Below the pieces are notes generated by a model, which saw only the letters and a program-made list of their open reading frames with translations, was not told the origin of the DNA and made no database searches. Shown here piece by piece: positions 1-64,000 of a stretch of DNA of 64,000 nt. The position numbers and the translations under genes were made by a program. Each line of letters begins with the position of its first letter. Positions within the stretch are counted from its first letter, which is position 1. Origin of the DNA: Lunularia cruciata (Eukaryota > Streptophyta > Marchantiopsida > Lunulariales > Lunulariaceae); NCBI GenBank assembly GCA_948567375.1, contig OX419759.1, positions 56,510,593 to 56,574,592 of the forward strand, read 5' to 3'.

Positions 1-125
1 GTCTGTATTATCCTAGGGTAGTCATCGCTGCAGCCTGTGCTTCCGGGAATCGCAATTTTGCACCTATTTGCACACCACTGAATCCACGGACATGAATTCT
101 TTATGTGTTTCTCTTGAGAATTCAG

Positions 126-1305
<1,180 letters not shown>

Positions 1306-2620
1306 GTGGATGAGCTTTTGATTCGGCTATTTCAGTCGCTGTATTTTTATCTATTCAATTTACCTCGCGAGTTTTTTACCCCTCGCGAAAGGCTTCAGCG
1401 TGAGTCCTTGTGATGAGGTCTCCTTTAAGAAGAAATGGGAATGAGTTTGGCAGGCTCTATAACAATTCGGGGCATGGGCATACGATGCTGGAGGTCCTTC
1501 TCTTTCGAAGCAAACATAGAAATGACCACTAGGGACCCTGCTTTATTCACAGGTGGAACTCTGGAGCACGTCTCTGCAGCATAGAGAAATAGTCGTAGCT
1601 TGTCTAGGGCTACCATAGGTGTGTACGCATTAGCCCCACATATGCAGGTTTCGAATTCCGGCAGCTTCGTGCGCAACCGGCTATCATTCATGCCATCCGG
1701 AGGTCATTGGTTAAGTTACTATTTCCTGGAAGATTATATTCACAAAACTCTGTGATCTTGGTGCCGCCCATGATGATTATAGAGTTGAGATGTGGCTCAG
1801 GTGCCCATCCCTTTATTTTAAAGTTTTCCTGCTTTGCCCCTGCATGCTTTTCTTGGAAATGGCTACTAAGCCTCTATTTTCTGTCTTGCCATGCACACGG
1901 ACACGCTGGTACATCGCTTCTATTTCTTTTCTCTACTTGCTCATAGCCTTGTTGACTTCATGTACACCTTGTGTCACTGATCGGTAGATTCCCTGTTGGT
2001 CGAAGTTACTTCGTCAGTTTATTTTCTGAGGATCACATCAATGAGTTTTATTACTGGTGATCATGATATCATCTCGATGTTTCAGGACTTCCTTCTATCA
2101 GATATTTTTGGCCGAGGTACAGAGCCTTGCATAACGAAGTTCCTAGAGCATTCACACTAATTGCGAGCCAAATACCAAATCTGGCCGTGTTGTTGGCCGT
2201 ATTGTTGTCTGCCTTTCATGACGCGAGTACACGGTCTTAGTGGTGATCACTCAGACCATTTACTCGAAATATTGTCTCTACTTGTTTGGGGAAGATCTGG
2301 TTTTGCTTCATAGCGCTTTCATTGAGGAAAGATATACAACACTCCCTCTTCTGCAGGGACTTCAGGTCGATTACGGAAACCCCATTCCTACCGGGAACCG
2401 TATGTGAGGTGGTCTCTGAAGTTGTAAACTTTAGTCATGGGCGATCAGATCTCTCTTCTATGGAGGATCAGCAGTGGAATGAAAGCATGTGTCGGTGCAC
2501 AGGAATGGACATGAGAAGATCGTTCTGAGAGTCAGTGAGTTTTTGACGACAGTAGTTCTGGGACCGAGATGTTGGAAAACACAACTTAATAACCCTTAGG
2601 TGCGGTTTTGCAGATTTGTC

Positions 2621-2740
2621 ATATCGATACTATTGGGGCTTAGCCCCATTCTACCTCTTTTGTCTCTCTTGTACGGCTTGATGGGATCTTCTTATCCTTC
2701 TGGCGTTCTATGTGGTCGCCTTTTCGCTTTTAAAGCACAC
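2621..2740 (+). repeat. Dispersed repeat R1, copy a
   Basis: This copy contains a core of the form ACCTCTTTTGTCTC, then CGGCTTGATGGGATCTTC, then ATGTGGTCGCCTTTT. The same order of blocks recurs at 3848-3955 (opposite strand), 8246-8360 and twice at 10169-10470. Similarity between copies is roughly 65-80 percent by eye. No coding capacity is visible. It could be an old LTR fragment, a SINE-like repeat or a MITE; the family is not identified. Confidence 0.6.
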
Positions 2741-3847
2741 GTAAAGCTCTCAGGCTTTGGACAGGTTCTATGGTTACATGAAGCGTGTTCACGATTTCGG
2801 GTGTAATTGGTGCTCGCATCTAACGAGAATATGGAAAGCATGGCGTTCTAGGACCCGTTAAATTCCTGGGAAGGCTTCACACCGTGGTTTGTATATGAAT
2901 AACCATGATCGTTTCTCCGGTCCCACTAACTAATAGATGTTGGTACTGGACAGTATGAGCTGCCTGCTGTCAGATATATGTTTCCATGCAAACTCCGTAT
3001 AGACGTTTGGCTCGGTCGGAGGTAGATTGAGTGCCTTCTGGAACATAACTGTGTTAACTAACGTCACATAAGGACGTTACAGTTCTGTGTTTCTTGTTTC
3101 CGCCTGATGGTCCTCATTGCTCCACTCTATTAGTCACGAATGCTGAAATTCTGCTCTTTTAGGATCTTACTTTCTTAAGCATCACCAAAACAGTACGTCC
3201 TACTCAAATACTTTCAACTTTCAACTTTTGCTAGTTCGTGCACCCCCGCTTTCTCGAGGTTACTCTTTGTGAAACCGTACTCCTGTGCAGATACCCAAGA
3301 TTACACATTACGTGCTATTCAAGTGGGACCTTACGTCGGGACACATGGATCCGATGTACGTCATTGACTGCAATTGTTTTAAAGACACTTAGTTGCACCA
3401 CCCAATCTCCGTCTCCACCGATTTTCCACGTATTTTTCTCGAACACGTATGTCAAGACACAAGGTTGCTTCACAAGGTCGTACGGTTGTACGAATCACTT
3501 GGTAAGGCCGCTGTTGCTTGCTCGGGTTTGTCGTTCTGTACTTGGTCCAGCTTGTTGCTCGTGTTTGTAAACACGTCGTTGAGGCGGATGGCGTTTAAAG
3601 ATCTACACTGAACCGGTTGTGTTAAAAGATCCACTCGGAGCAGATCTGAGTGGACGTGAGTGAACCTAGTGAACTGCAGCAAAATGTTGCTCTAGGGCAC
3701 TATGATTCTTCTTCCGAATATCTTTATTTCAATGGTCTCGCCAAACTGATGTCCTGATCGTCCAATTGAATCAGAACCGAGAGATGCTTAACACACATGT
3801 CGGACTTAAATAGTCAGGATTTTTACATATTTCCGGGGATTAGGTGA

Positions 3848-3955
3848 TAAAAGGCGACCGCGTAGGAAAAGTGAAGGATGGGAAGACCCCATCAAGCTGT
3901 AGAAGGGAGAGACAAAAAAGGTAACATTGGGCTAAGTTCCATATCGCTATGATAT
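3848..3955 (-). repeat. Dispersed repeat R1, copy b (inverted)
   Basis: On the minus strand this reads TTAGCCCAATGTTACC, then GTCTCTCCCTTCTACAGC, then TTGATGGGGTCTTCCCATCC, then TACGCGGTCGCCTTTTATC. It matches copy a block for block, including the upstream TTAGCCC. It lies about 1.1 kb from copy a in the opposite orientation. Confidence 0.62.
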
Positions 3956-6900
3956 CCGTGCTATGCAAGGATACTATCTACACACAATTGGAGCATTCGA
4001 GAAAACATCACCTTAGGATTAGGAGGATACCATTCTCTATTACTCAATAAGATGGCTTGAATTCTTGAATGCTGAGATGGATTGACAGCCAGAGAAACAG
4101 AGAATAAATTGTCCAAAGTTTTTTCATCTCTCGAATTCAAACATCCATATAAAATTTTGTGTATTGAACGATATATAAACCATATTGTCTGTGATCCGTC
4201 CGTGATATGTCGTATGATCCGCCAATCTTTATAAGTCCATTATTTGACGTTTCGTGATGAGATATAGAACAATTGAGTTGCCTTCTCGAATGTGAACGTT
4301 CTCAGGTCCTTGAGGTCTCCGTATCTCAAGGTAGAATGTGGGACCTGCGAGTGAGAGTAAATGGAAGTGAAAGAAAGTGGGGTCCTCGAACTCTTCATTC
4401 TCGCATCTTAAATATACTCTATGAGGTTTTGAATAGAATTGTCCTTATCGAGACACGGATTTTGATCTTTTAACAGATCCTCTTTAGATACTTGATTCCT
4501 TCGTCCCTTTAGGGAGGTTTTCCACAAAAGCCTTGTCATTTTGAATTCATGCATGAACTGAACCTCTAGCTTTAAGTTGAATCCCTTCATTTAGCCAACT
4601 GAATAGGAATTGGACCATGTTGCAAAAGTACATCCTAATAGATCCAGCTCAAGACATGCTTCTTACTCTGAATAATGTAGTCTTTGTATAAACAAAAACA
4701 CAGTCACTGCAGCAAAATACGGCATGCATTACGGCAATGTGGATTGCTCCTTTGGAACAAGAAGTTGAAAGACTTGCCTACGAGCTTAGATCTTGATTTA
4801 TGAAATTATAGAAGGGATTGAGCTAATGGAGTGACCTTTCGGTGTTTAAAGACACTTAGGACCATATTCTTGAATTGAAACAATTTCAATTCAGAGATAA
4901 GCTAGAAATGTTGGCAATAGGCAGAAATGCAAAAATTTGCTCGAGTTAACCATATTCTAATTTATTGTGATATCTGGACTGGGATGGATAAGTGTAAAGT
5001 AGGAGCCGTATCTGTTATTATCACCAAGAATGAAGCTTTTACATCAAAAGCTGCTGGATCTCAATCGCATCATCTTCTTTTTTTCTCAATTTGTATCGCT
5101 GATTTTTTATGAACTTTTTATCCAGGCGCCCGGGTGGTATCTAGAACCATGACTACTACTACCTGGAAATAGAGATAATAGGGAAATTCTCATGAACAAA
5201 ACACCAAACAGAATAGGATCAACAATGCTTGAGCAGTTCAAGAACAAAACTATGATAGAGCAGGCACTAGTTTTGAAATTCATAGAATGGCGGACACATC
5301 TAACACCGAACACTCTCAAGTAATTCATTTCTTTCAGTAAAGAGATTCGATATCCTTTCAAATTAACGGGTGTAACTTCCAGTCCCCTCGATCATAAATG
5401 ACTACATTAACACCAAATATGACTGAATTCTTGACATTTCCTGCTCCCCCATTTTCAACCCCCAAGCTCGCGTCCACTTTGATTAATTCGAACCTCGAGT
5501 GAACTGCAATCTGCACTAACCTTCGTCAAAGGGTTGATATTTGTCATATACAGTGGATTCGCATGTCAGTGTAACGCTTCTTCCTTGTTCTGGTGTGGTG
5601 TGGGCCATCCACTACGTAGTGCATCTCTCAACATCTCCAATATTGCTCAAAAGCCTTCCTCAAAATTATTCTGGTACATCTCCCTGTCGTTGATGTTGTA
5701 ACTGCCTAGTGTCATGGACCTGTAGTGATGAACAAGTCCTTCGAACGACACATTGCAGAACAATAAAAGTTAAGGTAGTTTCTACCAGCCATAAAGTATG
5801 GGACTGTCATCTAGGCGCCTCTACTGTTGTGTCCACTGTAGATACATAATGTTGTTCTGGATAATAAGTCAAAGGTATATAGAGGATTTTATCTTGGGAT
5901 GGGAAAGCAAAACTTAATCTGGAGAATACCAATTCCCTGCAGGGACACCTCACATCTATCAATGAGTAAAGTTCATCGAAATCAGGTTGATGCAACATCA
6001 CTTTATCTATGTGTTGAGTCTCAGACCAGCGAAGAAAACATTGATGTTATGATTTATCGAGATTCTTTAAATCGTTTAAAACATGAGTTGCAGTAGTAGA
6101 CCTTCAACAACTTTCAACTCGCATCACGTGAATTGGTTCAACATATTGCGTCGCTGGACGGAAGGTGAATAAATTTGATATGGGATTAGAACAGAAGACA
6201 CGACAAGCAATCTGGTCTTCTGGTTTAGGACGTCATCTCGTGGGCACATCCCCTTCACCAATTTTGTTCATTGAGTTTGTTTAGCGGAACATTTAGAAAA
6301 GGATAAGCTTGTACCCTCGAATCTCTACACATCTTTCTTCACGTCATTATTCAATTTCCAATCTTCGATTTCGATTGCCCATAATGAACATCGATCTCTC
6401 GACGTAAAGTGACCTGACACGTAGAGTTGGAACATCCTTGGCCTTGCACAAAAGATATTCAATTGATCTTCAAATCACAATGCAGCTGAATGGAACGGCT
6501 CCCACCAATTCATGAAGATGCAGTAGATTGTCTGAAAAGAGTACTGGAGCCAAGTATAAAGAATATGAGATTGTCTGCTACATCAGGGCTCTCTTTTGAA
6601 GGATCAGTGCTCAGGGGGACTCTTTCGCCAGCAATTCGTGTTATCATTTTGGAGCAAAGGCACCTTACAGCTTTGGGGCGAACGACAGAGACAAACAGCT
6701 TTTCGATGAGCGTTCTGTGAGTCTAATTTTGTCCCTTCACTGTCGCTACTTGATTTTTGGTAGCAAAAAGTACCGGATTCTCCAACTTTGTTTTCTCCAA
6801 ACTATGGACACACCCTAGACAGTTGTGCTCGGATGTATGGCTCGGCGAGCGATGCTGTTTGGGGGCCAAAAGCCAGCAATTTCGCGAGGACGTGTCTTCA

Positions 6901-8245
6901 CTGAACCCGGTAGTGACATATGAAAGAATCAAGTATTGAATGGTCACTTTTTAGGTCAAATTATCCTCATGCGTGAAATTATTTCGACCGGAGCTGTAGG
7001 ACTGGAGACTCTTCCAACCAAATGTGTAGTATGAAAGGTGGAATGTTACCCCCTTATGCACACTCTTCGAGCGCTTATGGTCCAGCCAGCAAATTGTCTG
7101 GACCGCGTGGACACGGTTCCCTTATCTACGTTCGATGTCGGATATAAGGAGAATGGGGGGCAATAAAGAACAACAGTGTCGCAAGTAAGAATGAATGCGA
7201 CACTGCGGTCCAACGAGCACAAGCAGGCACAAAGCCAAAGGAAAAGTAAAGGGAAAGAGCACTTTGGACACGTGGAAGCCTTAGGCCAAGAATTCTGAAT
7301 TCTTGGAAACTGTAATTCATTTTGATCCGCGACTCGCTCGAGTGAGACCGACAGCTTGGCGACTCAATATTTATCTGCCACTCACTTCTTAGCGATTCAT
7401 TAAGGAAGTTAAAAAGTTTCGATTCTTCGCAAACCGGAGGTGCCGGGAATAGCTACAGTTAGTGCTGGAGTGCACGGGGGGGGTTTCGAATGAAATGAGG
7501 ACCTGGGGATCTTACTTCTGCAGCCGAGTTTGGGTTCGCTGGTCTCTTGTCTCCTAATTGCACCAACTCCATATCCTGACTTACTGCCATCGTGACTACT
7601 GGTTATGATCCATTGCATCTTTGTGAGTTCAAGTAAGGCTAGGACTTCACCCTTCCCAAGGTTTGCAATAGTAGCTTCTTGGGCCTTCAACTAGGAGTAG
7701 CTCGATGTAAATTCAAGCCTTGGCATGTCAAATCCACGGCATACATGGAAACGGAAACAAGCCAAAGTCCTGGCTTGATTCTTCTGTCTCCCTTGGCTAA
7801 TCTGCATCTTGGCCGAGAGTTGCATCCTTCAAAGTAATACTATAAACTTACGTTTTCCCATTACGAAAACAATATCGGCCACTTCAATTAAAGTTTCGTT
7901 CAGCAATTTTGTCAGCAGCTCAAAGTTTTTTTTTCCCTTACCGTACTTCATGTTTGGACTCTACGGTGGGGAATATCTCTTGCACTAGGATGAAAGTACA
8001 GGACTGAACAGTCTCAGGAGAAAGCGAAGAGACTGGGTACAGTATGGGCTAATTAAGCGGACTTGTCCGTACCTCGCCATAGGCTGCACACCAGGTCTCG
8101 CGTTTACAAAGGGTCCAAATTCATTCTCTAATTACTTTGAAAGTCTAAATTAGATCCTAAGCAACCTTATTAAGCAATGCAGCTAGGTTCTTGGCGTCCT
8201 TTTCCTGTTACCTCCTTGATTTCAGCACACCATACCAGTCATGTT

Positions 8246-8360
8246 CCTATCTCACTTCTTACCTGACTTGGAGTTTAACTCCATTTTACCTCTTATGATT
8301 TATCCTTGTACAGCTTGACGTGTCTTCCCATCCTTCTTGTTATCTTACGCGGTCACCTTT
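8246..8360 (+). repeat. Dispersed repeat R1, copy c
   Basis: The blocks TTTAACTCCATTTTACCTC, CTTGTACAGCTTGACGTG, TCTTCCCATCCTTCTTG and TACGCGGTCACCTTTG follow in the same order as in copies a and b. No open frame of note lies within it. Confidence 0.58.
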
Positions 8361-10168
8361 GTTCACTTCCGGATCAGTGCGAACATAAGTTTCACAGGGT
8401 TCGAGATTGAAGGACCCCAGGATTTAGTCAGATGCGAACGAATCGCATACCTCATTCTTCAGTGCATGATGTGTCACACTGACATCCCTACTGTAGGGAC
8501 GATGCAGTCCAAATAGATGATTCACTTGTCGGAACATAACTTAGTCGCTGTACGTCCTGTCTACTCGCATGCAGATATTTTTATTCTCTTTGTTGTTACT
8601 TTTAGTCTCTGTTAGTCTTGCATCTTTTAGTTTCGTGGCGTTAGCAGAGTATTATTTTTCTGGATTCTTTGTTTTGTCCATAAAGCAGTGATACTTGCAG
8701 CTTTGATCTGTTGAACGTGCATTATTCTGTTCAAGATAGCTGACCTGAAGGAAAAAGTCTACATGTCTCTAGAGGAGATATCATAAAAGAATGATATCCT
8801 AGCAGTGTTGTTGACTACGTATAACGGAAAGAGATTTCCCCGTCCTGAGCCATGCGGCGATGTCTAGGGGCGCCTCAGTACTGTGTTGATTCTCGTTTAT
8901 GGTACATAGAAGACAAAGATATTACACAGAGTGTATATCACTGTGAGACCTGTCTTACATGTCCCTGATAACAGTTCAATAATGCATCTAACATATAGAA
9001 CAACTGCGCGTGTTCCACTTCGAGTCCCAATACCATCGCAGCTGCTAAGGTCTCATATCCATCCTTTGGGGAACCTAATAGGGACAACATTCATGCCATT
9101 CGTTGCAGAATCAGACTCCAGTAAACCGTATCCAGGATGTTAAAGTAGTGAGCTGTTTCCACTATGTTCCAAACTGTGTGCGAATCCACAGGTTTGATTG
9201 CTTCGTAGCTTCATGTTGAGTAGTACTGCTGATAGAAGAATATTCACCAGGAGAGCCCTCAATGCACCTCTCGATAAGAGTCTCAACTTCTTTGACAGTT
9301 GTTTCACGCGTCTCTCCGAGCACGTTATTATATTCAGCACCCATCACTCAGTGCCTGGCCAGAAGAACACTGTAACATCATTGTGATCACATTCATTCCC
9401 CTTCATGCACTCTCTTATCTTGCATGCAATTTCATGCAATTTACCTGGTCAATACTGGAACTCTATTGTATTGCAAAGGCATAGAATTCGTGATTGGATT
9501 TAGATTAGAAGGTATACAATAGCCGAGACCATCCATTTATCAAGCACGCATAGTACATTAGTACTGTCCAAGCATCCTGTAGGGACTTGAGCCGGTTCCA
9601 CTCCAATTATGCATGTTAGACGAGACAACTTCGATTTCTGACATGGGAGCTCCATAGTCTACGCTGCGTGAAAGATATGCTGTGAAATTGTTTGAACATT
9701 TTAGAAATATAGATTTAGATGCTGCCAGTTGGGATCTGATTCAACGGAAATGCTCGCCGGATAAAAGTTTCTGGAACATAACTCTTTAGTATAGTTTTCT
9801 TCTTAGGCCTTTTGGTACCTTGTGTGAAGAAAAGAGATTTTGGGTATATTTGCATGGGTGAGAATTAGCTCATGACTGTCAAGGAAATGTTTGATTTATT
9901 TCTCACTATCTATTTGATTCTATACAGCTTTTCTATCTAGGGAAGATTGTGTCCTTGGTATATACACCATACTCTCTAATTGATATTCACAATTCAGAAC
10001 ATTTATCTAATCTACGGATTCGATACCTCAAGAAAATAACCGTGTGCTACACTAGGTATCCTTTGTACAAGGTCCCTTCTCTCATTTTTTTCTAGATTAG
10101 ACTGGTGAGTCCTTTGGAGTTTGGATTATGCTGAAGCAATGCTTTCTCTGGAGTACTTGTCATTTGAC

Positions 10169-10470
10169 TTCACTTTTACACCTCTTTAAGTATGATATTT
10201 ATTTAGTTCACGGCTAATTACTTATTCTATTCTTGGTTTATTTTATCTTCTTATATAGTTATGTAAGGTGGGGTCTTCCAGTCTTTCTTGTTATCTATGT
10301 GGTCGCCTCTTTCTAAGGTTTTCACTTTTCTACCTCTTTAAGTATGATATTTTTTTTTACTTAAGAATTTAATTATTCATTTTATTTTTGGTTTACATTG
10401 TCTTTTAATATAGTATAAAAGAAGGTGTCTCTCATTAGCTCTTTTATCTATGTTATCTGCCTTTCTCTTA
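10169..10470 (+). repeat. Tandem pair of about 152 bp units carrying R1 cores
   Basis: The phrase TTCACTTTT, a short variable run, then CCTCTTTAAGTATGATATTT begins at 10169 and again at 10321, giving a 152-bp period. Each unit continues through a TTTATTTT-rich stretch into an R1 core: GTCTTTCTTGTTATCTATG with GTGGTCGCCT in the first unit, and a more decayed version in the second. The pair marks the boundary between the mixed-composition flank and the AT-rich region. Confidence 0.65.
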
Positions 10471-12018
10471 ATAAGATTAATAAGATTATTCATATCTTAC
10501 TATGTAAAATGAAACGATTTGGATTACACTTCCACCGGTATCAAAAAGAAGAAAAATTTGAGATATGCCAAATCAAAAGTGAGATATTTCAAAGGCCTTC
10601 AGTTGCTCGAGCTACAGCAAAAATCATATCATGTCTTGTATATTCTTATATGATTGTAGGTAGAGTTCTTCTCGGAAGAAAAATATTAGCACCAATTGAC
10701 ATGAGCTTCATGGCTAAACAATAGTCTGTGCTTTATTTAAGATTAATGAGATTATATACAGATGGTTCAAATTAAAAATGATTATAGAAGTGCCTCTTTA
10801 TTGTAAGTTACAACAAAGAGGCTTGGAAAATGAGATCTAGAACTAGACTTAGATCAGATAAAGGATTGAATAGTTTTCAATTTTTTGTATGCTAGCTTCA
10901 AATCCAAAAATAAAATCAAATGCTTTGGTAATCATGATTAGAGTGGTGAAATTGATTGCTCACTTTAGCTTTGGTTGCTATTAAAAACATTCAATATATT
11001 TTAGCATCTTTTGATGCACTTGTGGTGAGCTTAGATGAGACTAGTGCCTTTTGGTTGGAGCTTCATAAATTTACAGTTCTTGATGCTGATGTGATTCTTA
11101 GTAGACTGAGGAAGCTTGCATAAAATAGTTCACATATCAAACCTGCATTCTAACAACAACACCATATCAAGTAAAAAAATAATCAATGCTTGTTTGGTAC
11201 CTAATTTAGGGCCTAGGTAGCCCTTTAAGCTCAAAATATTTTATGATAGAATAGAGATTGTAGTATTGTCCTCATAAAGAGCAAGCCAATAACAGTCTTT
11301 GAATAGACTTAACTATATGGGAGATCAAATACAATCATTTTTCTACCTAGTACGACAACTATTTATAAAGTTCACCTAAATTTTTCCTGGGTCTCAGTTG
11401 AGCTCCAAGTCTAGAAACATGTACATCATCTGATCTACATTGGGGAAAGTACCTTAAGCATAGCTCTAAACTTCTTTCTGGTCTTTAAATCAACCCTAAG
11501 GTTTTCAAGATGCACTTTAAGGTCAAATACCCCCTTCATTTAAGTTTGAGAGTACCTAAAATCAAGCTCCTTTATTTATCTAAAAAAGAGAGAGGTTGTT
11601 TTGGAGTTTTATTACTAATAGATCATGCAAGTTTGGTCTTGCTAAAATGCTTCTCTCAAGAGCTTTCTAGAATCCTAAGAACACTACAAAAGATAAGAAG
11701 TCAAGATAAATAACTAAGGAAAGAAGCCTAACTTATGACCCATAATATCTTCATGGTTTTTCTTTAATCACTAAACCCTTGGAGACTCTATGGACATATT
11801 TTGGATCAAAGATTCAAAGTTATTTATTTATGCTATGCATTGCACACATTTTGAAAATTTTTTAATTCTTTCTCTTTTTGTGTAGTTAAGGAGAGAGACT
11901 TTCATGTTTTGAGCAGAATTCCTCTATTTTGGAATTCTTTGGGTCAATCTTCATATATAAATAGCTACAATTAATCTATAATTAGTCTTCATACAAGGTT
12001 TGAAGAATCAAAGGGAAT
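10471..12018. other. AT-rich unassigned sequence
   Basis: I see only short frames, for example at 10425-10724 (+) and 11510-11713 (+), without recognisable motifs. There is no helicase or retroelement similarity that I can defend. It is probably old transposon debris or plain intergenic DNA. Confidence 0.45.
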
Positions 12019-12105
12019 GTGTGACAACCCAATGGCAATATACTAGGAGTAAAAATGGTAAGAGCAGGTTGTTGCCACAAGGATATCGATTGGAAATGAC
12101 TTGAA
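12019..12105 (-). repeat. Possible remnant of a C-type LTR end
   Basis: The stretch starts TGTGACAACCC and continues with spaced blocks resembling the LTR ends at 38625 and 55059: a GGTAAG near +45, then a run ending in GATAT(A/C)GA. The match is partial, perhaps half of the positions over about 75 bp. It could equally be chance or a distant family. Confidence 0.28.
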
Positions 12106-12213
12106 TGAAGGAAAGTGTCACAATCTCACAATTAATTTATTAATCCCTATTTAACCTCTTGGCAAGGAATCATTCCTAGAAGAGGCTACTGTCACCCCCC
12201 ATGGCATGCCTAC

Positions 12214-12249
12214 AGAAAAAGAAAAAGAAAAAGAAAAAGAAAAAGAAAA
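12214..12249. repeat. (GAAAAA)n microsatellite
   Basis: About six consecutive A-rich hexamer units of the form AGAAAA. It is a simple-sequence tract with no associated gene. Confidence 0.95.
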
Positions 12250-13111
12250 TTACTTTTACTACACATGTAATCCAAGTTACTTCTTAAGGTGATGGTTACT
12301 TCATTTTGAGTGCCTCACCGTCCCAAAGACTTCACCCTTGTAGGTACTACACTTCCCAAAAGGCACAACTATGAATTTTTCTTCACGTTGGCTGAATGTC
12401 TTGGCTTTCTGATTCTGTGATATTTCCCATGCTTAAAAGAACCCAATCAACTTTTCAATGCATGTAGATTCACTCCTTGCGGTCCTTCACTAATCACACA
12501 TCATGATCAAGGGTGAGTACACCATTCTGCACTCAAGGTCTTGTGACTTTCTTGTGAAATTCCTCACCTTTACTCAACTCAGACACTCAAAAACACATAG
12601 AATGAAAGATACTCAATCTATAAAGAATTCCAAGAATTCTTTACTAAATTTGAAGCATTATAAAAATGTACATGAGTACCTTTAAGCTTAAATGAATTTT
12701 GAGCTTTGCACCAAAGGGATCAAGAGCCTAAGTGGATCTCTTGAAAATCCTAGGCTACTATGTGTGTATCACTCAATTAAGATCATAATCATATCTTATC
12801 CTAATCCCCCACAAGTTGTTTAAGTACCTTACATGTGTTAAGTTTTTCCCCCTAATCTAATTTGAAATTACACCGTTTGGACCTACAACTCCAAAGGCTT
12901 GTACAACTCCATGGGCACTCCTCTTGAAATATATACAATTCTAAGTGGTGACACTACCGCCCTACTCTAAATTTCTACAACTAGTAATAACCTACAACTA
13001 AGAGTAATGTCTACAACAAAAATTAATGTCTTTGACACAACTATTGTAGAAGCAAAGTGGTAATGTTGGCAATCATAGTTATTTTGGTAGTTGCTCATGG
13101 ACTACTTGATG
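12250..13111. other. Unassigned AT-rich sequence
   Basis: No gene is recognised. The last 60 bp (about 13050-13110) is an inverted copy of sequence near 15400-15460, sharing CATGGACTACTTG and TTTTGGTAGTT(G/A)CTCATGG on opposite strands. This suggests that an element was split or flanked by element E. Confidence 0.45.
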
Positions 13112-13478
13112 GTGGTTAGTGGTTGGGTCAAGATAAGACCGCATGCTTAGGGGAATATTCCCATGAGTATAGATATTCCTTCATAATTCTGATTTTATTT
13201 GACTTTTAGCCTAATAACTTGAGTTACTCTAGTAATTAGTAACTTTGGTGCATAACTATTTCACAAGTATATAAACTAGAGGTTGAGAAGGTACTCATCA
13301 TCCTTTCATTTGCAACTATCTTTCTCATTGAGTTCTCCAATGAGCAATGGTTTGAGTCTTGTAGTGTTAGCCTTCGAGGAGTATAATGGAGTTGGGGTTC
13401 CTTGTCTTCTTAGTCCATGGTGTGCTACCATAATAGCCATATGAGGTTCATCATGAGTGAGAGACATGCCGGCTCACA
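13112..13478 (+). mobile_element. Element E: truncated LTR (3' part)
   Basis: From TTAGTGGTTGGGTCAAGA to the terminal GCCGGCTCACA this matches the 3' half of the 690-bp LTRs at 18956, 19852, 27059 and 33512. It includes the TATA-like AAGTATATAAAC and the ACCATAATAGCCAT block. The 5' half of the LTR is missing. It is more diverged than the LTRs of A and B, so this is an older insertion. It reads directly into a primer-binding site. Confidence 0.85.
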
Positions 13479-13482
13479 TTTT

Positions 13483-13499
13483 TGGTTCTGTTGCCGAGA
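13483..13499 (+). promoter_or_regulatory. Primer-binding site of element E (tRNA-Glu type)
   Basis: TGGTTCTGTTGCCGAGA follows the LTR end by four bases. It differs at two positions from TGGTTCCGTTGCCGGGA, the complement of the 3' end of plant tRNA-Glu (from memory of that tRNA's acceptor stem, CAACGGA plus ACCA). Confidence 0.6.
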
Positions 13500-14329
13500 C
13501 CTCTCTAGAAGGCAAGATAATGTTTCACGTTCAATTCTACATTAGGCAAAAGGAGCTAAGAGAGCTCACTTGCAGAGAGCATTAAGGGAGGAGAGGGCTT
13601 ATCTTATGTTAGAGAACTAAGACCCATTTTTGTACCCTATAGTTCATTATGATATCTTTGAGATGATATTATACATCTTGTACACATGAGAGGATTTGGA
13701 GAGATTGTGAGAGGTGGATTGCAAAATTTTGGAGATTATGGTCAGTTTGGGCAAAACTTCAAGTTTATGATCTAGACTTGAAAGTTTTACACATGATATC
13801 TTGGGTTATCTTTTAGCTAGCACACTTAGGGTTATTGTGAGAGCTAGTATACACATTGAGCTAGAAGTTTTGGGAGTTGATAGGGCAAACTGCTCCCAAA
13901 ATTACATGCTCTATAAAAATTTGTGCATAGTTTGCCATTTCTACATCTTGAATTGGATTGCCATAAAACTTTCCAAGAAAATTTAGTGGTATATGGGCTA
14001 CCTTTTGGCTTAAAAATGAGACAAAGATCCTTTATGTAAGCAGAGGTATAAATGAGGAGGGTGGTTTTTAGACCAAATATGGAAGATATCTGCCGAATAG
14101 AAAAGTGCATAGGCCAAATGGCTCAATGAGATGATTTGAAATTTTTCAGAGAAGGATGCTTTGGGGTTGTTCTTTAAGTGTGAAAAATTGAAAAGGACAA
14201 TGACTTATAAATTGAGATAATTTAGTGATATTGTGAGGAGTGATCAATTCTGGAGAGTTGAGATCTCATGCATGAGGAGTGTGAGAACAACCAAAAGCAT
14301 GTTGGAGTGTATAGACTCATCTTGGGAGC

Positions 14330-14800
14330 ATGGAGGGTCACCAAGACTGGAAGTTGAGGCTTTGCAAGGTTTCCCAAGGGTTTGAGTTGATTTTAGGAGT
14401 TGATTTGAGGAAAAAATAATTTAGAATCAAATTTGAAGAGAGTGTTGAAAGGATCCAAAAACATACACTACTTGGACAAAAGAGTGATTCTAAGTGCTTT
14501 TTATGTGGAGAGAAGGGACATAAGGCAAATTAATGACTATTGATCTTCAAGATCAAGAGACAGCAAAAAGAGAGGCTTACTTGACTTGCAATTGCATGTT
14601 GGACCTTCTTCACCAAGATTGGAGAGAGGAGATTGAAGACCAAAGAGTTATGTGAGGTTTGTGCAGTGGAAGGACTTCCAAAGGGACATGAGTGTAGTGG
14701 AGTAACACCACTTTTGGAGACTTTGGTGAAAGATCTTGGAGAGAGTCTTAGTATAACTACAAAGAAACTACCACATTCAATAGTCAATTTTTCAAGATTA
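14330..14800 (+). pseudogene. Element E: accessory zinc-knuckle ORF upstream of gag
   Basis: Starting at ATGGAGGGTCACCAAGAC, the frame encodes an accessory protein with a CCHC zinc knuckle (CFLCGEKGHKA), followed by decay of the final cysteine. A second cysteine cluster (CEVCAVEGLPKGHEC) comes next, and the tail is LLETLVKDLGESLS. The same ORF is better preserved in element A (25735-26204, minus) and partly deleted in B (28140-28370). A TAA after the first 37 or so codons and frame changes break it. It lies in the leader between the primer-binding site and gag, where ordinary Ty3 elements have no gene. Confidence 0.6.
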
Positions 14801-14834
14801 GTGATGCAAATCAACTTATGGATAAACTATCCAT

Positions 14835-14957
14835 GAGAGAGAGAGAGAGAGAGAGAAGAGATTGGCAAGAAGAGCCTTAGGAGAGTTTGACTATTGCACC
14901 TATTTAGAACTTTCTTCCAGATGAGAGTTATGAGAGATTGATGAGTGAAGTTACAAT
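14835..14957 (+). pseudogene. Element E: (GA)n tract and gag fragment
   Basis: A run of about eleven GA units (14835-14857) joins the leader directly to the middle of gag. The fragment reads DESYERLMSEVT, as in the gag of A and B. About 370 bp present in B (leader end plus the gag start) are missing, apparently by deletion between GA-rich stretches. After about 14957 the sequence no longer resembles the family. Confidence 0.7.
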
Positions 14958-14964
14958 TGTACAT

Positions 14965-15617
14965 ATAAACATTGCTACACAATATACACCATTGTCAACA
15001 ACATACACTATGGAAGTGCAACTCATACATAAGGTGTACATGAACTCTAAAGTGCCACAATAATCAGTTCTTTTTCAACTCAAATCACACTCAAAGAGAT
15101 CAGTACTTGACCATCCACTCAACACTCTAGCAACAAGTGGGCAGTAATTATTGTCAAGGAACACCCACTCTACTTAAGAGACTCTAGGTGACACTTGCTA
15201 GCCTTTGTCCACCATAACCAAGAACTCAAAGGCTCAACATCAGATAAGTGAGCTCTCTAGAGCTACACTTCAAAGTTATACCCCTTTGCTTGTCTTAGGT
15301 CTCCAACCCTAATGGTGCCATTGATGGCACATCTGATGGTGCAAATGGTGCCATTAATAAGGGGTTCCACCATGTGATTAGTAGCCCTAACATGAAATCA
15401 GACCGTCAACAAGTAGTCCATGAGTAACTACCAAAATACCTATGACTACAAATACTACTACTCCAATATCCAAGCAATCTAGCTTTGATACCACACATGT
15501 CATGACAACTATCATGCGTATATACTTTACTACACAATATACATTGTTGTAAACATTATATATTATAGAAGCACAACTCACACATAAAAGCATACATGAA
15601 CTCTAAAGTGCCATAAT
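14965..15617. repeat. Diverged direct repeats of about 95 bp
   Basis: The block around 14965-15060 (CTACACAATATACACCATTG ... GTACATGAACTCTAAAGTGC) recurs at 15518-15617 (CTACACAATATACATTGTTG ... CATACATGAACTCTAAAGTG). The spacing is about 553 bp and identity about 75-80 percent. The copies could be LTR fragments of a small or decayed element. Between them lies the inverted partner of 13050-13110 and a triplet-rich phrase around GGTGCCATTGATGG. Confidence 0.6.
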
Positions 15618-15771
15618 TGTCCCCTAGATGGCAGTTAGGTCCCTCTAACTCCATATAGCTATCTACTCAAAATATATGATATACCTATGGTGGGCAAAGA
15701 TCAAGAGACCAAGTGCTATCAATCCCTATCATTACTTGCTTGTCTACAATTTATACTATATAAGGGATGAA

Positions 15772-16077
15772 CTAGTTATATGCCAAGTATATTTGGAACA
15801 TCAAAATTATTCTTGAGGAACCATCATGAGGAGAGGAGTCAAACATGCCATATGCCATCCTCCCAAAACAACTATCACACACTAACATAGTAGTAGGTTT
15901 ACCAAAAGAACAGCATAAGATACACCACAAGCTTGTATATACAAGTGCCAAGCTTGGGTCTATAGTACCATCAATGTTTAGGAGGTGGCATGGAGCACAA
16001 TTATGCAGATGATCCTTCCAAAAAACACCACCATGTCCTTCCAACACAAGGACTCTGGAAGGCAAAACCTCATGCAT
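15772..16077 (-). pseudogene. Element D: degenerate PHD-finger-like segment
   Basis: The minus-strand frame of about 101 codons has paired cysteines in PHD spacing: NCAPC, then WCILC, then MLVCDSC. A decayed stretch follows where a PHD finger would have Gly-Trp-His-Met and a later Cys pair. LVCDSC followed by G is typical of PHD fingers (C4HC3), which bind histone H3 tails in chromatin proteins. It lies downstream of the integrase of element D on the same strand, so I infer that it was the C-terminal part of that element's pol. The histidine and last cysteines are not visible. An alternative is a cysteine-rich frame unrelated to PHD fingers. Confidence 0.45.
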
Positions 16078-16599
16078 TCTAAAGATAGTGCGGTAGTAAC
16101 ATCAAGTGTCATTGGTGTTGTTTTTGTGGATGTACATAGTTAGCTGAATCAATTTATAACCTACTCAAATCAATGGATCAATCTATAACTTGCTCCTCAA
16201 ATAGTACCATAGAATAAGGTATCCCTATGTTGAGCAATTGCCAAGTTCTCAAAGGCCATTGGCATCAATCTCTTAAAGATCTTTGCCCATTGAGATCATG
16301 CACTCATCTATGTGTTTGGATCATTTAAGTCCAAAATGACAATAGTATCTTGATGAATGGTTGCAAGTAAATCTAGATCTTGTCTATATAGTCAAAAGTA
16401 AGGAGAGAAGGATGCTAAGGAGACTTGCCGGCTGAATTGATAGCCCATGGCTAGCCAAGGTAACTAGAGATCCTAATCTCCTAAGTGGCTTCTCTACAAA
16501 CCATACTTATGCAATCCTCTCTTTACCATCTAAACCACTCTCTTTACTAAGCCATCTGCCTCAAGGTATCTTGGGAGATAGTAAAATCATCAATTGAGG

Positions 16600-17060
16600 C
16601 CTTGTCAAACAAGACCTAAAACTCCCCCAAGAACTCTTTACCTTGATCAATCAAAACCTCAATTGGTGCACCAACATGACTAAGAGCCCAATCAAGAAAT
16701 GAATAAGATGTCCCTTCATTGGGCTTGTTAAGAAGTGCCACCAACTCAATCCACTTGGAAAAGTGCTCCACCATAACCAAAACATAGTGACGATGTCTAA
16801 CAATCAATGGTAAAGGTCAAACAAAGTCCAAACTCCAATTGTAACCCAATCCCATGATAGGTAATGGGTGTAATTGTGGTATAAGAGTGTTAAATGATAC
16901 TCTAACTTGGTCACAAACCATACATTTGGCAACAAACTACTATACATTAGTCAACATACTGCACCACCAATAATGACTTTGGAGTAAGCTAAATGTTTGC
17001 TTTACTCCAAAATGTCCTAGCTCCTCATGAGCACGGTAGACTAATTGTGGTCTTTAAGAA
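16600..17060 (-). pseudogene. Element D: integrase remnant
   Basis: Reading right to left, the minus strand first gives a zinc-binding N-terminus: HEELGHFGVKQTFSLLQSHYWW with HH, then CMVCDQ with CC. A linker PLPIMGLG and the core start (WSLDF) follow. The segment 16616-16807 reads VMVEHFSKWIELVALLNK ... GAPIEVLIDQGKEFLGEF, which carries the second catalytic Asp and the region before the Glu. Several stops and frame breaks are present. This is a Ty3/gypsy integrase, the enzyme that inserts the cDNA into chromosomes. Confidence 0.8.
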
Positions 17061-17399
17061 AAAAGTGGTACTACTTGCACTCTACCATCCTCTTATACAC
17101 AAAGAAGGTGTTTTCCCTCCAATCTAAACTGCTTGGCTTGTTAAAGAATATGGTCTCTCTCCTTGGCATCAACAATGCCACCCACAATACCAATGCAAAG
17201 ATAATCCATCACTAAGACATTATCATGAATATCTCATTGAATTGTACCAATATCTCCATCCTCCGGATCTATGACCTCAATAACTCCTCTAGTATGTGTC
17301 AAGAGAGATACCACTAAAACCTCAAAAAATTATACATAGAAAGGTAGGTGCATGTTAACCTAACATCATCTCCTTATTTATCTCACCATGCAAATGTGC

Positions 17400-18955
17400 T
17401 TTGCTCTGATCCTACTAATTGGGACATGGGGTTTTTACTCAATCCGTCTATATCCCGTTCACCACTCTAGGTCTATGAATAACCATAAAATCATACTCTT
17501 ACAAAATCAGAGCCCATCATACAAACTTCCTTGAAAGCTTGTCAAACTCCATCAACCACTTTAGTGGTTGATGATCAATGATGAGAATGAAGGGGTTACC
17601 AAATAGATAACATTGGAAATATGCTACTACCCACATTTTTGCCAAGCTCCAACGTACTCCAATCAATGTGAACCTAGAATGGTCATCCCCTGATTGGTCT
17701 CCTAAGAATTGGAGTAAATGTCAACCTCTCCTTGAGCTCTATAAAAGCTCTTTCATGTTGATCTCCCAACACCCACTCATGTGTAATTTTGGTCAACTTT
17801 GTCAAGGCCTTGGCAATGGCACTAAATCCTCTAACATAGGGGCAATACAGGGTTGCCAACTCAAGGAATGCTCACACTTTATTCACATACATAGGCCAAG
17901 GAATATGTGGAATAGCCTCTACCTTGGCCTGCTGAACACCAAGTTCACAAAGGTAGATAGTGTGACCTAAATACTCAACCTACTCATGAAAGAATATACA
18001 CTTCCTAAGATAAAATTTGAGTCCATGAGATCTTAATCTTTTAAACACCTCCAACAAATGTCTCTCATGCTCCTCCACAATAATGCTATAGACCAAGATG
18101 CCATCAATATAGCATCAAGCAAAATCCAATCTTGCTAGGATCCTATCCATGACCCTTTGGAACTCATAGGAGTGTTCTTTAACCCAAATGGTAAAAACTT
18201 CTACTAATATAATACATCCTTGCTGTGAGGATCAATAGGCCAAAATACTATCTTGACTTATCTTCCTCCTTGATTGGCAATTGATGATATCTTACTCTAA
18301 GATCCAAAGTATTGAAGACCTTTACATGCCCAATCGCACCAAAGATCTCCTTTGATGTAACCATGGCATACCAATCAGCCCTAGTATGTCGTTGATAGGA
18401 TAGCAATCTACACACATCTACCTATTTGTGTAATTACCATGCATATCCTTCTTGGTTGGCATTACTATAGTTGATTTTTACTCTCCATGTAAAATCTCCA
18501 CCAAACCAGCTTTAAAAAGGTCTCTATTCCGGCTCTAAATGAATGCTCTTTCCATGTTACTATATATGTAAGGATGTAAAAAAACTGATGTATCACTAGT
18601 AAGCTCAATCCAAATACCAAGTCCTTCTAGAGAACCTAAATCCTTTGTATTGAAAGTAAAACAACTCATGTAACTCCTCAAGAATGTCCAAACTCTGTCT
18701 TTCCTTTTCTATAAGCTTGTGTCCAAGATCTAGCTCTCAAGTATCATCTATAATTGATATAGGAGTGGAAAATGTACTAACTAGCTACTACACTGGGCTC
18801 TTGGGAGCAATAATGTCATGCTCCCAACCACAAGAGTGCCTAACCTTAGCGTGGAAAACTCCCTCTGATCTGGTTGCAAGCTCCATACATCTTCTAGCTG
18901 CATCCCAAGAAGACTAAGGGTGTAACACAAGTAGACCATGCTCACTTGAATTAAA
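17400..18955 (-). pseudogene. Element D: RT/RNase H remnant
   Basis: Minus-strand translation gives reverse transcriptase and RNase H in order. The RT entry is NMERAFI, then STIVMPTKKDMHGN near 18470-18500. The active-site region is YIDGILVYS near 18088-18111, where the second catalytic Asp is replaced by Gly. The RT thumb is HERHLLEVFKRLRSHGLKF, and RNase H includes IIDHQPLKWLMEFDKLS near 17550. Many stops are present. It is of the Ty3/gypsy type with an STIVMPxKKD entry motif. The right end is cut at 18955 by the intact left end of the B LTR. The upstream protease and gag of D are absent on the far side of B. Confidence 0.78.
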
Positions 18956-19645
18956 TGTAACACCCATTTGTGCATGTGTGTGGTATTGTGATATTTAGCT
19001 TGGTATTACAAGTACTTGAGAGATATTATTTATATAGAGATAAAGGATGGTTCTACATTAATCATGATTAGCTAAAGTAAGTCATAGCTAAGATAGAGTG
19101 GACCTTACTTTATAGGAAGTAGAAAAGATGAGCACCACTATTTTGGATTCTAGTGTGTTGAATTGGTATTATTCCTAGGTGTTTGGCGTTGAGGAAGGAG
19201 TTGAGAAATCTTGGGCCCACTGGCCTTTTTGTTTTGGATTCTTCTATAGTCCAATGATAGCCCATATGAAGGAATCCTTGACTTAGTGGTTGGGTCAAGA
19301 TATCACATGCTAGTGGAATATGCCCATGTGAATGGATATTCCTTTCTACTTTTGACTTTACTTGACTTTTAGCCTAGTAACTTGAGTTACTCCAGTAATT
19401 AGTAACTTTGTACGTATGTAACTATTTCACAAGTATATAAACAAGGGATGAGGAGGTACTCATCATCCTTTCATTTGCAACTATCTCTCTCTCATTGAGT
19501 TCTCTAGTGAGCAATGTCTTGAGTCTTGGAGTGTTAGCCTTGGAGGGGTATGATAGAGATGGGGTTCCTTGCCTTCTTAGTCTATGGTGCGCTACCATAA
19601 TAGCCATCAGAGGTTCATCTTGAGTGAGAGACAGGCCGGCTCACA
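18956..19645 (+). repeat. Element B 5' LTR
   Basis: The LTR is 690 bp, starting TGTAACACCC and ending GGCTCACA. A TATA box (TATATAA, 19434-19441) lies about 200 bp before the end, followed by the R/U5 region that is highly conserved among all five LTR copies of the family. It is followed by TTTT and the primer-binding site. Confidence 0.92.
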
Positions 19646-19649
19646 TTTT

Positions 19650-19666
19650 TGGTTCCGTTGTCGGGA
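19650..19666 (+). promoter_or_regulatory. Element B primer-binding site (tRNA-Glu type)
   Basis: TGGTTCCGTTGTCGGGA differs at one base from TGGTTCCGTTGCCGGGA, the complement of plant tRNA-Glu's 3' end. It primes minus-strand cDNA synthesis. The spacing of four T residues after the LTR is shared with elements A and E. Confidence 0.7.
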
Positions 19667-19851
19667 CCTCTCTAGAAGGCAAGATAATGTTCCATGTTCA
19701 ATTCTATATTAGGCAGAAGGAGGCTATGAGAGCTCACTTGGAGAGAACATTAGGAGAAGAGAGGGCTGAACTTATGTTAGAGAACCAAAATCTATTTGTA
19801 TACCTTGTAATTCATTATGATGTCTTTGAAGTGATTTTGTACATCTTGTAC

Positions 19852-20542
19852 TGTGAGCCGGCCTGTCTCTCACTCAGGATGAACCTCTGATGGCTATTAT
19901 GGTAGCGCACCATGGACTAAGAAGGCAAGGAACCCCAACTCCATCATACTCCTCCAAGGCTAACACTCAAAGACTCAAGACATTGCTCACTAGAGAACTC
20001 AATGAGAGAGAGATAGTTGCAAATGAAAGGATGATGAGTACCTCCTCACCCCTTGTTTATATACTTGTGAAATAGTTACGTACCAAAGTTACTAATTACC
20101 GCAGTAACTCAAGTTACTAGACTAAAAGTCAAGTAAAGTTAAAAAGTAGAAAGGAATATCTATTCACATGGGCATATTCCCCTAAGCATATGGTCTTATC
20201 TTGACCAACCACTAAGTCAAGGATTCCTTCACATGGGCTATCCTTGGACTAAAGAAGAATTCAAAACAAAAAGGCTTACGGGCCCAAGAGTTCTCAACTC
20301 TTTCCTCAAAGCCAAACACCTAGGAATAATACCAAGTCAACACACTAAAATCCAAAGTAGTGGTGCTCATCTTTTCTACTTCCTCTAAAGTAAGGTCCCC
20401 TCTATCTTAGCTATGATTAACTTTAGCTAACCATGACTAATATAGAACCATCCTTTATCTCTACATAAATAATATCTCTTAAGTACTTGTAATACCAAAC
20501 TAAATATCACAATACCACACACATGCACACATGGGTGTTACA
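19852..20542 (-). repeat. Element A 3' LTR
   Basis: It runs from TGTGAGCCGG to GGGTGTTACA on the plus strand. The TATA box (TATATAAA on the minus strand) is at 20056-20063. The adjacent internal sequence, GTCCGGGTGTAAA on the minus strand, is where a polypurine tract is expected; it is less purine-rich than in B. Confidence 0.93.
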
Positions 20543-20599
20543 TTTACACCCGGACTAAGTTTTCACTTTGTCCTCAAACTGAAGGTCTCTCTACATTCT

Positions 20600-21900
20600 A
20601 TGGTACATCTTCAACTTATCATAGTTAATCCGATCAAAGTGCTTCCTCCCAACTCCTTGAGATCATAGGTGTAATTTCCCCACACCTTCTCCACTATGAA
20701 AGGTCCAAAGTACTTACGCAAAAACTTCTTTTGCACTCTCTTGAATTGAATGGAATCAAACAACATTATCCAATCACCTTCTTTGAAAGGCTCCACCTTC
20801 TTCTTGCCTTGCCTCTTGTCATAGCTCTCCTTTTGTTTCCTTTGGGCTTGCTCCACTTGAACCATAGCAACTGCTCTTGCCTCTTCCAAGTCCATGAGTT
20901 GATCCTTCCTTGACTTCTTTGCATCACCTCCTTGTGCTTTCTTCAATCTCTTATGAATGCTTTGGAAGGTAGGAAGAACAAAGTGAATAGGTAAGGTAGA
21001 CTCAATACCATATACCCGTTGAAATGGAGAATATCCGGTAGAAGTCTTCATGGTTGTCCTATACTTCCACAAAAGAGAGTGCATGAATCCTCTTGTCCCA
21101 ATGATGTTTAGCCCCCTCTATTTCTGCATCTTTGGCCAACATCATGCACAAGGTCTGATTGGTTCTCTCTGCCAAGCCATTGGAATTTGGCTTATAGGAT
21201 GTAGTTACTCTATGTGTGATAGAGAAATGTTGTAGCATGGCTGTAGTAATGCTTCTTGTAAACTCTCCTCCTCTTTAAAAAACTAACTCCAAAGGGCATC
21301 CAAATCTAATGATAATGCGTTCATAAAGAAATCTACCCACTTCATCTCCATTTTTGTCCCTCAATGGTCTAGCCTCAGCCCACTTGGTAAGGTTATTAGT
21401 AACTACCACAATGTACCAATTGTTCCTTGGGGTTCTATTGAGAGGACCTACAAAATCAATTCCCCACTTCTCAAAAGGTCCTAGCAATGGAATTGATCTA
21501 AGTGGTAGAGTGGATGTAGACTTTCTAGCAAAAGATTGACAAACATGACAAGTTTTGCAATAATCAAGACAATCCTTGAAAATCCCTCTCCAATGGTAAC
21601 TTGCATCTAGAATCTTGAAAGCAGTCACCTTTCTTGCAAAGTGTCCTCCACATACTAAACCTTCATGAAACTTCTTTATGAGTAAGATAGATTCTTCCTT
21701 ACCCCCTTTCATGCAAAGTGTCCTCCACATACTAAACCTTCATGAAACTCCTTTATGAGTAAGACAGACTCTTCCTTACCCACTGCTCCTTGAAGTAGAC
21801 CATCTGCTCCTTGGTGAAAAATAATATCCTCCACCATTGTGTAAGGTCAAGATCTTGCTGCAAGTGCCTTCCTCTCCCTAGCATGCATCCCTTCTAGATA
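20600..21900 (-). pseudogene. Element A integrase (broken)
   Basis: The zinc-binding N-terminus reads HEGLVCGGHF with HH, then CKTCHVC. The core begins KWGIDFVGPLNR with the first catalytic Asp, followed by YIVVVTNNLTKWAEA and FGCPLELV before the second Asp. The C-terminal part includes TTMKTSTGYSPFQRVYGIES and GDWIMLFDS. A 77-bp tandem duplication at about 21635-21788 shifts the frame inside the zinc domain. Further frameshifts occur after LELV and near 21070-21100. Intact, it would insert the element's cDNA; here it cannot be made as one protein. Confidence 0.88.
21635..21788. repeat. 77-bp tandem duplication inside element A integrase
   Basis: TGCAAAGTGTCCTCCACATA begins at 21635 and again at 21712. 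Each copy continues through CTTTATGAGTAAGA to CTTCCTTACCC, with only a few differences. Because 77 is not a multiple of three, it changes the frame. Element B has a single copy here. Confidence 0.9.
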
Positions 21901-21901
21901 G

Positions 21902-23060
21902 TTACCTCTTGTCACAAAAATCCACAATCTCCTTGTACTCCATTGGAACCTCTTGAGTGATTGAGATTGTCATGAGCTCCTCATCCGGGAAGGAATCATC
22001 CACTGGCTCATCTCCATCATGATCATAGGCTCTAAATAACAAATCAGCATTTGCATGTTTCTTTCCTGGCCTATCCTCAATGGTGTAGTCATACTCAAAC
22101 AAGAGTATCATCCACCTTGCTAGTCTACCTTCAACATTAGGCTTGTTAAAGATGTACTTCAAAGCCTTGTGATCCGTGAAAATGGTGGTTTTCCCTCCAA
22201 TCAAGTAGTGTCTAAACTTCTTGAGACCAAAGATCACTGCCAACCCTTCTCTTTCCATGATAGAGTAGTTCTTCTCTGTTGAAACCATCTGCCTACTAGC
22301 ATAAGCTATTGAATGATCATGCCCACCTTGGTCTAATTGACTAAGAGTGCATCCTATAGCTACATTAGAAGCATCAGTGTAGAGGATGAAAGGCTTACTC
22401 CAATCAGGTTTAGCAAGAATTGGAGCTACAATAAGGGATTGCTTGAGCTCCTCAAAAGATTTGAGAGCCTTCTTGTCCTCCAAAATCACCATGTAATCCA
22501 CACCCTTCTTCATGTAGATGGTCAATGCATAAGCCTTGTTGGAAAATAAGAAGATGAACCTCCTATAGTATCCAACCATCCTTAAGAATTGGCGTAACTT
22601 TGTCAAGCTTGAAGGGAATGGAAGGTCTGAGATTTTCCTCACCTTCTCAAGATCAATTGCTATTCCATCCTTGGAGATGATGTGCCCCAAAAGTAGACCT
22701 TCCTCACATCCAAAAATGCACTTCTTTGGGTTGAGTGATGCATTTGCCTCATCCAAGCATTGCAAGACCTTGATAAGGTGCTCAAAGTGCTCCTCCTTGC
22801 TCCCATAGACACAAAAGTCATCAATGAAGTCTCTCACAAATTTCCCAATGAAAGGTTCAAATACCTTGTTCATGAACCGTGGGAATGTGGCAGGAGCATT
22901 GCAAAGCCCAAAAGGCATGACCTTGAAAGCATAAGTTCCTTAAGGTGTGGTGAATGTGGTGAGTTGTTGATGCTCTGGTGCAATCTTGATTTGGTTATAT
23001 CTTCTATAACCATCTCCAAAACAGTTACCTCTCATGACTTGCAACTTCCTCCAAGATCTC
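21902..23060 (-). pseudogene. Element A reverse transcriptase and RNase H
   Basis: A long open segment of 338 codons starts MPFGLCNAPATF. It includes the catalytic loop FIDDFCVYG (22803-22829) with both Asp residues intact and the RT thumb. RNase H includes ILYTDASNVAIGCTLSQ, then EKNYSIMEREGLAVIFGLKKF, then TDHKALKYIF. The C-terminus leads to the integrase linker. Upstream, the RT palm start (YNQIKIAPEHQQLTTF) is in a different frame from the entry region, because of a single extra A in GAGAGGTAACTG. Element B has exactly the same extra base. A TAA also follows TLR near 22940. The enzyme would copy the element RNA into DNA. Confidence 0.9.
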
Positions 23061-24538
23061 ATCAATGAATGGCAATGGGTAGTAGTCCTTCTTGGTAACA
23101 ACGTTGAGCTTCTTGTAATCCACACATACCTAGAACTTGCCATTCTTTTTCTTCACAGTGACAATTGGAAACACCCATTCTGAATTCTCTATCTCAAAGA
23201 TAAATCCAGCCTCCTTGAGCTTATCAATCTCCTCCTTCACAACCAAAGATATTGGTGGGCAAATGCGATGTTGCTTTTGGCGGATTGGTCTTGCATGTGA
23301 CTCCACCTCTATCTTGTGCTCCTCCAAGGTGACTTCCTTGGAATCTTGGTAACTAAAAGCAAAAACATGGATGAACTTGCGGAAAATCTCCTCAAATCTC
23401 ACCTTCTCCTCCTTGGTAACATTTGGGCCATACTTGAGGGTAGCTAACCTTCTCTCTACCTCCTCAAGTGTCAATGGTGATTTATCTAGGTCCTTCAAAA
23501 CCTCTGGCTTAGGAGCAACATCCTTAGCACATAAGGGATACACATTTGAATCAAATTTAGATTCATCCTCCTCCGTGGAAGTCTCCTCTTCAATGCTTAT
23601 ATCCACACCTGAAGCTCCTTCTTCAATATTTGATTCCCAATAATCAGAAGATGGTGTATCTGAATGTGAAGTGTTGGTGGTGTTAGTCACAAGAATTGTG
23701 ACTCTATAGTTTGATGGCCCAATCCTCAAGTACCCTTTGTGCCATTGATCAATTGTGCATGCTATTCTCAACCATGGCCTCCCAAGAAGTAAGTCATAGC
23801 TTGAGTCCTTCAAGACTTGGAAAGTCATGAGATTTTGAACTCCCTTGACTGAAACTACCACTTTATCCATCACCCCTATTGGTTGAACTTGTTGCTTGTT
23901 TGCCATGCTCACCACAAATGTTGAAGGTCTTGAGGGTATCATACCGACCTCTTCATCAACCTTTCTGACATGGCATTCACTGCTGATCCTCCATCAACAA
24001 GTGCATCCTTGATGTTGTGATTATTCACTCTCACATCAATCTTGGAGGCATATTCACAAGCCTCCCATGGTGCTGGCTTGGCATCCACCACCCCCATTGA
24101 TATTGGAGCTTTTGCCTTCTTCTTCCTCTTGCTCCTTGTGGAACTCAAACCACCTCTAAGCTCCTTTCTCAAGGTAGGGTTCAAAGCAATTAATTGGCCC
24201 ATTGTGATGTTAGCGTTGTGGCTACCAACATCCTCCAGCACATTGTAGTTCCACTGTTGCTTTGAAATCAAGATGTCCTCCATCCCCAACTTCTTCCTTG
24301 GAATCTTTGTCGTTGATGGTGTTGAGGTGCAAGTGCTCCTAGTAGACATAGGAGTATCCTTGCTTGGAGTAAATCCTTGAGAAGAATGAACATCCTTTGC
24401 AAAACGAGCTCTCTTCTTCTCTTGTGCCAAAAGCTCCAAATTAAGACCCTTGGAGTTTGAGCACTCTCCCTTCTCATACTTTCTCTCAACCACATCTATG
24501 GATGCTATCCCCTTACCTTTGTTGGGATTAGGAGCCAC
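23061..24538 (-). pseudogene. Element A protease and RT entry region
   Basis: The frame 24538 to 23939 carries the end of gag and the aspartic protease motif ALVDGGSAVNAM, with Asp-Gly-Gly in place of the common Asp-Ser/Thr-Gly; this variant occurs in several plant Ty3 lineages. A frameshift after SERLMKR passes to the frame 23942-23130. That frame holds the protease end (LLLGRPWLRIA), an acidic linker (EEETSTEEDESKFD) and the RT entry (EEIDKLKEAGFIFEIENSEW). The protease would cut the Gag-Pol polyprotein. Confidence 0.85.
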
Positions 24539-25495
24539 TTGGGTTTCACTACCTCCTTCTTTCCCTCTATTGGCTCCCTCATAACCCCTTCCCCCATGGT
24601 AAGAGGAATTTGGGCAATTCCTTTACATATGGCCTCTTCCTCCACAACCAAAACAATTTCTATCATTGAAATTGTTGGCTGGTTGGCCTCCTCTATATGA
24701 ATAGTTTCCATAACTCCTAGGCCCTCTCCCTACATTCTGATCCACCTCTCTCTTCTCCCATAGTTGCACCACATTGATCTTGAGATTCGCAAGTTGTTTT
24801 GTGATGGTTTGAAGTGGATCTTTTGGTGGAAGTGCAAGAACTAGAGAAACTACTACTTGTGGTGCAACCCTTGCCACCAAAGTATCAGAAGTTCCACCAT
24901 ACTTGTAGCCTTGAAGAGTATGCCCAACTTCCTTCACCACCATATCACTCTCATCCCCTTCCAAACTCTCCTCCATATGAATTGCAATCTTGACAGCTTC
25001 AACCTTGGAAGAAGGTTTCTCATATCTCACCTTGCTTCTAATTTATGGTCTGAATCCTCCCACAAAACTCTTGGTGAGCATGGCTCCTATGCCAATCATA
25101 GTAGTCTCCACATCATCTCCACCCTTCCTCAACACTATGTGAAATCTGGACTCTAACTTTTCCACTCTTTCCACATAGACTCTCACTTTCTCTCCATCTC
25201 TTTGCTTGAGAAAGGTAACCTCACTCATCAATCTCTCATAACTCTCATCAAGAAGAAAGTTCTCAATGAGTGCTGAAGTCAAAGTCTCCCAAGACTCTTC
25301 TTGCCCATCTCTCCTCTCTCTCTTTTGGTATTCTAACTCATACCATGTAAGTGGTGCATCCTCAAAGAAATCTGGTAATAATAAGGCCCACTCATTCTTC
25401 CTCCTCTCATTGTTTCCTATGCGAGCTCTCTTGAAGTCTCTGACAAAGGCCTCCACATCTTCTCCATCCTTGCCAATGAAAACCGGAAGTTTCAC
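24539..25495 (-). pseudogene. Element A gag (broken by two stops)
   Basis: It starts at ATG 25495-25493 with MKLPVFIGKDGEDVEAFVRD and carries the retrotransposon gag core (WALLLPDFFEDAPLTWYELE ... VTFLKQRDGEKVRVYVERVE). A TAA after GGFRP corresponds to CAA in B. The zinc knuckle NCFGCGGRGHM is cut by a second TAA, again CAA in B. Gag forms the cytoplasmic particle and packages RNA. Element A keeps the zinc-knuckle His that B has lost. Confidence 0.9.
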
Positions 25496-25734
25496 GATCT
25501 TGACCTCTCACTCTCTTTCTTTCTCTCAATCTTTTTTTCTCTTTTCTTTTCTCTCACTCTATAAGTAATAGAGTATGTACATGACTAACACCATTTGAGA
25601 GTAATCCACCCTAGGGAAAAAAAGGCTCAGGTTGCTCCAAGATTTCTATAGCAACATCAAATCCTAGAGTGTATATTAATCAAACCCTCATGGATACTTT
25701 ATCCATAAGTTGAAAGATTATCTCCATCACTAAT

Positions 25735-26204
25735 CTTGAGAACTAGCTGATGGAGGTGGTAGTATTTTTGTAGTTGTAATAAGACTCTCTTCAAGATCCT
25801 TCACCAAAGTCTCCAAAAGTGATTTTACTCCACTACACTCATGTCCTTTTGGAAGTCCTTCAACTCCACAAACTTCACACAACTCCTTGGTCTTAGATCT
25901 TCTCCCTCCTAATCTTGGTGAAGAAGGTCCAACATGCAAACCCAAGTTCAAGTAAGCCTCTCCTTTCCCTCAATCTCTTGCTCTCAAAGGTCAATGGACA
26001 TGAACTTGCCTTATGTCCCTTCTCTCCACATAGAAAGCACTTAGACTCACTCTTATCTCCAAGTGGTGTAGGTTTTTGGATCCTCTCAACACTCTCTTCA
26101 AATTCTATTATAAACTCACTTTTCCTCAAATCCACCTCTACGGTCACCTCAAACCCTTGGAGAACCTTGCATAGTCTCAATTTCCACGTTTGATGACCCT
26201 CCAT
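25735..26204 (-). pseudogene. Element A accessory ORF: zinc-knuckle protein upstream of gag
   Basis: The frame starts at ATG 26204-26202 (MEGHQTWKLRLCKVLQGFEV). It contains FEVTVEVDLRKSEFIIEFEE, then a CCHC knuckle KCFLCGEKGHKASSCPLTF (spacing C-x2-C-x4-H-x4-C), then a basic stretch. After one frame change comes a second cluster, CEVCGVEGLPKGHEC, and the tail LLETLVKDLEESL. An upstream frame (QFYRVEISCMRSLRETKSMF) is conserved in element E and may be the true N-terminus. The order of a VxVEVDLRK-type strand followed by a CCHC knuckle is reminiscent of DUF4283/zf-CCHC_4 proteins; this is a pattern impression only. It lies about 240 bp before gag and is separate from gag's own knuckle. Confidence 0.7.
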
Positions 26205-27036
26205 GCTCCCAAGATGAATCTAAACACTCAAACATGCTTTTTGTTTCTCTCAAACTCCTCATGCATGAGATCTCCACTCTGTAGAATTGACCCTTCTTCA
26301 CAATTTCACCCAGATTTCTCAACTTGTATGGGACAGTCGTCTAAGATTTTGCACACATAATCACAACTTCAGGGTGTCCCTCCCTGCAAAATTTCAAATC
26401 TTTTCATTGAGCCATTTGGCCTAGACATCTTGCAATTCAGCACACATATTTCAGATTTGGTCTGAAAACCACCCCCCTCACTTCAAAAACTCATAACTCA
26501 CTGCTCAAGAATGATTTCTCTCTAATTTTTGTGGCAGCATGTAGGATATAATGTAATGAATTTATTGGAAAGTAATACAAGAATCCACTTAAAATCAAAG
26601 AAATGGCAGACTCTATATAATTTTCCAAAGAGCATGTAATTGTGGGAGCAGTTTACCCTATCAACTTTCAAAACTTTTAGCCCAATGCGCATAATAGCTT
26701 TCACAATAATTTCAAGTGTGATAATTGAAAGATAACCCAAGCTATCATGTGTAGAAATTTCAAGTTCGGATTTCAAACTTGAGATTTTTCCCAAAATCAC
26801 CTTAATCCCCAAGATTTGCAATCCACCTCACACGCGTGGATCCAATCCATGTGTACAAGATGTACAAAATCACTTCAAAGACATCATAATGAACTACAAT
26901 GTATAAAAATGGATCTTGATTCTCTAAGATAAGTTCAGCCCTCTCCTCTCCTAATGTTCTCTCCAAGTGAGCTCTCATAGCCTCCTTTGCCTAATGTAAA
27001 ATTGAACGCGTAACATTATCTAGCTTTCTAGAGAGG
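26205..27036 (-). other. Element A leader between primer site and accessory ORF
   Basis: No confident gene is present. The sequence is conserved in elements B and E, for example TTGATAGGGTAAACTGCTC and CTTGTACACATGAGAGGAT on the element strand. This suggests a packaging or leader function, or simple common descent. Confidence 0.6.
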
Positions 27037-27053
27037 TCCCCGCAACGGAACCA
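27037..27053 (-). promoter_or_regulatory. Element A primer-binding site (tRNA-Glu type)
   Basis: On the minus strand this reads TGGTTCCGTTGCGGGGA, one base from the complement of the tRNA-Glu 3' end, and directly adjoins the 5' LTR through a TTTT-containing spacer. Confidence 0.7.
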
Positions 27054-27058
27054 AAAAT

Positions 27059-27749
27059 GTGAGCCGGCCTGTCTCTCACTCAGGATGAACCTCTGATGGC
27101 TATTATGGTAGCGCACCATGGACTAAGAAGGCAAGGAACCCCAACTCCATCATACTCCTCCAAAGCTAACACTCAAAGACTCAAGACATTGCTCACTAGA
27201 GAACCCAATGAGAGAGAGATAGTTGCAAATGAAAGGATGATGAGTACCTCTTCACCCCTTGTTTATAAACTTGTGAAATAGTTTCGTACCAAAGTTACTA
27301 ATTACCGCAATAACTCAAGTTACTAGACTAAAAGTCAAGTATAGTCAAAAAGTAGAAAGGAATATCCATTCACATGGGCATATTCCCCTAAGCATGTGGT
27401 TGTTTCTTGACCCAACCACTAAGTCAAGGATTCCTTCACATGGGCTATCCTTGGACTAAAGAAGAATTCAAAACAAAAAGGCTTGCGGGCCCAAGAGTTC
27501 TCAATTCTTTCCTCAAAGCCAAACACCTAGGAATAATACCAAGTCAACACACTAAAATCTAAAGTAGTGGTGCTCATCTTTTCTACTTCCTCTAAAGTAA
27601 GGTCCCCTCTATCTTAGCTATGATTAACTTTAGCTAACCATGACTAATATAGAACCATCCTTTATCTCTACATAAATAATATCTCTTAAGTACTTGTAAT
27701 ACCAAACTAAATATCACAATACCACACACATGCACAAATGGGTGTGACA
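27059..27749 (-). repeat. Element A 5' LTR
   Basis: It is 691 bp, from TGTGAGCCGG to GGGTGTGACA on the plus strand. The TATA position reads TTTATAAA here instead of TATATAAA. It differs from the 3' LTR at about 19 positions by eye. Confidence 0.93.
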
Positions 27750-28139
27750 GTACACATGAGAGGATTTGGAGAGATTGTGTGAGGTGGATTGCAGATTTTG
27801 GGGATTAAGGTGATTTTGGGCAAAATCTCAAGTTTGAGATCTTAACTTGAAATTTCTACACATGATAGCTTGGATTGTCCTTCAGTTAGCACACTTGGAA
27901 TTATTGTGAGAGCTATTATGCACATTAGGTTAGAAGTTTTGAAAGTTGATAGGGTAAACTGCTCACACAACTATATGCTCTTTGGAAAATTGTACAAAGT
28001 CTGCCATTTATTTAATTTTTAGTGGAATGTTGTGAAACATTCCAAGAAAATCCAGTAAGTTATGTCCTACCTGCTGACACAAAAATTAGAGAGAGATATT
28101 TCCTAAGGAGAGAGTTAGGAGTTTTTGAAGTGAGGGGGA

Positions 28140-28370
28140 TGGCAAGTTCATGTCCATTGACCTTTGAGAGCAAGAGATTGAGGGAAAGGAGAGGCTTACT
28201 TGACTTGGGTTTGCATGTTGGACCTTCTTCACCAAGATTAGGAGGGAGAAGATCTAAGACCAAGGAGTTGTGTGAAGTTTGTGGAGTAAAATCACTTTTG
28301 GAGACTTTGGTGAAGGATCTTGGAGAGAGTCTTAGTACAGGATCTTGGAGAGAGTCTTAGTACAGCTACA
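28140..28370 (+). pseudogene. Element B accessory ORF remnant
   Basis: The frame keeps SSCPLTFESKRLRERRGLLD, then LGGRRSKTKELCEVCG, then VKSLLETLVKDLGESLS. Compared with A, the N-terminal part and most of the first zinc knuckle are deleted, and the second cysteine cluster lost about 12 codons. GGATCTTGGAGAGAGTCTTA is duplicated near 28315-28360. Confidence 0.65.
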
Positions 28371-28640
28371 AAAATACTACCACCTTCATCAGCTAGTTCT
28401 CAAGATTAGTGATGGAGATAATCTTTCAACTTATGGATAAAGTATCCATGAGGGTTTGATTAATATGCACTCTAGGATTTGATGTTGCTATAGAAATCTT
28501 GGAGCAACCTGAGCCTTTTGTATTCCCTAGGGTGGATTACTCTCAAATGATGTTAGTCATGTATATACTCTATTACTTATAGAGTGAGAGAAAAGAAAGG
28601 AGAAAAAAAGATTGAGAAAGAAGGAGAGTGAGAGGTTAAG

Positions 28641-29670
28641 ATGGGGAAACTTCCGGTTTTCATTGGCAAGGATGGAGAAGATGTGGAGGCCTTTGTCAGA
28701 GACTTCAAGAGAGCTCGCATAGGAAACAATGAGAGGAGGAAGAATGAGTGGGCCTCATTATTACCAGATTTCTTTGAGGATGCACCACTTACATGGTATG
28801 AGTTAGAATACCAAAAGAGAGAGAGGAGAGATGGGCAAGAAGAGTCTTGGGAGACTTTGACTTCAGCACTCATTGAGAACTTTCTTCTTGATGAGAGTTA
28901 TGAGAGATTGATGAGTGAGGTTACCTTTCTCAAGCAAAGAGATGGAGAGAAAGTGAGAGTCTATGTGGAAAGAGTGGAAAAGTTAGAGTCCAGATTTTGT
29001 ATAGTATTGAGGAAGGGTGGGGATGATGTGGAGACTAATATGATTTTCATAGGGGCTATGCTCACCAATAGTTTTGTGGGAGGGTTGAGGCCACAAATTA
29101 GAAGCAAGGTGAGATATGAGAAACCTTCTTCCAAGGTTGAAGCTATCAAGATCGCAATTCATATGGAGGAGAGTTTGGAAGGGGATGAGAGTGATTTGGT
29201 GGTGAAGGAAGTTGGGCATACTCTTCAAGGCTACAAGTATGGTGGAACTTCTGATACTTTGGTGGCAAGGGTTGCACCACAAGTAGTAGTTTCTCTAGTT
29301 CTTGCACTTCCACCAAAAGATCCACTTCAAACCATCACAAAACAACTTGCGAATCTCAAGATCAATGTGGTGCAACTATGGGAGAAGAGAGAGGTGGATC
29401 AGAATGTAGGGAGAGGGCCTAGGAGTAATGGAAACTATTCATATAGAGGAGGCCAACCAGCCAACAATTTCAATTATAGAAATTGTTTTGGTTGTGGAGG
29501 AAGAGGCTACATCCAAAGGAATTGCCCAAATTCCACTTACCATGGAGGAAGGGGTTATGAGGGAGCCAATAGAGGGAAAGAAGGAGGTAGTGAAACCCAA
29601 GTGGCTCCTAATCCAAACAAAGGTAAGGGAATAGCATCCATAGATGTGGTTGAGAGCAAGTATGAGAGGG
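28641..29670 (+). pseudogene. Element B gag (nearly complete, frameshifted at its end)
   Basis: It starts at ATG 28641 and is open for about 340 codons in the right frame: MGKLPVFIGKDGEDVEAFVR, the gag core, then a Gly/Arg/Tyr-rich stretch. The zinc knuckle reads CFGCGGRGYIQRNC, where the expected His is Tyr (spacing C-x2-C-x4-Y-x4-C), so zinc binding is probably lost. A one-base loss near 29665 in GAGAGGGAGAG shifts the frame and runs on to an unrelated tail ending at 29831. The family start is supported by the matching Met in element A. Confidence 0.9.
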
Positions 29671-30989
29671 AGAGTGCTCAAACTCCAAAGGTCTTAATTT
29701 GGAGCTTTTGGCACAAGAGAAGAAGAGAGCTCATTTTGCAGAGGATGTTCACTCTTCTCAAGGATTTACTCCAAGAAAGGATACTCCTATGTCTACTAGG
29801 AGCACTCACACCTCAACACCATCAACAATAAAGACTCCAAGGAAGAAGTTGGGGATGGAGGACTTCTTGATCTCAAAGTAACAATGGAACTACAATGTGT
29901 TGGAGGATGTTGGTAGTCACAAGGCTAACATCACAGTGGGGCAATTGATTGCTTTGAACCCTACCTTGAGAAAGGAACAAGTTCATGGTGGTTTGAGTTC
30001 TACAAAGAGCAAGAGGAAGATGAAGGCAAAAGCTACAGTATCAATGGGGGTGGTGGATGCCAAGCCAGCACCATGGGAGGCTTGTGAATATGCCTCCAAG
30101 ATTGATGTGAGAGTGAATGGTCACAACATCAAGGATGCATTGGTTGATGGAGGATCAGTGGTGAATGCCATGTCAGAAAGGTTGATGAAGAAGTTGGGAA
30201 TGATACCCTCTAGATCTTCAACATTTGTGGTGAGTATGGAAAACAAGTAACAAGTTCGACCAGTAGGGGTGATGGATAAAGAGGGAGTTTCAGTTATGGG
30301 AGTTCAAAATATCATGACTTTCCAAGTCTTGAAGGATTCAAGCTATGACTTACTTCTTGGGAAGCCATGGTTGAGAGCAGCACACACAACTGATCAATGG
30401 CACAAAGGGTACTTGAGGATTAGGCTATCAAATCATAGAGTCATAGTTCTTGTGACTAACACCACCAACACTTCACATTCAGATACACCATCTTCTGATT
30501 ACTGGGAATCAGATTCTGAAGAAGGAGCTTCAGGTGTGGACATAAGCATGGAAGAGGAGACTTCCATGGAAGATGATGAATCTGAATTTGATTAAGATTT
30601 GTATCCTTTGTGTGCTATGGATTTTGCACCTAAGCCAGAGGTTTTGAAAGACCCAGATAAATCACCATTGACACTTGAGGAGGTAGAAAGAAGGTTATCT
30701 ACCCTCAAGTATGGTCCAAATGTTACCAAGGAGGAGAAGGTGAGATTTGAGGAGATTTTCCACAAGTTCATCCATATGTTTGCTTTTAGTTACCAGGATT
30801 CCAAGGAAGTCACCTTGGAGGAGCACAAGATAGAGGTGGAGTCACATGCAAGACCAATCCGCCAAAAGCAACATCGCATTTGCCCACCAATATCTTTGGT
30901 TGTGAAGGAGGAGATTGATAAGCTCAAGGAGGCTAGATTTATATTTGAGGTAGAGAATTCAGAGTGAGTATCTCCAATTGTCATTGTGA
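29671..30989 (+). pseudogene. Element B protease and RT entry region
   Basis: This is a series of frames broken by TAA at about 29879, 30248 and 30593 and TGA at 30965. The protease motif is ALVDGGSVVNAM, and the protease end is LLLGKPWLRAAH. An acidic linker follows, then the RT entry LEEHKIEVESHARPIRQKQH and EEIDKLKEARFIFE. It matches element A throughout. Confidence 0.87.
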
Positions 30990-32250
30990 AGAAAAAGAAT
31001 GGCAAGCTTTGGGTATGTGTGGATTACAAGAAGCTCAATGTTGTTACCAAGAAGGACTACTACCCATTGCCATTCATTGATGAGATCTTGGAGGAGGTTG
31101 TAGGTCATGAGAGGTAACTGTTTTGGAGATGGTTATAGTGGATATAACCAAATCAAGATTGCACCAGAGCATCAACAACTCACCACATTCACCACACCTT
31201 GGGGAACTTATGCTTTCAAAGTCATGCCTTTTGGGCTTTGCAATGCTCCAACCACATTCCAACGGTTCATGAACAAGGTATTTGAACCTTTCATTGAGAA
31301 ATTTGTGAGAGACTTCATTGATAACTTTTGTGTCTATAGGAGGAAGGAGGAGCACTTTGAGCACCTAATCAAGGTCTTGCAATGCTTAGATGAAGCAAAT
31401 CCATCACTCAACCCAGAGAAGTGCATTTTTTGGTGTGAAGAAGGTCTACTTTTGGAGCACATTGTCTCCAAGGATGGAATAGCAGTTGATCTTGAGTAGG
31501 TGAGGAAAATCTATGACCTTCCATTCCCTTCAATCTTGACAGAGTTATGCCAATTCTTGGGGATGGTTGGATACGATAGGAAGTTCATCTTCTCATTTTC
31601 CAACAAGGCTTATGCATTGACCATCTACATGAAGAAGGTTGTGGATTACATGGTGATTTTGGAGGACAAGGAGGCTCTCAAAGCTTTTGAGGAGCTCAAG
31701 CAATCCCTTGTTGTAGCTCCAATTCTTGCTAAACCTGATTGGAGTAAGCCTTTCATCCTCTACACTGATGCTTCTAATGTAGCTTTAGGATGGACTCTTA
31801 GTCAATTAGACCAAGATGGGCATGATCATCCAATAGCTTATGCTAGTATATAGATGGTTTCAACAGAGAAGAACTACTCTGTCACGGAGAGAGAAGAGTT
31901 GGCAGTGATCTTTGGTCTCAAGAAGTTTAGACACTACTTGATTGGATGGAAAGCTACCATTATCACAAATCACAAGGCTTTGAAGTACATCTTCAACAAG
32001 CCTAATGTTGAAGAGAGACTAGCAAGGTGGATGATACTCTTGTTTGAGTATGACTACACCATTGAGGATAGGCCAGGAACGAAACATGCAAATGCTGATT
32101 TGTTATCTAGGGCCTATGATCATGATGGAGATGAGCCAATGGATGATTCCTTTCCGGATGAGGAGCTCATGAAAATCTCAGTCACTCAAGAGGTTCCAAT
32201 GGAGTACAAAAATAGTGTGGATTTTGTGACAAGAGGTAACTATCCATCCA
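30990..32250 (+). pseudogene. Element B reverse transcriptase and RNase H
   Basis: RT begins with CVDYKKLNVVTKKDYYPLPF. It meets the frameshift GAGAGGTAACTG near 31113, identical to the one in A. It continues with CFGDGYSGYNQIKIAPEHQ and MPFGLCNAPTTFQRFMNK. The catalytic loop is FIDNFCVY (31314-31337), so the second catalytic Asp is Asn. A TAG follows VDLE at 31497. RNase H follows (LYTDASNVALGWTLSQ, TNHKALKYIF) with a TAG at 31851. It is dead on several counts. Confidence 0.9.
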
Positions 32251-33463
32251 GAAGGGATGCATGCTAGGGAGAGGAAGGCCCTTGTAGCAATATCTAAACC
32301 TTACACAATGGTGGAGGATATTCTTTTTCACCAAGGAACAGATGGTCTACTTCGAAGAGCAGTGGGTAAGGAAGAGTCTATCCTACTCAAAAAGGAGTTT
32401 CATGAAGGTTTAGTGTGTGGAGGACACTTTGCAGGAAAGGTGACTGCTTTCAAGATTCTAGATGCTGGTTACCATTGGAGAGGGATTTTCAAGGATTTTC
32501 TTGATTATTGCAAAACTTGTCATGTTTTCTCAAGCTTTTGCTAGAAAGTCTACATCCACTCCACCACTTAGATCAATTCCATTGCTAGGACCTTTTGAGA
32601 AGTGGGGAATTGATTTTCTAGGTCCTCTCAATAGAAGCCCAAGGAGCAATCGATACATTGTGGTAGTTACTAATTACCTTACCAAGTGGGTTGAGGCTAG
32701 ACCCTTGAGGGACAAGAATGAAGATGAAGTTGGTAGATTTCTTTATGAATGCATTATCACTAGATTTGGATGCCCTTTGGAGTTGGTTTCTGATAGAAGA
32801 GAGTTTACAGGAAGCATTGCTATAGCCATGCTACAACATTTCTCTATCACACAAAGAGTAACTACATCCTATAAGCCAAACTCCAATGGCTTGGCAGAGA
32901 GAACCAATCAGACCTTGTGCATGATGTTGGCCAAAGATGCATAAATGGAGAGGGCTAAACATCATTGAGATTGATGCAGTTTTGTGGGAGTATAGGACAA
33001 CCATGAAGACTTCCACTGGATATTCTCCATTTCAATTGGTATATGGTATTGAGTCTACCTTACCTATTCACTTTGATCTTCCTACCTTCCAAATCATTCA
33101 TAGGAGATTGAAGAAAGCACAAGGAGGTGATGCAGAGAAGTCAAGGAAGGAATAACTCATGGAGTTGGAAGAGGCAAGAGAAGTTGCTATGGTTTGAGTG
33201 GAGCAAGCCCAAAGGAAACAAAAGGAGAGCTATGACAAGAGGCAAGGCAAGAAGAAGGTGGAGCCTTTCAAAGAAGGTGATTGGGTAATGTTGCTTGATT
33301 TTATTTGATTCAAGAGAGTGAAAAAGAAGTTTTGCCTAAATACTTTGGACCTTTCATAGTGGAGAAGGTGTGGGCCAATTACACCTATGATCTCAAGGAG
33401 TTGGGAGGAAGACACTTTGATAGGATTAACTATGATAAGTTGAAGATGTACCATAGAAGGTAG
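32251..33463 (+). pseudogene. Element B integrase
   Basis: The zinc domain reads HEGLVCGGHFAGKV and CKTCHV. A frameshift near 32525 leads to the core, KWGIDFLGPLNRSPRSNRYI, then FGCPLELVSDRREF with the second Asp, then NGLAERTNQTLCMMLAKDA with the Glu. TAA follows KDA at 32942. The C-terminus reads TTMKTSTGYSPFQLVYGIES and KVEPFKEGDWVMLL. A single copy of the 77-bp segment duplicated in A is present. Confidence 0.88.
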
Positions 33464-33498
33464 AGAGACCTTCACTTTGAGGACAAAGTGAAAACTCA

Positions 33499-33511
33499 GT
33501 CTGGGGGTAAA
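33499..33511 (+). promoter_or_regulatory. Element B polypurine tract
   Basis: GTCTGGGGGTAAA lies directly before the 3' LTR, after the conserved ACTTTGAGGACAAAGTGAAA stretch. This is the usual place and composition of the plus-strand primer. Confidence 0.7.
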
Positions 33512-34202
33512 TGTAACACCCATTTGTGCATGTGTGTGGTATTGTGAGATTTAGCTTGGTATTACAAGTACTTGAGAAATATTATTTATATAGAGATAAA
33601 GGATGGTTCTACATTAGTCATGATTAACTAGAGTTAGTCATAGCTAAGATAGAAGGGACCTTACTTTAGAGGAAGTGGAAAAGATGAGCACGACTACTTT
33701 GGATTTTAGTGTGTTGACTTGGTATTTTTCCTAGGTGTTTGGCTTTGAGGAAAGAATTGAGAACTCTTGGGCCCACAAACCTTTTTGTTTTGGATTCTTC
33801 TATAGTCCAAGGATAGCCCATGTGAAGGAATCCTTGACTTAGTGGTTGGGTCAAAATAAGATCATATGCTAGTGGAATATGCCCATGTGAATGGATATTC
33901 CTTTCTACTTTTTGACTTTACTTTACTTTTAGTCTAGTAACTTGAGTTATTGCGGTAATTAGTAACTTTGGTACGTAATTATTTCACAAGTATATAAACA
34001 AGGGGTGAGGAGGTACTCATCATCCTTTCGTTTGCAACTATCTCTCTTTGATTGAGTTCTCTAGTGAGCAATGTCTTGAGTCTTGGAGTGTTAGCCTTGG
34101 AGGAGTATGATGGAGTTGGGGTTCCTTGCCTTCTTAGTCCATGGTGCACTACCATAATAGCCATCAGAGGTTCATCCTAAGTGAGAGACAGACCGGCTCA
34201 CA
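33512..34202 (+). repeat. Element B 3' LTR
   Basis: It is 691 bp, from TGTAACACCC to CCGGCTCACA. TATA is TATATAAA at 33991-33998. The following base enters element C RNase H sequence on the other strand. Confidence 0.92.
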
Positions 34203-35165
34203 GACTCAAGACTACTCCAATTGCCATGAACAAAGTTTCCACATATACATGAAAAGGGCGTTCCCAATTTGGAGCCCTCATGATTGGCGCTTCAACTTGT
34301 TTCTTCTTCAATACTTGGAAAGATTCTTCTTGACTTGCTTCCCATAGGTAGTCTTTGGACTTCTTCATGAGCTTTGTAAGGGGTGCATCAAGCACCGTGT
34401 AGTTTGAAACAAAGTGTTTGTAGTATCCGACATGTCCTAAGAAGGCTCTCAGCCCAGGATATTTTTTGGGATTCCAAAGCTGAGATAAATTTTACCTTCT
34501 TAACATCAACTTCAATACCTTGGCTTGACACCCAATGCCCCAAAAGGATTCCCTTCGTCATTGCAAAGAAGGTTTTCTTTGGGTGTAATGACAAACCACC
34601 AAAATGGTACCTTTCAAAAGTTGGGTGAAGGTAATCCAAATGTACATCTCTTTGCCTAAACACACCAAAATCATCAATGAAGACGTCTATAAATTTGCAC
34701 ATGAAATCCTTGAAGATGGCATTCATCATCTGCTGGAAAGTAGCGGGAGCATTACACAACCCAAAGGGCATTTGATTGTAAGCAAAAGTGCCTAAATTGG
34801 TAGTGAATGTAGTTTTATCCCTGTCTTTTTCTCGGATGGATACTTGATTGTACCTTGAAAATCCATCAAGAAACAAGGATGACCGGCTACTTGGTCCAAA
34901 ATTGTATTGATAAAAGGAAAGAGATGATGATCCTTCCTTGTGACTGCATTCAGTTTGCAGAAAGCTTAGCACACTTGAAGCTTTCTTGTTTTCTTCTTCA
35001 GGACAAAGACAATGGGCAAGACCCACTCACTGCTCAAGACAGGAAAGATTATTCCGGCCTCCAAGTGCTTGTTGATTTCATCTTTCACCAAGAGCAAGTA
35101 CTTTGGGTTTGGATGGTACTGTCTTTGCCAAACCGGAATTGCACCTTCAACCATATCAATTTGAT
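34203..35165 (-). pseudogene. Element C reverse transcriptase and truncated RNase H
   Basis: RT entry is EINKHLEAGIIFPVLSSEW, followed by VLPIVFVLKKK. The palm is YNQVSIREKDRDKTTF and AYNQMPFGLCNAPATF. The catalytic loop VFIDDFGVF (about 34662-34688) has both Asp residues. The thumb follows (LSLHPKKTFFAMTKGILLGH). RNase H starts NWERPFHVYVETLFMAIGVV and stops at the B LTR. A TAG and frame changes break the entry region. Confidence 0.85.
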
Positions 35166-36000
35166 GTTCTCCAAATTCTCATAGAATACTGGCATTTGAT
35201 CAATAGACTAGGTGAATACATCCTAGAATTCTAAAAATAAGACATTGTACACTGCCAACTCCTCCAAAGTGACTATCTTTGACATTTTAAAATTTTTTCC
35301 TTTAGTCAAGACAACATCTTGACAATCATTGGGGTTGATGCTTCCTTTGACATGATTCACTCGGCTCAGTCCAAGTTGAGCTGCCATCAAACCCCTTTCC
35401 TCCAAGTCAAGTTCACTGGAGGTGAGGTCATATGGGTCTTTGTCTTTGATGTCTACCTTGTAACATTCCAAGTAATTAACTTGGACTTCGTCTTCACAAT
35501 CTTTTGAGGACAAAGACGATGAGTCTTTGGATTTGTCCTCATCTTCTGATGAACTCGTTTCCCCGAGATGAGGAACCTTCATCTAACTCACGGTCACCAT
35601 CTTTTGGTCTTCAAACAAAATGTCCTTAAACCACAACTTCCGCTAGTGCCAATCAACCACAACTTGGGAATTGTACAACCAAGGTCTTCCGATCAACAAT
35701 GGGTAACCGGTTTTGGTTACTCGTTGCAACACAATGTAATTCAACTTGAAGGCACCCCTCCAATGATCGTGGTAATGTTTGACAGCATGCCCAATGGCCG
35801 TCTCTTGGTTTGGTCTGCAAATTTCAAGACTTGGGGTGTTGGCTCAAACATATGGTACCCTAGCCGATTTGTAGTGTCTTTGGGCATGACGTTCACGTTG
35901 GAACCCAAATCAATAGGTATCAACGTGATCATGCACCCTACAATCTTCCCATCCACTTTGGGAGATCCCAAATCTTCTTGTTCAATTCAATAAATAGCAG
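35166..36000 (-). pseudogene. Element C protease and linker
   Basis: The protease frame (35971-35741) reads GCMITLIPIDLGSNVNVMPK with the catalytic Asp in DLGS. It is followed by RLGYHMFEPTPQVLKFADQT and the flap-like PLGMLSNITTIIGG. The linker toward RT is Asp/Glu/Ser-rich (35582-35223: SSSEDEDKSKDSSSLSSKD). Confidence 0.78.
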
Positions 36001-38140
36001 GCATGTCTTTTTTAGACATCGCCCTTACTTTCTTGATGGTAGAATTTAACTGCTTCTTATACAGCTTTTTGTCTTCCCACAATTGTTTGAATGTGACGTT
36101 TGCACTTGTGGATGCCAAATCTGCTACAATATTGTATTGAGGTATTCCTCCTAATTTCACCTTCTTTGCATTTGTCTTTGGGTTTGAAGTCTCACCCTAT
36201 TCAAATTTGACTTTGGGGCACTTCATGATGGTGATGGGAATACTAGTGGTCTTGACCCAAGGTTCCTTGGGTTGGCCCACCTTGGCTTGGATCAGATTCT
36301 TTACTTTGGATTTGATGTTTGCCTAAAAAATTGGAGGCTTCATCTTTTGTCTCCTCGTCCAAACTCATCTCCTAAGTTTTGAGTACCGCTTCCTTGAGTT
36401 CTTTTTGCAAGGCTTTAGCTTTGGCTTTTGCGAGGATCTTTTCCTCCTTGGCAGAATGAATTGACTTTGGGCACAGTCTCTTTGCCTTTCGTGAGGACAA
36501 AGAGGTCATACTAAGTTCCTTGGGATCACACTTCTTCTTTCTTTCATGTGTCCCAACCTTCAAAATTTTGAGGTCCGGCCATTCACCTTTAGAGGCGGGG
36601 CTTCCTTCTTGAGGTCTCTCCTCCTCAAGTGTTATACAATTTACATTTGTATTCCCTTTTGCCTGAACTGCAACATGCTCAACAAGGGTTTGTACATATT
36701 TTATAGGCGGCTTTGGGTTTAGTGGATGAGGGCACTAGTTGCCCGTATGGCCTGATCCTTTACAATTCCCACATAGGGGAATATATCCGTCTTGGCTCCG
36801 GACAGTTTGGAGACCAATGTCCCATCTAGCCACAATTGTAACATGCTCTAGGTGCAATATTCTTAGGTTAGTTTTGGTTGCTCATTGGTGGTCTTTGTGG
36901 GAGAGTGTCGGGATTATACACCCTTGTTCCAAACCTTGGACCTTGGTACGATGTGCTCGCCTGAGGCAATACCTCCTGAATTTGGTATACTGCCTCCTCT
37001 TCCTCTTCCTAGTTCCATCCAAGAACCCAATCAATTTGCTGCACAGGAAATGCATTATGATTATTGCATTTAGTGTTTGCATGGCCTGACTTGCCACATG
37101 CGGTGTACCATACGTTGGATCTGCCAAATGATGGAGCCTTCCTTTGGTCCTTCATCCCAATCATCTAGATCTTAAAATCCAAAAACTCTTTTATAAGAGC
37201 ATCCAACTTGGTCTTGGCCTTATGTACACTTGTAGTTGGGAGAGTCAATGGTTTCTTGCCTCCATGTCTTTGTATTCTTCTTGGCTTTGATTCTTCTTTG
37301 GATTCCAAAGAAGAACTTGAAGATGTGGAGGATTCCTATGAAGAAAGGGATGACTACGAGAAGCTCTTCTTTTGGGCTTCTTGCCTTTCTTCTCATGGTT
37401 TCTTTGGTTACTGACAAAGTAAGAGTGAGCCACCTCATAGCGGCTGACATGTTTGAGTACCTTCTCCAGGGAAGTTACATTCCTCTCCCTGGCAAAGATC
37501 CGAATCTTTGGTTAAAGTCCTCCCAAGAACTAGGTGATGGCTTGGGCATTGGAATAACCTACCACACCCAATTGCTTTGGGACTCGGTCCAAGAGCATCA
37601 TGAACCACTCAGAGTAGTCTCTCAACTTCTCCTTCTTGCCTTCTAAATTTTTTAGCACCACAAAGATACTTGTGTCATAATTGACCTCCCAAAAGTGCTC
37701 CAAGAAATTGTTTCTCAAGTCCGCCCAATCTGCCGGTACAAACCCATTTACATTAGTGTACCAACTCCATGCCTTCTTTTGGAGCAAACTTGGGAAAATT
37801 TGCAGACAATCTGTAGAATCATATTCCTATTGGCAAAGGAGATGACTTTGAATTCTTCATCAGGATCTTTGTCTTGTTTTATCCCCTTGTACTTTTGATA
37901 GGCATGTCGGGTGACATGTAACAAAGTCATCGTTTCACTCGGGGAGATCAGCTGTGGTAAGTTTGAACTTGATGGAACCAAGGGATTTGTTGGTATTGAC
38001 GTCATGTTGACAGCCCAAGGGTTCCAATTAGTCAAGTTCAAAGTGGGGTATTCTTTGAAAATTACTTCTTCTTTGACTATGTTGACTTCAACCTAAGTAG
38101 AAGTAAGAGGTTCAACACCTTCAAAGTGTTTTTTTAAATT
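36001..38140 (-). pseudogene. Element C gag and nucleocapsid
   Basis: The N-terminal part reads EYPTLNLTNWNPWAVNM. The capsid-like core is KAWSWYTNVNGFVPADWADL with RNNFLEHFWEVN and KLRDYSEWFMMLLDRV (37530-37787). Two zinc knuckles lie near 36740-36850 in separate frames: CYNCG-x-MGHWSPNC and CGNCKGSGHTGN. A Lys-rich region follows toward the protease. The frame is broken many times. Confidence 0.75.
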
Positions 38141-38600
38141 CCTTTAAGACAATCAAGGAATCATGCATAGAAGATGTTGACACTCTTCTTCCGTTAGGAT
38201 TTGTGTTGTCTTTTCCCAAACAAATTTCTTTAGAAATTTGACTTCCTTTATAGCTTTACGGGAAGTTGGTGTATTGGGTCGTCATGAATATGTCTACCCG
38301 TTGGAGTCTTTCTTCTTCTTGGAAGCTAGAGACGGAAAGTAGCCTTGCCACCCGCCTTCATATTTCTTTTGTTCGAGTTCTTGCAAGGCTTCTTGAACTT
38401 CATGAAGAAGTTGAAAGTCCAACACCTCCCATTTGGTTTTGTCAAAAGTGGATTAATTCTTCAAGTGTTCTTGTTCTTCATGATGCAATGTTTGTCTTTG
38501 AACTCTCTCTTCATGTTGTTATCTCAATGAAGACATTCATATTGCTTGGACACTCAATTTTGAAATTGGCTTTGTATTCTTCTACTTCTAAGATTTGTAT
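38141..38600 (-). other. Element C leader
   Basis: Between the primer-binding site and gag I see no gene that I can support. The sequence is Ser/Lys-codon-like in places, but no frame is clear. Confidence 0.5.
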
Positions 38601-38617
38601 CCCCGGCAGCGGTGCCA
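38601..38617 (-). promoter_or_regulatory. Element C primer-binding site (tRNA-Asp-like)
   Basis: On the minus strand this reads TGGCACCGCTGCCGGGG, seven bases after the LTR end. It matches TGGCGCCGTTGCCGGGG, the complement of plant tRNA-Asp, at 15 of 17 positions. It anchors the claim that the adjacent 3.8 kb unit is an LTR. Confidence 0.7.
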
Positions 38618-38624
38618 AAAATCA

Positions 38625-41600
38625 TGTGACAAACCAACAAATATCACTTTTGTGGTAATCAGGTAAGTAAAGTTTGTTCCCACAGAGATACGATTCAAAA
38701 TTGGTCAAACACAAAGTCAAATGTCACAATGTAGTTCTTCTTGGTTTCCTCTTTAATCTCTCTGGTAGAAACCACACCCAAAGGAGAGTAACAAGCATTG
38801 ACTTGTAGTCTTGTCACAACATTTGTCACAGTTAATCACAACTCCATCAAATCTTTCCAAACAATCTTGATTGTAATGATTCAATCTTTCCCAAAAATGG
38901 CACTTCACTACAAAATGACTTTACCCCAGAATTTTGTTTCACCCCTTCACTAAAGGCACAACTTCTTTGATCAAAATTTTTTCACATCAACACTTCACTG
39001 CACTCATAAATGCAGTGCAGTGTTGCACTCACACCAACATTACAATTCCTCTCACATTTGTCAAGGCATTGCTCTAATTGCACTTCACTCAAGATCAAAC
39101 ACACAGAATGAAGATCAAGGCTGTGGAATCCAACATCCAATAAGCACACTGACTTGCACTTCAAAATTCTCCATACACTCATAAACACAAACACAATTTT
39201 GATACTCAAAATTAAGCTCAAGCAACAAGCACTGCTTCACAACACTTTTCTTTATCTATTCTCAAAAATTATGAGCACTAAAAAACATATGACTGTGAAT
39301 GCCACCTTTAAATAAACATAGCAGGTCAATAGTTATCTAACAACTATACCGTTCTACACCTTTCCTAACCTATAGATCCAAAATGATAATGCATTTCTTC
39401 ATATATGCCTCTTTAAATCTCAAATCTGTTACTTCTTTGATCCAATGTAGACCTCTTCTTTAGCTCCCAAACCCGATCCCAAAGTATCCTCACATACTAC
39501 TCTATCCTCAGGTCTATCTGAGTTTACTAAATCCTTCACTATTTATACTACTTCTTTGTTCTGATTTACAATTCCCATCATAGGTAACCTTTCTAATTCT
39601 CTATTTCCCAACTCACTCTACTCTAATATATCCAATGATAACTCCAAAGATATATGTACTCCTATCTCATCTACTTTGGGCTTTGCTCTTACATCCTTCC
39701 AAAGTTTATCTATCGCCAACTTTACTAAATCTAATCTGATTGTGATATTGTCTTCCACTTCCAATATTTTCCTATCTGCATGAGTTCTGAGACAAATCAA
39801 CAAGGCGTTCAAGTCTTTATCCTTCACATTTTTCCTCCTCGTCTCCTGCACTAACAACTTCAATATTGCAATCGTGTTTCTTCAATTCTCACACTAGCTT
39901 TTGTACTTAGCATCACATTCATCTTCATGATGATCTCCTTCAATGGCTTGAGTCTCATCCTTCTCTCACATTCTCGGTCTGCCAACCAATCTTCTCTATA
40001 CATTGATAATTTTGCCTTGAATTTGGCTTTCATAGTCTCCTTCTCCTTCTTTCTGAACAATCTTCTCTTCCAAATTTTGAATTTTCTCCCTTAATTGTTC
40101 TTCTTCTCTATATCTCACTGTCAACTCTCTTTGCCAAAGCTGCTTCTTCTCTTCTACATTCACCATCACTCTATCAAGCTCTTGCTCCTTCTTTGCTAAA
40201 CGTGCCATAGCATGGATGATTTCTAATCTCGAATCAACAAACTGTTGTTTCAAGATTTCATACTCCATTATCTATCTTTCCCTCTCTATGACATTCTTCT
40301 CTATTGCTCTCTCTTTGTTCCCCATTTCCTTCTTTAAGTTTTCAATCACTTGGTTCTGTACTATTGCATCTACTCGTAGTACTTCCTTCTCCTCCTCACC
40401 TTGGATTATACTCTCCTTCAACTTTGAGTTCTCTTTCTCTAATCTCACTAACACCTGCAACACAATCTTCACCTTTGGACACTTCACACTACATCTCTTA
40501 TTTCTTCTCCTCTATTTTCACTAACAACGGGCATACAACATCCCATAGATACTCTACTCCTTCACTATGTTTTACCTTGACTTGTAGGCTTTTCTCCTTC
40601 TTTGCTTCTTCTTCATTGGAAACTCTTCTTCTCAACCGCAATTGCCTTATTGGAAAAGATTCTTCACTCCCCAAACTTCCACTCTCCACTTCTCTTCGTC
40701 TACTCAGTCCCACCTCATACATTGCCTTCTTTCTAGAACAAACTCCCCTTTGAATGGTCATCCTCTTCTCCTTCTTCTCTAGAACTTTGTCTTCTTGTCT
40801 CAGGTTATATTCTTCTGCTATCTCCATCTTTTCTTCTTCCTCCTTTGGTACCGGCTTTGTCTCCATGCCATCTTCACTCTTGCTGCTTGCTTCACCACTC
40901 TGCAATTCCATATTTGATTCTTCCTCCTTCTCCAAGTCTTCTAACTTGTGCTCAGCTTTGCCTTTTGATTCTTTGTCTGACAATGCGATTACCACCAAGT
41001 CCTTCCTCAAGTTCATCTTTCTGGTCTTCCAAGGTCTTGTGACCGCTACTTCTTCTTCTTCTCCTTGTCGACTCCTCTTCTTCAACTTTAGAGTATTCAC
41101 CTTCAATTGCACATTCTGCCCCATCTACATGTAGTACTCATTGTTGCTTCTAATATGCAAAATGTATTGTTGCTCCTCTGCATCAACATCTCTTCTTAAA
41201 TTGGGATGGAAATGCAACACCATCTTGTGTCTCTCTGCCGCATTTAGCAAATTCAATCCTAAATAAAAGTGGGCTGCAAATGGCACAATGTAGTATGGAG
41301 GCAACTTGTCCCACAAGTTCCACACCATTTGTCTTGTATGTTGATGAAAGCACTTTGCCCAATTGATTGGCTCCCCTAGAAACATCTAATGGAAGAACAC
41401 CACTTGATGTTTCATCACATAAGTAGTTTGCTCCGGCTTCAAGATAGCCATCATTGCTCCTATGATGCCTCTCCTCATAGGGTCCTTATAGCTCTCAACT
41501 TTGTTGCCATTCTTTGTGCGCTTTGAAGAAAAGGTATCTCTCACCTCTTAGGTTTCTTCAGCTACTTCTCCTTTCCCAAGAATGTGGCTCCTTGCTCTTC

Positions 41601-42433
41601 CTCCGCCTCTCTTCCAAGTACTAACCTCCAATCCAACTTTGTCATGTTAGCCGGATTTCCTCTCTTACCTTCTTCCTTAGGTCCATCAAGACATTTACTC
41701 TTAATAATCTCGGTCATGAAACTTGGAAAATCAAGGTTCTAGTTCCATGCTAGGAATGTGATCCAAAGCATGCTCAAGACTTCTATTCTTGCAATCACAT
41801 TTAATCTCCGAATCACATGATTTCTCACTACAAATTCTGAGTTCTTCTTCCCACCTCCCATCTTACTCTCTTCTACTCTAGGTTGGTGGCTACTCTTCTG
41901 ATTGATTCCCAGACTAACTCTCCTGATTTCCTCTTGACACACCTGTGCATCTCTTACTACACTTCCTTTTCCACAATCTCCCTCAAGACAACTCCTTGAT
42001 GGCAATGGAAAATTACTTGTCATCTCTTTGTCTCTATCCCAATTCTTATAGTGGTGCGCTTCCTCCGTCTTTCTTCACTTCAAGTTTCTACCAAGAAATC
42101 ACACCTCCTTCATGCTCTTCACTGTCAATTTTCCCCCGCTCATAGGCTAGCTGTTTTTTGTGTGCGGTACCGTCTTGAATGTCCAACCCAAAAGGAAATT
42201 TGTTACATTGTCCTTGCCCTCGGATTGAGCACCCCTGAGCCAAAGTCTCCTTACTTTGGGTTGAATGCTGACAAGGCCAATCCAAGTACTTTGTCTTCTA
42301 ACATAAAGTCACTTTTCTTTGGGTTACAACCCAAAGACACCATTCTTCCCCTTTTGATGTCATACAAGCGCAATACAACTTCATGTGTACATTTCTTCAA
42401 AAATAAGAAAAAACAAAAAATGTGGGTACCACA
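38625..42433 (-). repeat. Element C 5' LTR: 3.8 kb LTR with an internal reading frame
   Basis: On the plus strand it begins TGTGACAAAC next to the primer site and ends GGGTACCACA, so it has TG...CA ends on the element strand. It is 3809 bp long. It is collinear with the solo units F (3781 bp) and G (2902 bp after a deletion of about 0.9 kb), which share both termini. The order on the element strand is: about 400 bp of U3, a weak TATA (CTATAAGA near 42048-42055), a 2.6 kb frame, and about 0.8 kb without coding. LTRs this long with a long sense frame are exceptional. Confidence 0.85.
39440..42023 (-). pseudogene. LTR-encoded protein, copy in element C (broken)
   Basis: It starts at ATG 42023-42021 (MTSNFPLPSRSCLEGD). 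Then comes MGGGKKNSEFVVRNHVIRR, and a TAG at 41741-41739 after ITFLAWN. Homology continues through the Trp-rich domain (WAKCFHQHTRQMVWNLWDKL), the acidic middle (about 40498-41124) and the coiled coil (LEKENSKLKESIIQGEEEKE and onward) to about 39440. At the position of the TAG shared by F and G this copy has CGG (40638-40636). Several frameshifts are present. See the copy at 55852-58426 for the domain description. Confidence 0.75.
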
Positions 42434-42839
42434 CCCTGACATGGCCATCCCAAAATCATCAAATGAATAGGCCCCTGTCTCTCCAAATCATATGCTCCTA
42501 ATAAGAAAATGTCTACTGGTAGGGCCTTTTGGTAGTCCTTGACTGCAGACATCAATAAGAACTCAAGATACCAATAAGCCAAGTGTGCCACATGATGTAG
42601 AGAGACTTACCTAGCAGTCTCATCTCTCTCCACATACAAGTACTTCTATACTTGTATACCTACTTGTAGGACCACAACTAGTTCGATGCTAATTCCACCA
42701 AACAACTCTAATAGACATACTCCCTCTAGTAGATACTGCCAAGCAATGAGTGTGGTATCCAGTACACTCTCTCCTATGGTGAGGTCCACCACAAGTCCAA
42801 CAAGCAACACCACCACTCATTGGCTACCACAGACCCAAA
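42434..42839. other. Unassigned stretch right of the element C LTR
   Basis: No gene is recognised beyond the possible zinc knuckle at its right edge. The five bases after the LTR are CCCTG, which would be the target duplication of element C. Its left partner is lost with the 3' end of C. Confidence 0.4.
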
Positions 42840-43830
42840 AATGAAGGTAAGGGTCTAGCTACAATAGGCCCTCCACTCGCTCCATAGGACCTAGGCTATC
42901 CACCTTGTCCTCAAAAACCAATTGAACGTGGTGCACTCTACTGCACTCTAGAAGAAGTCAAAGCTATGGATGAGGACTACCTACCAACTCTAGATGTCAC
43001 CACTCTCTCCTCCATCATGTTGAGCTTTATACACTCAGCCAAACCAAAGACCACTACCAAAATTGGGTGAAGTAGCCTACAACAACGCAACATCACGAAC
43101 TCTACATCCTTGTCTAATATCCCATACAAAAATTGGACTGCTTGGAACTCAATAACTCCTTGAGTAAAACTGATCCACCACCTCATGCAAGTGTGTTCCT
43201 TGCATAGGCTCTCTCATGCCTTCCACTAGAACTCCTGCAAGCTTCTCAGCTTGTCAATCCTGACTCCTTGGTTGTTCTACATCAAACATTGGAAGAACTC
43301 TACCATGGAGTTAAACCCCAATACTAGACCACCTTCTATAATGGTACTCCACTCATAGTAGCACTATTTCTAGCTAGTGTACCTCCACTAGCTCCACCAA
43401 TGCTACTTGAGTTAGAACTCATGAGTATAGCCAATCTATCCTTGGCAACCAAGTTTGAAGTGATGAAGACATAATTTTGAGACCAATACTACCTCCATAA
43501 CTCAATCTTCTCCAAGTGAGCTCTCTTGAACTCATGGTAGTTGTCCATTGGTGGACCCTACAAGTGTTGAAATAATCCCTTCCAAACCATGAAAGGTGTG
43601 AACAAAGTTGAATCTCACATTTGTTGCAGATCACACCAACTATCAAACGCTTGGATGAAGTCATCCGGTTAATGGTACCCACTGTACTAGAGTAATGCCT
43701 AGGGCCTTTGGAGGCCCCATAAATCTTTTGCATGTCCCACAACAACAGTGCGGACACGCCAAGTGCACTCTCAACTGAATTAGCTCCTATGTGAAACTCC
43801 AACTCATAGTCAATCTCCTCCCGCACTTGG
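42840..43830 (-). pseudogene. Element L: gag-like remnant
   Basis: Minus-strand frames read FIQAFDSWCDLQQM, then FTPFMVWKGLFQHL, then HEFKRAHLEKIELW. A probable zinc knuckle near 42790-42830 reads CWTCGGPHHRREC. The order and composition suit a Ty3 gag, but the core is too decayed for a firm call. The copy has no recognisable pol nearby. Confidence 0.45.
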
Positions 43831-43944
43831 ACCTAAGATACAAGCTAATACCAAGTGCAACTTCAAGTAAACCCATTGCGTATTGCAAGGCTATCTCCTT
43901 TGGAATCCCCAAAGAACTCTGTTGTGGCAAAGTAACAACAAACT

Positions 43945-44072
43945 ACCAACCGCAACCACAACCACAAGTACTTCACCAAGAACCAACACCACGAACTATA
44001 TACCACCAAGTACCAACACCAACTGAGCACCATCAAATGCCAATACCAACAAAACACTACCTATTAATGTAA
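43945..44072 (+). repeat. Low-complexity (CCAACA/CACCAA)-like stretch
   Basis: Imperfect repeats of CAACC, CCAAGTACCAACACCAA and similar would encode a Pro/Gln/Thr-rich stretch on the plus strand. No gene is supported. Confidence 0.5.
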
Positions 44073-44751
44073 CTCTAACTGAGACAACAATACTAGGAGA
44101 AAGAGCAACATGTAACCTGCCATCATCACATGCACTCTCACGATATGCAAGTCATCACTTCCTGCCTCACCGGAGAGAAACAAAGGTAGTCTGATTGTTC
44201 ATCATTGTAGCCTCACCACCGAGAGCACACTAGAGCACCAATGCTCTAAATTCAGGGCACCTCATACAATCGTGGTACACAAGTAGGAAGTAGAGAATGG
44301 AGGGGGTCTAATCACAAGAAATCCAAACAAAAACCCTCCATCTCATAAAGCTATACAGGACTAACTATGGTGCCCACATTTTTTGTTTTTTTCCAAAATA
44401 AAGGAGAAGAAGTGTATAGAGAAGTCGGATTGCGCCAGTATGGCCAAAGAAGGCAAAGAAAAGAGTCTTCGGGATGAAACCTGAAGTAAAGTGACTTTGG
44501 GTCATAAGGCAAAGTACTCGGAAATGCCCTGTCAGCATACAACCCAAAGTAAATTGTCTTCGTATCGGGGGGAGCTCAACCCGAGGCGAAGACAGTCTAA
44601 CAACCTTTCGTCGGAGCAAGAAATTCAAGAAGGAGCCATTTAAAAATTGGCAGCCCATACGCGCGAAGGTTGATTGACAGTGACAGGTGCATGCCAGAGG
44701 TGTGATTTCTTGGTAGAAACTTGAAGTAACGAAAGACAAAGAAGCGCAACT

Positions 44752-44759
44752 CTATAAAA
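44752..44759 (+). promoter_or_regulatory. TATA box of giant LTR G
   Basis: CTATAAAA lies 28 bases before the in-frame ATG at 44780 and about 385 bp into the LTR. The same TATA is present in F (58445-58453, minus strand). Confidence 0.6.
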
Positions 44760-44779
44760 ATTGAACTTGCAACGACAAA

Positions 44780-46975
44780 ATGTTGAGTAATTTTCCTTTG
44801 CCGTTGAGAAGTCGTCTTGCAGGTGATTGGGGGAAGGGAAATAGAGTTGGAATTGTGTTAGTGCGCAAGGGAGAAGTCGCGAGAGTGAAATTGAGAGAGA
44901 GTGAGAAAGTAAAAGAGATGGGAGGAGGAAAGAAGAACTCCGAATTCATAGTGAGAAATCATGCAATTCGGAGGTTAGACGTAATAGCAAGGATCAAAGT
45001 CTTGAGCCGACTTTGGATCACATTTCTGGCATGGAACTAGAATGTAAGCTTTCCAGGATTCATGACAGAAATCATCAAGAGTAAGTGTCTCGATGGACCC
45101 AAGGAAGAAGTGAAGAGAGGAAATCCGGCTCGCTGGACAAAGTCGGATTGGAGACTCATACTCGGGAAGGAGGCATGCTCGGGGCAAGGAGCCACGTTCT
45201 TGGGGAAGGGAGAGATAGCTCAAGAGACTCAGGAGGTGAGAGATGCTTTCTCTCACCTCCTGAGTTATCTCAAAGAGAACGAAGAATGGGTATAAGGTTG
45301 AGAGTTACAAGGATCCAGTGAAGAGAGGGATTGTGAGTGCTCTCATGGCAATCTTGAAGCCGGAGAGAACAACTTATGTGATGAAACACCAAGCGGTGTT
45401 CTTCCATAAGTTGTTTGCAGGGGAACCTATTAATTGGGCGAGGTGCTTCCATGGGAGGACGAGACAGATGGTGTGGAATTTGCGGGATAAGTCGTCTCCA
45501 CACTACAGCATGCCGTTTGCAGCACATTTCTACCTTGGGTTGAATTTGCTCAATTTGGTGGAGCAAAACAGAATGGTGTCTCACTTCCATCCCGACTTGA
45601 GAAGAGAAGTCAACATGGAGGAACAGCAGTACATTCTCCAAATCCGAAGCACGGATGATTACTACACGAAGATGGGTAAGAGCGTGGAGATAGAAGCGAG
45701 TACTCCGATGACAAAGAAGAGAGGTTGGCAAGATGAAGCCGAAGACATCAAGAAACCTCGGAAGACGCAGAGAGGCAACCCGAGGCGAGGTATAGTGGTA
45801 ATTGACTCGGAGGATGAAGACTCAGAAGGAGATGCCGAGCTCAAAACTGAAGACTCGGAACACGAGGAGGAGCCTGAGCTAACGCTGTAGAGCGGAGATA
45901 CGAGCAACGATAGTGATGAAGGGGGAGAGATGACATCGGTACCGGTGGCTGACAAATACAAAGAAGAAGAAGTGCAAGCTGAGGAGGAAGCCGAAGACAA
46001 CACACAGTTGGAAGACAAAGTAACTGTGCCCGAGGAAAAGAAGATCGCAGTACAACAAGGAGTTCGCTCAAGACGTAAGGTGAAGTGTGAAGTGGGGCTG
46101 AGTAAAGCGAAGGAAGAGGTAGGAGAAAGCTCGGGAAGTGAGGCATCAATTCCAATACGAAGACTGTAGAGGAGAAGGCGAGTATCTGGTGAAGAAGAGG
46201 TAAGGAAGGAGATTTCTATGCATGAAGAAGTAGGTGCAAGAAATGGAGTGGAGTACCTGCAGGAAATTGTGTGTCTATTGTTGGTGAAGTTGGAGCACAA
46301 GAAGAGGGAGATGCAATTGACATGTCCGGAGGTGACAACTGTGTTGCAGGTATTAGTGCGATTAGAAGAAGAGAACTCGGAGTTGAAGAAGAGTATAACC
46401 CGAGGTGAGGAGGAAAGGGAAGTACTGCAAGCGGAGGCAGTAGAGAGAAGTCAGGTTATTGAAGACCTGAAGAGAGAAGTCAGCTATCAAGAGGATCTTG
46501 TGAGGAAGAGTGACATAGCAAGGGAGAGGCAAGTAGCGGAATATGAGATCTTGAAGCAACAGTTTGCTGATTCACGACTAGAAATTATCCATGTTATGGT
46601 GAGGATAGCAGAGAAAGAACAAGAGCTCGATAGAGTAATGGAGAGTGTGGAAGAGAAGAAGCAACTCTGGCAACGAGAGTTGGCGACACGATATAGAGAA
46701 GAAGAAAGATTACGAGAGTTACTTTGTAATTAGGAGGAGAAGGTTGTACAGAAGGAGAAGGAGAAGGAGACGGTGAAAGTCAAGTTCAAAGCAGAGTTGG
46801 CGATGTACCAAGAGGATTGGCTTGCAGATCAAGAGCGAGAGAGGAAGATGAGATTGGAGCTATTGAAGGAGATTGTCCTCAGGATGAACACGATGTTGAG
46901 TACAAAGGCCAACATTCAAATTGAAGAAATGAGACTGCACGAGTTGAAGTTGTTGGTGTAGGAGACGAGGCAAAG
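44780..46975 (+). pseudogene. LTR-encoded protein, copy in G (broken)
   Basis: It starts at ATG 44780 (MLSNFPLPLRSRLAGDWGKG) and runs in frame through MGGGKKNSEFIVRNHAIRR to TAG at 45038-45040 (TGG in F). A snap-back insertion near 45249 disrupts the next part. The frame resumes at about 45318 with YVMKHQAVFFHKLFAGEP and the Trp-rich domain. A TAG ends the acidic tract at 45888-45890, and another TAG is at 46167-46169 (shared with F). The coiled coil (LEEENSELKKSITRGEEERE) continues to about 46975, where a deletion removes the C-terminus. Confidence 0.8.
45227..45265. repeat. Perfect 17-bp hairpin in G
   Basis: ACTCAGGAGGTGAGAGA (45227-45243), a five-base loop, then its exact reverse complement (45249-45265). 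The right arm has no counterpart in F, so it is a templated insertion. Confidence 0.9.
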
Positions 46976-47272
46976 TCATTTTGCAGTGAAGTGCCATTTT
47001 TGGGAGAGCCTTTATCATCACAATCAAGATTGTTTGGAAAGATTTGATGGAGTTGTGATTATGGAGTGTTAATTCGTGACAAGACTACGAATTAGTGCTT
47101 GTTACTCTCTTCTGGGTGTGGTTTCTACTTGAGAGATTAAAGACACAACCAAGAAGAACTGAAATTGTTACTTTGCTTCATATTTGACCAATTCCGACTC
47201 GTATCTCTGCAGGAACAAACTTTACTTACCTAATTACCGCAAAAGTGATATTTGCCGGGTTGTCACGCTAAC

Positions 47273-48240
47273 TCTACCACCATTTGGGATTTGACATAAT
47301 AGGAATTCCTTTCTACATCCTAAGCTACCAGGATCAGCAAGAATGGGATCAAATTGCCTCTCCTAGCCAAAGCTCTAAGTGTATAGATAATAGTGGGTCA
47401 GCTACTATGACAACAAGTGAGGATGGACTAGTCACCTAGGGCACCAGTCTAGAAACTAAAGATCTAAGGGTCAAACCTTCTTATGCACAATCTAATAGGA
47501 TGGGCAGATTTTGCCAAACAATGACCAAGATCTACTCTAAACTAGCTAGCCTCACGCTAGCAAGCTGGCCTTTGTAGCCTCTCATAGCCCTATGCCTTGA
47601 AGCCTTAGACAAATGAGGCCTTTCTTCTTGCCACTTCAAACCCTCTCTAAATTTAGAAAAACTCCTCCAAATCTACAAAACTCCTCCAAATCTGGCCAAA
47701 ATTTGATGTAAAATTTAACATAAACCCTAAAATTGCCTGACTGCCAAATCCTCCACTAATTCTTCACTCAAACCAAATTGAAAAATGGGTTTCTCCAAAT
47801 CACAAATTCACGGGCGTGGGTTCTAACTCCACCTTCAATTTCACTTTTTGAGCCCAACTCACAACAAATTGATCCTACTTCACCTCTTGAGCTCAAAATC
47901 ACAATTACCACTTGAAAATTACTTGCTCAACATTTGGCCAGCACTTCCGCACACCATCTACCCTATTGCCAATTCTGCATAAATTATTGAGCTTTTGCAC
48001 AATAAGGAAAACTTGAACTTTGATTGACCTACCAACGATCTACCAAGCTTGGAGATACCACCAACACTCACAATTCTTGCGCCTGATTTCCCCTTGACTC
48101 TCACTTCTATGATGTAAATAGTTTGGTAACACCACTCCAATCAACTCAACTCATATCAATTCTCGATCTATCACTTTATAAACTGCCAACAATTAGGCAC
48201 TAATTACATTCAAGCCACACCTACTCTAGCTAAGTGAATA
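47273..48240. other. Unassigned AT-rich sequence, possibly leader or LTR debris
   Basis: No gene is recognised. Short direct repeats (CTCCTCCAAATCTACAAAAC / CTCCTCCAAATCTGGCC near 47660-47700) and scattered CACAATT phrases are present. It lies before a plus-strand gag remnant and after the G insertion, so it may belong to K or L. Confidence 0.4.
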
Positions 48241-48249
48241 CAGGTGATG

Positions 48250-49780
48250 CTCACTGGTCTATGTCATGAAGGAATCATGGACCTACAGTTATAGGACTTG
48301 ATGCAAGGAATGCAAGGGATGTTGAACAAGTTTTGGTAGATCAAGATGACCATGGAGGCATTGCAAAGTCAAGTACATACCTTCAAGAATGATTGGATAA
48401 TGCATGAAAGGGAACAATCTGAAAACCCCAACACCAATGGTTGAAGTACTTGGAGAGTTACTCATGCCAATGACACCAACCTTGTTAACAATGAAACCAC
48501 GTTGTTACTACAGATGAAGAAGATATGCAATATCAAGCCTTACAAGGGGCAATGTTCTATGGAGTTATAGAGAATTGGATTTCAAGAATGAAGTAATATT
48601 CCCGATATTCAATAGAAGCTTTAGAACAACATACAAGAGTATGTGGAGGCATTTCTCAATCTACAAATTGCAAGAATAGACATTAGTCTAGCAAAAGCTC
48701 TGGATAATTTCAATTGAGGATTAAAAGAGCAAATTTGCCAAGAAGTAATGATACAAAATCCTTGCATTATTTTTGAAGCCATTGCTTGCACTTAGAAAAT
48801 AGCAGGGGCGCTTGGAGGAGGTGAAAAGATAGTCCCAGCTCAACATTATTGGGATGAAATACAACACTTTGGTTTTGAGACCAAGGGGCATGACCGCTCC
48901 AAGGAGAATTGGGACAAGGAGAAGAAAGGAGAGATGGAGTCCCACAAGGAAAGGGACTTGAGCAAAACAATATCATTGTTAAAATTTTGGCTGAGTTGGG
49001 CACTTATCCATCAACTATTGTGCTTGTCTCCTTAGAGGCACTTGGCCTCCACACAAGCAATCTTTGAAAAACATGGAGAGACAAATTGAAGAGGAGGATG
49101 CAAAAATCACATTGGAAAACAAGGATTGCCAATAAATATACCTTGTGGCCTTACTAACTCAATGGAGAAGCAAAAAAGTGAGGAGAGGAAGAGGACAAAT
49201 GCCCAAAGAGTCAAGGATTACAAAATCACAATTGATTGTTGTCAATGGAATCTAGAAGGCAATCGAGTGAAAGTATTGATAGACCTTAAAGCAATAGAGA
49301 ATTTCTTGTCTCACTTTATTGAAATAAGATTGGAGATAGATCTAGATAAGGATGAGAAGGAAGAATTAGAGTCACATAATGGGTAGAAAAAGAAGATAGA
49401 GTCATTATCTAAAAAGGTAACACTCTCTAAAGGAGAGTATCAAGAAGCAATTGAGTGGTGAGTGATATGGTTAGCTCATTATTAAACAATTGTAGGCATG
49501 CCATGGATGGAGCATAACATCCCTATGGTTGATTGGAGGAAGACATAGTAAGAAATCACTAATGGAAGATCATTGGGTTAAAGGAAGATTAGATAAGCAA
49601 GAATTATTTCTTTATGTTATAGTGACAATAGTTATCTATAAGATAGATAGACGTTTCATGGGTTCTAATCCAAGAAGTCTATAGTGCACAACTTGATGGA
49701 CAAATTCCTTAGAGATTGAAAGATGTGGTCAATGAGTTTCAAGATGTCTTCTTGGATGATCCACCTCAAGATTACCACCA
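48250..49780 (+). pseudogene. Element K: gag-protease-RT start remnant
   Basis: The plus strand gives a gag core (VEAFLNLQIARIDISLAKAL, then EQICQEVMIQNPCIIFEAIA) and a protease with GMPWMEHNIPMVDWRK. The RT entry follows (VNEFQDVFLDDPPQD) and breaks off near 49780. An open stretch at 49126-49386 reads CQWNLEGNRVKVLIDLKAIE, the protease N-terminal region, where the active-site motif is decayed. It is of chromovirus-like style, and the rest of pol is absent because element I follows in the opposite orientation. Confidence 0.65.
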
Positions 49781-51200
49781 AAAAGGAGAGTAGATTACAA
49801 CATACCTTATACTTTGCATTGCAATCAAATGATAAAACTTTTCATTATGAAACCGATCATCTACATCCACTTCTAGGTCTTGAGTTTCTAACCTGGACAA
49901 GAAGTCTACATTTGAATGGAAAGCTCCCATCTTTACTTTCATAATGTATGTGAAGTCTTGGAACAAAATCCATCTTGCAATTTGCCCCCAAAAAAATTTG
50001 CCTTCTTTACCAAATGTTGCAAAGCATAATGGTCCACATAGAAGACAAACTTGTATCCCAACAAACAATGGAAACACTTCTTTCATGCATACACCATTTT
50101 GAATGCTTCTCTTTTAGTCATCAAATAGTTCTTTTTTACAACTAAAAGCTATCAGTTGGTGTAATAAATCAGATAGTCTTTCTTACTCTTTTCCCTTTGA
50201 CTTAGGACTACTACAATTGCCATGGATAAAGTGCCCTCATACACATGAAAAGGGACATCCCATTTGGGCCCCTCATAACTTGTGCTTCCACTACTTTCTT
50301 CTTCAACACTTGGAAATCTTCTTTTTGTTCTACTTCCCATAAATAGTCCTTGGACTTCTTCAAAAGCTTTGTTTGAGGTGCAATAAGCAGCACATAATTT
50401 GATACAAACATCTATAGTATCCAACATGTCTCAAGAATGCTCTTAGCTCCTAAATGTTTCTAGAAGATTTTGACATTCATATTACTTTCACCTTCTTGAC
50501 ATCAACTTCAATACCTTGGCTTGAGACCCAATGCTCCAAAAGAATTCCTTCTTTCATTGCAAAGAAGCATTTCTCTAAGTGTAATGGCAAGCTAGCAAAA
50601 CAACACCTTTAAAAAGTTTGGTGAAGGTAATCCAAATGTACTTTTCTTTGGCCAAATGTGCAAAATTCATCAATAAAACTTCCACAAATTTTCATACAAA
50701 ATCTTTAAAAATATCATTCATCATCTATTGGAAAGTAGTGGGAGCATTACACAACCTGAAGGGCATTTAATTCTAAGCAAAGGTGCCCCAATTGGTGGTA
50801 AATATGGTCTTATCCTTATCTTCTTCTTGAATGGATACTTGATTAAAGCTTGAAAATCCATTGAGAAAACTATAATAAGGATGACCAACTTCTTGGTCCA
50901 AAATAGTATAAATAAAAGGAAAAGGATGATGATCATTCCTTGCTTGCATTCAGCTTGCAAAAATCTTAGCACACTTGAATCTTCCTTATCTTCTTTTTTA
51001 AAACAATGACAATGGGAGAAACCCACTCATTGCTCAAGACTAGTAAGATTAATCCAGCTCCTAAGTACTTGTTGATTTCATCTTTCACCACAAGTGAGTA
51101 CTTTGAGTTTAGGCAATATTGTCTCTGCCAAACCGGAATTGCAACTTCAAAAAGATCAATCCAATGTTCCACAAATTGCCAAGGAATTCCTAGCATTTGA
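49780..51200 (-). pseudogene. Element I: reverse transcriptase and RNase H
   Basis: This is a relative of element C. RNase H C-terminus reads FTYIMKVKMGAFHSNVDFLS with a following linker (49772-50086), and its start is KWDVPFHVYEGTLSMAIVVV (50152-50427). RT entry reads DEINKYLGAGLILLVLSNEW (50966-51292). The palm and thumb between are heavily decayed. The left end stops at the junction with K, so integrase is lost. Confidence 0.75.
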
Positions 51201-52011
51201 TCAATAGACCAGGAAAATACATCTTGGTACTCAATAAACAAGGCAATGTATCCTGCCAACTTGTCCAAAGTGATTGTCTTTGAAACTTTCAAAACTTTGC
51301 CTTTGGATAAGACAACATCTTGACATTCATCAAGGTTGATGACTCCTTCAACATGACTGAATCTATATGTCTTGGCTCAACCCAAGTCATATAGAGTTCA
51401 ACCCACTTTCTTCAAAATCATTATCACCTAAGTTGATGTCATATAGGTCTTCATCTTTGACCTCTACCTCATAGCATCCCAAGTTATTGACTTGGACTTC
51501 TTCATCCAAATCTTCGGAAGACAAAGATGGTGAAACTTTGGATTCATCTTTGTCTTTGGACAAACTGGTTTCCTTGAGGTGAAGAACCTTCATCCAACTC
51601 ATTTTCACTAGCTTTTGGTCTTTGGACAAGATGTCCCTTAAACCTCAACTTCTATTGATGCCAATCCACAACAACTTGAGCATTTTACAACCAGGGTCTT
51701 CCAACCAATAGTGGATAACCAATTTTGGTTACTAGTCTAAACATGATGTATTTCAATTTGAAGGACACTCCCCCAATGATTGTGATGTGACATTGGACAA
51801 CATCCCTAAAGGTCATCTCCTAGTCTGGTTTGCAAAGTTCAAAATTTGGGGTGTAGGCTCAAACATGTGATACTCCAATCTATGCAGTGTATCCTTTTTC
51901 ATTACATTCACACCTTAACTTAAGTCAATGGGTATAGATATTATGTACATCCCATGATCTCCTCATCCACTTTAAGAGATCTCAAATCTTCTTGTTTGAT
52001 ACGGTTTATGT
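51201..52011 (-). pseudogene. Element I: protease and acidic linker
   Basis: The segment 51629-51387 is the acidic linker (SLSKDKDESKVSPSLSSED), matching that of C. The protease region near 51760-51960 reads MFEPTPQILNFANQTRR and IDL, with the active site decayed. It is broken at 52011 by the J insertion. Confidence 0.65.
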
Positions 52012-52744
52012 GTAATACCAATAGCTAAATAGATGATCTAGAGAGAAAATGATTCTATATGAAATTTGGTTTGGTAACATATGGAAGTATGTTATACATG
52101 ATGGACTAAGTAGATTAGACAAAAGTTTCACCAAAAGAGTACTTCTACTAATAGGCCAGAAACCAAAACATGCTTGGAAACTTTAGAATCAATAGCTAGG
52201 CATAGGGGTGGTGACATCTAGAAAGATGTTATGCATGATGGAGAAAGTAGATCAGATAGAGATATCACCAAAAGAGCACCTTTACTAATAGGGTAGAAGC
52301 CAAAATAGGCCTGGAAACTTTAGAGGCAATTTCAAAGGCCTAAATGGATGAATAAGGCTTAAAAAATATGCAAATTCCCCCAATGGAAGAAAGGTTGGCC
52401 TTCTCCTTCCCCCTCATTTGTCTTACTGAGATCTTTCCAACAATACCTCACCCATGTGATTTTGAGATTCCCTAAAAGATTCCCTAAAAGATTCCCTCTA
52501 ATCAAAGCATGTTTGGCCAACTAGATGGGACCAAGACCAACATATCACTCATCCAAGAAAGTAATTTAAGGGTGGAGCTCATTGATAGGTCACCTATCCA
52601 TGTACCTAATCCTATGATGGAGCTTCCTTGGAGGAGATCCTCTTTGGCTATATAATAAAGAGAAGGTGCTCCTTTGAAGAATTGGAGTTTGAGTGTGGGA
52701 TTCATGTTTTCTCTATTGTGTTTCTCTATCCTCAGAATATTACA
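52012..52744 (+). mobile_element. Element J: 733-bp solo LTR in element I
   Basis: It begins TGTAATACC and ends GAATATTACA, with a 7-bp terminal inverted repeat (TGTAATA/TATTACA). The flanks TTATG (52007-52011) and ATATG (52745-52749) are a likely 5-bp target duplication with one change. Element C is continuous at the matching place. CTATATAATAAAG near 52648-52660 is a plausible TATA, favouring plus orientation. A short GATTCCCTAAAA repeat lies at 52463-52498. There are no genes. Confidence 0.8.
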
Positions 52745-54148
52745 ATATGGCAGGCAATTCTTTCTTGGTCATCGCCCTTACTTTCTTAAGGGCCAAACTT
52801 AGTTGCTTCTTGTAATGATTATTGTCCTCCAATAATTGCTTAAATGTAATGTTGGCCTGGGTAGATGCCAAATCTGCCACAATATTATATTGTGGTACTC
52901 CTTTGAGTTTCATCTTCTTGCCCTTGGTCTTTGGGCTTGAGGTTTCCTCCTTCTTTGACCTTTCTTTTAGGATATTGATAGGAGTACCAATGGTTTGGAC
53001 TTGAGGTACTTTGGGTTTACCCACCTTAGCTTGTATAAGACCCTCTACCTTGAATTGGATGTTCACCACACATGGAGGCTTTGTCTTTGGGTCCTCCAAA
53101 CTCATTTGATGAGTCCATGTCCATTGTATTGCCTCATGAATTTCCTTTTGCAGGGCTTTAGCTTTGGGTTTGGCCATAATTATCTCTTCTTTTATAGATA
53201 GGATTGATTTAGGCCAAAGTCTCTTTGCTTTTCTAGAAGACAAAGAAGTGGTACTCCCTTCTTTGGGATCATGCTTCTTTTTCCCCGAGCATGTTTCAAA
53301 TTGCAACACTTTAAGAATTGGCCAGTCCACTTTTGGAAACCTAGTCTCCTTTAGATTGCAGCACAATGCACTCAGCCAGAGTCTATACATATTTCACTGG
53401 AGGCTTCAGGTTGGGTGTTTGTGTGCACTAATTTCCAACGTGGCCCAAACCTTTACAATTTCCACAAAGTGGAACTTACCCAATCTGATGCCTTGGCTGA
53501 CTAGGGCATTTGGAGACTATAGAGCCACAATTGTAACACACACCCAGTGCAACCTTTTGAGGCCTATTTAGGCTGCACATTGCCATTCTTTGTTAGGGAG
53601 TATTGTTGTTGTTGTACTCCTTAGGTCCATACCTTGGACCTTGGTATAATGTGCTCACCAAAAACTGTACCTCTTGTGTCTGGTACACTGCCTCTTCTTC
53701 CGAATGAAGGAGGTTTTATTTTGTCCTTTGCCCTAATCATTTGGATTTTAAAATCCATAAACTCTTTAATCAAAGTCTTTGACTTATTGTCTATCTTATT
53801 TACCTTCAATTTATTGTCCTCATTATTGACCTCTCCAACAAATGTTTTGCTGGAGAGGTCAATTTTTTCTTTCCTCCACGTCTTTGGGTTCTTCTTGGCT
53901 TAACATCTTCTTCAGATTCTGACAAAGAACTAGACAACATAGAGGATTCTTCTAAAGAAGGAGAGGTACCACGAGAAGCTCTTTGTTTGGGCTTCTTGCC
54001 TTTCTTTTCCTGGTTTCTTTGGATACCAAATGAATGAGAGTGGGCTGCCTCGTATCTAGCAACATGCTTGAGTACTTTGTCAAGGGAAGTTATGTTCCTT
54101 TCCTTTGTAAAGTTCCAAATTTTTGGTGATAGTCCACCGAGGAACCAT
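52745..54148 (-). pseudogene. Element I: gag and nucleocapsid
   Basis: A 216-codon open stretch (53390-52740) is Lys/Glu-rich and matches the gag-protease spacer of element C (VPQYNIVADLASTQANITFK, QLLEDNNHYKKQLSLALKK). Zinc-knuckle remnants CYNCGSIVSKCPS and CGNCKGLGHVGN lie near 53440-53560. The Ser-rich region matching C near 37260-37400 follows. The frame is cut at 54148 by the left LTR of H, so the gag N-terminus is missing. Confidence 0.72.
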
Positions 54149-54557
54149 GTAAAAGATCAAACCGAGGAGAGAAATAGGAGAATGGAAACTCACATTGGGA
54201 CACTTGAATGTTGGAAAACTCTAAATGTCTAGCATGAGATTTGGCTCTTGTATTTATAGGGATCATACAAGGCTCTTGGTAAGCTTCTCAAGAAGTTTCC
54301 TTGAGCCACGTTCTTGGAGTGCAAGCCAAGTTAATTGGGAAGCGTCTCAAGAAGCTTCCTTTTAGGAGCTACTTACTTGGCGTGCAAGCTAAGTTTGTTG
54401 GAAGCTTCTAGAAGCTACCTACTTGGAGTGCAAGCTAAGCTAGCCGGGAAGCTTCCCAAGAAGCTTCTAGATACTTCTAGAATATTCTATACTAATTTGT
54501 CTTATTTGCTACTTTGTTAACCCTACTAAGTTTGTTGCTAAACTCCATATTGTTACA
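54149..54557 (-). repeat. Element H 3' LTR
   Basis: It is 409 bp, from TGTAAAAGAT to ATTGTTACA on the plus strand (TG...CA on both strands). Three diverged units of the form TTGG(A/C)GTGCAAGC(C/T)AAG lie at about 54314, 54378 and 54423, each followed by GAAGCTTC-rich sequence. TATA is CTATAAATA on the minus strand (54251-54259). The polypurine-like AGCAGTGGAGGAATG adjoins it on the internal side. Confidence 0.9.
54401..54487. promoter_or_regulatory. Heat-shock-element array in the LTR of H
   Basis: At 54401-54413, GAAGCTTCTAGAA is a perfect three-unit heat-shock element (GAAnnTTCnnGAA). At 54460-54487 six units follow in exact 5-bp phase: GAA, TTC, GAT, TTC, GAA, TTC, with one base off consensus. 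Two-unit sites (GAAGTTTC, GAAGCTTC) occur at about 54282-54345. All lie upstream of the TATA box on the element strand, in U3, where activators bind. Confidence 0.7.
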
Positions 54558-54589
54558 CATTCCTCCACTGCTAGTTGGTGATGTCCTCG

Positions 54590-55058
54590 TTGCTAGTGAA
54601 GCTTCAAACTCATGGATAGCCAATTGTGCATTCTGGAGATGAGAAAGAGGTTCCCATGTGGCATCATGAAGGGGATACCCTTTCCAAAGGACCTTGTACT
54701 TAGTATGTCATTGATGGTCTCATTGAATGTAGCGACATGCAAGGATACAATCAACTTTGTACTCCTCATGATCATTGATAGGAAGAGGAGGACGGGGAAG
54801 TTGGACTCAAGAGGAAAAAGAAGAGGGGCTAGGAACAAAGAGTTTCAACTTGGAAATATGAAAGACAGGATAGACATGCATATGACAAAGCAAGGCAAAT
54901 TGATAAGCAACATGAGAGACAATTTGGGTGACATCAAAGGGTCCTATCCAATTAGTGGCAAGTTTGCAAACTTGGGTATCAAGTGGGAGGGGTAGGTTAC
55001 TAGAGGATAGTATGAATTTATCACCAACTTCCAAGGTAAGATCACAACGATGGTCTGC
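54590..55058 (-). pseudogene. Element H integrase C-terminus and chromodomain
   Basis: From right to left, VGDKFILSSSNLPL is followed by the GPF module (TNWIGPFDVTQIVSHVAYQF, then HVYPVFHISKLKLF). The chromodomain follows: EEYKVDCILACRYIQ, then HTKYKVLWKGYPLHDATWEP near 54640-54760. The second part has the Trp and the WEP signature of chromodomains that bind methylated histone H3. Two TGA codons interrupt it and one TGA separates it from the GPF module. In chromoviruses this domain steers integration into heterochromatin. Confidence 0.85.
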
Positions 55059-55851
55059 TGTGACAACCCGGCAAATATCACTTTTGCGGTAATCGGGTAA
55101 GTAAAGTTTGTTCCCGCAGAGATACGAGTCTGAAATGTCCAAATACGAAGCAAAGTAACAATTTTAGTTCTTCTTGGTTGCGTCTTTAATCTCTCAGGTA
55201 GAAACCACACCCAGAAGAGAGTAACAAGCACTGATTCGCAGTCTTGTCACAAATTCACACTCCTTAATCACAACTCCATCAAATCTTTCCAAACAATCTT
55301 GATTGTGATGATTCAGGCTCTCCCGAAAATGGCACTTCACTGCAAAACGACTTCGTCTCAAAATTGTGTTCCACCCCTCCACTGAAGGCACAACTTCCTT
55401 GATTGAAATTGCTTCACATCAACTTTGCACTGCACTCCAAAATGTAGAATACTACCAACACTACAATTCCTCTCAGATCTGTCAAGGCATTGCTCCGATT
55501 GCACTTCACTCAGGATCAAACACACAGAATGAAGATCAAGGCTATGGAATCCAACATCCAACAAGCACTCTGACTTGCACTTTGAATTTTTCCAAACATT
55601 CACAAACACAAGTACAACATTGATACTCGGAATCAAGCTCAAGCGACGAGCACTATTTCACAGCACTTCGCTTTATCTATTCTCAGAAATAATGAGTACT
55701 GAACAACATGATATTGCGAATGTCACTCTTAAGTAGTGAATCAATCGGCAATTCTAACAACTATACCGTTCTACCACAACTATTCTAACTTGCAGATCCG
55801 AAATGACAATGCACCTCTTCATATCTGCCCCTTCAAATCTCAAATCGGTTA

Positions 55852-58426
55852 CTAATCCAATCCAATGTCTTCTTCTTCCTCGGCTTTCAAACCTGAACCC
55901 GAAGTAATCTTACTTCCTACTACTCTTTCCTCGGGTTTCACATCTCCTACATCTTCTACCAGATCCAGCAATTCTCTTTCCTGATCTGAAATTGCACTAG
56001 TGGGTAATCTATCTAACTCTTCATCCTTCAACCCACTCTTCTCTAATGTCTCTGAGGGCAACTCCGAAGACATTTGGATTCCTATGTTATCTACTTCAGG
56101 TTTTGCCTTAACATCCTGCCGAAGCTTTTCTAACTCTATTTTCACTAAGTCTAATCTAATTGAAATATTGTCTTCTACTTCTAAGATCTTCCTGTCTACA
56201 CGAGTTCTGAGACTAATTAACAAGGCATTCAAATCAGTGTCCTTCGCTTGTCTTCGCCTCGTCTCCTGCACCAACAACTTCAACTCGTGCAGTCGCGCTT
56301 CTTCAATTCGAACGTTGGCTTCTGTACTTAACATTGCGTTCACTCTGAGGACTATTTCCTTCAATGGCTCCAATCTTGTCTTTTGTTCTCGTTCCTGATC
56401 TGCAAGCCATTCCTCTTTGTACATCGCCAATTCTTCTTTGAACTCGGCCTTCACCGCCTCCTTCTCTTTCTCCTTCTGTACAACTTTCTCTTCCTGATTA
56501 CGAAGTAATTCTCGTAATCTCTCTTCTTCTCTATACCGCACAGACAACTCTCTTTGCCAGAGCTGCTTCTTCTCCTCCATACTCTCCATTAGTCGATCGA
56601 GCTCTTGGTCCTTTGATGCTACCCTCGCCATAGCATGGATAAGCTCTACTCTTGAATCAGCAAATTGCTGCTTCAAGATTTTGTGCTCCGCTACCTATCT
56701 CTCCCTTGCGATGTCACTCTTCCTCGCAAGATCCTCTCGATAACTCACTTCTCTCTTTAGGTCTTCGATTACCTGACTTCTCTCTACTGCTTCTGCTCGC
56801 AATACTTCTCTCTCTTCCTCACCTCGGGTTACACTCTTCTTCAACTCCGAGTTCTCTTCTTCTAATCTTGATAAGACCTGCAAAACAGTCTTCACCTCTG
56901 GACAAGTAGACTGCATCTCCTTCTTCTTCTGTTCCAACTTCACCAACAGCGGGCACACTACTTCTTGCAGGTAATCTACTCCATTACTGGCAACTTCTTC
57001 CTCCCGTGGAGTAGTCTCTCTTCTCTCTTTGTGTTCTCCCGATACTCACCTTCTTCTCTAGAGTCTTCGTATTAGAATCGACGCCTCACTACTCGAGCTT
57101 TCTTCTACCTCTTCCTTCACTCTACTCGGCCCCGCTTCACACTTCACCTTACATCTTGAGCGAACTCCTCGCTGTACTGCGATCTTCTTCTCCTCTAGCA
57201 CCGGTACTTTGTCTTCCAGTGCCGCATTGTCTTCGGCTTCTACTTCGGCTTGCACTTCTTCTTCATATTCTTCAGCCGCTGGTGCCGAGATCATTTCTCC
57301 ACCGTCTTCACTGTCACTGCTAGTATCTCCACTCTGCAGTGTCAGCTCAGGTTCCTCCTCACGTTCCAAGTCCTCTGTTTTGAGCTCGGCTTCTCCTTCT
57401 GAGTCTTCATCTTCTGACTCAATCACCACCATCCCTCGCCTCGGGTTATTTTTCTGCATCTTCCGAGGTTTCTTGTTTTCTTCGGCTTCTGCTTGCCGAT
57501 TTCTCTTCTTCGTCGGGGTACTTACCATGACCTCCACGTTTTTCCCTGTCTTCGCATAGTAGTCGTCCGTGCTCCGGATTTGGAGAATGTATTGCTGCTC
57601 CTCCGCGTCGACTTCTCTTCTCAAGTCAGGATGGAAATGAGACACCATTCTATTGTGCTCCGCCAAATTGAGCAAATTCAACCCGAGGTAGAAATGTGCT
57701 ACAAATGGTATGATGTAGTGTGGAGGCAGCTTATCCCATAGATTCCACACCATCTGCCTCGTTCTCTCGTGAAAGCACCTTGCCCAATTGATCGGTTCTC
57801 CTGCAAATAACTTGTGAAAGAACACCGCTTGGTGTTTCATCACATAAGTGGTTCTCTCCGGCTTCAAGATGGCCATTAGTGCACTCACAATTCCTCTCCT
57901 CATAGGGTCTTTGTAGCTCTCAACTTTGTACCCATTCTTTGTTCTCTTTGATGAGAAGGCATCTCTCACCTCCTGCGTTTCTTGGGCTATCTCTCCTTTC
58001 CCCAAGAACGTGGCTCCCTGCTCCAAACCCGCCTCCTTCCTGAGTGCGAGTCTCCAATCCGACTTTGTCCAGCGAGCCGGATTTCCTCTCTTCCCTTCTT
58101 CCTCGGGACCATCGAGACATTTACTCTCGATGATTTCTGTCATGAATCCTGGAAAACTTACGTTCCAATTCCATGCCAGAAAAGTGATCTGAAGTCGGTT
58201 CAAGACTTCGATCCTTGCTACTACATCTATTCTCCGAATCGCATGATTTCTCACTGCAAATTCAGAGTTTTTCTTCCCTCCTCCCATCTCTCCTGCTTTC
58301 TTATTGTCTCTTGATTTCTCTCTCGCGACTTCTCCCTTGCGCACTAACCCAAGAAACAACTCTATTTCCCTTTCCCCGATCACCTGCAAGACAACTTCTC
58401 AACGGCAAAGGAAAATTGCTCGACAT
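55852..58426 (-). pseudogene. LTR-encoded protein, best copy (in F): Trp-rich domain, acidic tract, coiled coil
   Basis: The frame runs from ATG 58426-58424 (MSSNFPLPLRSCLAG; a small indel follows) or ATG 58287-58285 (MGGGKKNSEFAVRNHAIRR) to TAG 55854-55852, about 850-860 codons. A 430-codon part is open to TAG 57060-57058. Domains: a basic N-terminus; a conserved domain with WTKSDWRLAL, YVMKHQAVFFHKLFAGEP and WARCFHERTRQMVWNLWDKL; an acidic Ser/Glu tract (ESEDEDSEGEAELKTED); and after the stop, a coiled coil of about 370 codons rich in Glu, Arg and Leu (LERLEEENSELKK-like heptads, EEKKQLWQRELSVRYREEER). I do not recognise it. The pattern of a HxxxFFHKLFxGEPINWA helix faintly recalls plant transposon-associated domains. 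F keeps TGG where C and G have TAG. Confidence 0.8.
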
Positions 58427-58444
58427 TTTGTCATTGCAGTTTCG

Positions 58445-58453
58445 ATTTTTATA
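58445..58453 (-). promoter_or_regulatory. TATA box of giant LTR F
   Basis: CTATAAAAA on the minus strand lies about 20-30 bases before the first ATG of the LTR frame, as in G. It suggests that the frame is transcribed from within the LTR, with a very short leader. Confidence 0.55.
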
Positions 58454-58844
58454 GAGTTGCACTTCTTTGTCTTCTGTTGCTTTGAGTTTCTACCGAGAAA
58501 TCAAACCTCCTGCATGCACCTGTCACTGTCAATCAACCTTCTCGGGTATGAGCCGCCAGTTTTGAAACGGCCCCTTCTTGAATTTCTCGCCCCGACGAAA
58601 GGTTGTTAGACTTTCTTCACCTCGGGTTGAGCTCCCCCGATCCGAAGACAATTTACTTCGTATTGTATGCTGACACTGCATTTCCGAGTACTTTGCCTTA
58701 TGACCCGGAGTCACTTTACTTCGGGTTTCATCCCGAAGACAATTTTCTTTGCCTTCTTCAGCCATACAGGCGCAATCCGACTTCTCTATACACTTCTTCT
58801 CCTTTGTTTTGAAAAAAAAAAAAAAATGTGGGCACCACATCCGC

Positions 58845-59760
58845 ACATTCTTTTTGATGATTCTGGGCAACAAGGAGGTGATTTTTGGCTTGTTGAAGAG
58901 ATTGGGAGATGGTGTTCAAGAATGTTGAAGTATGAGAGGAGAGGAGAAAGAAGAGAATCTGGAACAAGTGGATCTTGGCCAAAATTGAGAAAGAAACAAG
59001 AAAATTTGGTGCTTCTCTGTTTGGAATTGTTATAGGCAAATTCTACAACTGCAAGAGATTCATACCAATTGGTGTGGTGAACATTGACGATGATATGCAA
59101 CATATCATTCAAGGTATGTTTTGTATGTTTGGTTTTTCCATCAGTTTGAGGATGATAGGCCATGGACAAAGCAAGCTTGGTGCCAAGTATTTGGAAGAGT
59201 ACTTGCCAAAAATTTCTAGTGAATCAAGGATCACGCTCACAGATGAGTTCACGTGGCATCCCATGATGCTTGAAGACATTATCAAAGTAGATTTGTGCTA
59301 AGGTTGGAGCATCCACAATATCAAAGGTTGGTGCTAAGTGGATTTTCTTACTAAGCTTATCTACAAACACCACAATTGTTATGTGTCCTTGCTTTGTCTC
59401 GAGCAAGGATGTGATGAGATCAAAGCTCACATGTTCCCATCAAGCGGATGGAATGGGGAGTGGTTGAAGGAGTCCACTCGGCTTTTGGTTGTTGACCTTG
59501 TTGCATTAGTAGCTTTCACACAATTGGAAAAATTCTTGAACATCTTGTGTCATGTTGGGCCACCACCATTGGCATTGAAAGGTACCTAGGGTCTTGTTCA
59601 CACCCATATGACCAACTATTGGTAAATCATGTGCTTCTTGAAGACGCACAAGTCAGAGATCACCTTTGGCTAGAACATAGATCTGGTCCTCATAGAATAG
59701 AAGGCCTTCCTTTAAGGAGAATATGTTGTAGTCCTTGTCACATGTTGTAAGACAACCATG
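58845..59760 (-). pseudogene. Element H integrase, zinc domain and core
   Basis: From right to left: a zinc domain with decayed HHCC (near 59550-59700), and the core start FDLITSLLETKQGH with the first Asp. Then IVVFVDKLSKKIHLAP, FKHHGMPRELICERDP with the second Asp, MAYHPQTDGKTKHTKHTLND and NNSKQRSTKF. Near the F insertion it reads LVAQNHQKEC. Frameshifts lie near 59220 and 59040. Confidence 0.85.
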
Positions 59761-61140
59761 TACCATTTGGAAGAATGGATCTTATCGTAGATCTGACCAA
59801 AACTCATTTTGGACCTTGGAATCAATTGCCATTGTTGTAATTGCCACCGTGATGAGAGAAAGAGACTTCAAATCAGGTCATATTGATAGAGCATCAAGGA
59901 TGAAATGGAACAAACCTGGTTTTTACTCAAGTTTGATGTCATCAAATTGGAGTTGCTCTCCCATCAATGATGTTGACTCTTCATGTGTTCCAAGTGTAAG
60001 GTCTACAACAATGGTGTGTGATCAATTTGCATAATCACTTGTTTCCCCAAGAGATAATGCTTCCATACCTTGGTGGCATATACCATTGCAAGTTGTTTCC
60101 AATCTCAAGTAGAGTAATTTCTTTAAGCTGTATTTAGTTGGTGAGACACAAAGGCAATGGGATGTAGTCCATCTAGAAATTTATGTTGCAACACTACTCC
60201 AATTGCAAAATTAGAAGCATCAAAATCAACCACACAAGGTAGTTGAGGATCATATGGTTGAAGGATAGGTCTTGAAGACACCATATGTTTCAACTTCTAG
60301 AATGCTTCTTCATGCTTGGTGGTCCATTGGAAGCTCAAGTTCTTCCACAAGAGGTCAGTCAATGGTGCAACTACATGAGCATAATAATGGATGAACCATT
60401 GGTAAAACTGGCCAATCCATTAAATGCCCATAATTTTGTAGCATCCTTTGGAGTATTCCAATCAGTAATAGCCTTGATTTTCTCCTTTTCCATCTTGATC
60501 TCTTCTGATGAGATCTTGTGACCCAAGAAGGTGACTTCCTTTAGCCAAACGGCACACTTTGACTTCTTGCAATAAAATTTCCATTGTCGTAGTTTTCTTA
60601 GGACTTCTTGCACATGATTCATGTGTTTTGCATCTATCTTGCTATAAATTAAGATATCATCCAAGAACACCACCACGTACCAATCCAATAGTCCATCCAA
60701 CACCATATGCATTTGACCCATGAAGACTGTTGGAGCATTAGTGAGCCCGAAAGGTCAAACTCTCCACTCAAATACCCAATGTGTGAAAGGTAGTCTTTTG
60801 CACATCCTTCCTATCAATGGGGATTTGCCAAAAGCCGATACAAAGATCCAACTTGGAAAAGTATTGTGCTCCACTCAATTGATCAAGCAAGTCATCAATC
60901 AGAGGTAAGGGATATGCATTCTTCATTGTTTGCTTATTGAGCCTATGGTAATCAATAAAGGAACGAAGTCCTCCATCCTTTTTGGGAACAAATAGTACCG
61001 ATGCTCTCCAAGGAGAGGTACAATGTCATATGAAGTCCTTCTCCAACAACTCCATAAGTGATGCAATTCCTCCAACTTCTTTGGTGAGAGTCGATAGATT
61101 GGTCTAATCATTGGAGTACTCGTTGGCAATAAATAAATAA
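59761..61140 (-). pseudogene. Element H reverse transcriptase and RNase H
   Basis: RT entry is TPMIRPIYRLSPKKLEELHH near 61100, followed by FVPKKDGG and [20 protein letters not shown]. The catalytic loop is FLDDILIYSK (about 60640-60682) with both Asp residues. The thumb (KKSKCAVWLKEVTFLGHKIS) follows. RNase H has VVDFDASNFAIGVVLQH near 60200 and LHPIAFVSHQLN. Stops and frameshifts are frequent. It is typical of chromovirus pol. Confidence 0.87.
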
Positions 61141-61499
61141 ACCACGATCGGAGTGTAATCCCTTTGGCAGATTATCCAGAAACACGTCCGCAAACTCCTG
61201 AACTCTCTGATCAACCATTGCTTGGTGAGGCTCTTGGCCCTCCTCAAATTGTCCTTGTGTAATTGGCTTGATCCACACCACAAAATACAGACTTATCTTC
61301 CTCCAAAGCTTGCTTTATGGTTGCTTCACTAACAAACTTTTCATCTAGGGACTCGTCTCCCTTCAAAGCTTGCTCTATGGTTGCCTTCCAGGCAAACTTC
61401 CCATCTTGGGACTCATCTCCCATTCAAGGCTTTCTCTATGGCTACCTTCTTGACAAAACTTCCCATCTTAGGATTGACTATTTTTAGGTGTCTTACTCA

Positions 61500-61860
61500 A
61501 AGGTACTAGACAACCTAATCAAAAATTCCTACCTTGGAGTTGTACTTGAATCTGTCATTGGATCCAATCAAATTGAACCTTATGACATTCAAGCCAAGGT
61601 ATTCCTAAAATGATATCATAGTGTAGAGGTGTCATTACAAACCTCATACACTCCAAATACTCCTTCCCAATCTTGAAAGTAACAAGATGCAAGGTATGGA
61701 ATGCAAAACCCTTTCTGCCATCTAGCATCATCAATCTACTTTCAATTACTGGCTTGATAGGAATACCCAATTCTTTGCTACTTGCATAGACATGCAATTC
61801 TTTGAACATCCAGAATCAACCAAAATCCAACAACCCCAATAGATATCATACCTTGCAAAT
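61500..61860 (-). pseudogene. Element H protease
   Basis: A frame of 84 codons (61809-61555) reads FKELHVYASSKELGIPIKPV and ends MTPLHYDIILGIPWLECHKV, the C-terminal half of the Ty3 protease. The active-site part upstream is DSGCSK-like (near 61800-61850) but frame-shifted. The span between 61140 and 61500 contains imperfect repeats (TTCAAAGCTTGCTCTATGGT and variants) in the protease-RT linker. Confidence 0.78.
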
Positions 61861-62880
61861 GAAGCAAACTTGCATAGATCAAGCCTTCAATCCCATTGGA
61901 ACTAATCAAGCTCCCAATAGATGACTTGAAATCTCCTATTGGGATTTCTTGTTTCCCTGATCATTCTACTCCACAAACTCTATTTGGGCAACTTTATCAA
62001 GGTCACCCATTCTTGAGTAGACATTTAGTGATATGATGTCCCAATTGGCGACAATAAAAACAACCACCATTTTGTCACAGTTTCTTTCTATCTGCAATGC
62101 CAAGTAGTCTCCATTGAATGGCATCAATCTCCATTAGTGTTGGCTCCTCTACCCATGTGTAGTGTATTGGTAGGTTTTGTGGAGGTCAAGACCAAGTTGT
62201 TACAACCAACAAAATAAAATGTTGGCCAACAGCATGGCTTCTTCCAAGTGTTGTGGCTCTTGCATGGTTACCTCTAATTTGGTTCTCACTTCAAGCCACT
62301 CACAAATCAATCTAGAGCTTCACCTTCTTATATATCTGAAATTTACATGATGGTGTTTTGGAATTGCATGATGTAACTTCTTATAGAGCCAATCTGTTTC
62401 AACTTTGCCAACCTATCCCTTGCATCTTGTGTGGCATTTATAACTTGGAATCAACTAACTATTGCACTCTTGAATTCTGCCCACGTCAAGATTAGTGAAA
62501 CAATTTGTCATTCAGCTTGCTCCACTCGGAATCTCCACCATAGCTTTGCTACTCCATCCAATTGGCTAGAAGCCAAGATAATCTATTTTTGCTCATCTTG
62601 CAAATTGGTACCTTCAAAATAATGTTCACAATCAAACAAAAATTTCTCCACTACTCCTTGGAGATTCTTGCCTTCAAATACCTTGGGTTTAGGGAATTGG
62701 ATTTGATCTTCTCCTTCTCAAACTGGTACTCTTTCTACGTGCTCCTATCATCAAAGATCTAGTTCATCCAACAATCAAGGAAGGTGTTTAATTTGTTGTT
62801 GCATAGCAAGGATAATCTCGGGCATTGCTGCCATGGTTTCTACTCTATCACACCACCTCTAATCTATCTAATTTTTTACA
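61861..62880 (-). pseudogene. Element H gag with zinc knuckle
   Basis: The gag core reads FPKPKVFEGKNLQGVVEKFL, then KLWWRFRVEQAE and ARDRLAKLKQIGSIRSYIMQ (62220-62700). The zinc knuckle CFYCRQLGHHITKC (about 62030-62075) has exact C-x2-C-x4-H-x4-C spacing. Several stops are present. Gag forms the particle that carries the element RNA. Confidence 0.85.
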
Positions 62881-63092
62881 CATAGAAGCAGCACATCCAC
62901 CGTTCTCCATAAGTAACAACTGGACGGACCAAGGGTTCCTTAGATATTGTGATCATATGCATAAAATCTTGTCCAAAGCATGAGGTGATGAATTGTGTGA
63001 AACAATGCTTGGGTAGAACTTGGACATGAAAAACCCAATGGTTTGGTGGAAGTGGATTTGGTGGTCCAGAAATTCCATCCATCCTATTCTTG

Positions 63093-63104
63093 CTCTGATA
63101 CCAA
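63093..63104 (-). promoter_or_regulatory. Element H primer-binding site (initiator Met tRNA)
   Basis: TGGTATCAGAGC on the minus strand, one base from the LTR end, is the standard complement of plant initiator tRNA-Met. Confidence 0.92.
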
Positions 63105-63105
63105 T

Positions 63106-63413
63106 GTAAAAGACCAAGACCAAGGAGAGAAATAGGAGAATGGAAACTCACATTGGGACACTTGAATGTGGGAAAACTCCGGATGCCTAGCATGAGCTTC
63201 GGCTCTTGTATTTATGAGGATCATACAAGGCTCTTGAGAAGCTTCTCAAGAAGCTTCCTTGAGCCACTTTCTTGGAGTGCAAGCCAAGTTAATTGGGAAG
63301 CTTCTCAAGAAGCTTCCTTCTAGGAGCTGCTCACTTGGCATGCAAGCTAAGTTAGTTAGAAGCTTTTTGAAGCTTCCTTCTAGAAGCTACCTACTTGGAG
63401 TGCAAGCTAAGCT
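63106..63413 (-). repeat. Element H 5' LTR, truncated
   Basis: It starts TGTAAAAGACC and matches the 3' LTR up to GTGCAAGCTAAGCTA, then breaks into unrelated sequence. About 100 bp of the outer end, including the six-unit heat-shock site, is lost. Remaining sites include GAAGCTTC twice at 63238-63257 and again near 63298-63317. Confidence 0.88.
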
Positions 63414-64000
63414 AATATTTCATGCAATTGCTCCTCCTCCCAATGTCTATTGTCAACTCTTGCTGCCATGCCTGATCCTTCTCTATTGCCTTCAACTTCA
63501 ATCACTCTAAATCTTGCTCCATCATAACTCCTATTGCCTTAAGATGAATTGCTTCTAGGTGTGCATCTTTCAACTTTTTTAGTCTTTCAAACACCATCAT
63601 TTGCACTCTCAATTCTTATTCTTGACATTCAATAATGTTGCCACACTTCTCATGACTCACTTGCAGATTCTCAAAACTCTGCTTCCAAAGTATAGCATCA
63701 ACCCAAAGTACTTTGGCTTCCTCTTCTCCTTGGGTCAACTTCTCCTTCAACTCTTTGAGACTTCTGCACTTAGATATTGCACTACATGCAACTCATTCTT
63801 CACCTCCGGATAGGCTTTATTCATTTCTTTCTTCTTCCTCTTCAATTGCAACAATAGACACATAATGTTTGATAGATACTCTACTCCACTACACTCTTCC
63901 GCTTCAATGTCTTTGCATTCCTCAGCTTTGGGCAGTGCTTCTTTGGCAAGAGCTTACCCTAAAGCCTTGATCTTCTTACCATCAAGATGACCTCTTCCAA
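63414..64000 (-). pseudogene. Fragment of a fourth giant LTR (coiled-coil part of its frame), probably 5' LTR of element I
   Basis: On the minus strand this decayed frame reads SGVEYLSNIMCLLLQLKRKK, then EMNKAYPEVKNELHVV, and near the left end WQQELTIDIG. It lines up with the middle of the LTR-encoded protein of F and G (NGVEYLQEIVCLLLVKLEHK ... LWQRELATRYREE). It is on the strand and side expected for the 5' LTR of element I, into which H is inserted. It is clearly more diverged than C, F and G. It runs off the window. Confidence 0.65.

What the first reader, a model, noticed from the sequence alone, without database searches (positions are those of the whole stretch)
38625..42433. A Ty3/gypsy family whose 3.8 kb LTR carries a long sense reading frame
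Seen: the unit ends exactly beside a tRNA-Asp-like primer site of element C, has TG...CA ends, and is collinear with two solo copies (F, G) that have target duplications. Inside is a frame of about 850-860 codons on the same strand as gag-pol, with a TATA box just upstream. Known: LTRs are usually 0.1-2 kb and rarely coding; MMTV's sag is the textbook coding LTR. Inference: each element would carry two copies of the gene, and every solo LTR would keep a promoter-gene unit. That would let the gene spread and persist independently of gag-pol.
Basis: partly seen in the sequence, partly recalled or inferred. Interest (0 to 1): 0.9.

Follow-up and report, generated by a model that had tools for sequence, protein, structure and literature searches.

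The report
Jumping gene with gene-bearing end repeats
An abundant plant-type retrotransposon carries a conserved protein gene of unknown function inside each of its 3.8-kilobase end repeats, so a full element carries the gene twice and leftover single repeats can keep the gene with its promoter box.

Summary
In the source genome (566 Mb) five elements have two 3.8 kb LTRs around an internal region and perfect 5-bp target duplications; the two internal regions read encode Ty3/gypsy gag-pol. Of 38 F-type copies, 7 are 5' LTRs (primer site), 7 are 3' LTRs (polypurine tract), 21 are solo with a duplication, 3 unassigned. There are 9,237 LTR ends, and 1,157 LTR-primer-site junctions. The LTR holds a sense gene of 811 codons (857 from an ATG lying 27 bases after a TATA box present in 38 of 38). 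The codon-position signal is confined to this frame; dN/dS is 0.13-0.16 between window copies, against about 0.47 between the two LTRs of one element; private indels are 30 times rarer in the frame than beside it. Two divergent LTRs (41-74% protein identity) still carry it. No relative was found in the protein, Pfam and PDB searches made. Most copies examined are broken (median 4 stops); 2 of 56 are open. Solo copies carry as many stops as attached ones, so independent persistence is not shown. Function and transcript layout are unknown.

The parts
38625..42433 (-). 5' LTR of element C, 3809 bp, with the LTR gene
   Evidence: end-to-end match with F; ends and primer site; besides C itself, 14 of 38 scored genomic places cover all but at most 29 bases of it at 82-86%
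38600..38617 (-). primer binding site TGGCACCGCTGCCGGGGA (tRNA-Asp-like by recall), 7 nt from the LTR end
   Evidence: sequence; the same site, 15-18 of 18 bases, follows 7 of 38 genomic LTR copies; 1157 LTR-primer-site junctions genome-wide, 0 in reversed control
34203..38599 (-). element C internal region: gag, reverse transcriptase, start of RNase H; cut off at 34203
   Evidence: Pfam Retrotrans_gag 4e-7, RVT_1 1e-14, RT_RNaseH_2 4e-7; 80.4% identical over 4417 nt to the internal region of a complete F-type element
39435..41861 (-). LTR gene relic in C (9 stops in aligned codons, several frameshifts)
   Evidence: codon alignment with F and G
42045..42050 (-). TATA-like box of C LTR (TATAAG)
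   Evidence: alignment of the three window copies
55059..58839 (-). F: solo LTR, 3781 bp, with the LTR gene
   Evidence: TG..CA ends, duplication tctgc/tccgc, 4 of 5; 38 full-length or nearly full-length places in the genome, F included
55852..58287 (-). LTR gene in F: 811 codons plus stop, 3 in-frame stops
   Evidence: codon-position signal confined to this frame
58448..58453 (-). TATA box (TATAAA) of the F LTR
   Evidence: present at this place in 38 of 38 F-type copies
55054..55058 (.). target duplication of F, left copy (tctgc)
58840..58844 (.). target duplication of F, right copy (tccgc)
44366..47267 (+). G: solo LTR with a 921-bp deletion that removes the end of the gene
   Evidence: 84 and 93% to F in two blocks; perfect 5-bp duplication
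44918..46973 (+). LTR gene relic in G (6 stops in aligned codons, one frameshifting insertion)
44361..44365 (.). target duplication of G, left copy (CTAAC)
47268..47272 (.). target duplication of G, right copy (CTAAC)
63448..63944 (-). fourth, older LTR copy: decayed fragment of the gene, with LTR sequence continuing beyond the window
   Evidence: tblastn E 1.8e-6 with the low-complexity filter off; beyond the window a 75% nucleotide match to the last 1.3 kb of the LTR

Best explanation
This is a large, formerly active Ty3/gypsy LTR-retrotransposon family whose 3.7-3.8 kb LTRs contain an accessory protein gene in sense orientation. Shown: the unit is the LTR; gag-pol lies between two of them; the frame was under purifying selection while copies and subfamilies diverged. 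Inferred: the TATA box 166 bp before the MGGG codon drives an LTR transcript whose first long frame is this gene. The protein (a conserved N-terminal part of about 250 residues, a basic then acidic middle, and a charged tail with a heptad-like stretch) assists the element in trans, most likely in the nucleus or in the particle. Because reverse transcription copies one LTR sequence into both ends, each insertion carries the gene twice, and LTR-LTR recombination deletes gag-pol but leaves promoter box and gene. After insertion the copies decay, mainly through C-to-T type stops.
For: LTR identity: of 38 F-type copies, 7 end in the primer site, 7 are preceded by a G-rich tract ending GAGGGAGGGGGTA, 21 are flanked by a duplication (19 at 5/5, 2 at 4/5), 3 by none. 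Seven same-strand neighbour pairs were examined: 5 are elements with perfect duplications (CTAGA and CAAGT; AAAAT, TCTGT and GTAGT; in the last two one inner junction was not captured), 1 has primer site and polypurine tract but its outer 5' end was not captured, 1 is not a pair. Internal region of L047: CCHC, RT, RNase H and integrase zinc-binding domains above curated cut-offs in gypsy order; capsid and rve matches below cut-off. Gene: F-C substitutions inside the frame 337/792 at third positions against 358/1589 at first and second (P 3e-23), in flanks 92/396 against 200/789 (P 0.43). dN/dS 0.155, 0.153, 0.132 (F-C, F-G, C-G), wrong frames 0.82-1.13. Mean pairwise dN 0.052, dS 0.190 among 38 copies; LTR pairs of one element give ratios 0.49 and 0.46 as baseline. 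Between the same two elements the LTR gene gives 0.23-0.30 and gag-pol 0.36. Private indels: 1 in the frame, 16 in 1.3 kb of flank (the poly-T start left out), 30 expected in the frame. Divergent LTRs L068 and L070 keep the gene at 64-74% and 41-65% protein identity by block, with third-position excess. TATAAA 38 of 38.
Against: No transcript, poly(A) site or protein was seen. 54 of 56 full-length copies scored by protein carry stops, so present function is not shown. The LTR-pair baseline of about 0.47 shows that mutation bias alone lowers dN/dS, so raw ratios, and the fact that no pair of 703 has dN>=dS, overstate selection; the baseline rests on two LTR pairs, and synonymous sites are near saturation between C and F. 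The gag-pol comparison is of ratios at unequal depth (dS 0.12 against 0.18-0.22). Copies scored are the best-scoring ones, which favours well-kept copies. One of three LTR ends sampled without the mid-gene word carries only the last kilobase of the LTR.
Confidence: 0.85

Rival explanations
1. The 3.8 kb unit is a separate mobile element or gene that landed beside a primer site, not an LTR.
For: In the window itself only one copy (C) touches a primer site and no copy has a partner.
Against: Five elements with two units and perfect duplications outside; 1157 unit-primer-site junctions; polypurine tract exactly before 7 of 38 copies; no direct repeat joins the unit's own two ends.
Confidence: 0.01
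2. The long frame is a compositional accident of A+G-rich LTR sequence.
For: The strand is purine-rich, and E, K, R make up much of the protein.
Against: 54-66 stops expected at random against 3-9 seen; substitution periodicity begins and ends with the frame; indel depletion.
Confidence: 0.01
3. A host gene or foreign sequence was captured once by an LTR and carried passively, without a function for the element.
For: No relative in databases; most copies examined are broken.
Against: Constraint comparable with gag-pol between the same elements and persistence in divergent LTRs down to 41-65% protein identity by block are not expected of passive cargo.
Confidence: 0.05
4. Placement within the LTR: the gene lies in U3, with the genomic RNA starting downstream of it in the conserved last 0.6-0.8 kb (as MMTV sag lies in U3, recalled), rather than in R/U5 as the first frame of the genomic RNA.
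For: The last 0.8 kb of LTR is non-coding yet the best conserved part (14% differences against 43% in the gene and 51% upstream, F against L070; 11% against 26% and 27%, F against L068), as expected of R-U5.
Against: The TATAAA upstream of the gene is kept in 38 of 38 F-type copies; no clear second TATA box was found downstream of the gene.
Confidence: 0.45
5. Solo LTR copies are kept by selection as free-standing genes (independent persistence).
For: Structure allows it; one solo LTR has a fully open frame.
Against: Stops per copy do not differ between solo and attached LTRs.
Confidence: 0.07

Closest known systems
Athila/Calypso/Diaspora group (OTA superclade of plant Ty3/gypsy)
   Same: Long LTRs; in Diaspora a primer site 5 bp from the LTR that matches tRNA-Asp (PMC1142308, passages); gag-pol of gypsy order; no chromodomain or second RNase H found in the pieces scanned.
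   Different: Extra frames of that group are described in the internal region; here the extra gene is inside the LTR. Clade membership was not tested by a tree.
Retrosat2/RIRE3/RIRE8 of rice (LTRs about 3 kb, ORF0)
   Same: Large LTRs and an extra frame upstream of gag-pol; ORF0 was not found outside grasses (PMC3485330, passages).
   Different: ORF0 is described as lying upstream of ORF1, not in the LTR; here the gene lies before the primer site, within the repeat, and is therefore doubled.
Extra ORFs of plant LTR-retrotransposons (eORF/aORF; Ogre, Retand TRP28, Athila ORF-1, SIRE)
   Same: An accessory frame of unknown function in a plant retrotransposon.
   Different: The passages read place these up- or downstream of the polyprotein; the aORF review has no occurrence of 'in/within/inside the LTR' (PMC7264820). 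No Pfam family, so neither plant mobile domain, Transposase_28 nor Athila ORF-1, was listed for the read-through protein at E up to 10 (the program drops most weak matches).
MMTV sag (coding LTR of a retrovirus)
   Same: A protein gene within the LTR, two copies per provirus (recalled; MMTV papers seen only in search listings).
   Different: Much longer gene, other protein, plant-type host, gypsy element; no sequence comparison was made.

Membership tests
LTR retrotransposon (LTR status of the 3.8 kb unit) | two direct copies flanking one internal region, with a target duplication outside | tested here: met
   5 of 7 same-strand neighbour pairs examined
LTR retrotransposon (LTR status of the 3.8 kb unit) | primer site after the 5' copy, polypurine tract before the 3' copy | tested here: met
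   7 and 7 of 38 copies; 1157 primer-site junctions genome-wide
LTR retrotransposon (LTR status of the 3.8 kb unit) | promoter and poly(A) site in the LTR | tested here: inconclusive
   TATA box in 38 of 38; no RNA data, no clear poly(A) signal
Ty3/gypsy (Metaviridae) | pol order RT - RNase H - integrase | tested here: met
   L047 Pfam order; integrase by its zinc-binding domain above cut-off, rve below cut-off
Plant chromovirus | chromodomain after integrase | tested here: inconclusive
   none in the C-terminal pol piece of one element, L047, at E<=0.01
Tat clade (Ogre, Retand, TatI-III) | additional RNase H (aRH) | tested here: inconclusive
   only RT_RNaseH/RT_RNaseH_2 found in six L047 pieces; the stretch between protease and RT was not scanned
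Athila clade | RT-RH-INT phylogenetic position | not tested
   no reference set on hand; primer-site type (recalled) only is compatible
Protein-coding gene under constraint | third-position excess confined to one frame, dN/dS below neutral baseline | tested here: met
Known plant eORF proteins (plant mobile domain, Transposase_28, Athila ORF-1) | match to the Pfam family | tested here: not met
   no family listed for P0001 at E up to 10

The most novel reading that the evidence does not exclude
The LTR gene is a trans-acting factor (for instance against silencing or for transcription of its own LTRs), and solo LTRs across the genome form a standing reservoir of promoter-gene units that helps surviving elements, so that a retrotransposon keeps its regulator in the one part that recombination does not remove.
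Probability: 0.12. Interest if true: 0.92.

Novelty: new variant of a known kind. Interest (0 to 1): 0.74.

Why it matters
LTRs are treated as regulatory ends, and extra genes of plant retrotransposons are described up- or downstream of the polyprotein. A selected 811-codon gene within the LTR of a family with thousands of LTR ends means that gene counting, LTR dating and solo-LTR analysis of such families mix coding and non-coding sequence. It also gives a plant-type counterpart to the retroviral coding LTR, and a direct test of whether a retrotransposon can leave working genes behind after losing gag-pol.

Tried and rejected
Rejected: separate element beside a primer site (paired elements); compositional frame; a unit with short LTRs of its own (no direct repeat joins its ends); duplicated gag (no match of the protein to internal regions L046/L047 better than E 4.9); passive cargo.

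Led nowhere: Pfam (three pieces, none at E<=1, none for the whole protein, one weak UBM match at E 0.27 for a G piece), PDB, and two protein-database searches (8000 best candidates scored, none at E<=0.01, 1098 candidates, none at E<=0.1). The control, with the RT piece of C found 2536 of 2626 candidates, some named as plants, so plant sequences are in that database. tRNA scan of the window: none. Literature searches for coding LTRs: no listed title or abstract start describes a plant LTR-coded gene; one search returned nothing. The organism was not identified; eight contigs of 60-85 Mb add up to about 558 of 566 Mb (sizes), which is no identification.

Counts to read with care: one search scored 38 of 12901 candidates, 56 of 34917, 38 of 18159; all are best-first. 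Of the 56 copies, 43 were new; I read 3 of them whole and the junctions of 8 others; 32 were not classified. Of the C-type places none was read for frame or flanks, apart from C. The mid-gene word (4544 hits; found in 36 of the 38 F-type copies) misses divergent copies: of 3 LTR ends picked without it, 2 carry a divergent gene and 1 only the last kilobase, so 4544 against 9237 is not the share of gene-bearing LTRs. A further same-strand pair, C2:65.87/65.88 Mb, visible on comparing, was not examined.
Full report
What is in the window. Three copies of one unit share their ends: C 38625-42433, F 55059-58839 and G 44366-47267. C touches a primer site, TGGCACCGCTGCCGGGGA, 7 bases beyond its end, followed by gag, reverse transcriptase and the start of RNase H on the same strand. 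F and G stand alone with target duplications tctgc/tccgc and CTAAC/CTAAC. C's 3' half is lost at 34203, where another LTR element begins, so the window alone cannot show a second LTR. A fourth, older copy runs off the right edge from 63448.

Is the unit an LTR? The window lies in a 566 Mb assembly. The 38 F-type copies scored there were all read with their flanks. Seven are followed by the primer site at the same 7-base distance, seven are preceded by a tract ending GAGGGAGGGGGTA, 21 carry duplications (19 perfect), and three show neither. None of the 14 attached copies has a 5/5 duplication across its own ends, which serves as a control. Two complete elements were found among these: C8:40361899-40376265 (CTAGA on both sides) and C6:22785747-22799469 (CAAGT). 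Junctions of four more same-strand pairs gave three further elements with perfect duplications (AAAAT, TCTGT, GTAGT); in two of these three, one inner junction was not captured. A fourth pair shows primer site and polypurine tract without its outer 5' end. One further neighbour pair (C7) was not an element. The internal regions of the first two, 6.9 and 6.2 kb, were read. In L047 the zinc knuckle, RT, RNase H and integrase zinc-binding domains reach Pfam's cut-offs in gypsy order, while capsid and rve matches stay below theirs. C belongs to the same family: its internal region is 80% identical to L047 over 4417 nt.

Is the frame a gene? Between F and C, substitutions are equal at the three phases in the flanking blocks, but inside the frame third positions change in 337 of 792 sites and first/second in 358 of 1589. 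dN/dS is 0.13-0.16 for the three window copies and 0.82-1.13 in the two wrong frames. Among 38 genomic copies the ratio of means is 0.27 and no pair of 703 reaches 1. The two LTRs of one element, identical at insertion, already give 0.46 and 0.49, so mutation bias accounts for part of it. Subtracting that post-insertion part leaves about 0.015/0.11, or 0.13, for divergence between source elements; this is my rough estimate from two LTR pairs. The same two elements give 0.23-0.30 for the LTR gene and 0.36 for gag-pol, at unequal depth; I read this as comparable constraint. Private indels: 9 and 7 in the flanking 0.5 and 0.8 kb (4 more in the poly-T start left out), 1 in 2.4 kb of gene (30 expected). 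Two divergent LTRs, picked because a mid-gene word was absent, still carry the gene, at 64-74% (L068) and 41-65% (L070) protein identity by block, with third-position excess; a third such pick has only the last kilobase of the LTR. Besides C, 14 of 38 scored places match C almost end to end at 82-86%; their frames were not read.

State of the copies. Of 38 copies, 37 have no frameshift within the 811 codons, 1 has no stop, and the median is 4 stops; CAG>TAG, CGA>TGA and TGG>TAG make up 105 of 160. In the protein search 2 of 56 copies are open, one in a 3' LTR and one in a solo LTR with a GTAGT duplication. Solo and attached copies carry equal numbers of stops. Genome-wide there are 9237 LTR 3' ends within two mismatches and 1157 LTR-primer-site junctions, with no hits for the reversed control patterns. 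If each junction has one partner LTR, about three quarters of the ends are not in paired elements; this is an inference from two patterns of unequal sensitivity.

Anatomy of the LTR. TATAAA stands at base 386 in 38 of 38 copies. An ATG 27 bases further on is in frame with the gene in 34 of 38 and open to it in 33 (857 codons), but the stretch between it and the MGGG codon at base 552 shows no codon signal, so the start is uncertain. The protein has a conserved N-terminal part of about 250 residues, a variable middle with a basic then strongly acidic run, and a charged tail poor in proline and glycine; a 3.5-residue period is the strongest at residues 400-520 only. A basic cluster near residues 258-285 may be a nuclear signal (by eye, not tested). 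The last 0.8 kb is non-coding and the best conserved part between F and the divergent L068 and L070, as expected of sequences used in packaging or strand transfer. Whether the gene lies in U3 or in R/U5 depends on transcript ends, which could not be tested.

How it most likely works. Shown: the gene sits in the LTRs of paired elements and was selected. Inferred: it is expressed from the LTR promoter and helps the element in trans. Replication copies one LTR version to both ends, so each insertion has two copies; recombination leaves solo LTRs with promoter box and gene, most of which then decay.

Comparison. Large LTRs (up to about 5 kb) and extra frames are known in plant Ty3/gypsy elements (PMC6317226, PMC11963269, PMC3485330, PMC1142308; passages read). 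In the passages read, extra frames are placed up- or downstream of the polyprotein; the survey PMC6317226 does not say in those passages that LTRs were left out, so LTR frames may be among its unassigned eORFs. The aORF review does not mention the LTR as a location (PMC7264820, term search). The retroviral coding LTR (MMTV sag) is the nearest analogue in principle (recalled). I therefore call it a new variant of a known kind.

Noticed in passing
window 19851-34203: An inverted pair of about 6 kb arms of another LTR element (19851-26010 against 28141-34203, 93% identical), with 0.7 kb repeat copies at 18952-19645, 19852-20542, 27058-27749 and 33508-34202; it cuts off element C at 34203.
   Followed up: no
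window 50199-54145: A second gag-pol relic (E), 68-76% identical to C over matched pieces, whose own LTR was not seen; F sits about 0.9 kb beyond its 5' side.
   Followed up: partly
G000:C8:447387-454885 and G000:C11:60796521-60803597: LTR copies of this family inserted into other LTR copies of the same family (nested LTR in LTR).
   Followed up: no
window 38625-42433 against 55059-58839; L046, L047, L009-L012: Synonymous divergence is higher in the LTR gene than in gag-pol of the same elements (0.18-0.22 against 0.12; 1.48 for C-F, against 0.66 for C-L047), which may reflect recombination between subfamilies or stronger mutation in LTRs.
   Followed up: partly
G000:C1:1-1,700,000: Among exact matches, LTR 3' ends are dense near one end of contig C1 (38 in 1.66 Mb) while the mid-gene word has 7, suggesting local enrichment of divergent or truncated LTRs.
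   Followed up: partly
L069 (G000:C1:1044044-1048044): Two LTR 3' ends in the same orientation 2.5 kb apart, each with about the last kilobase of the LTR: truncated derivatives without most of the gene.
   Followed up: no
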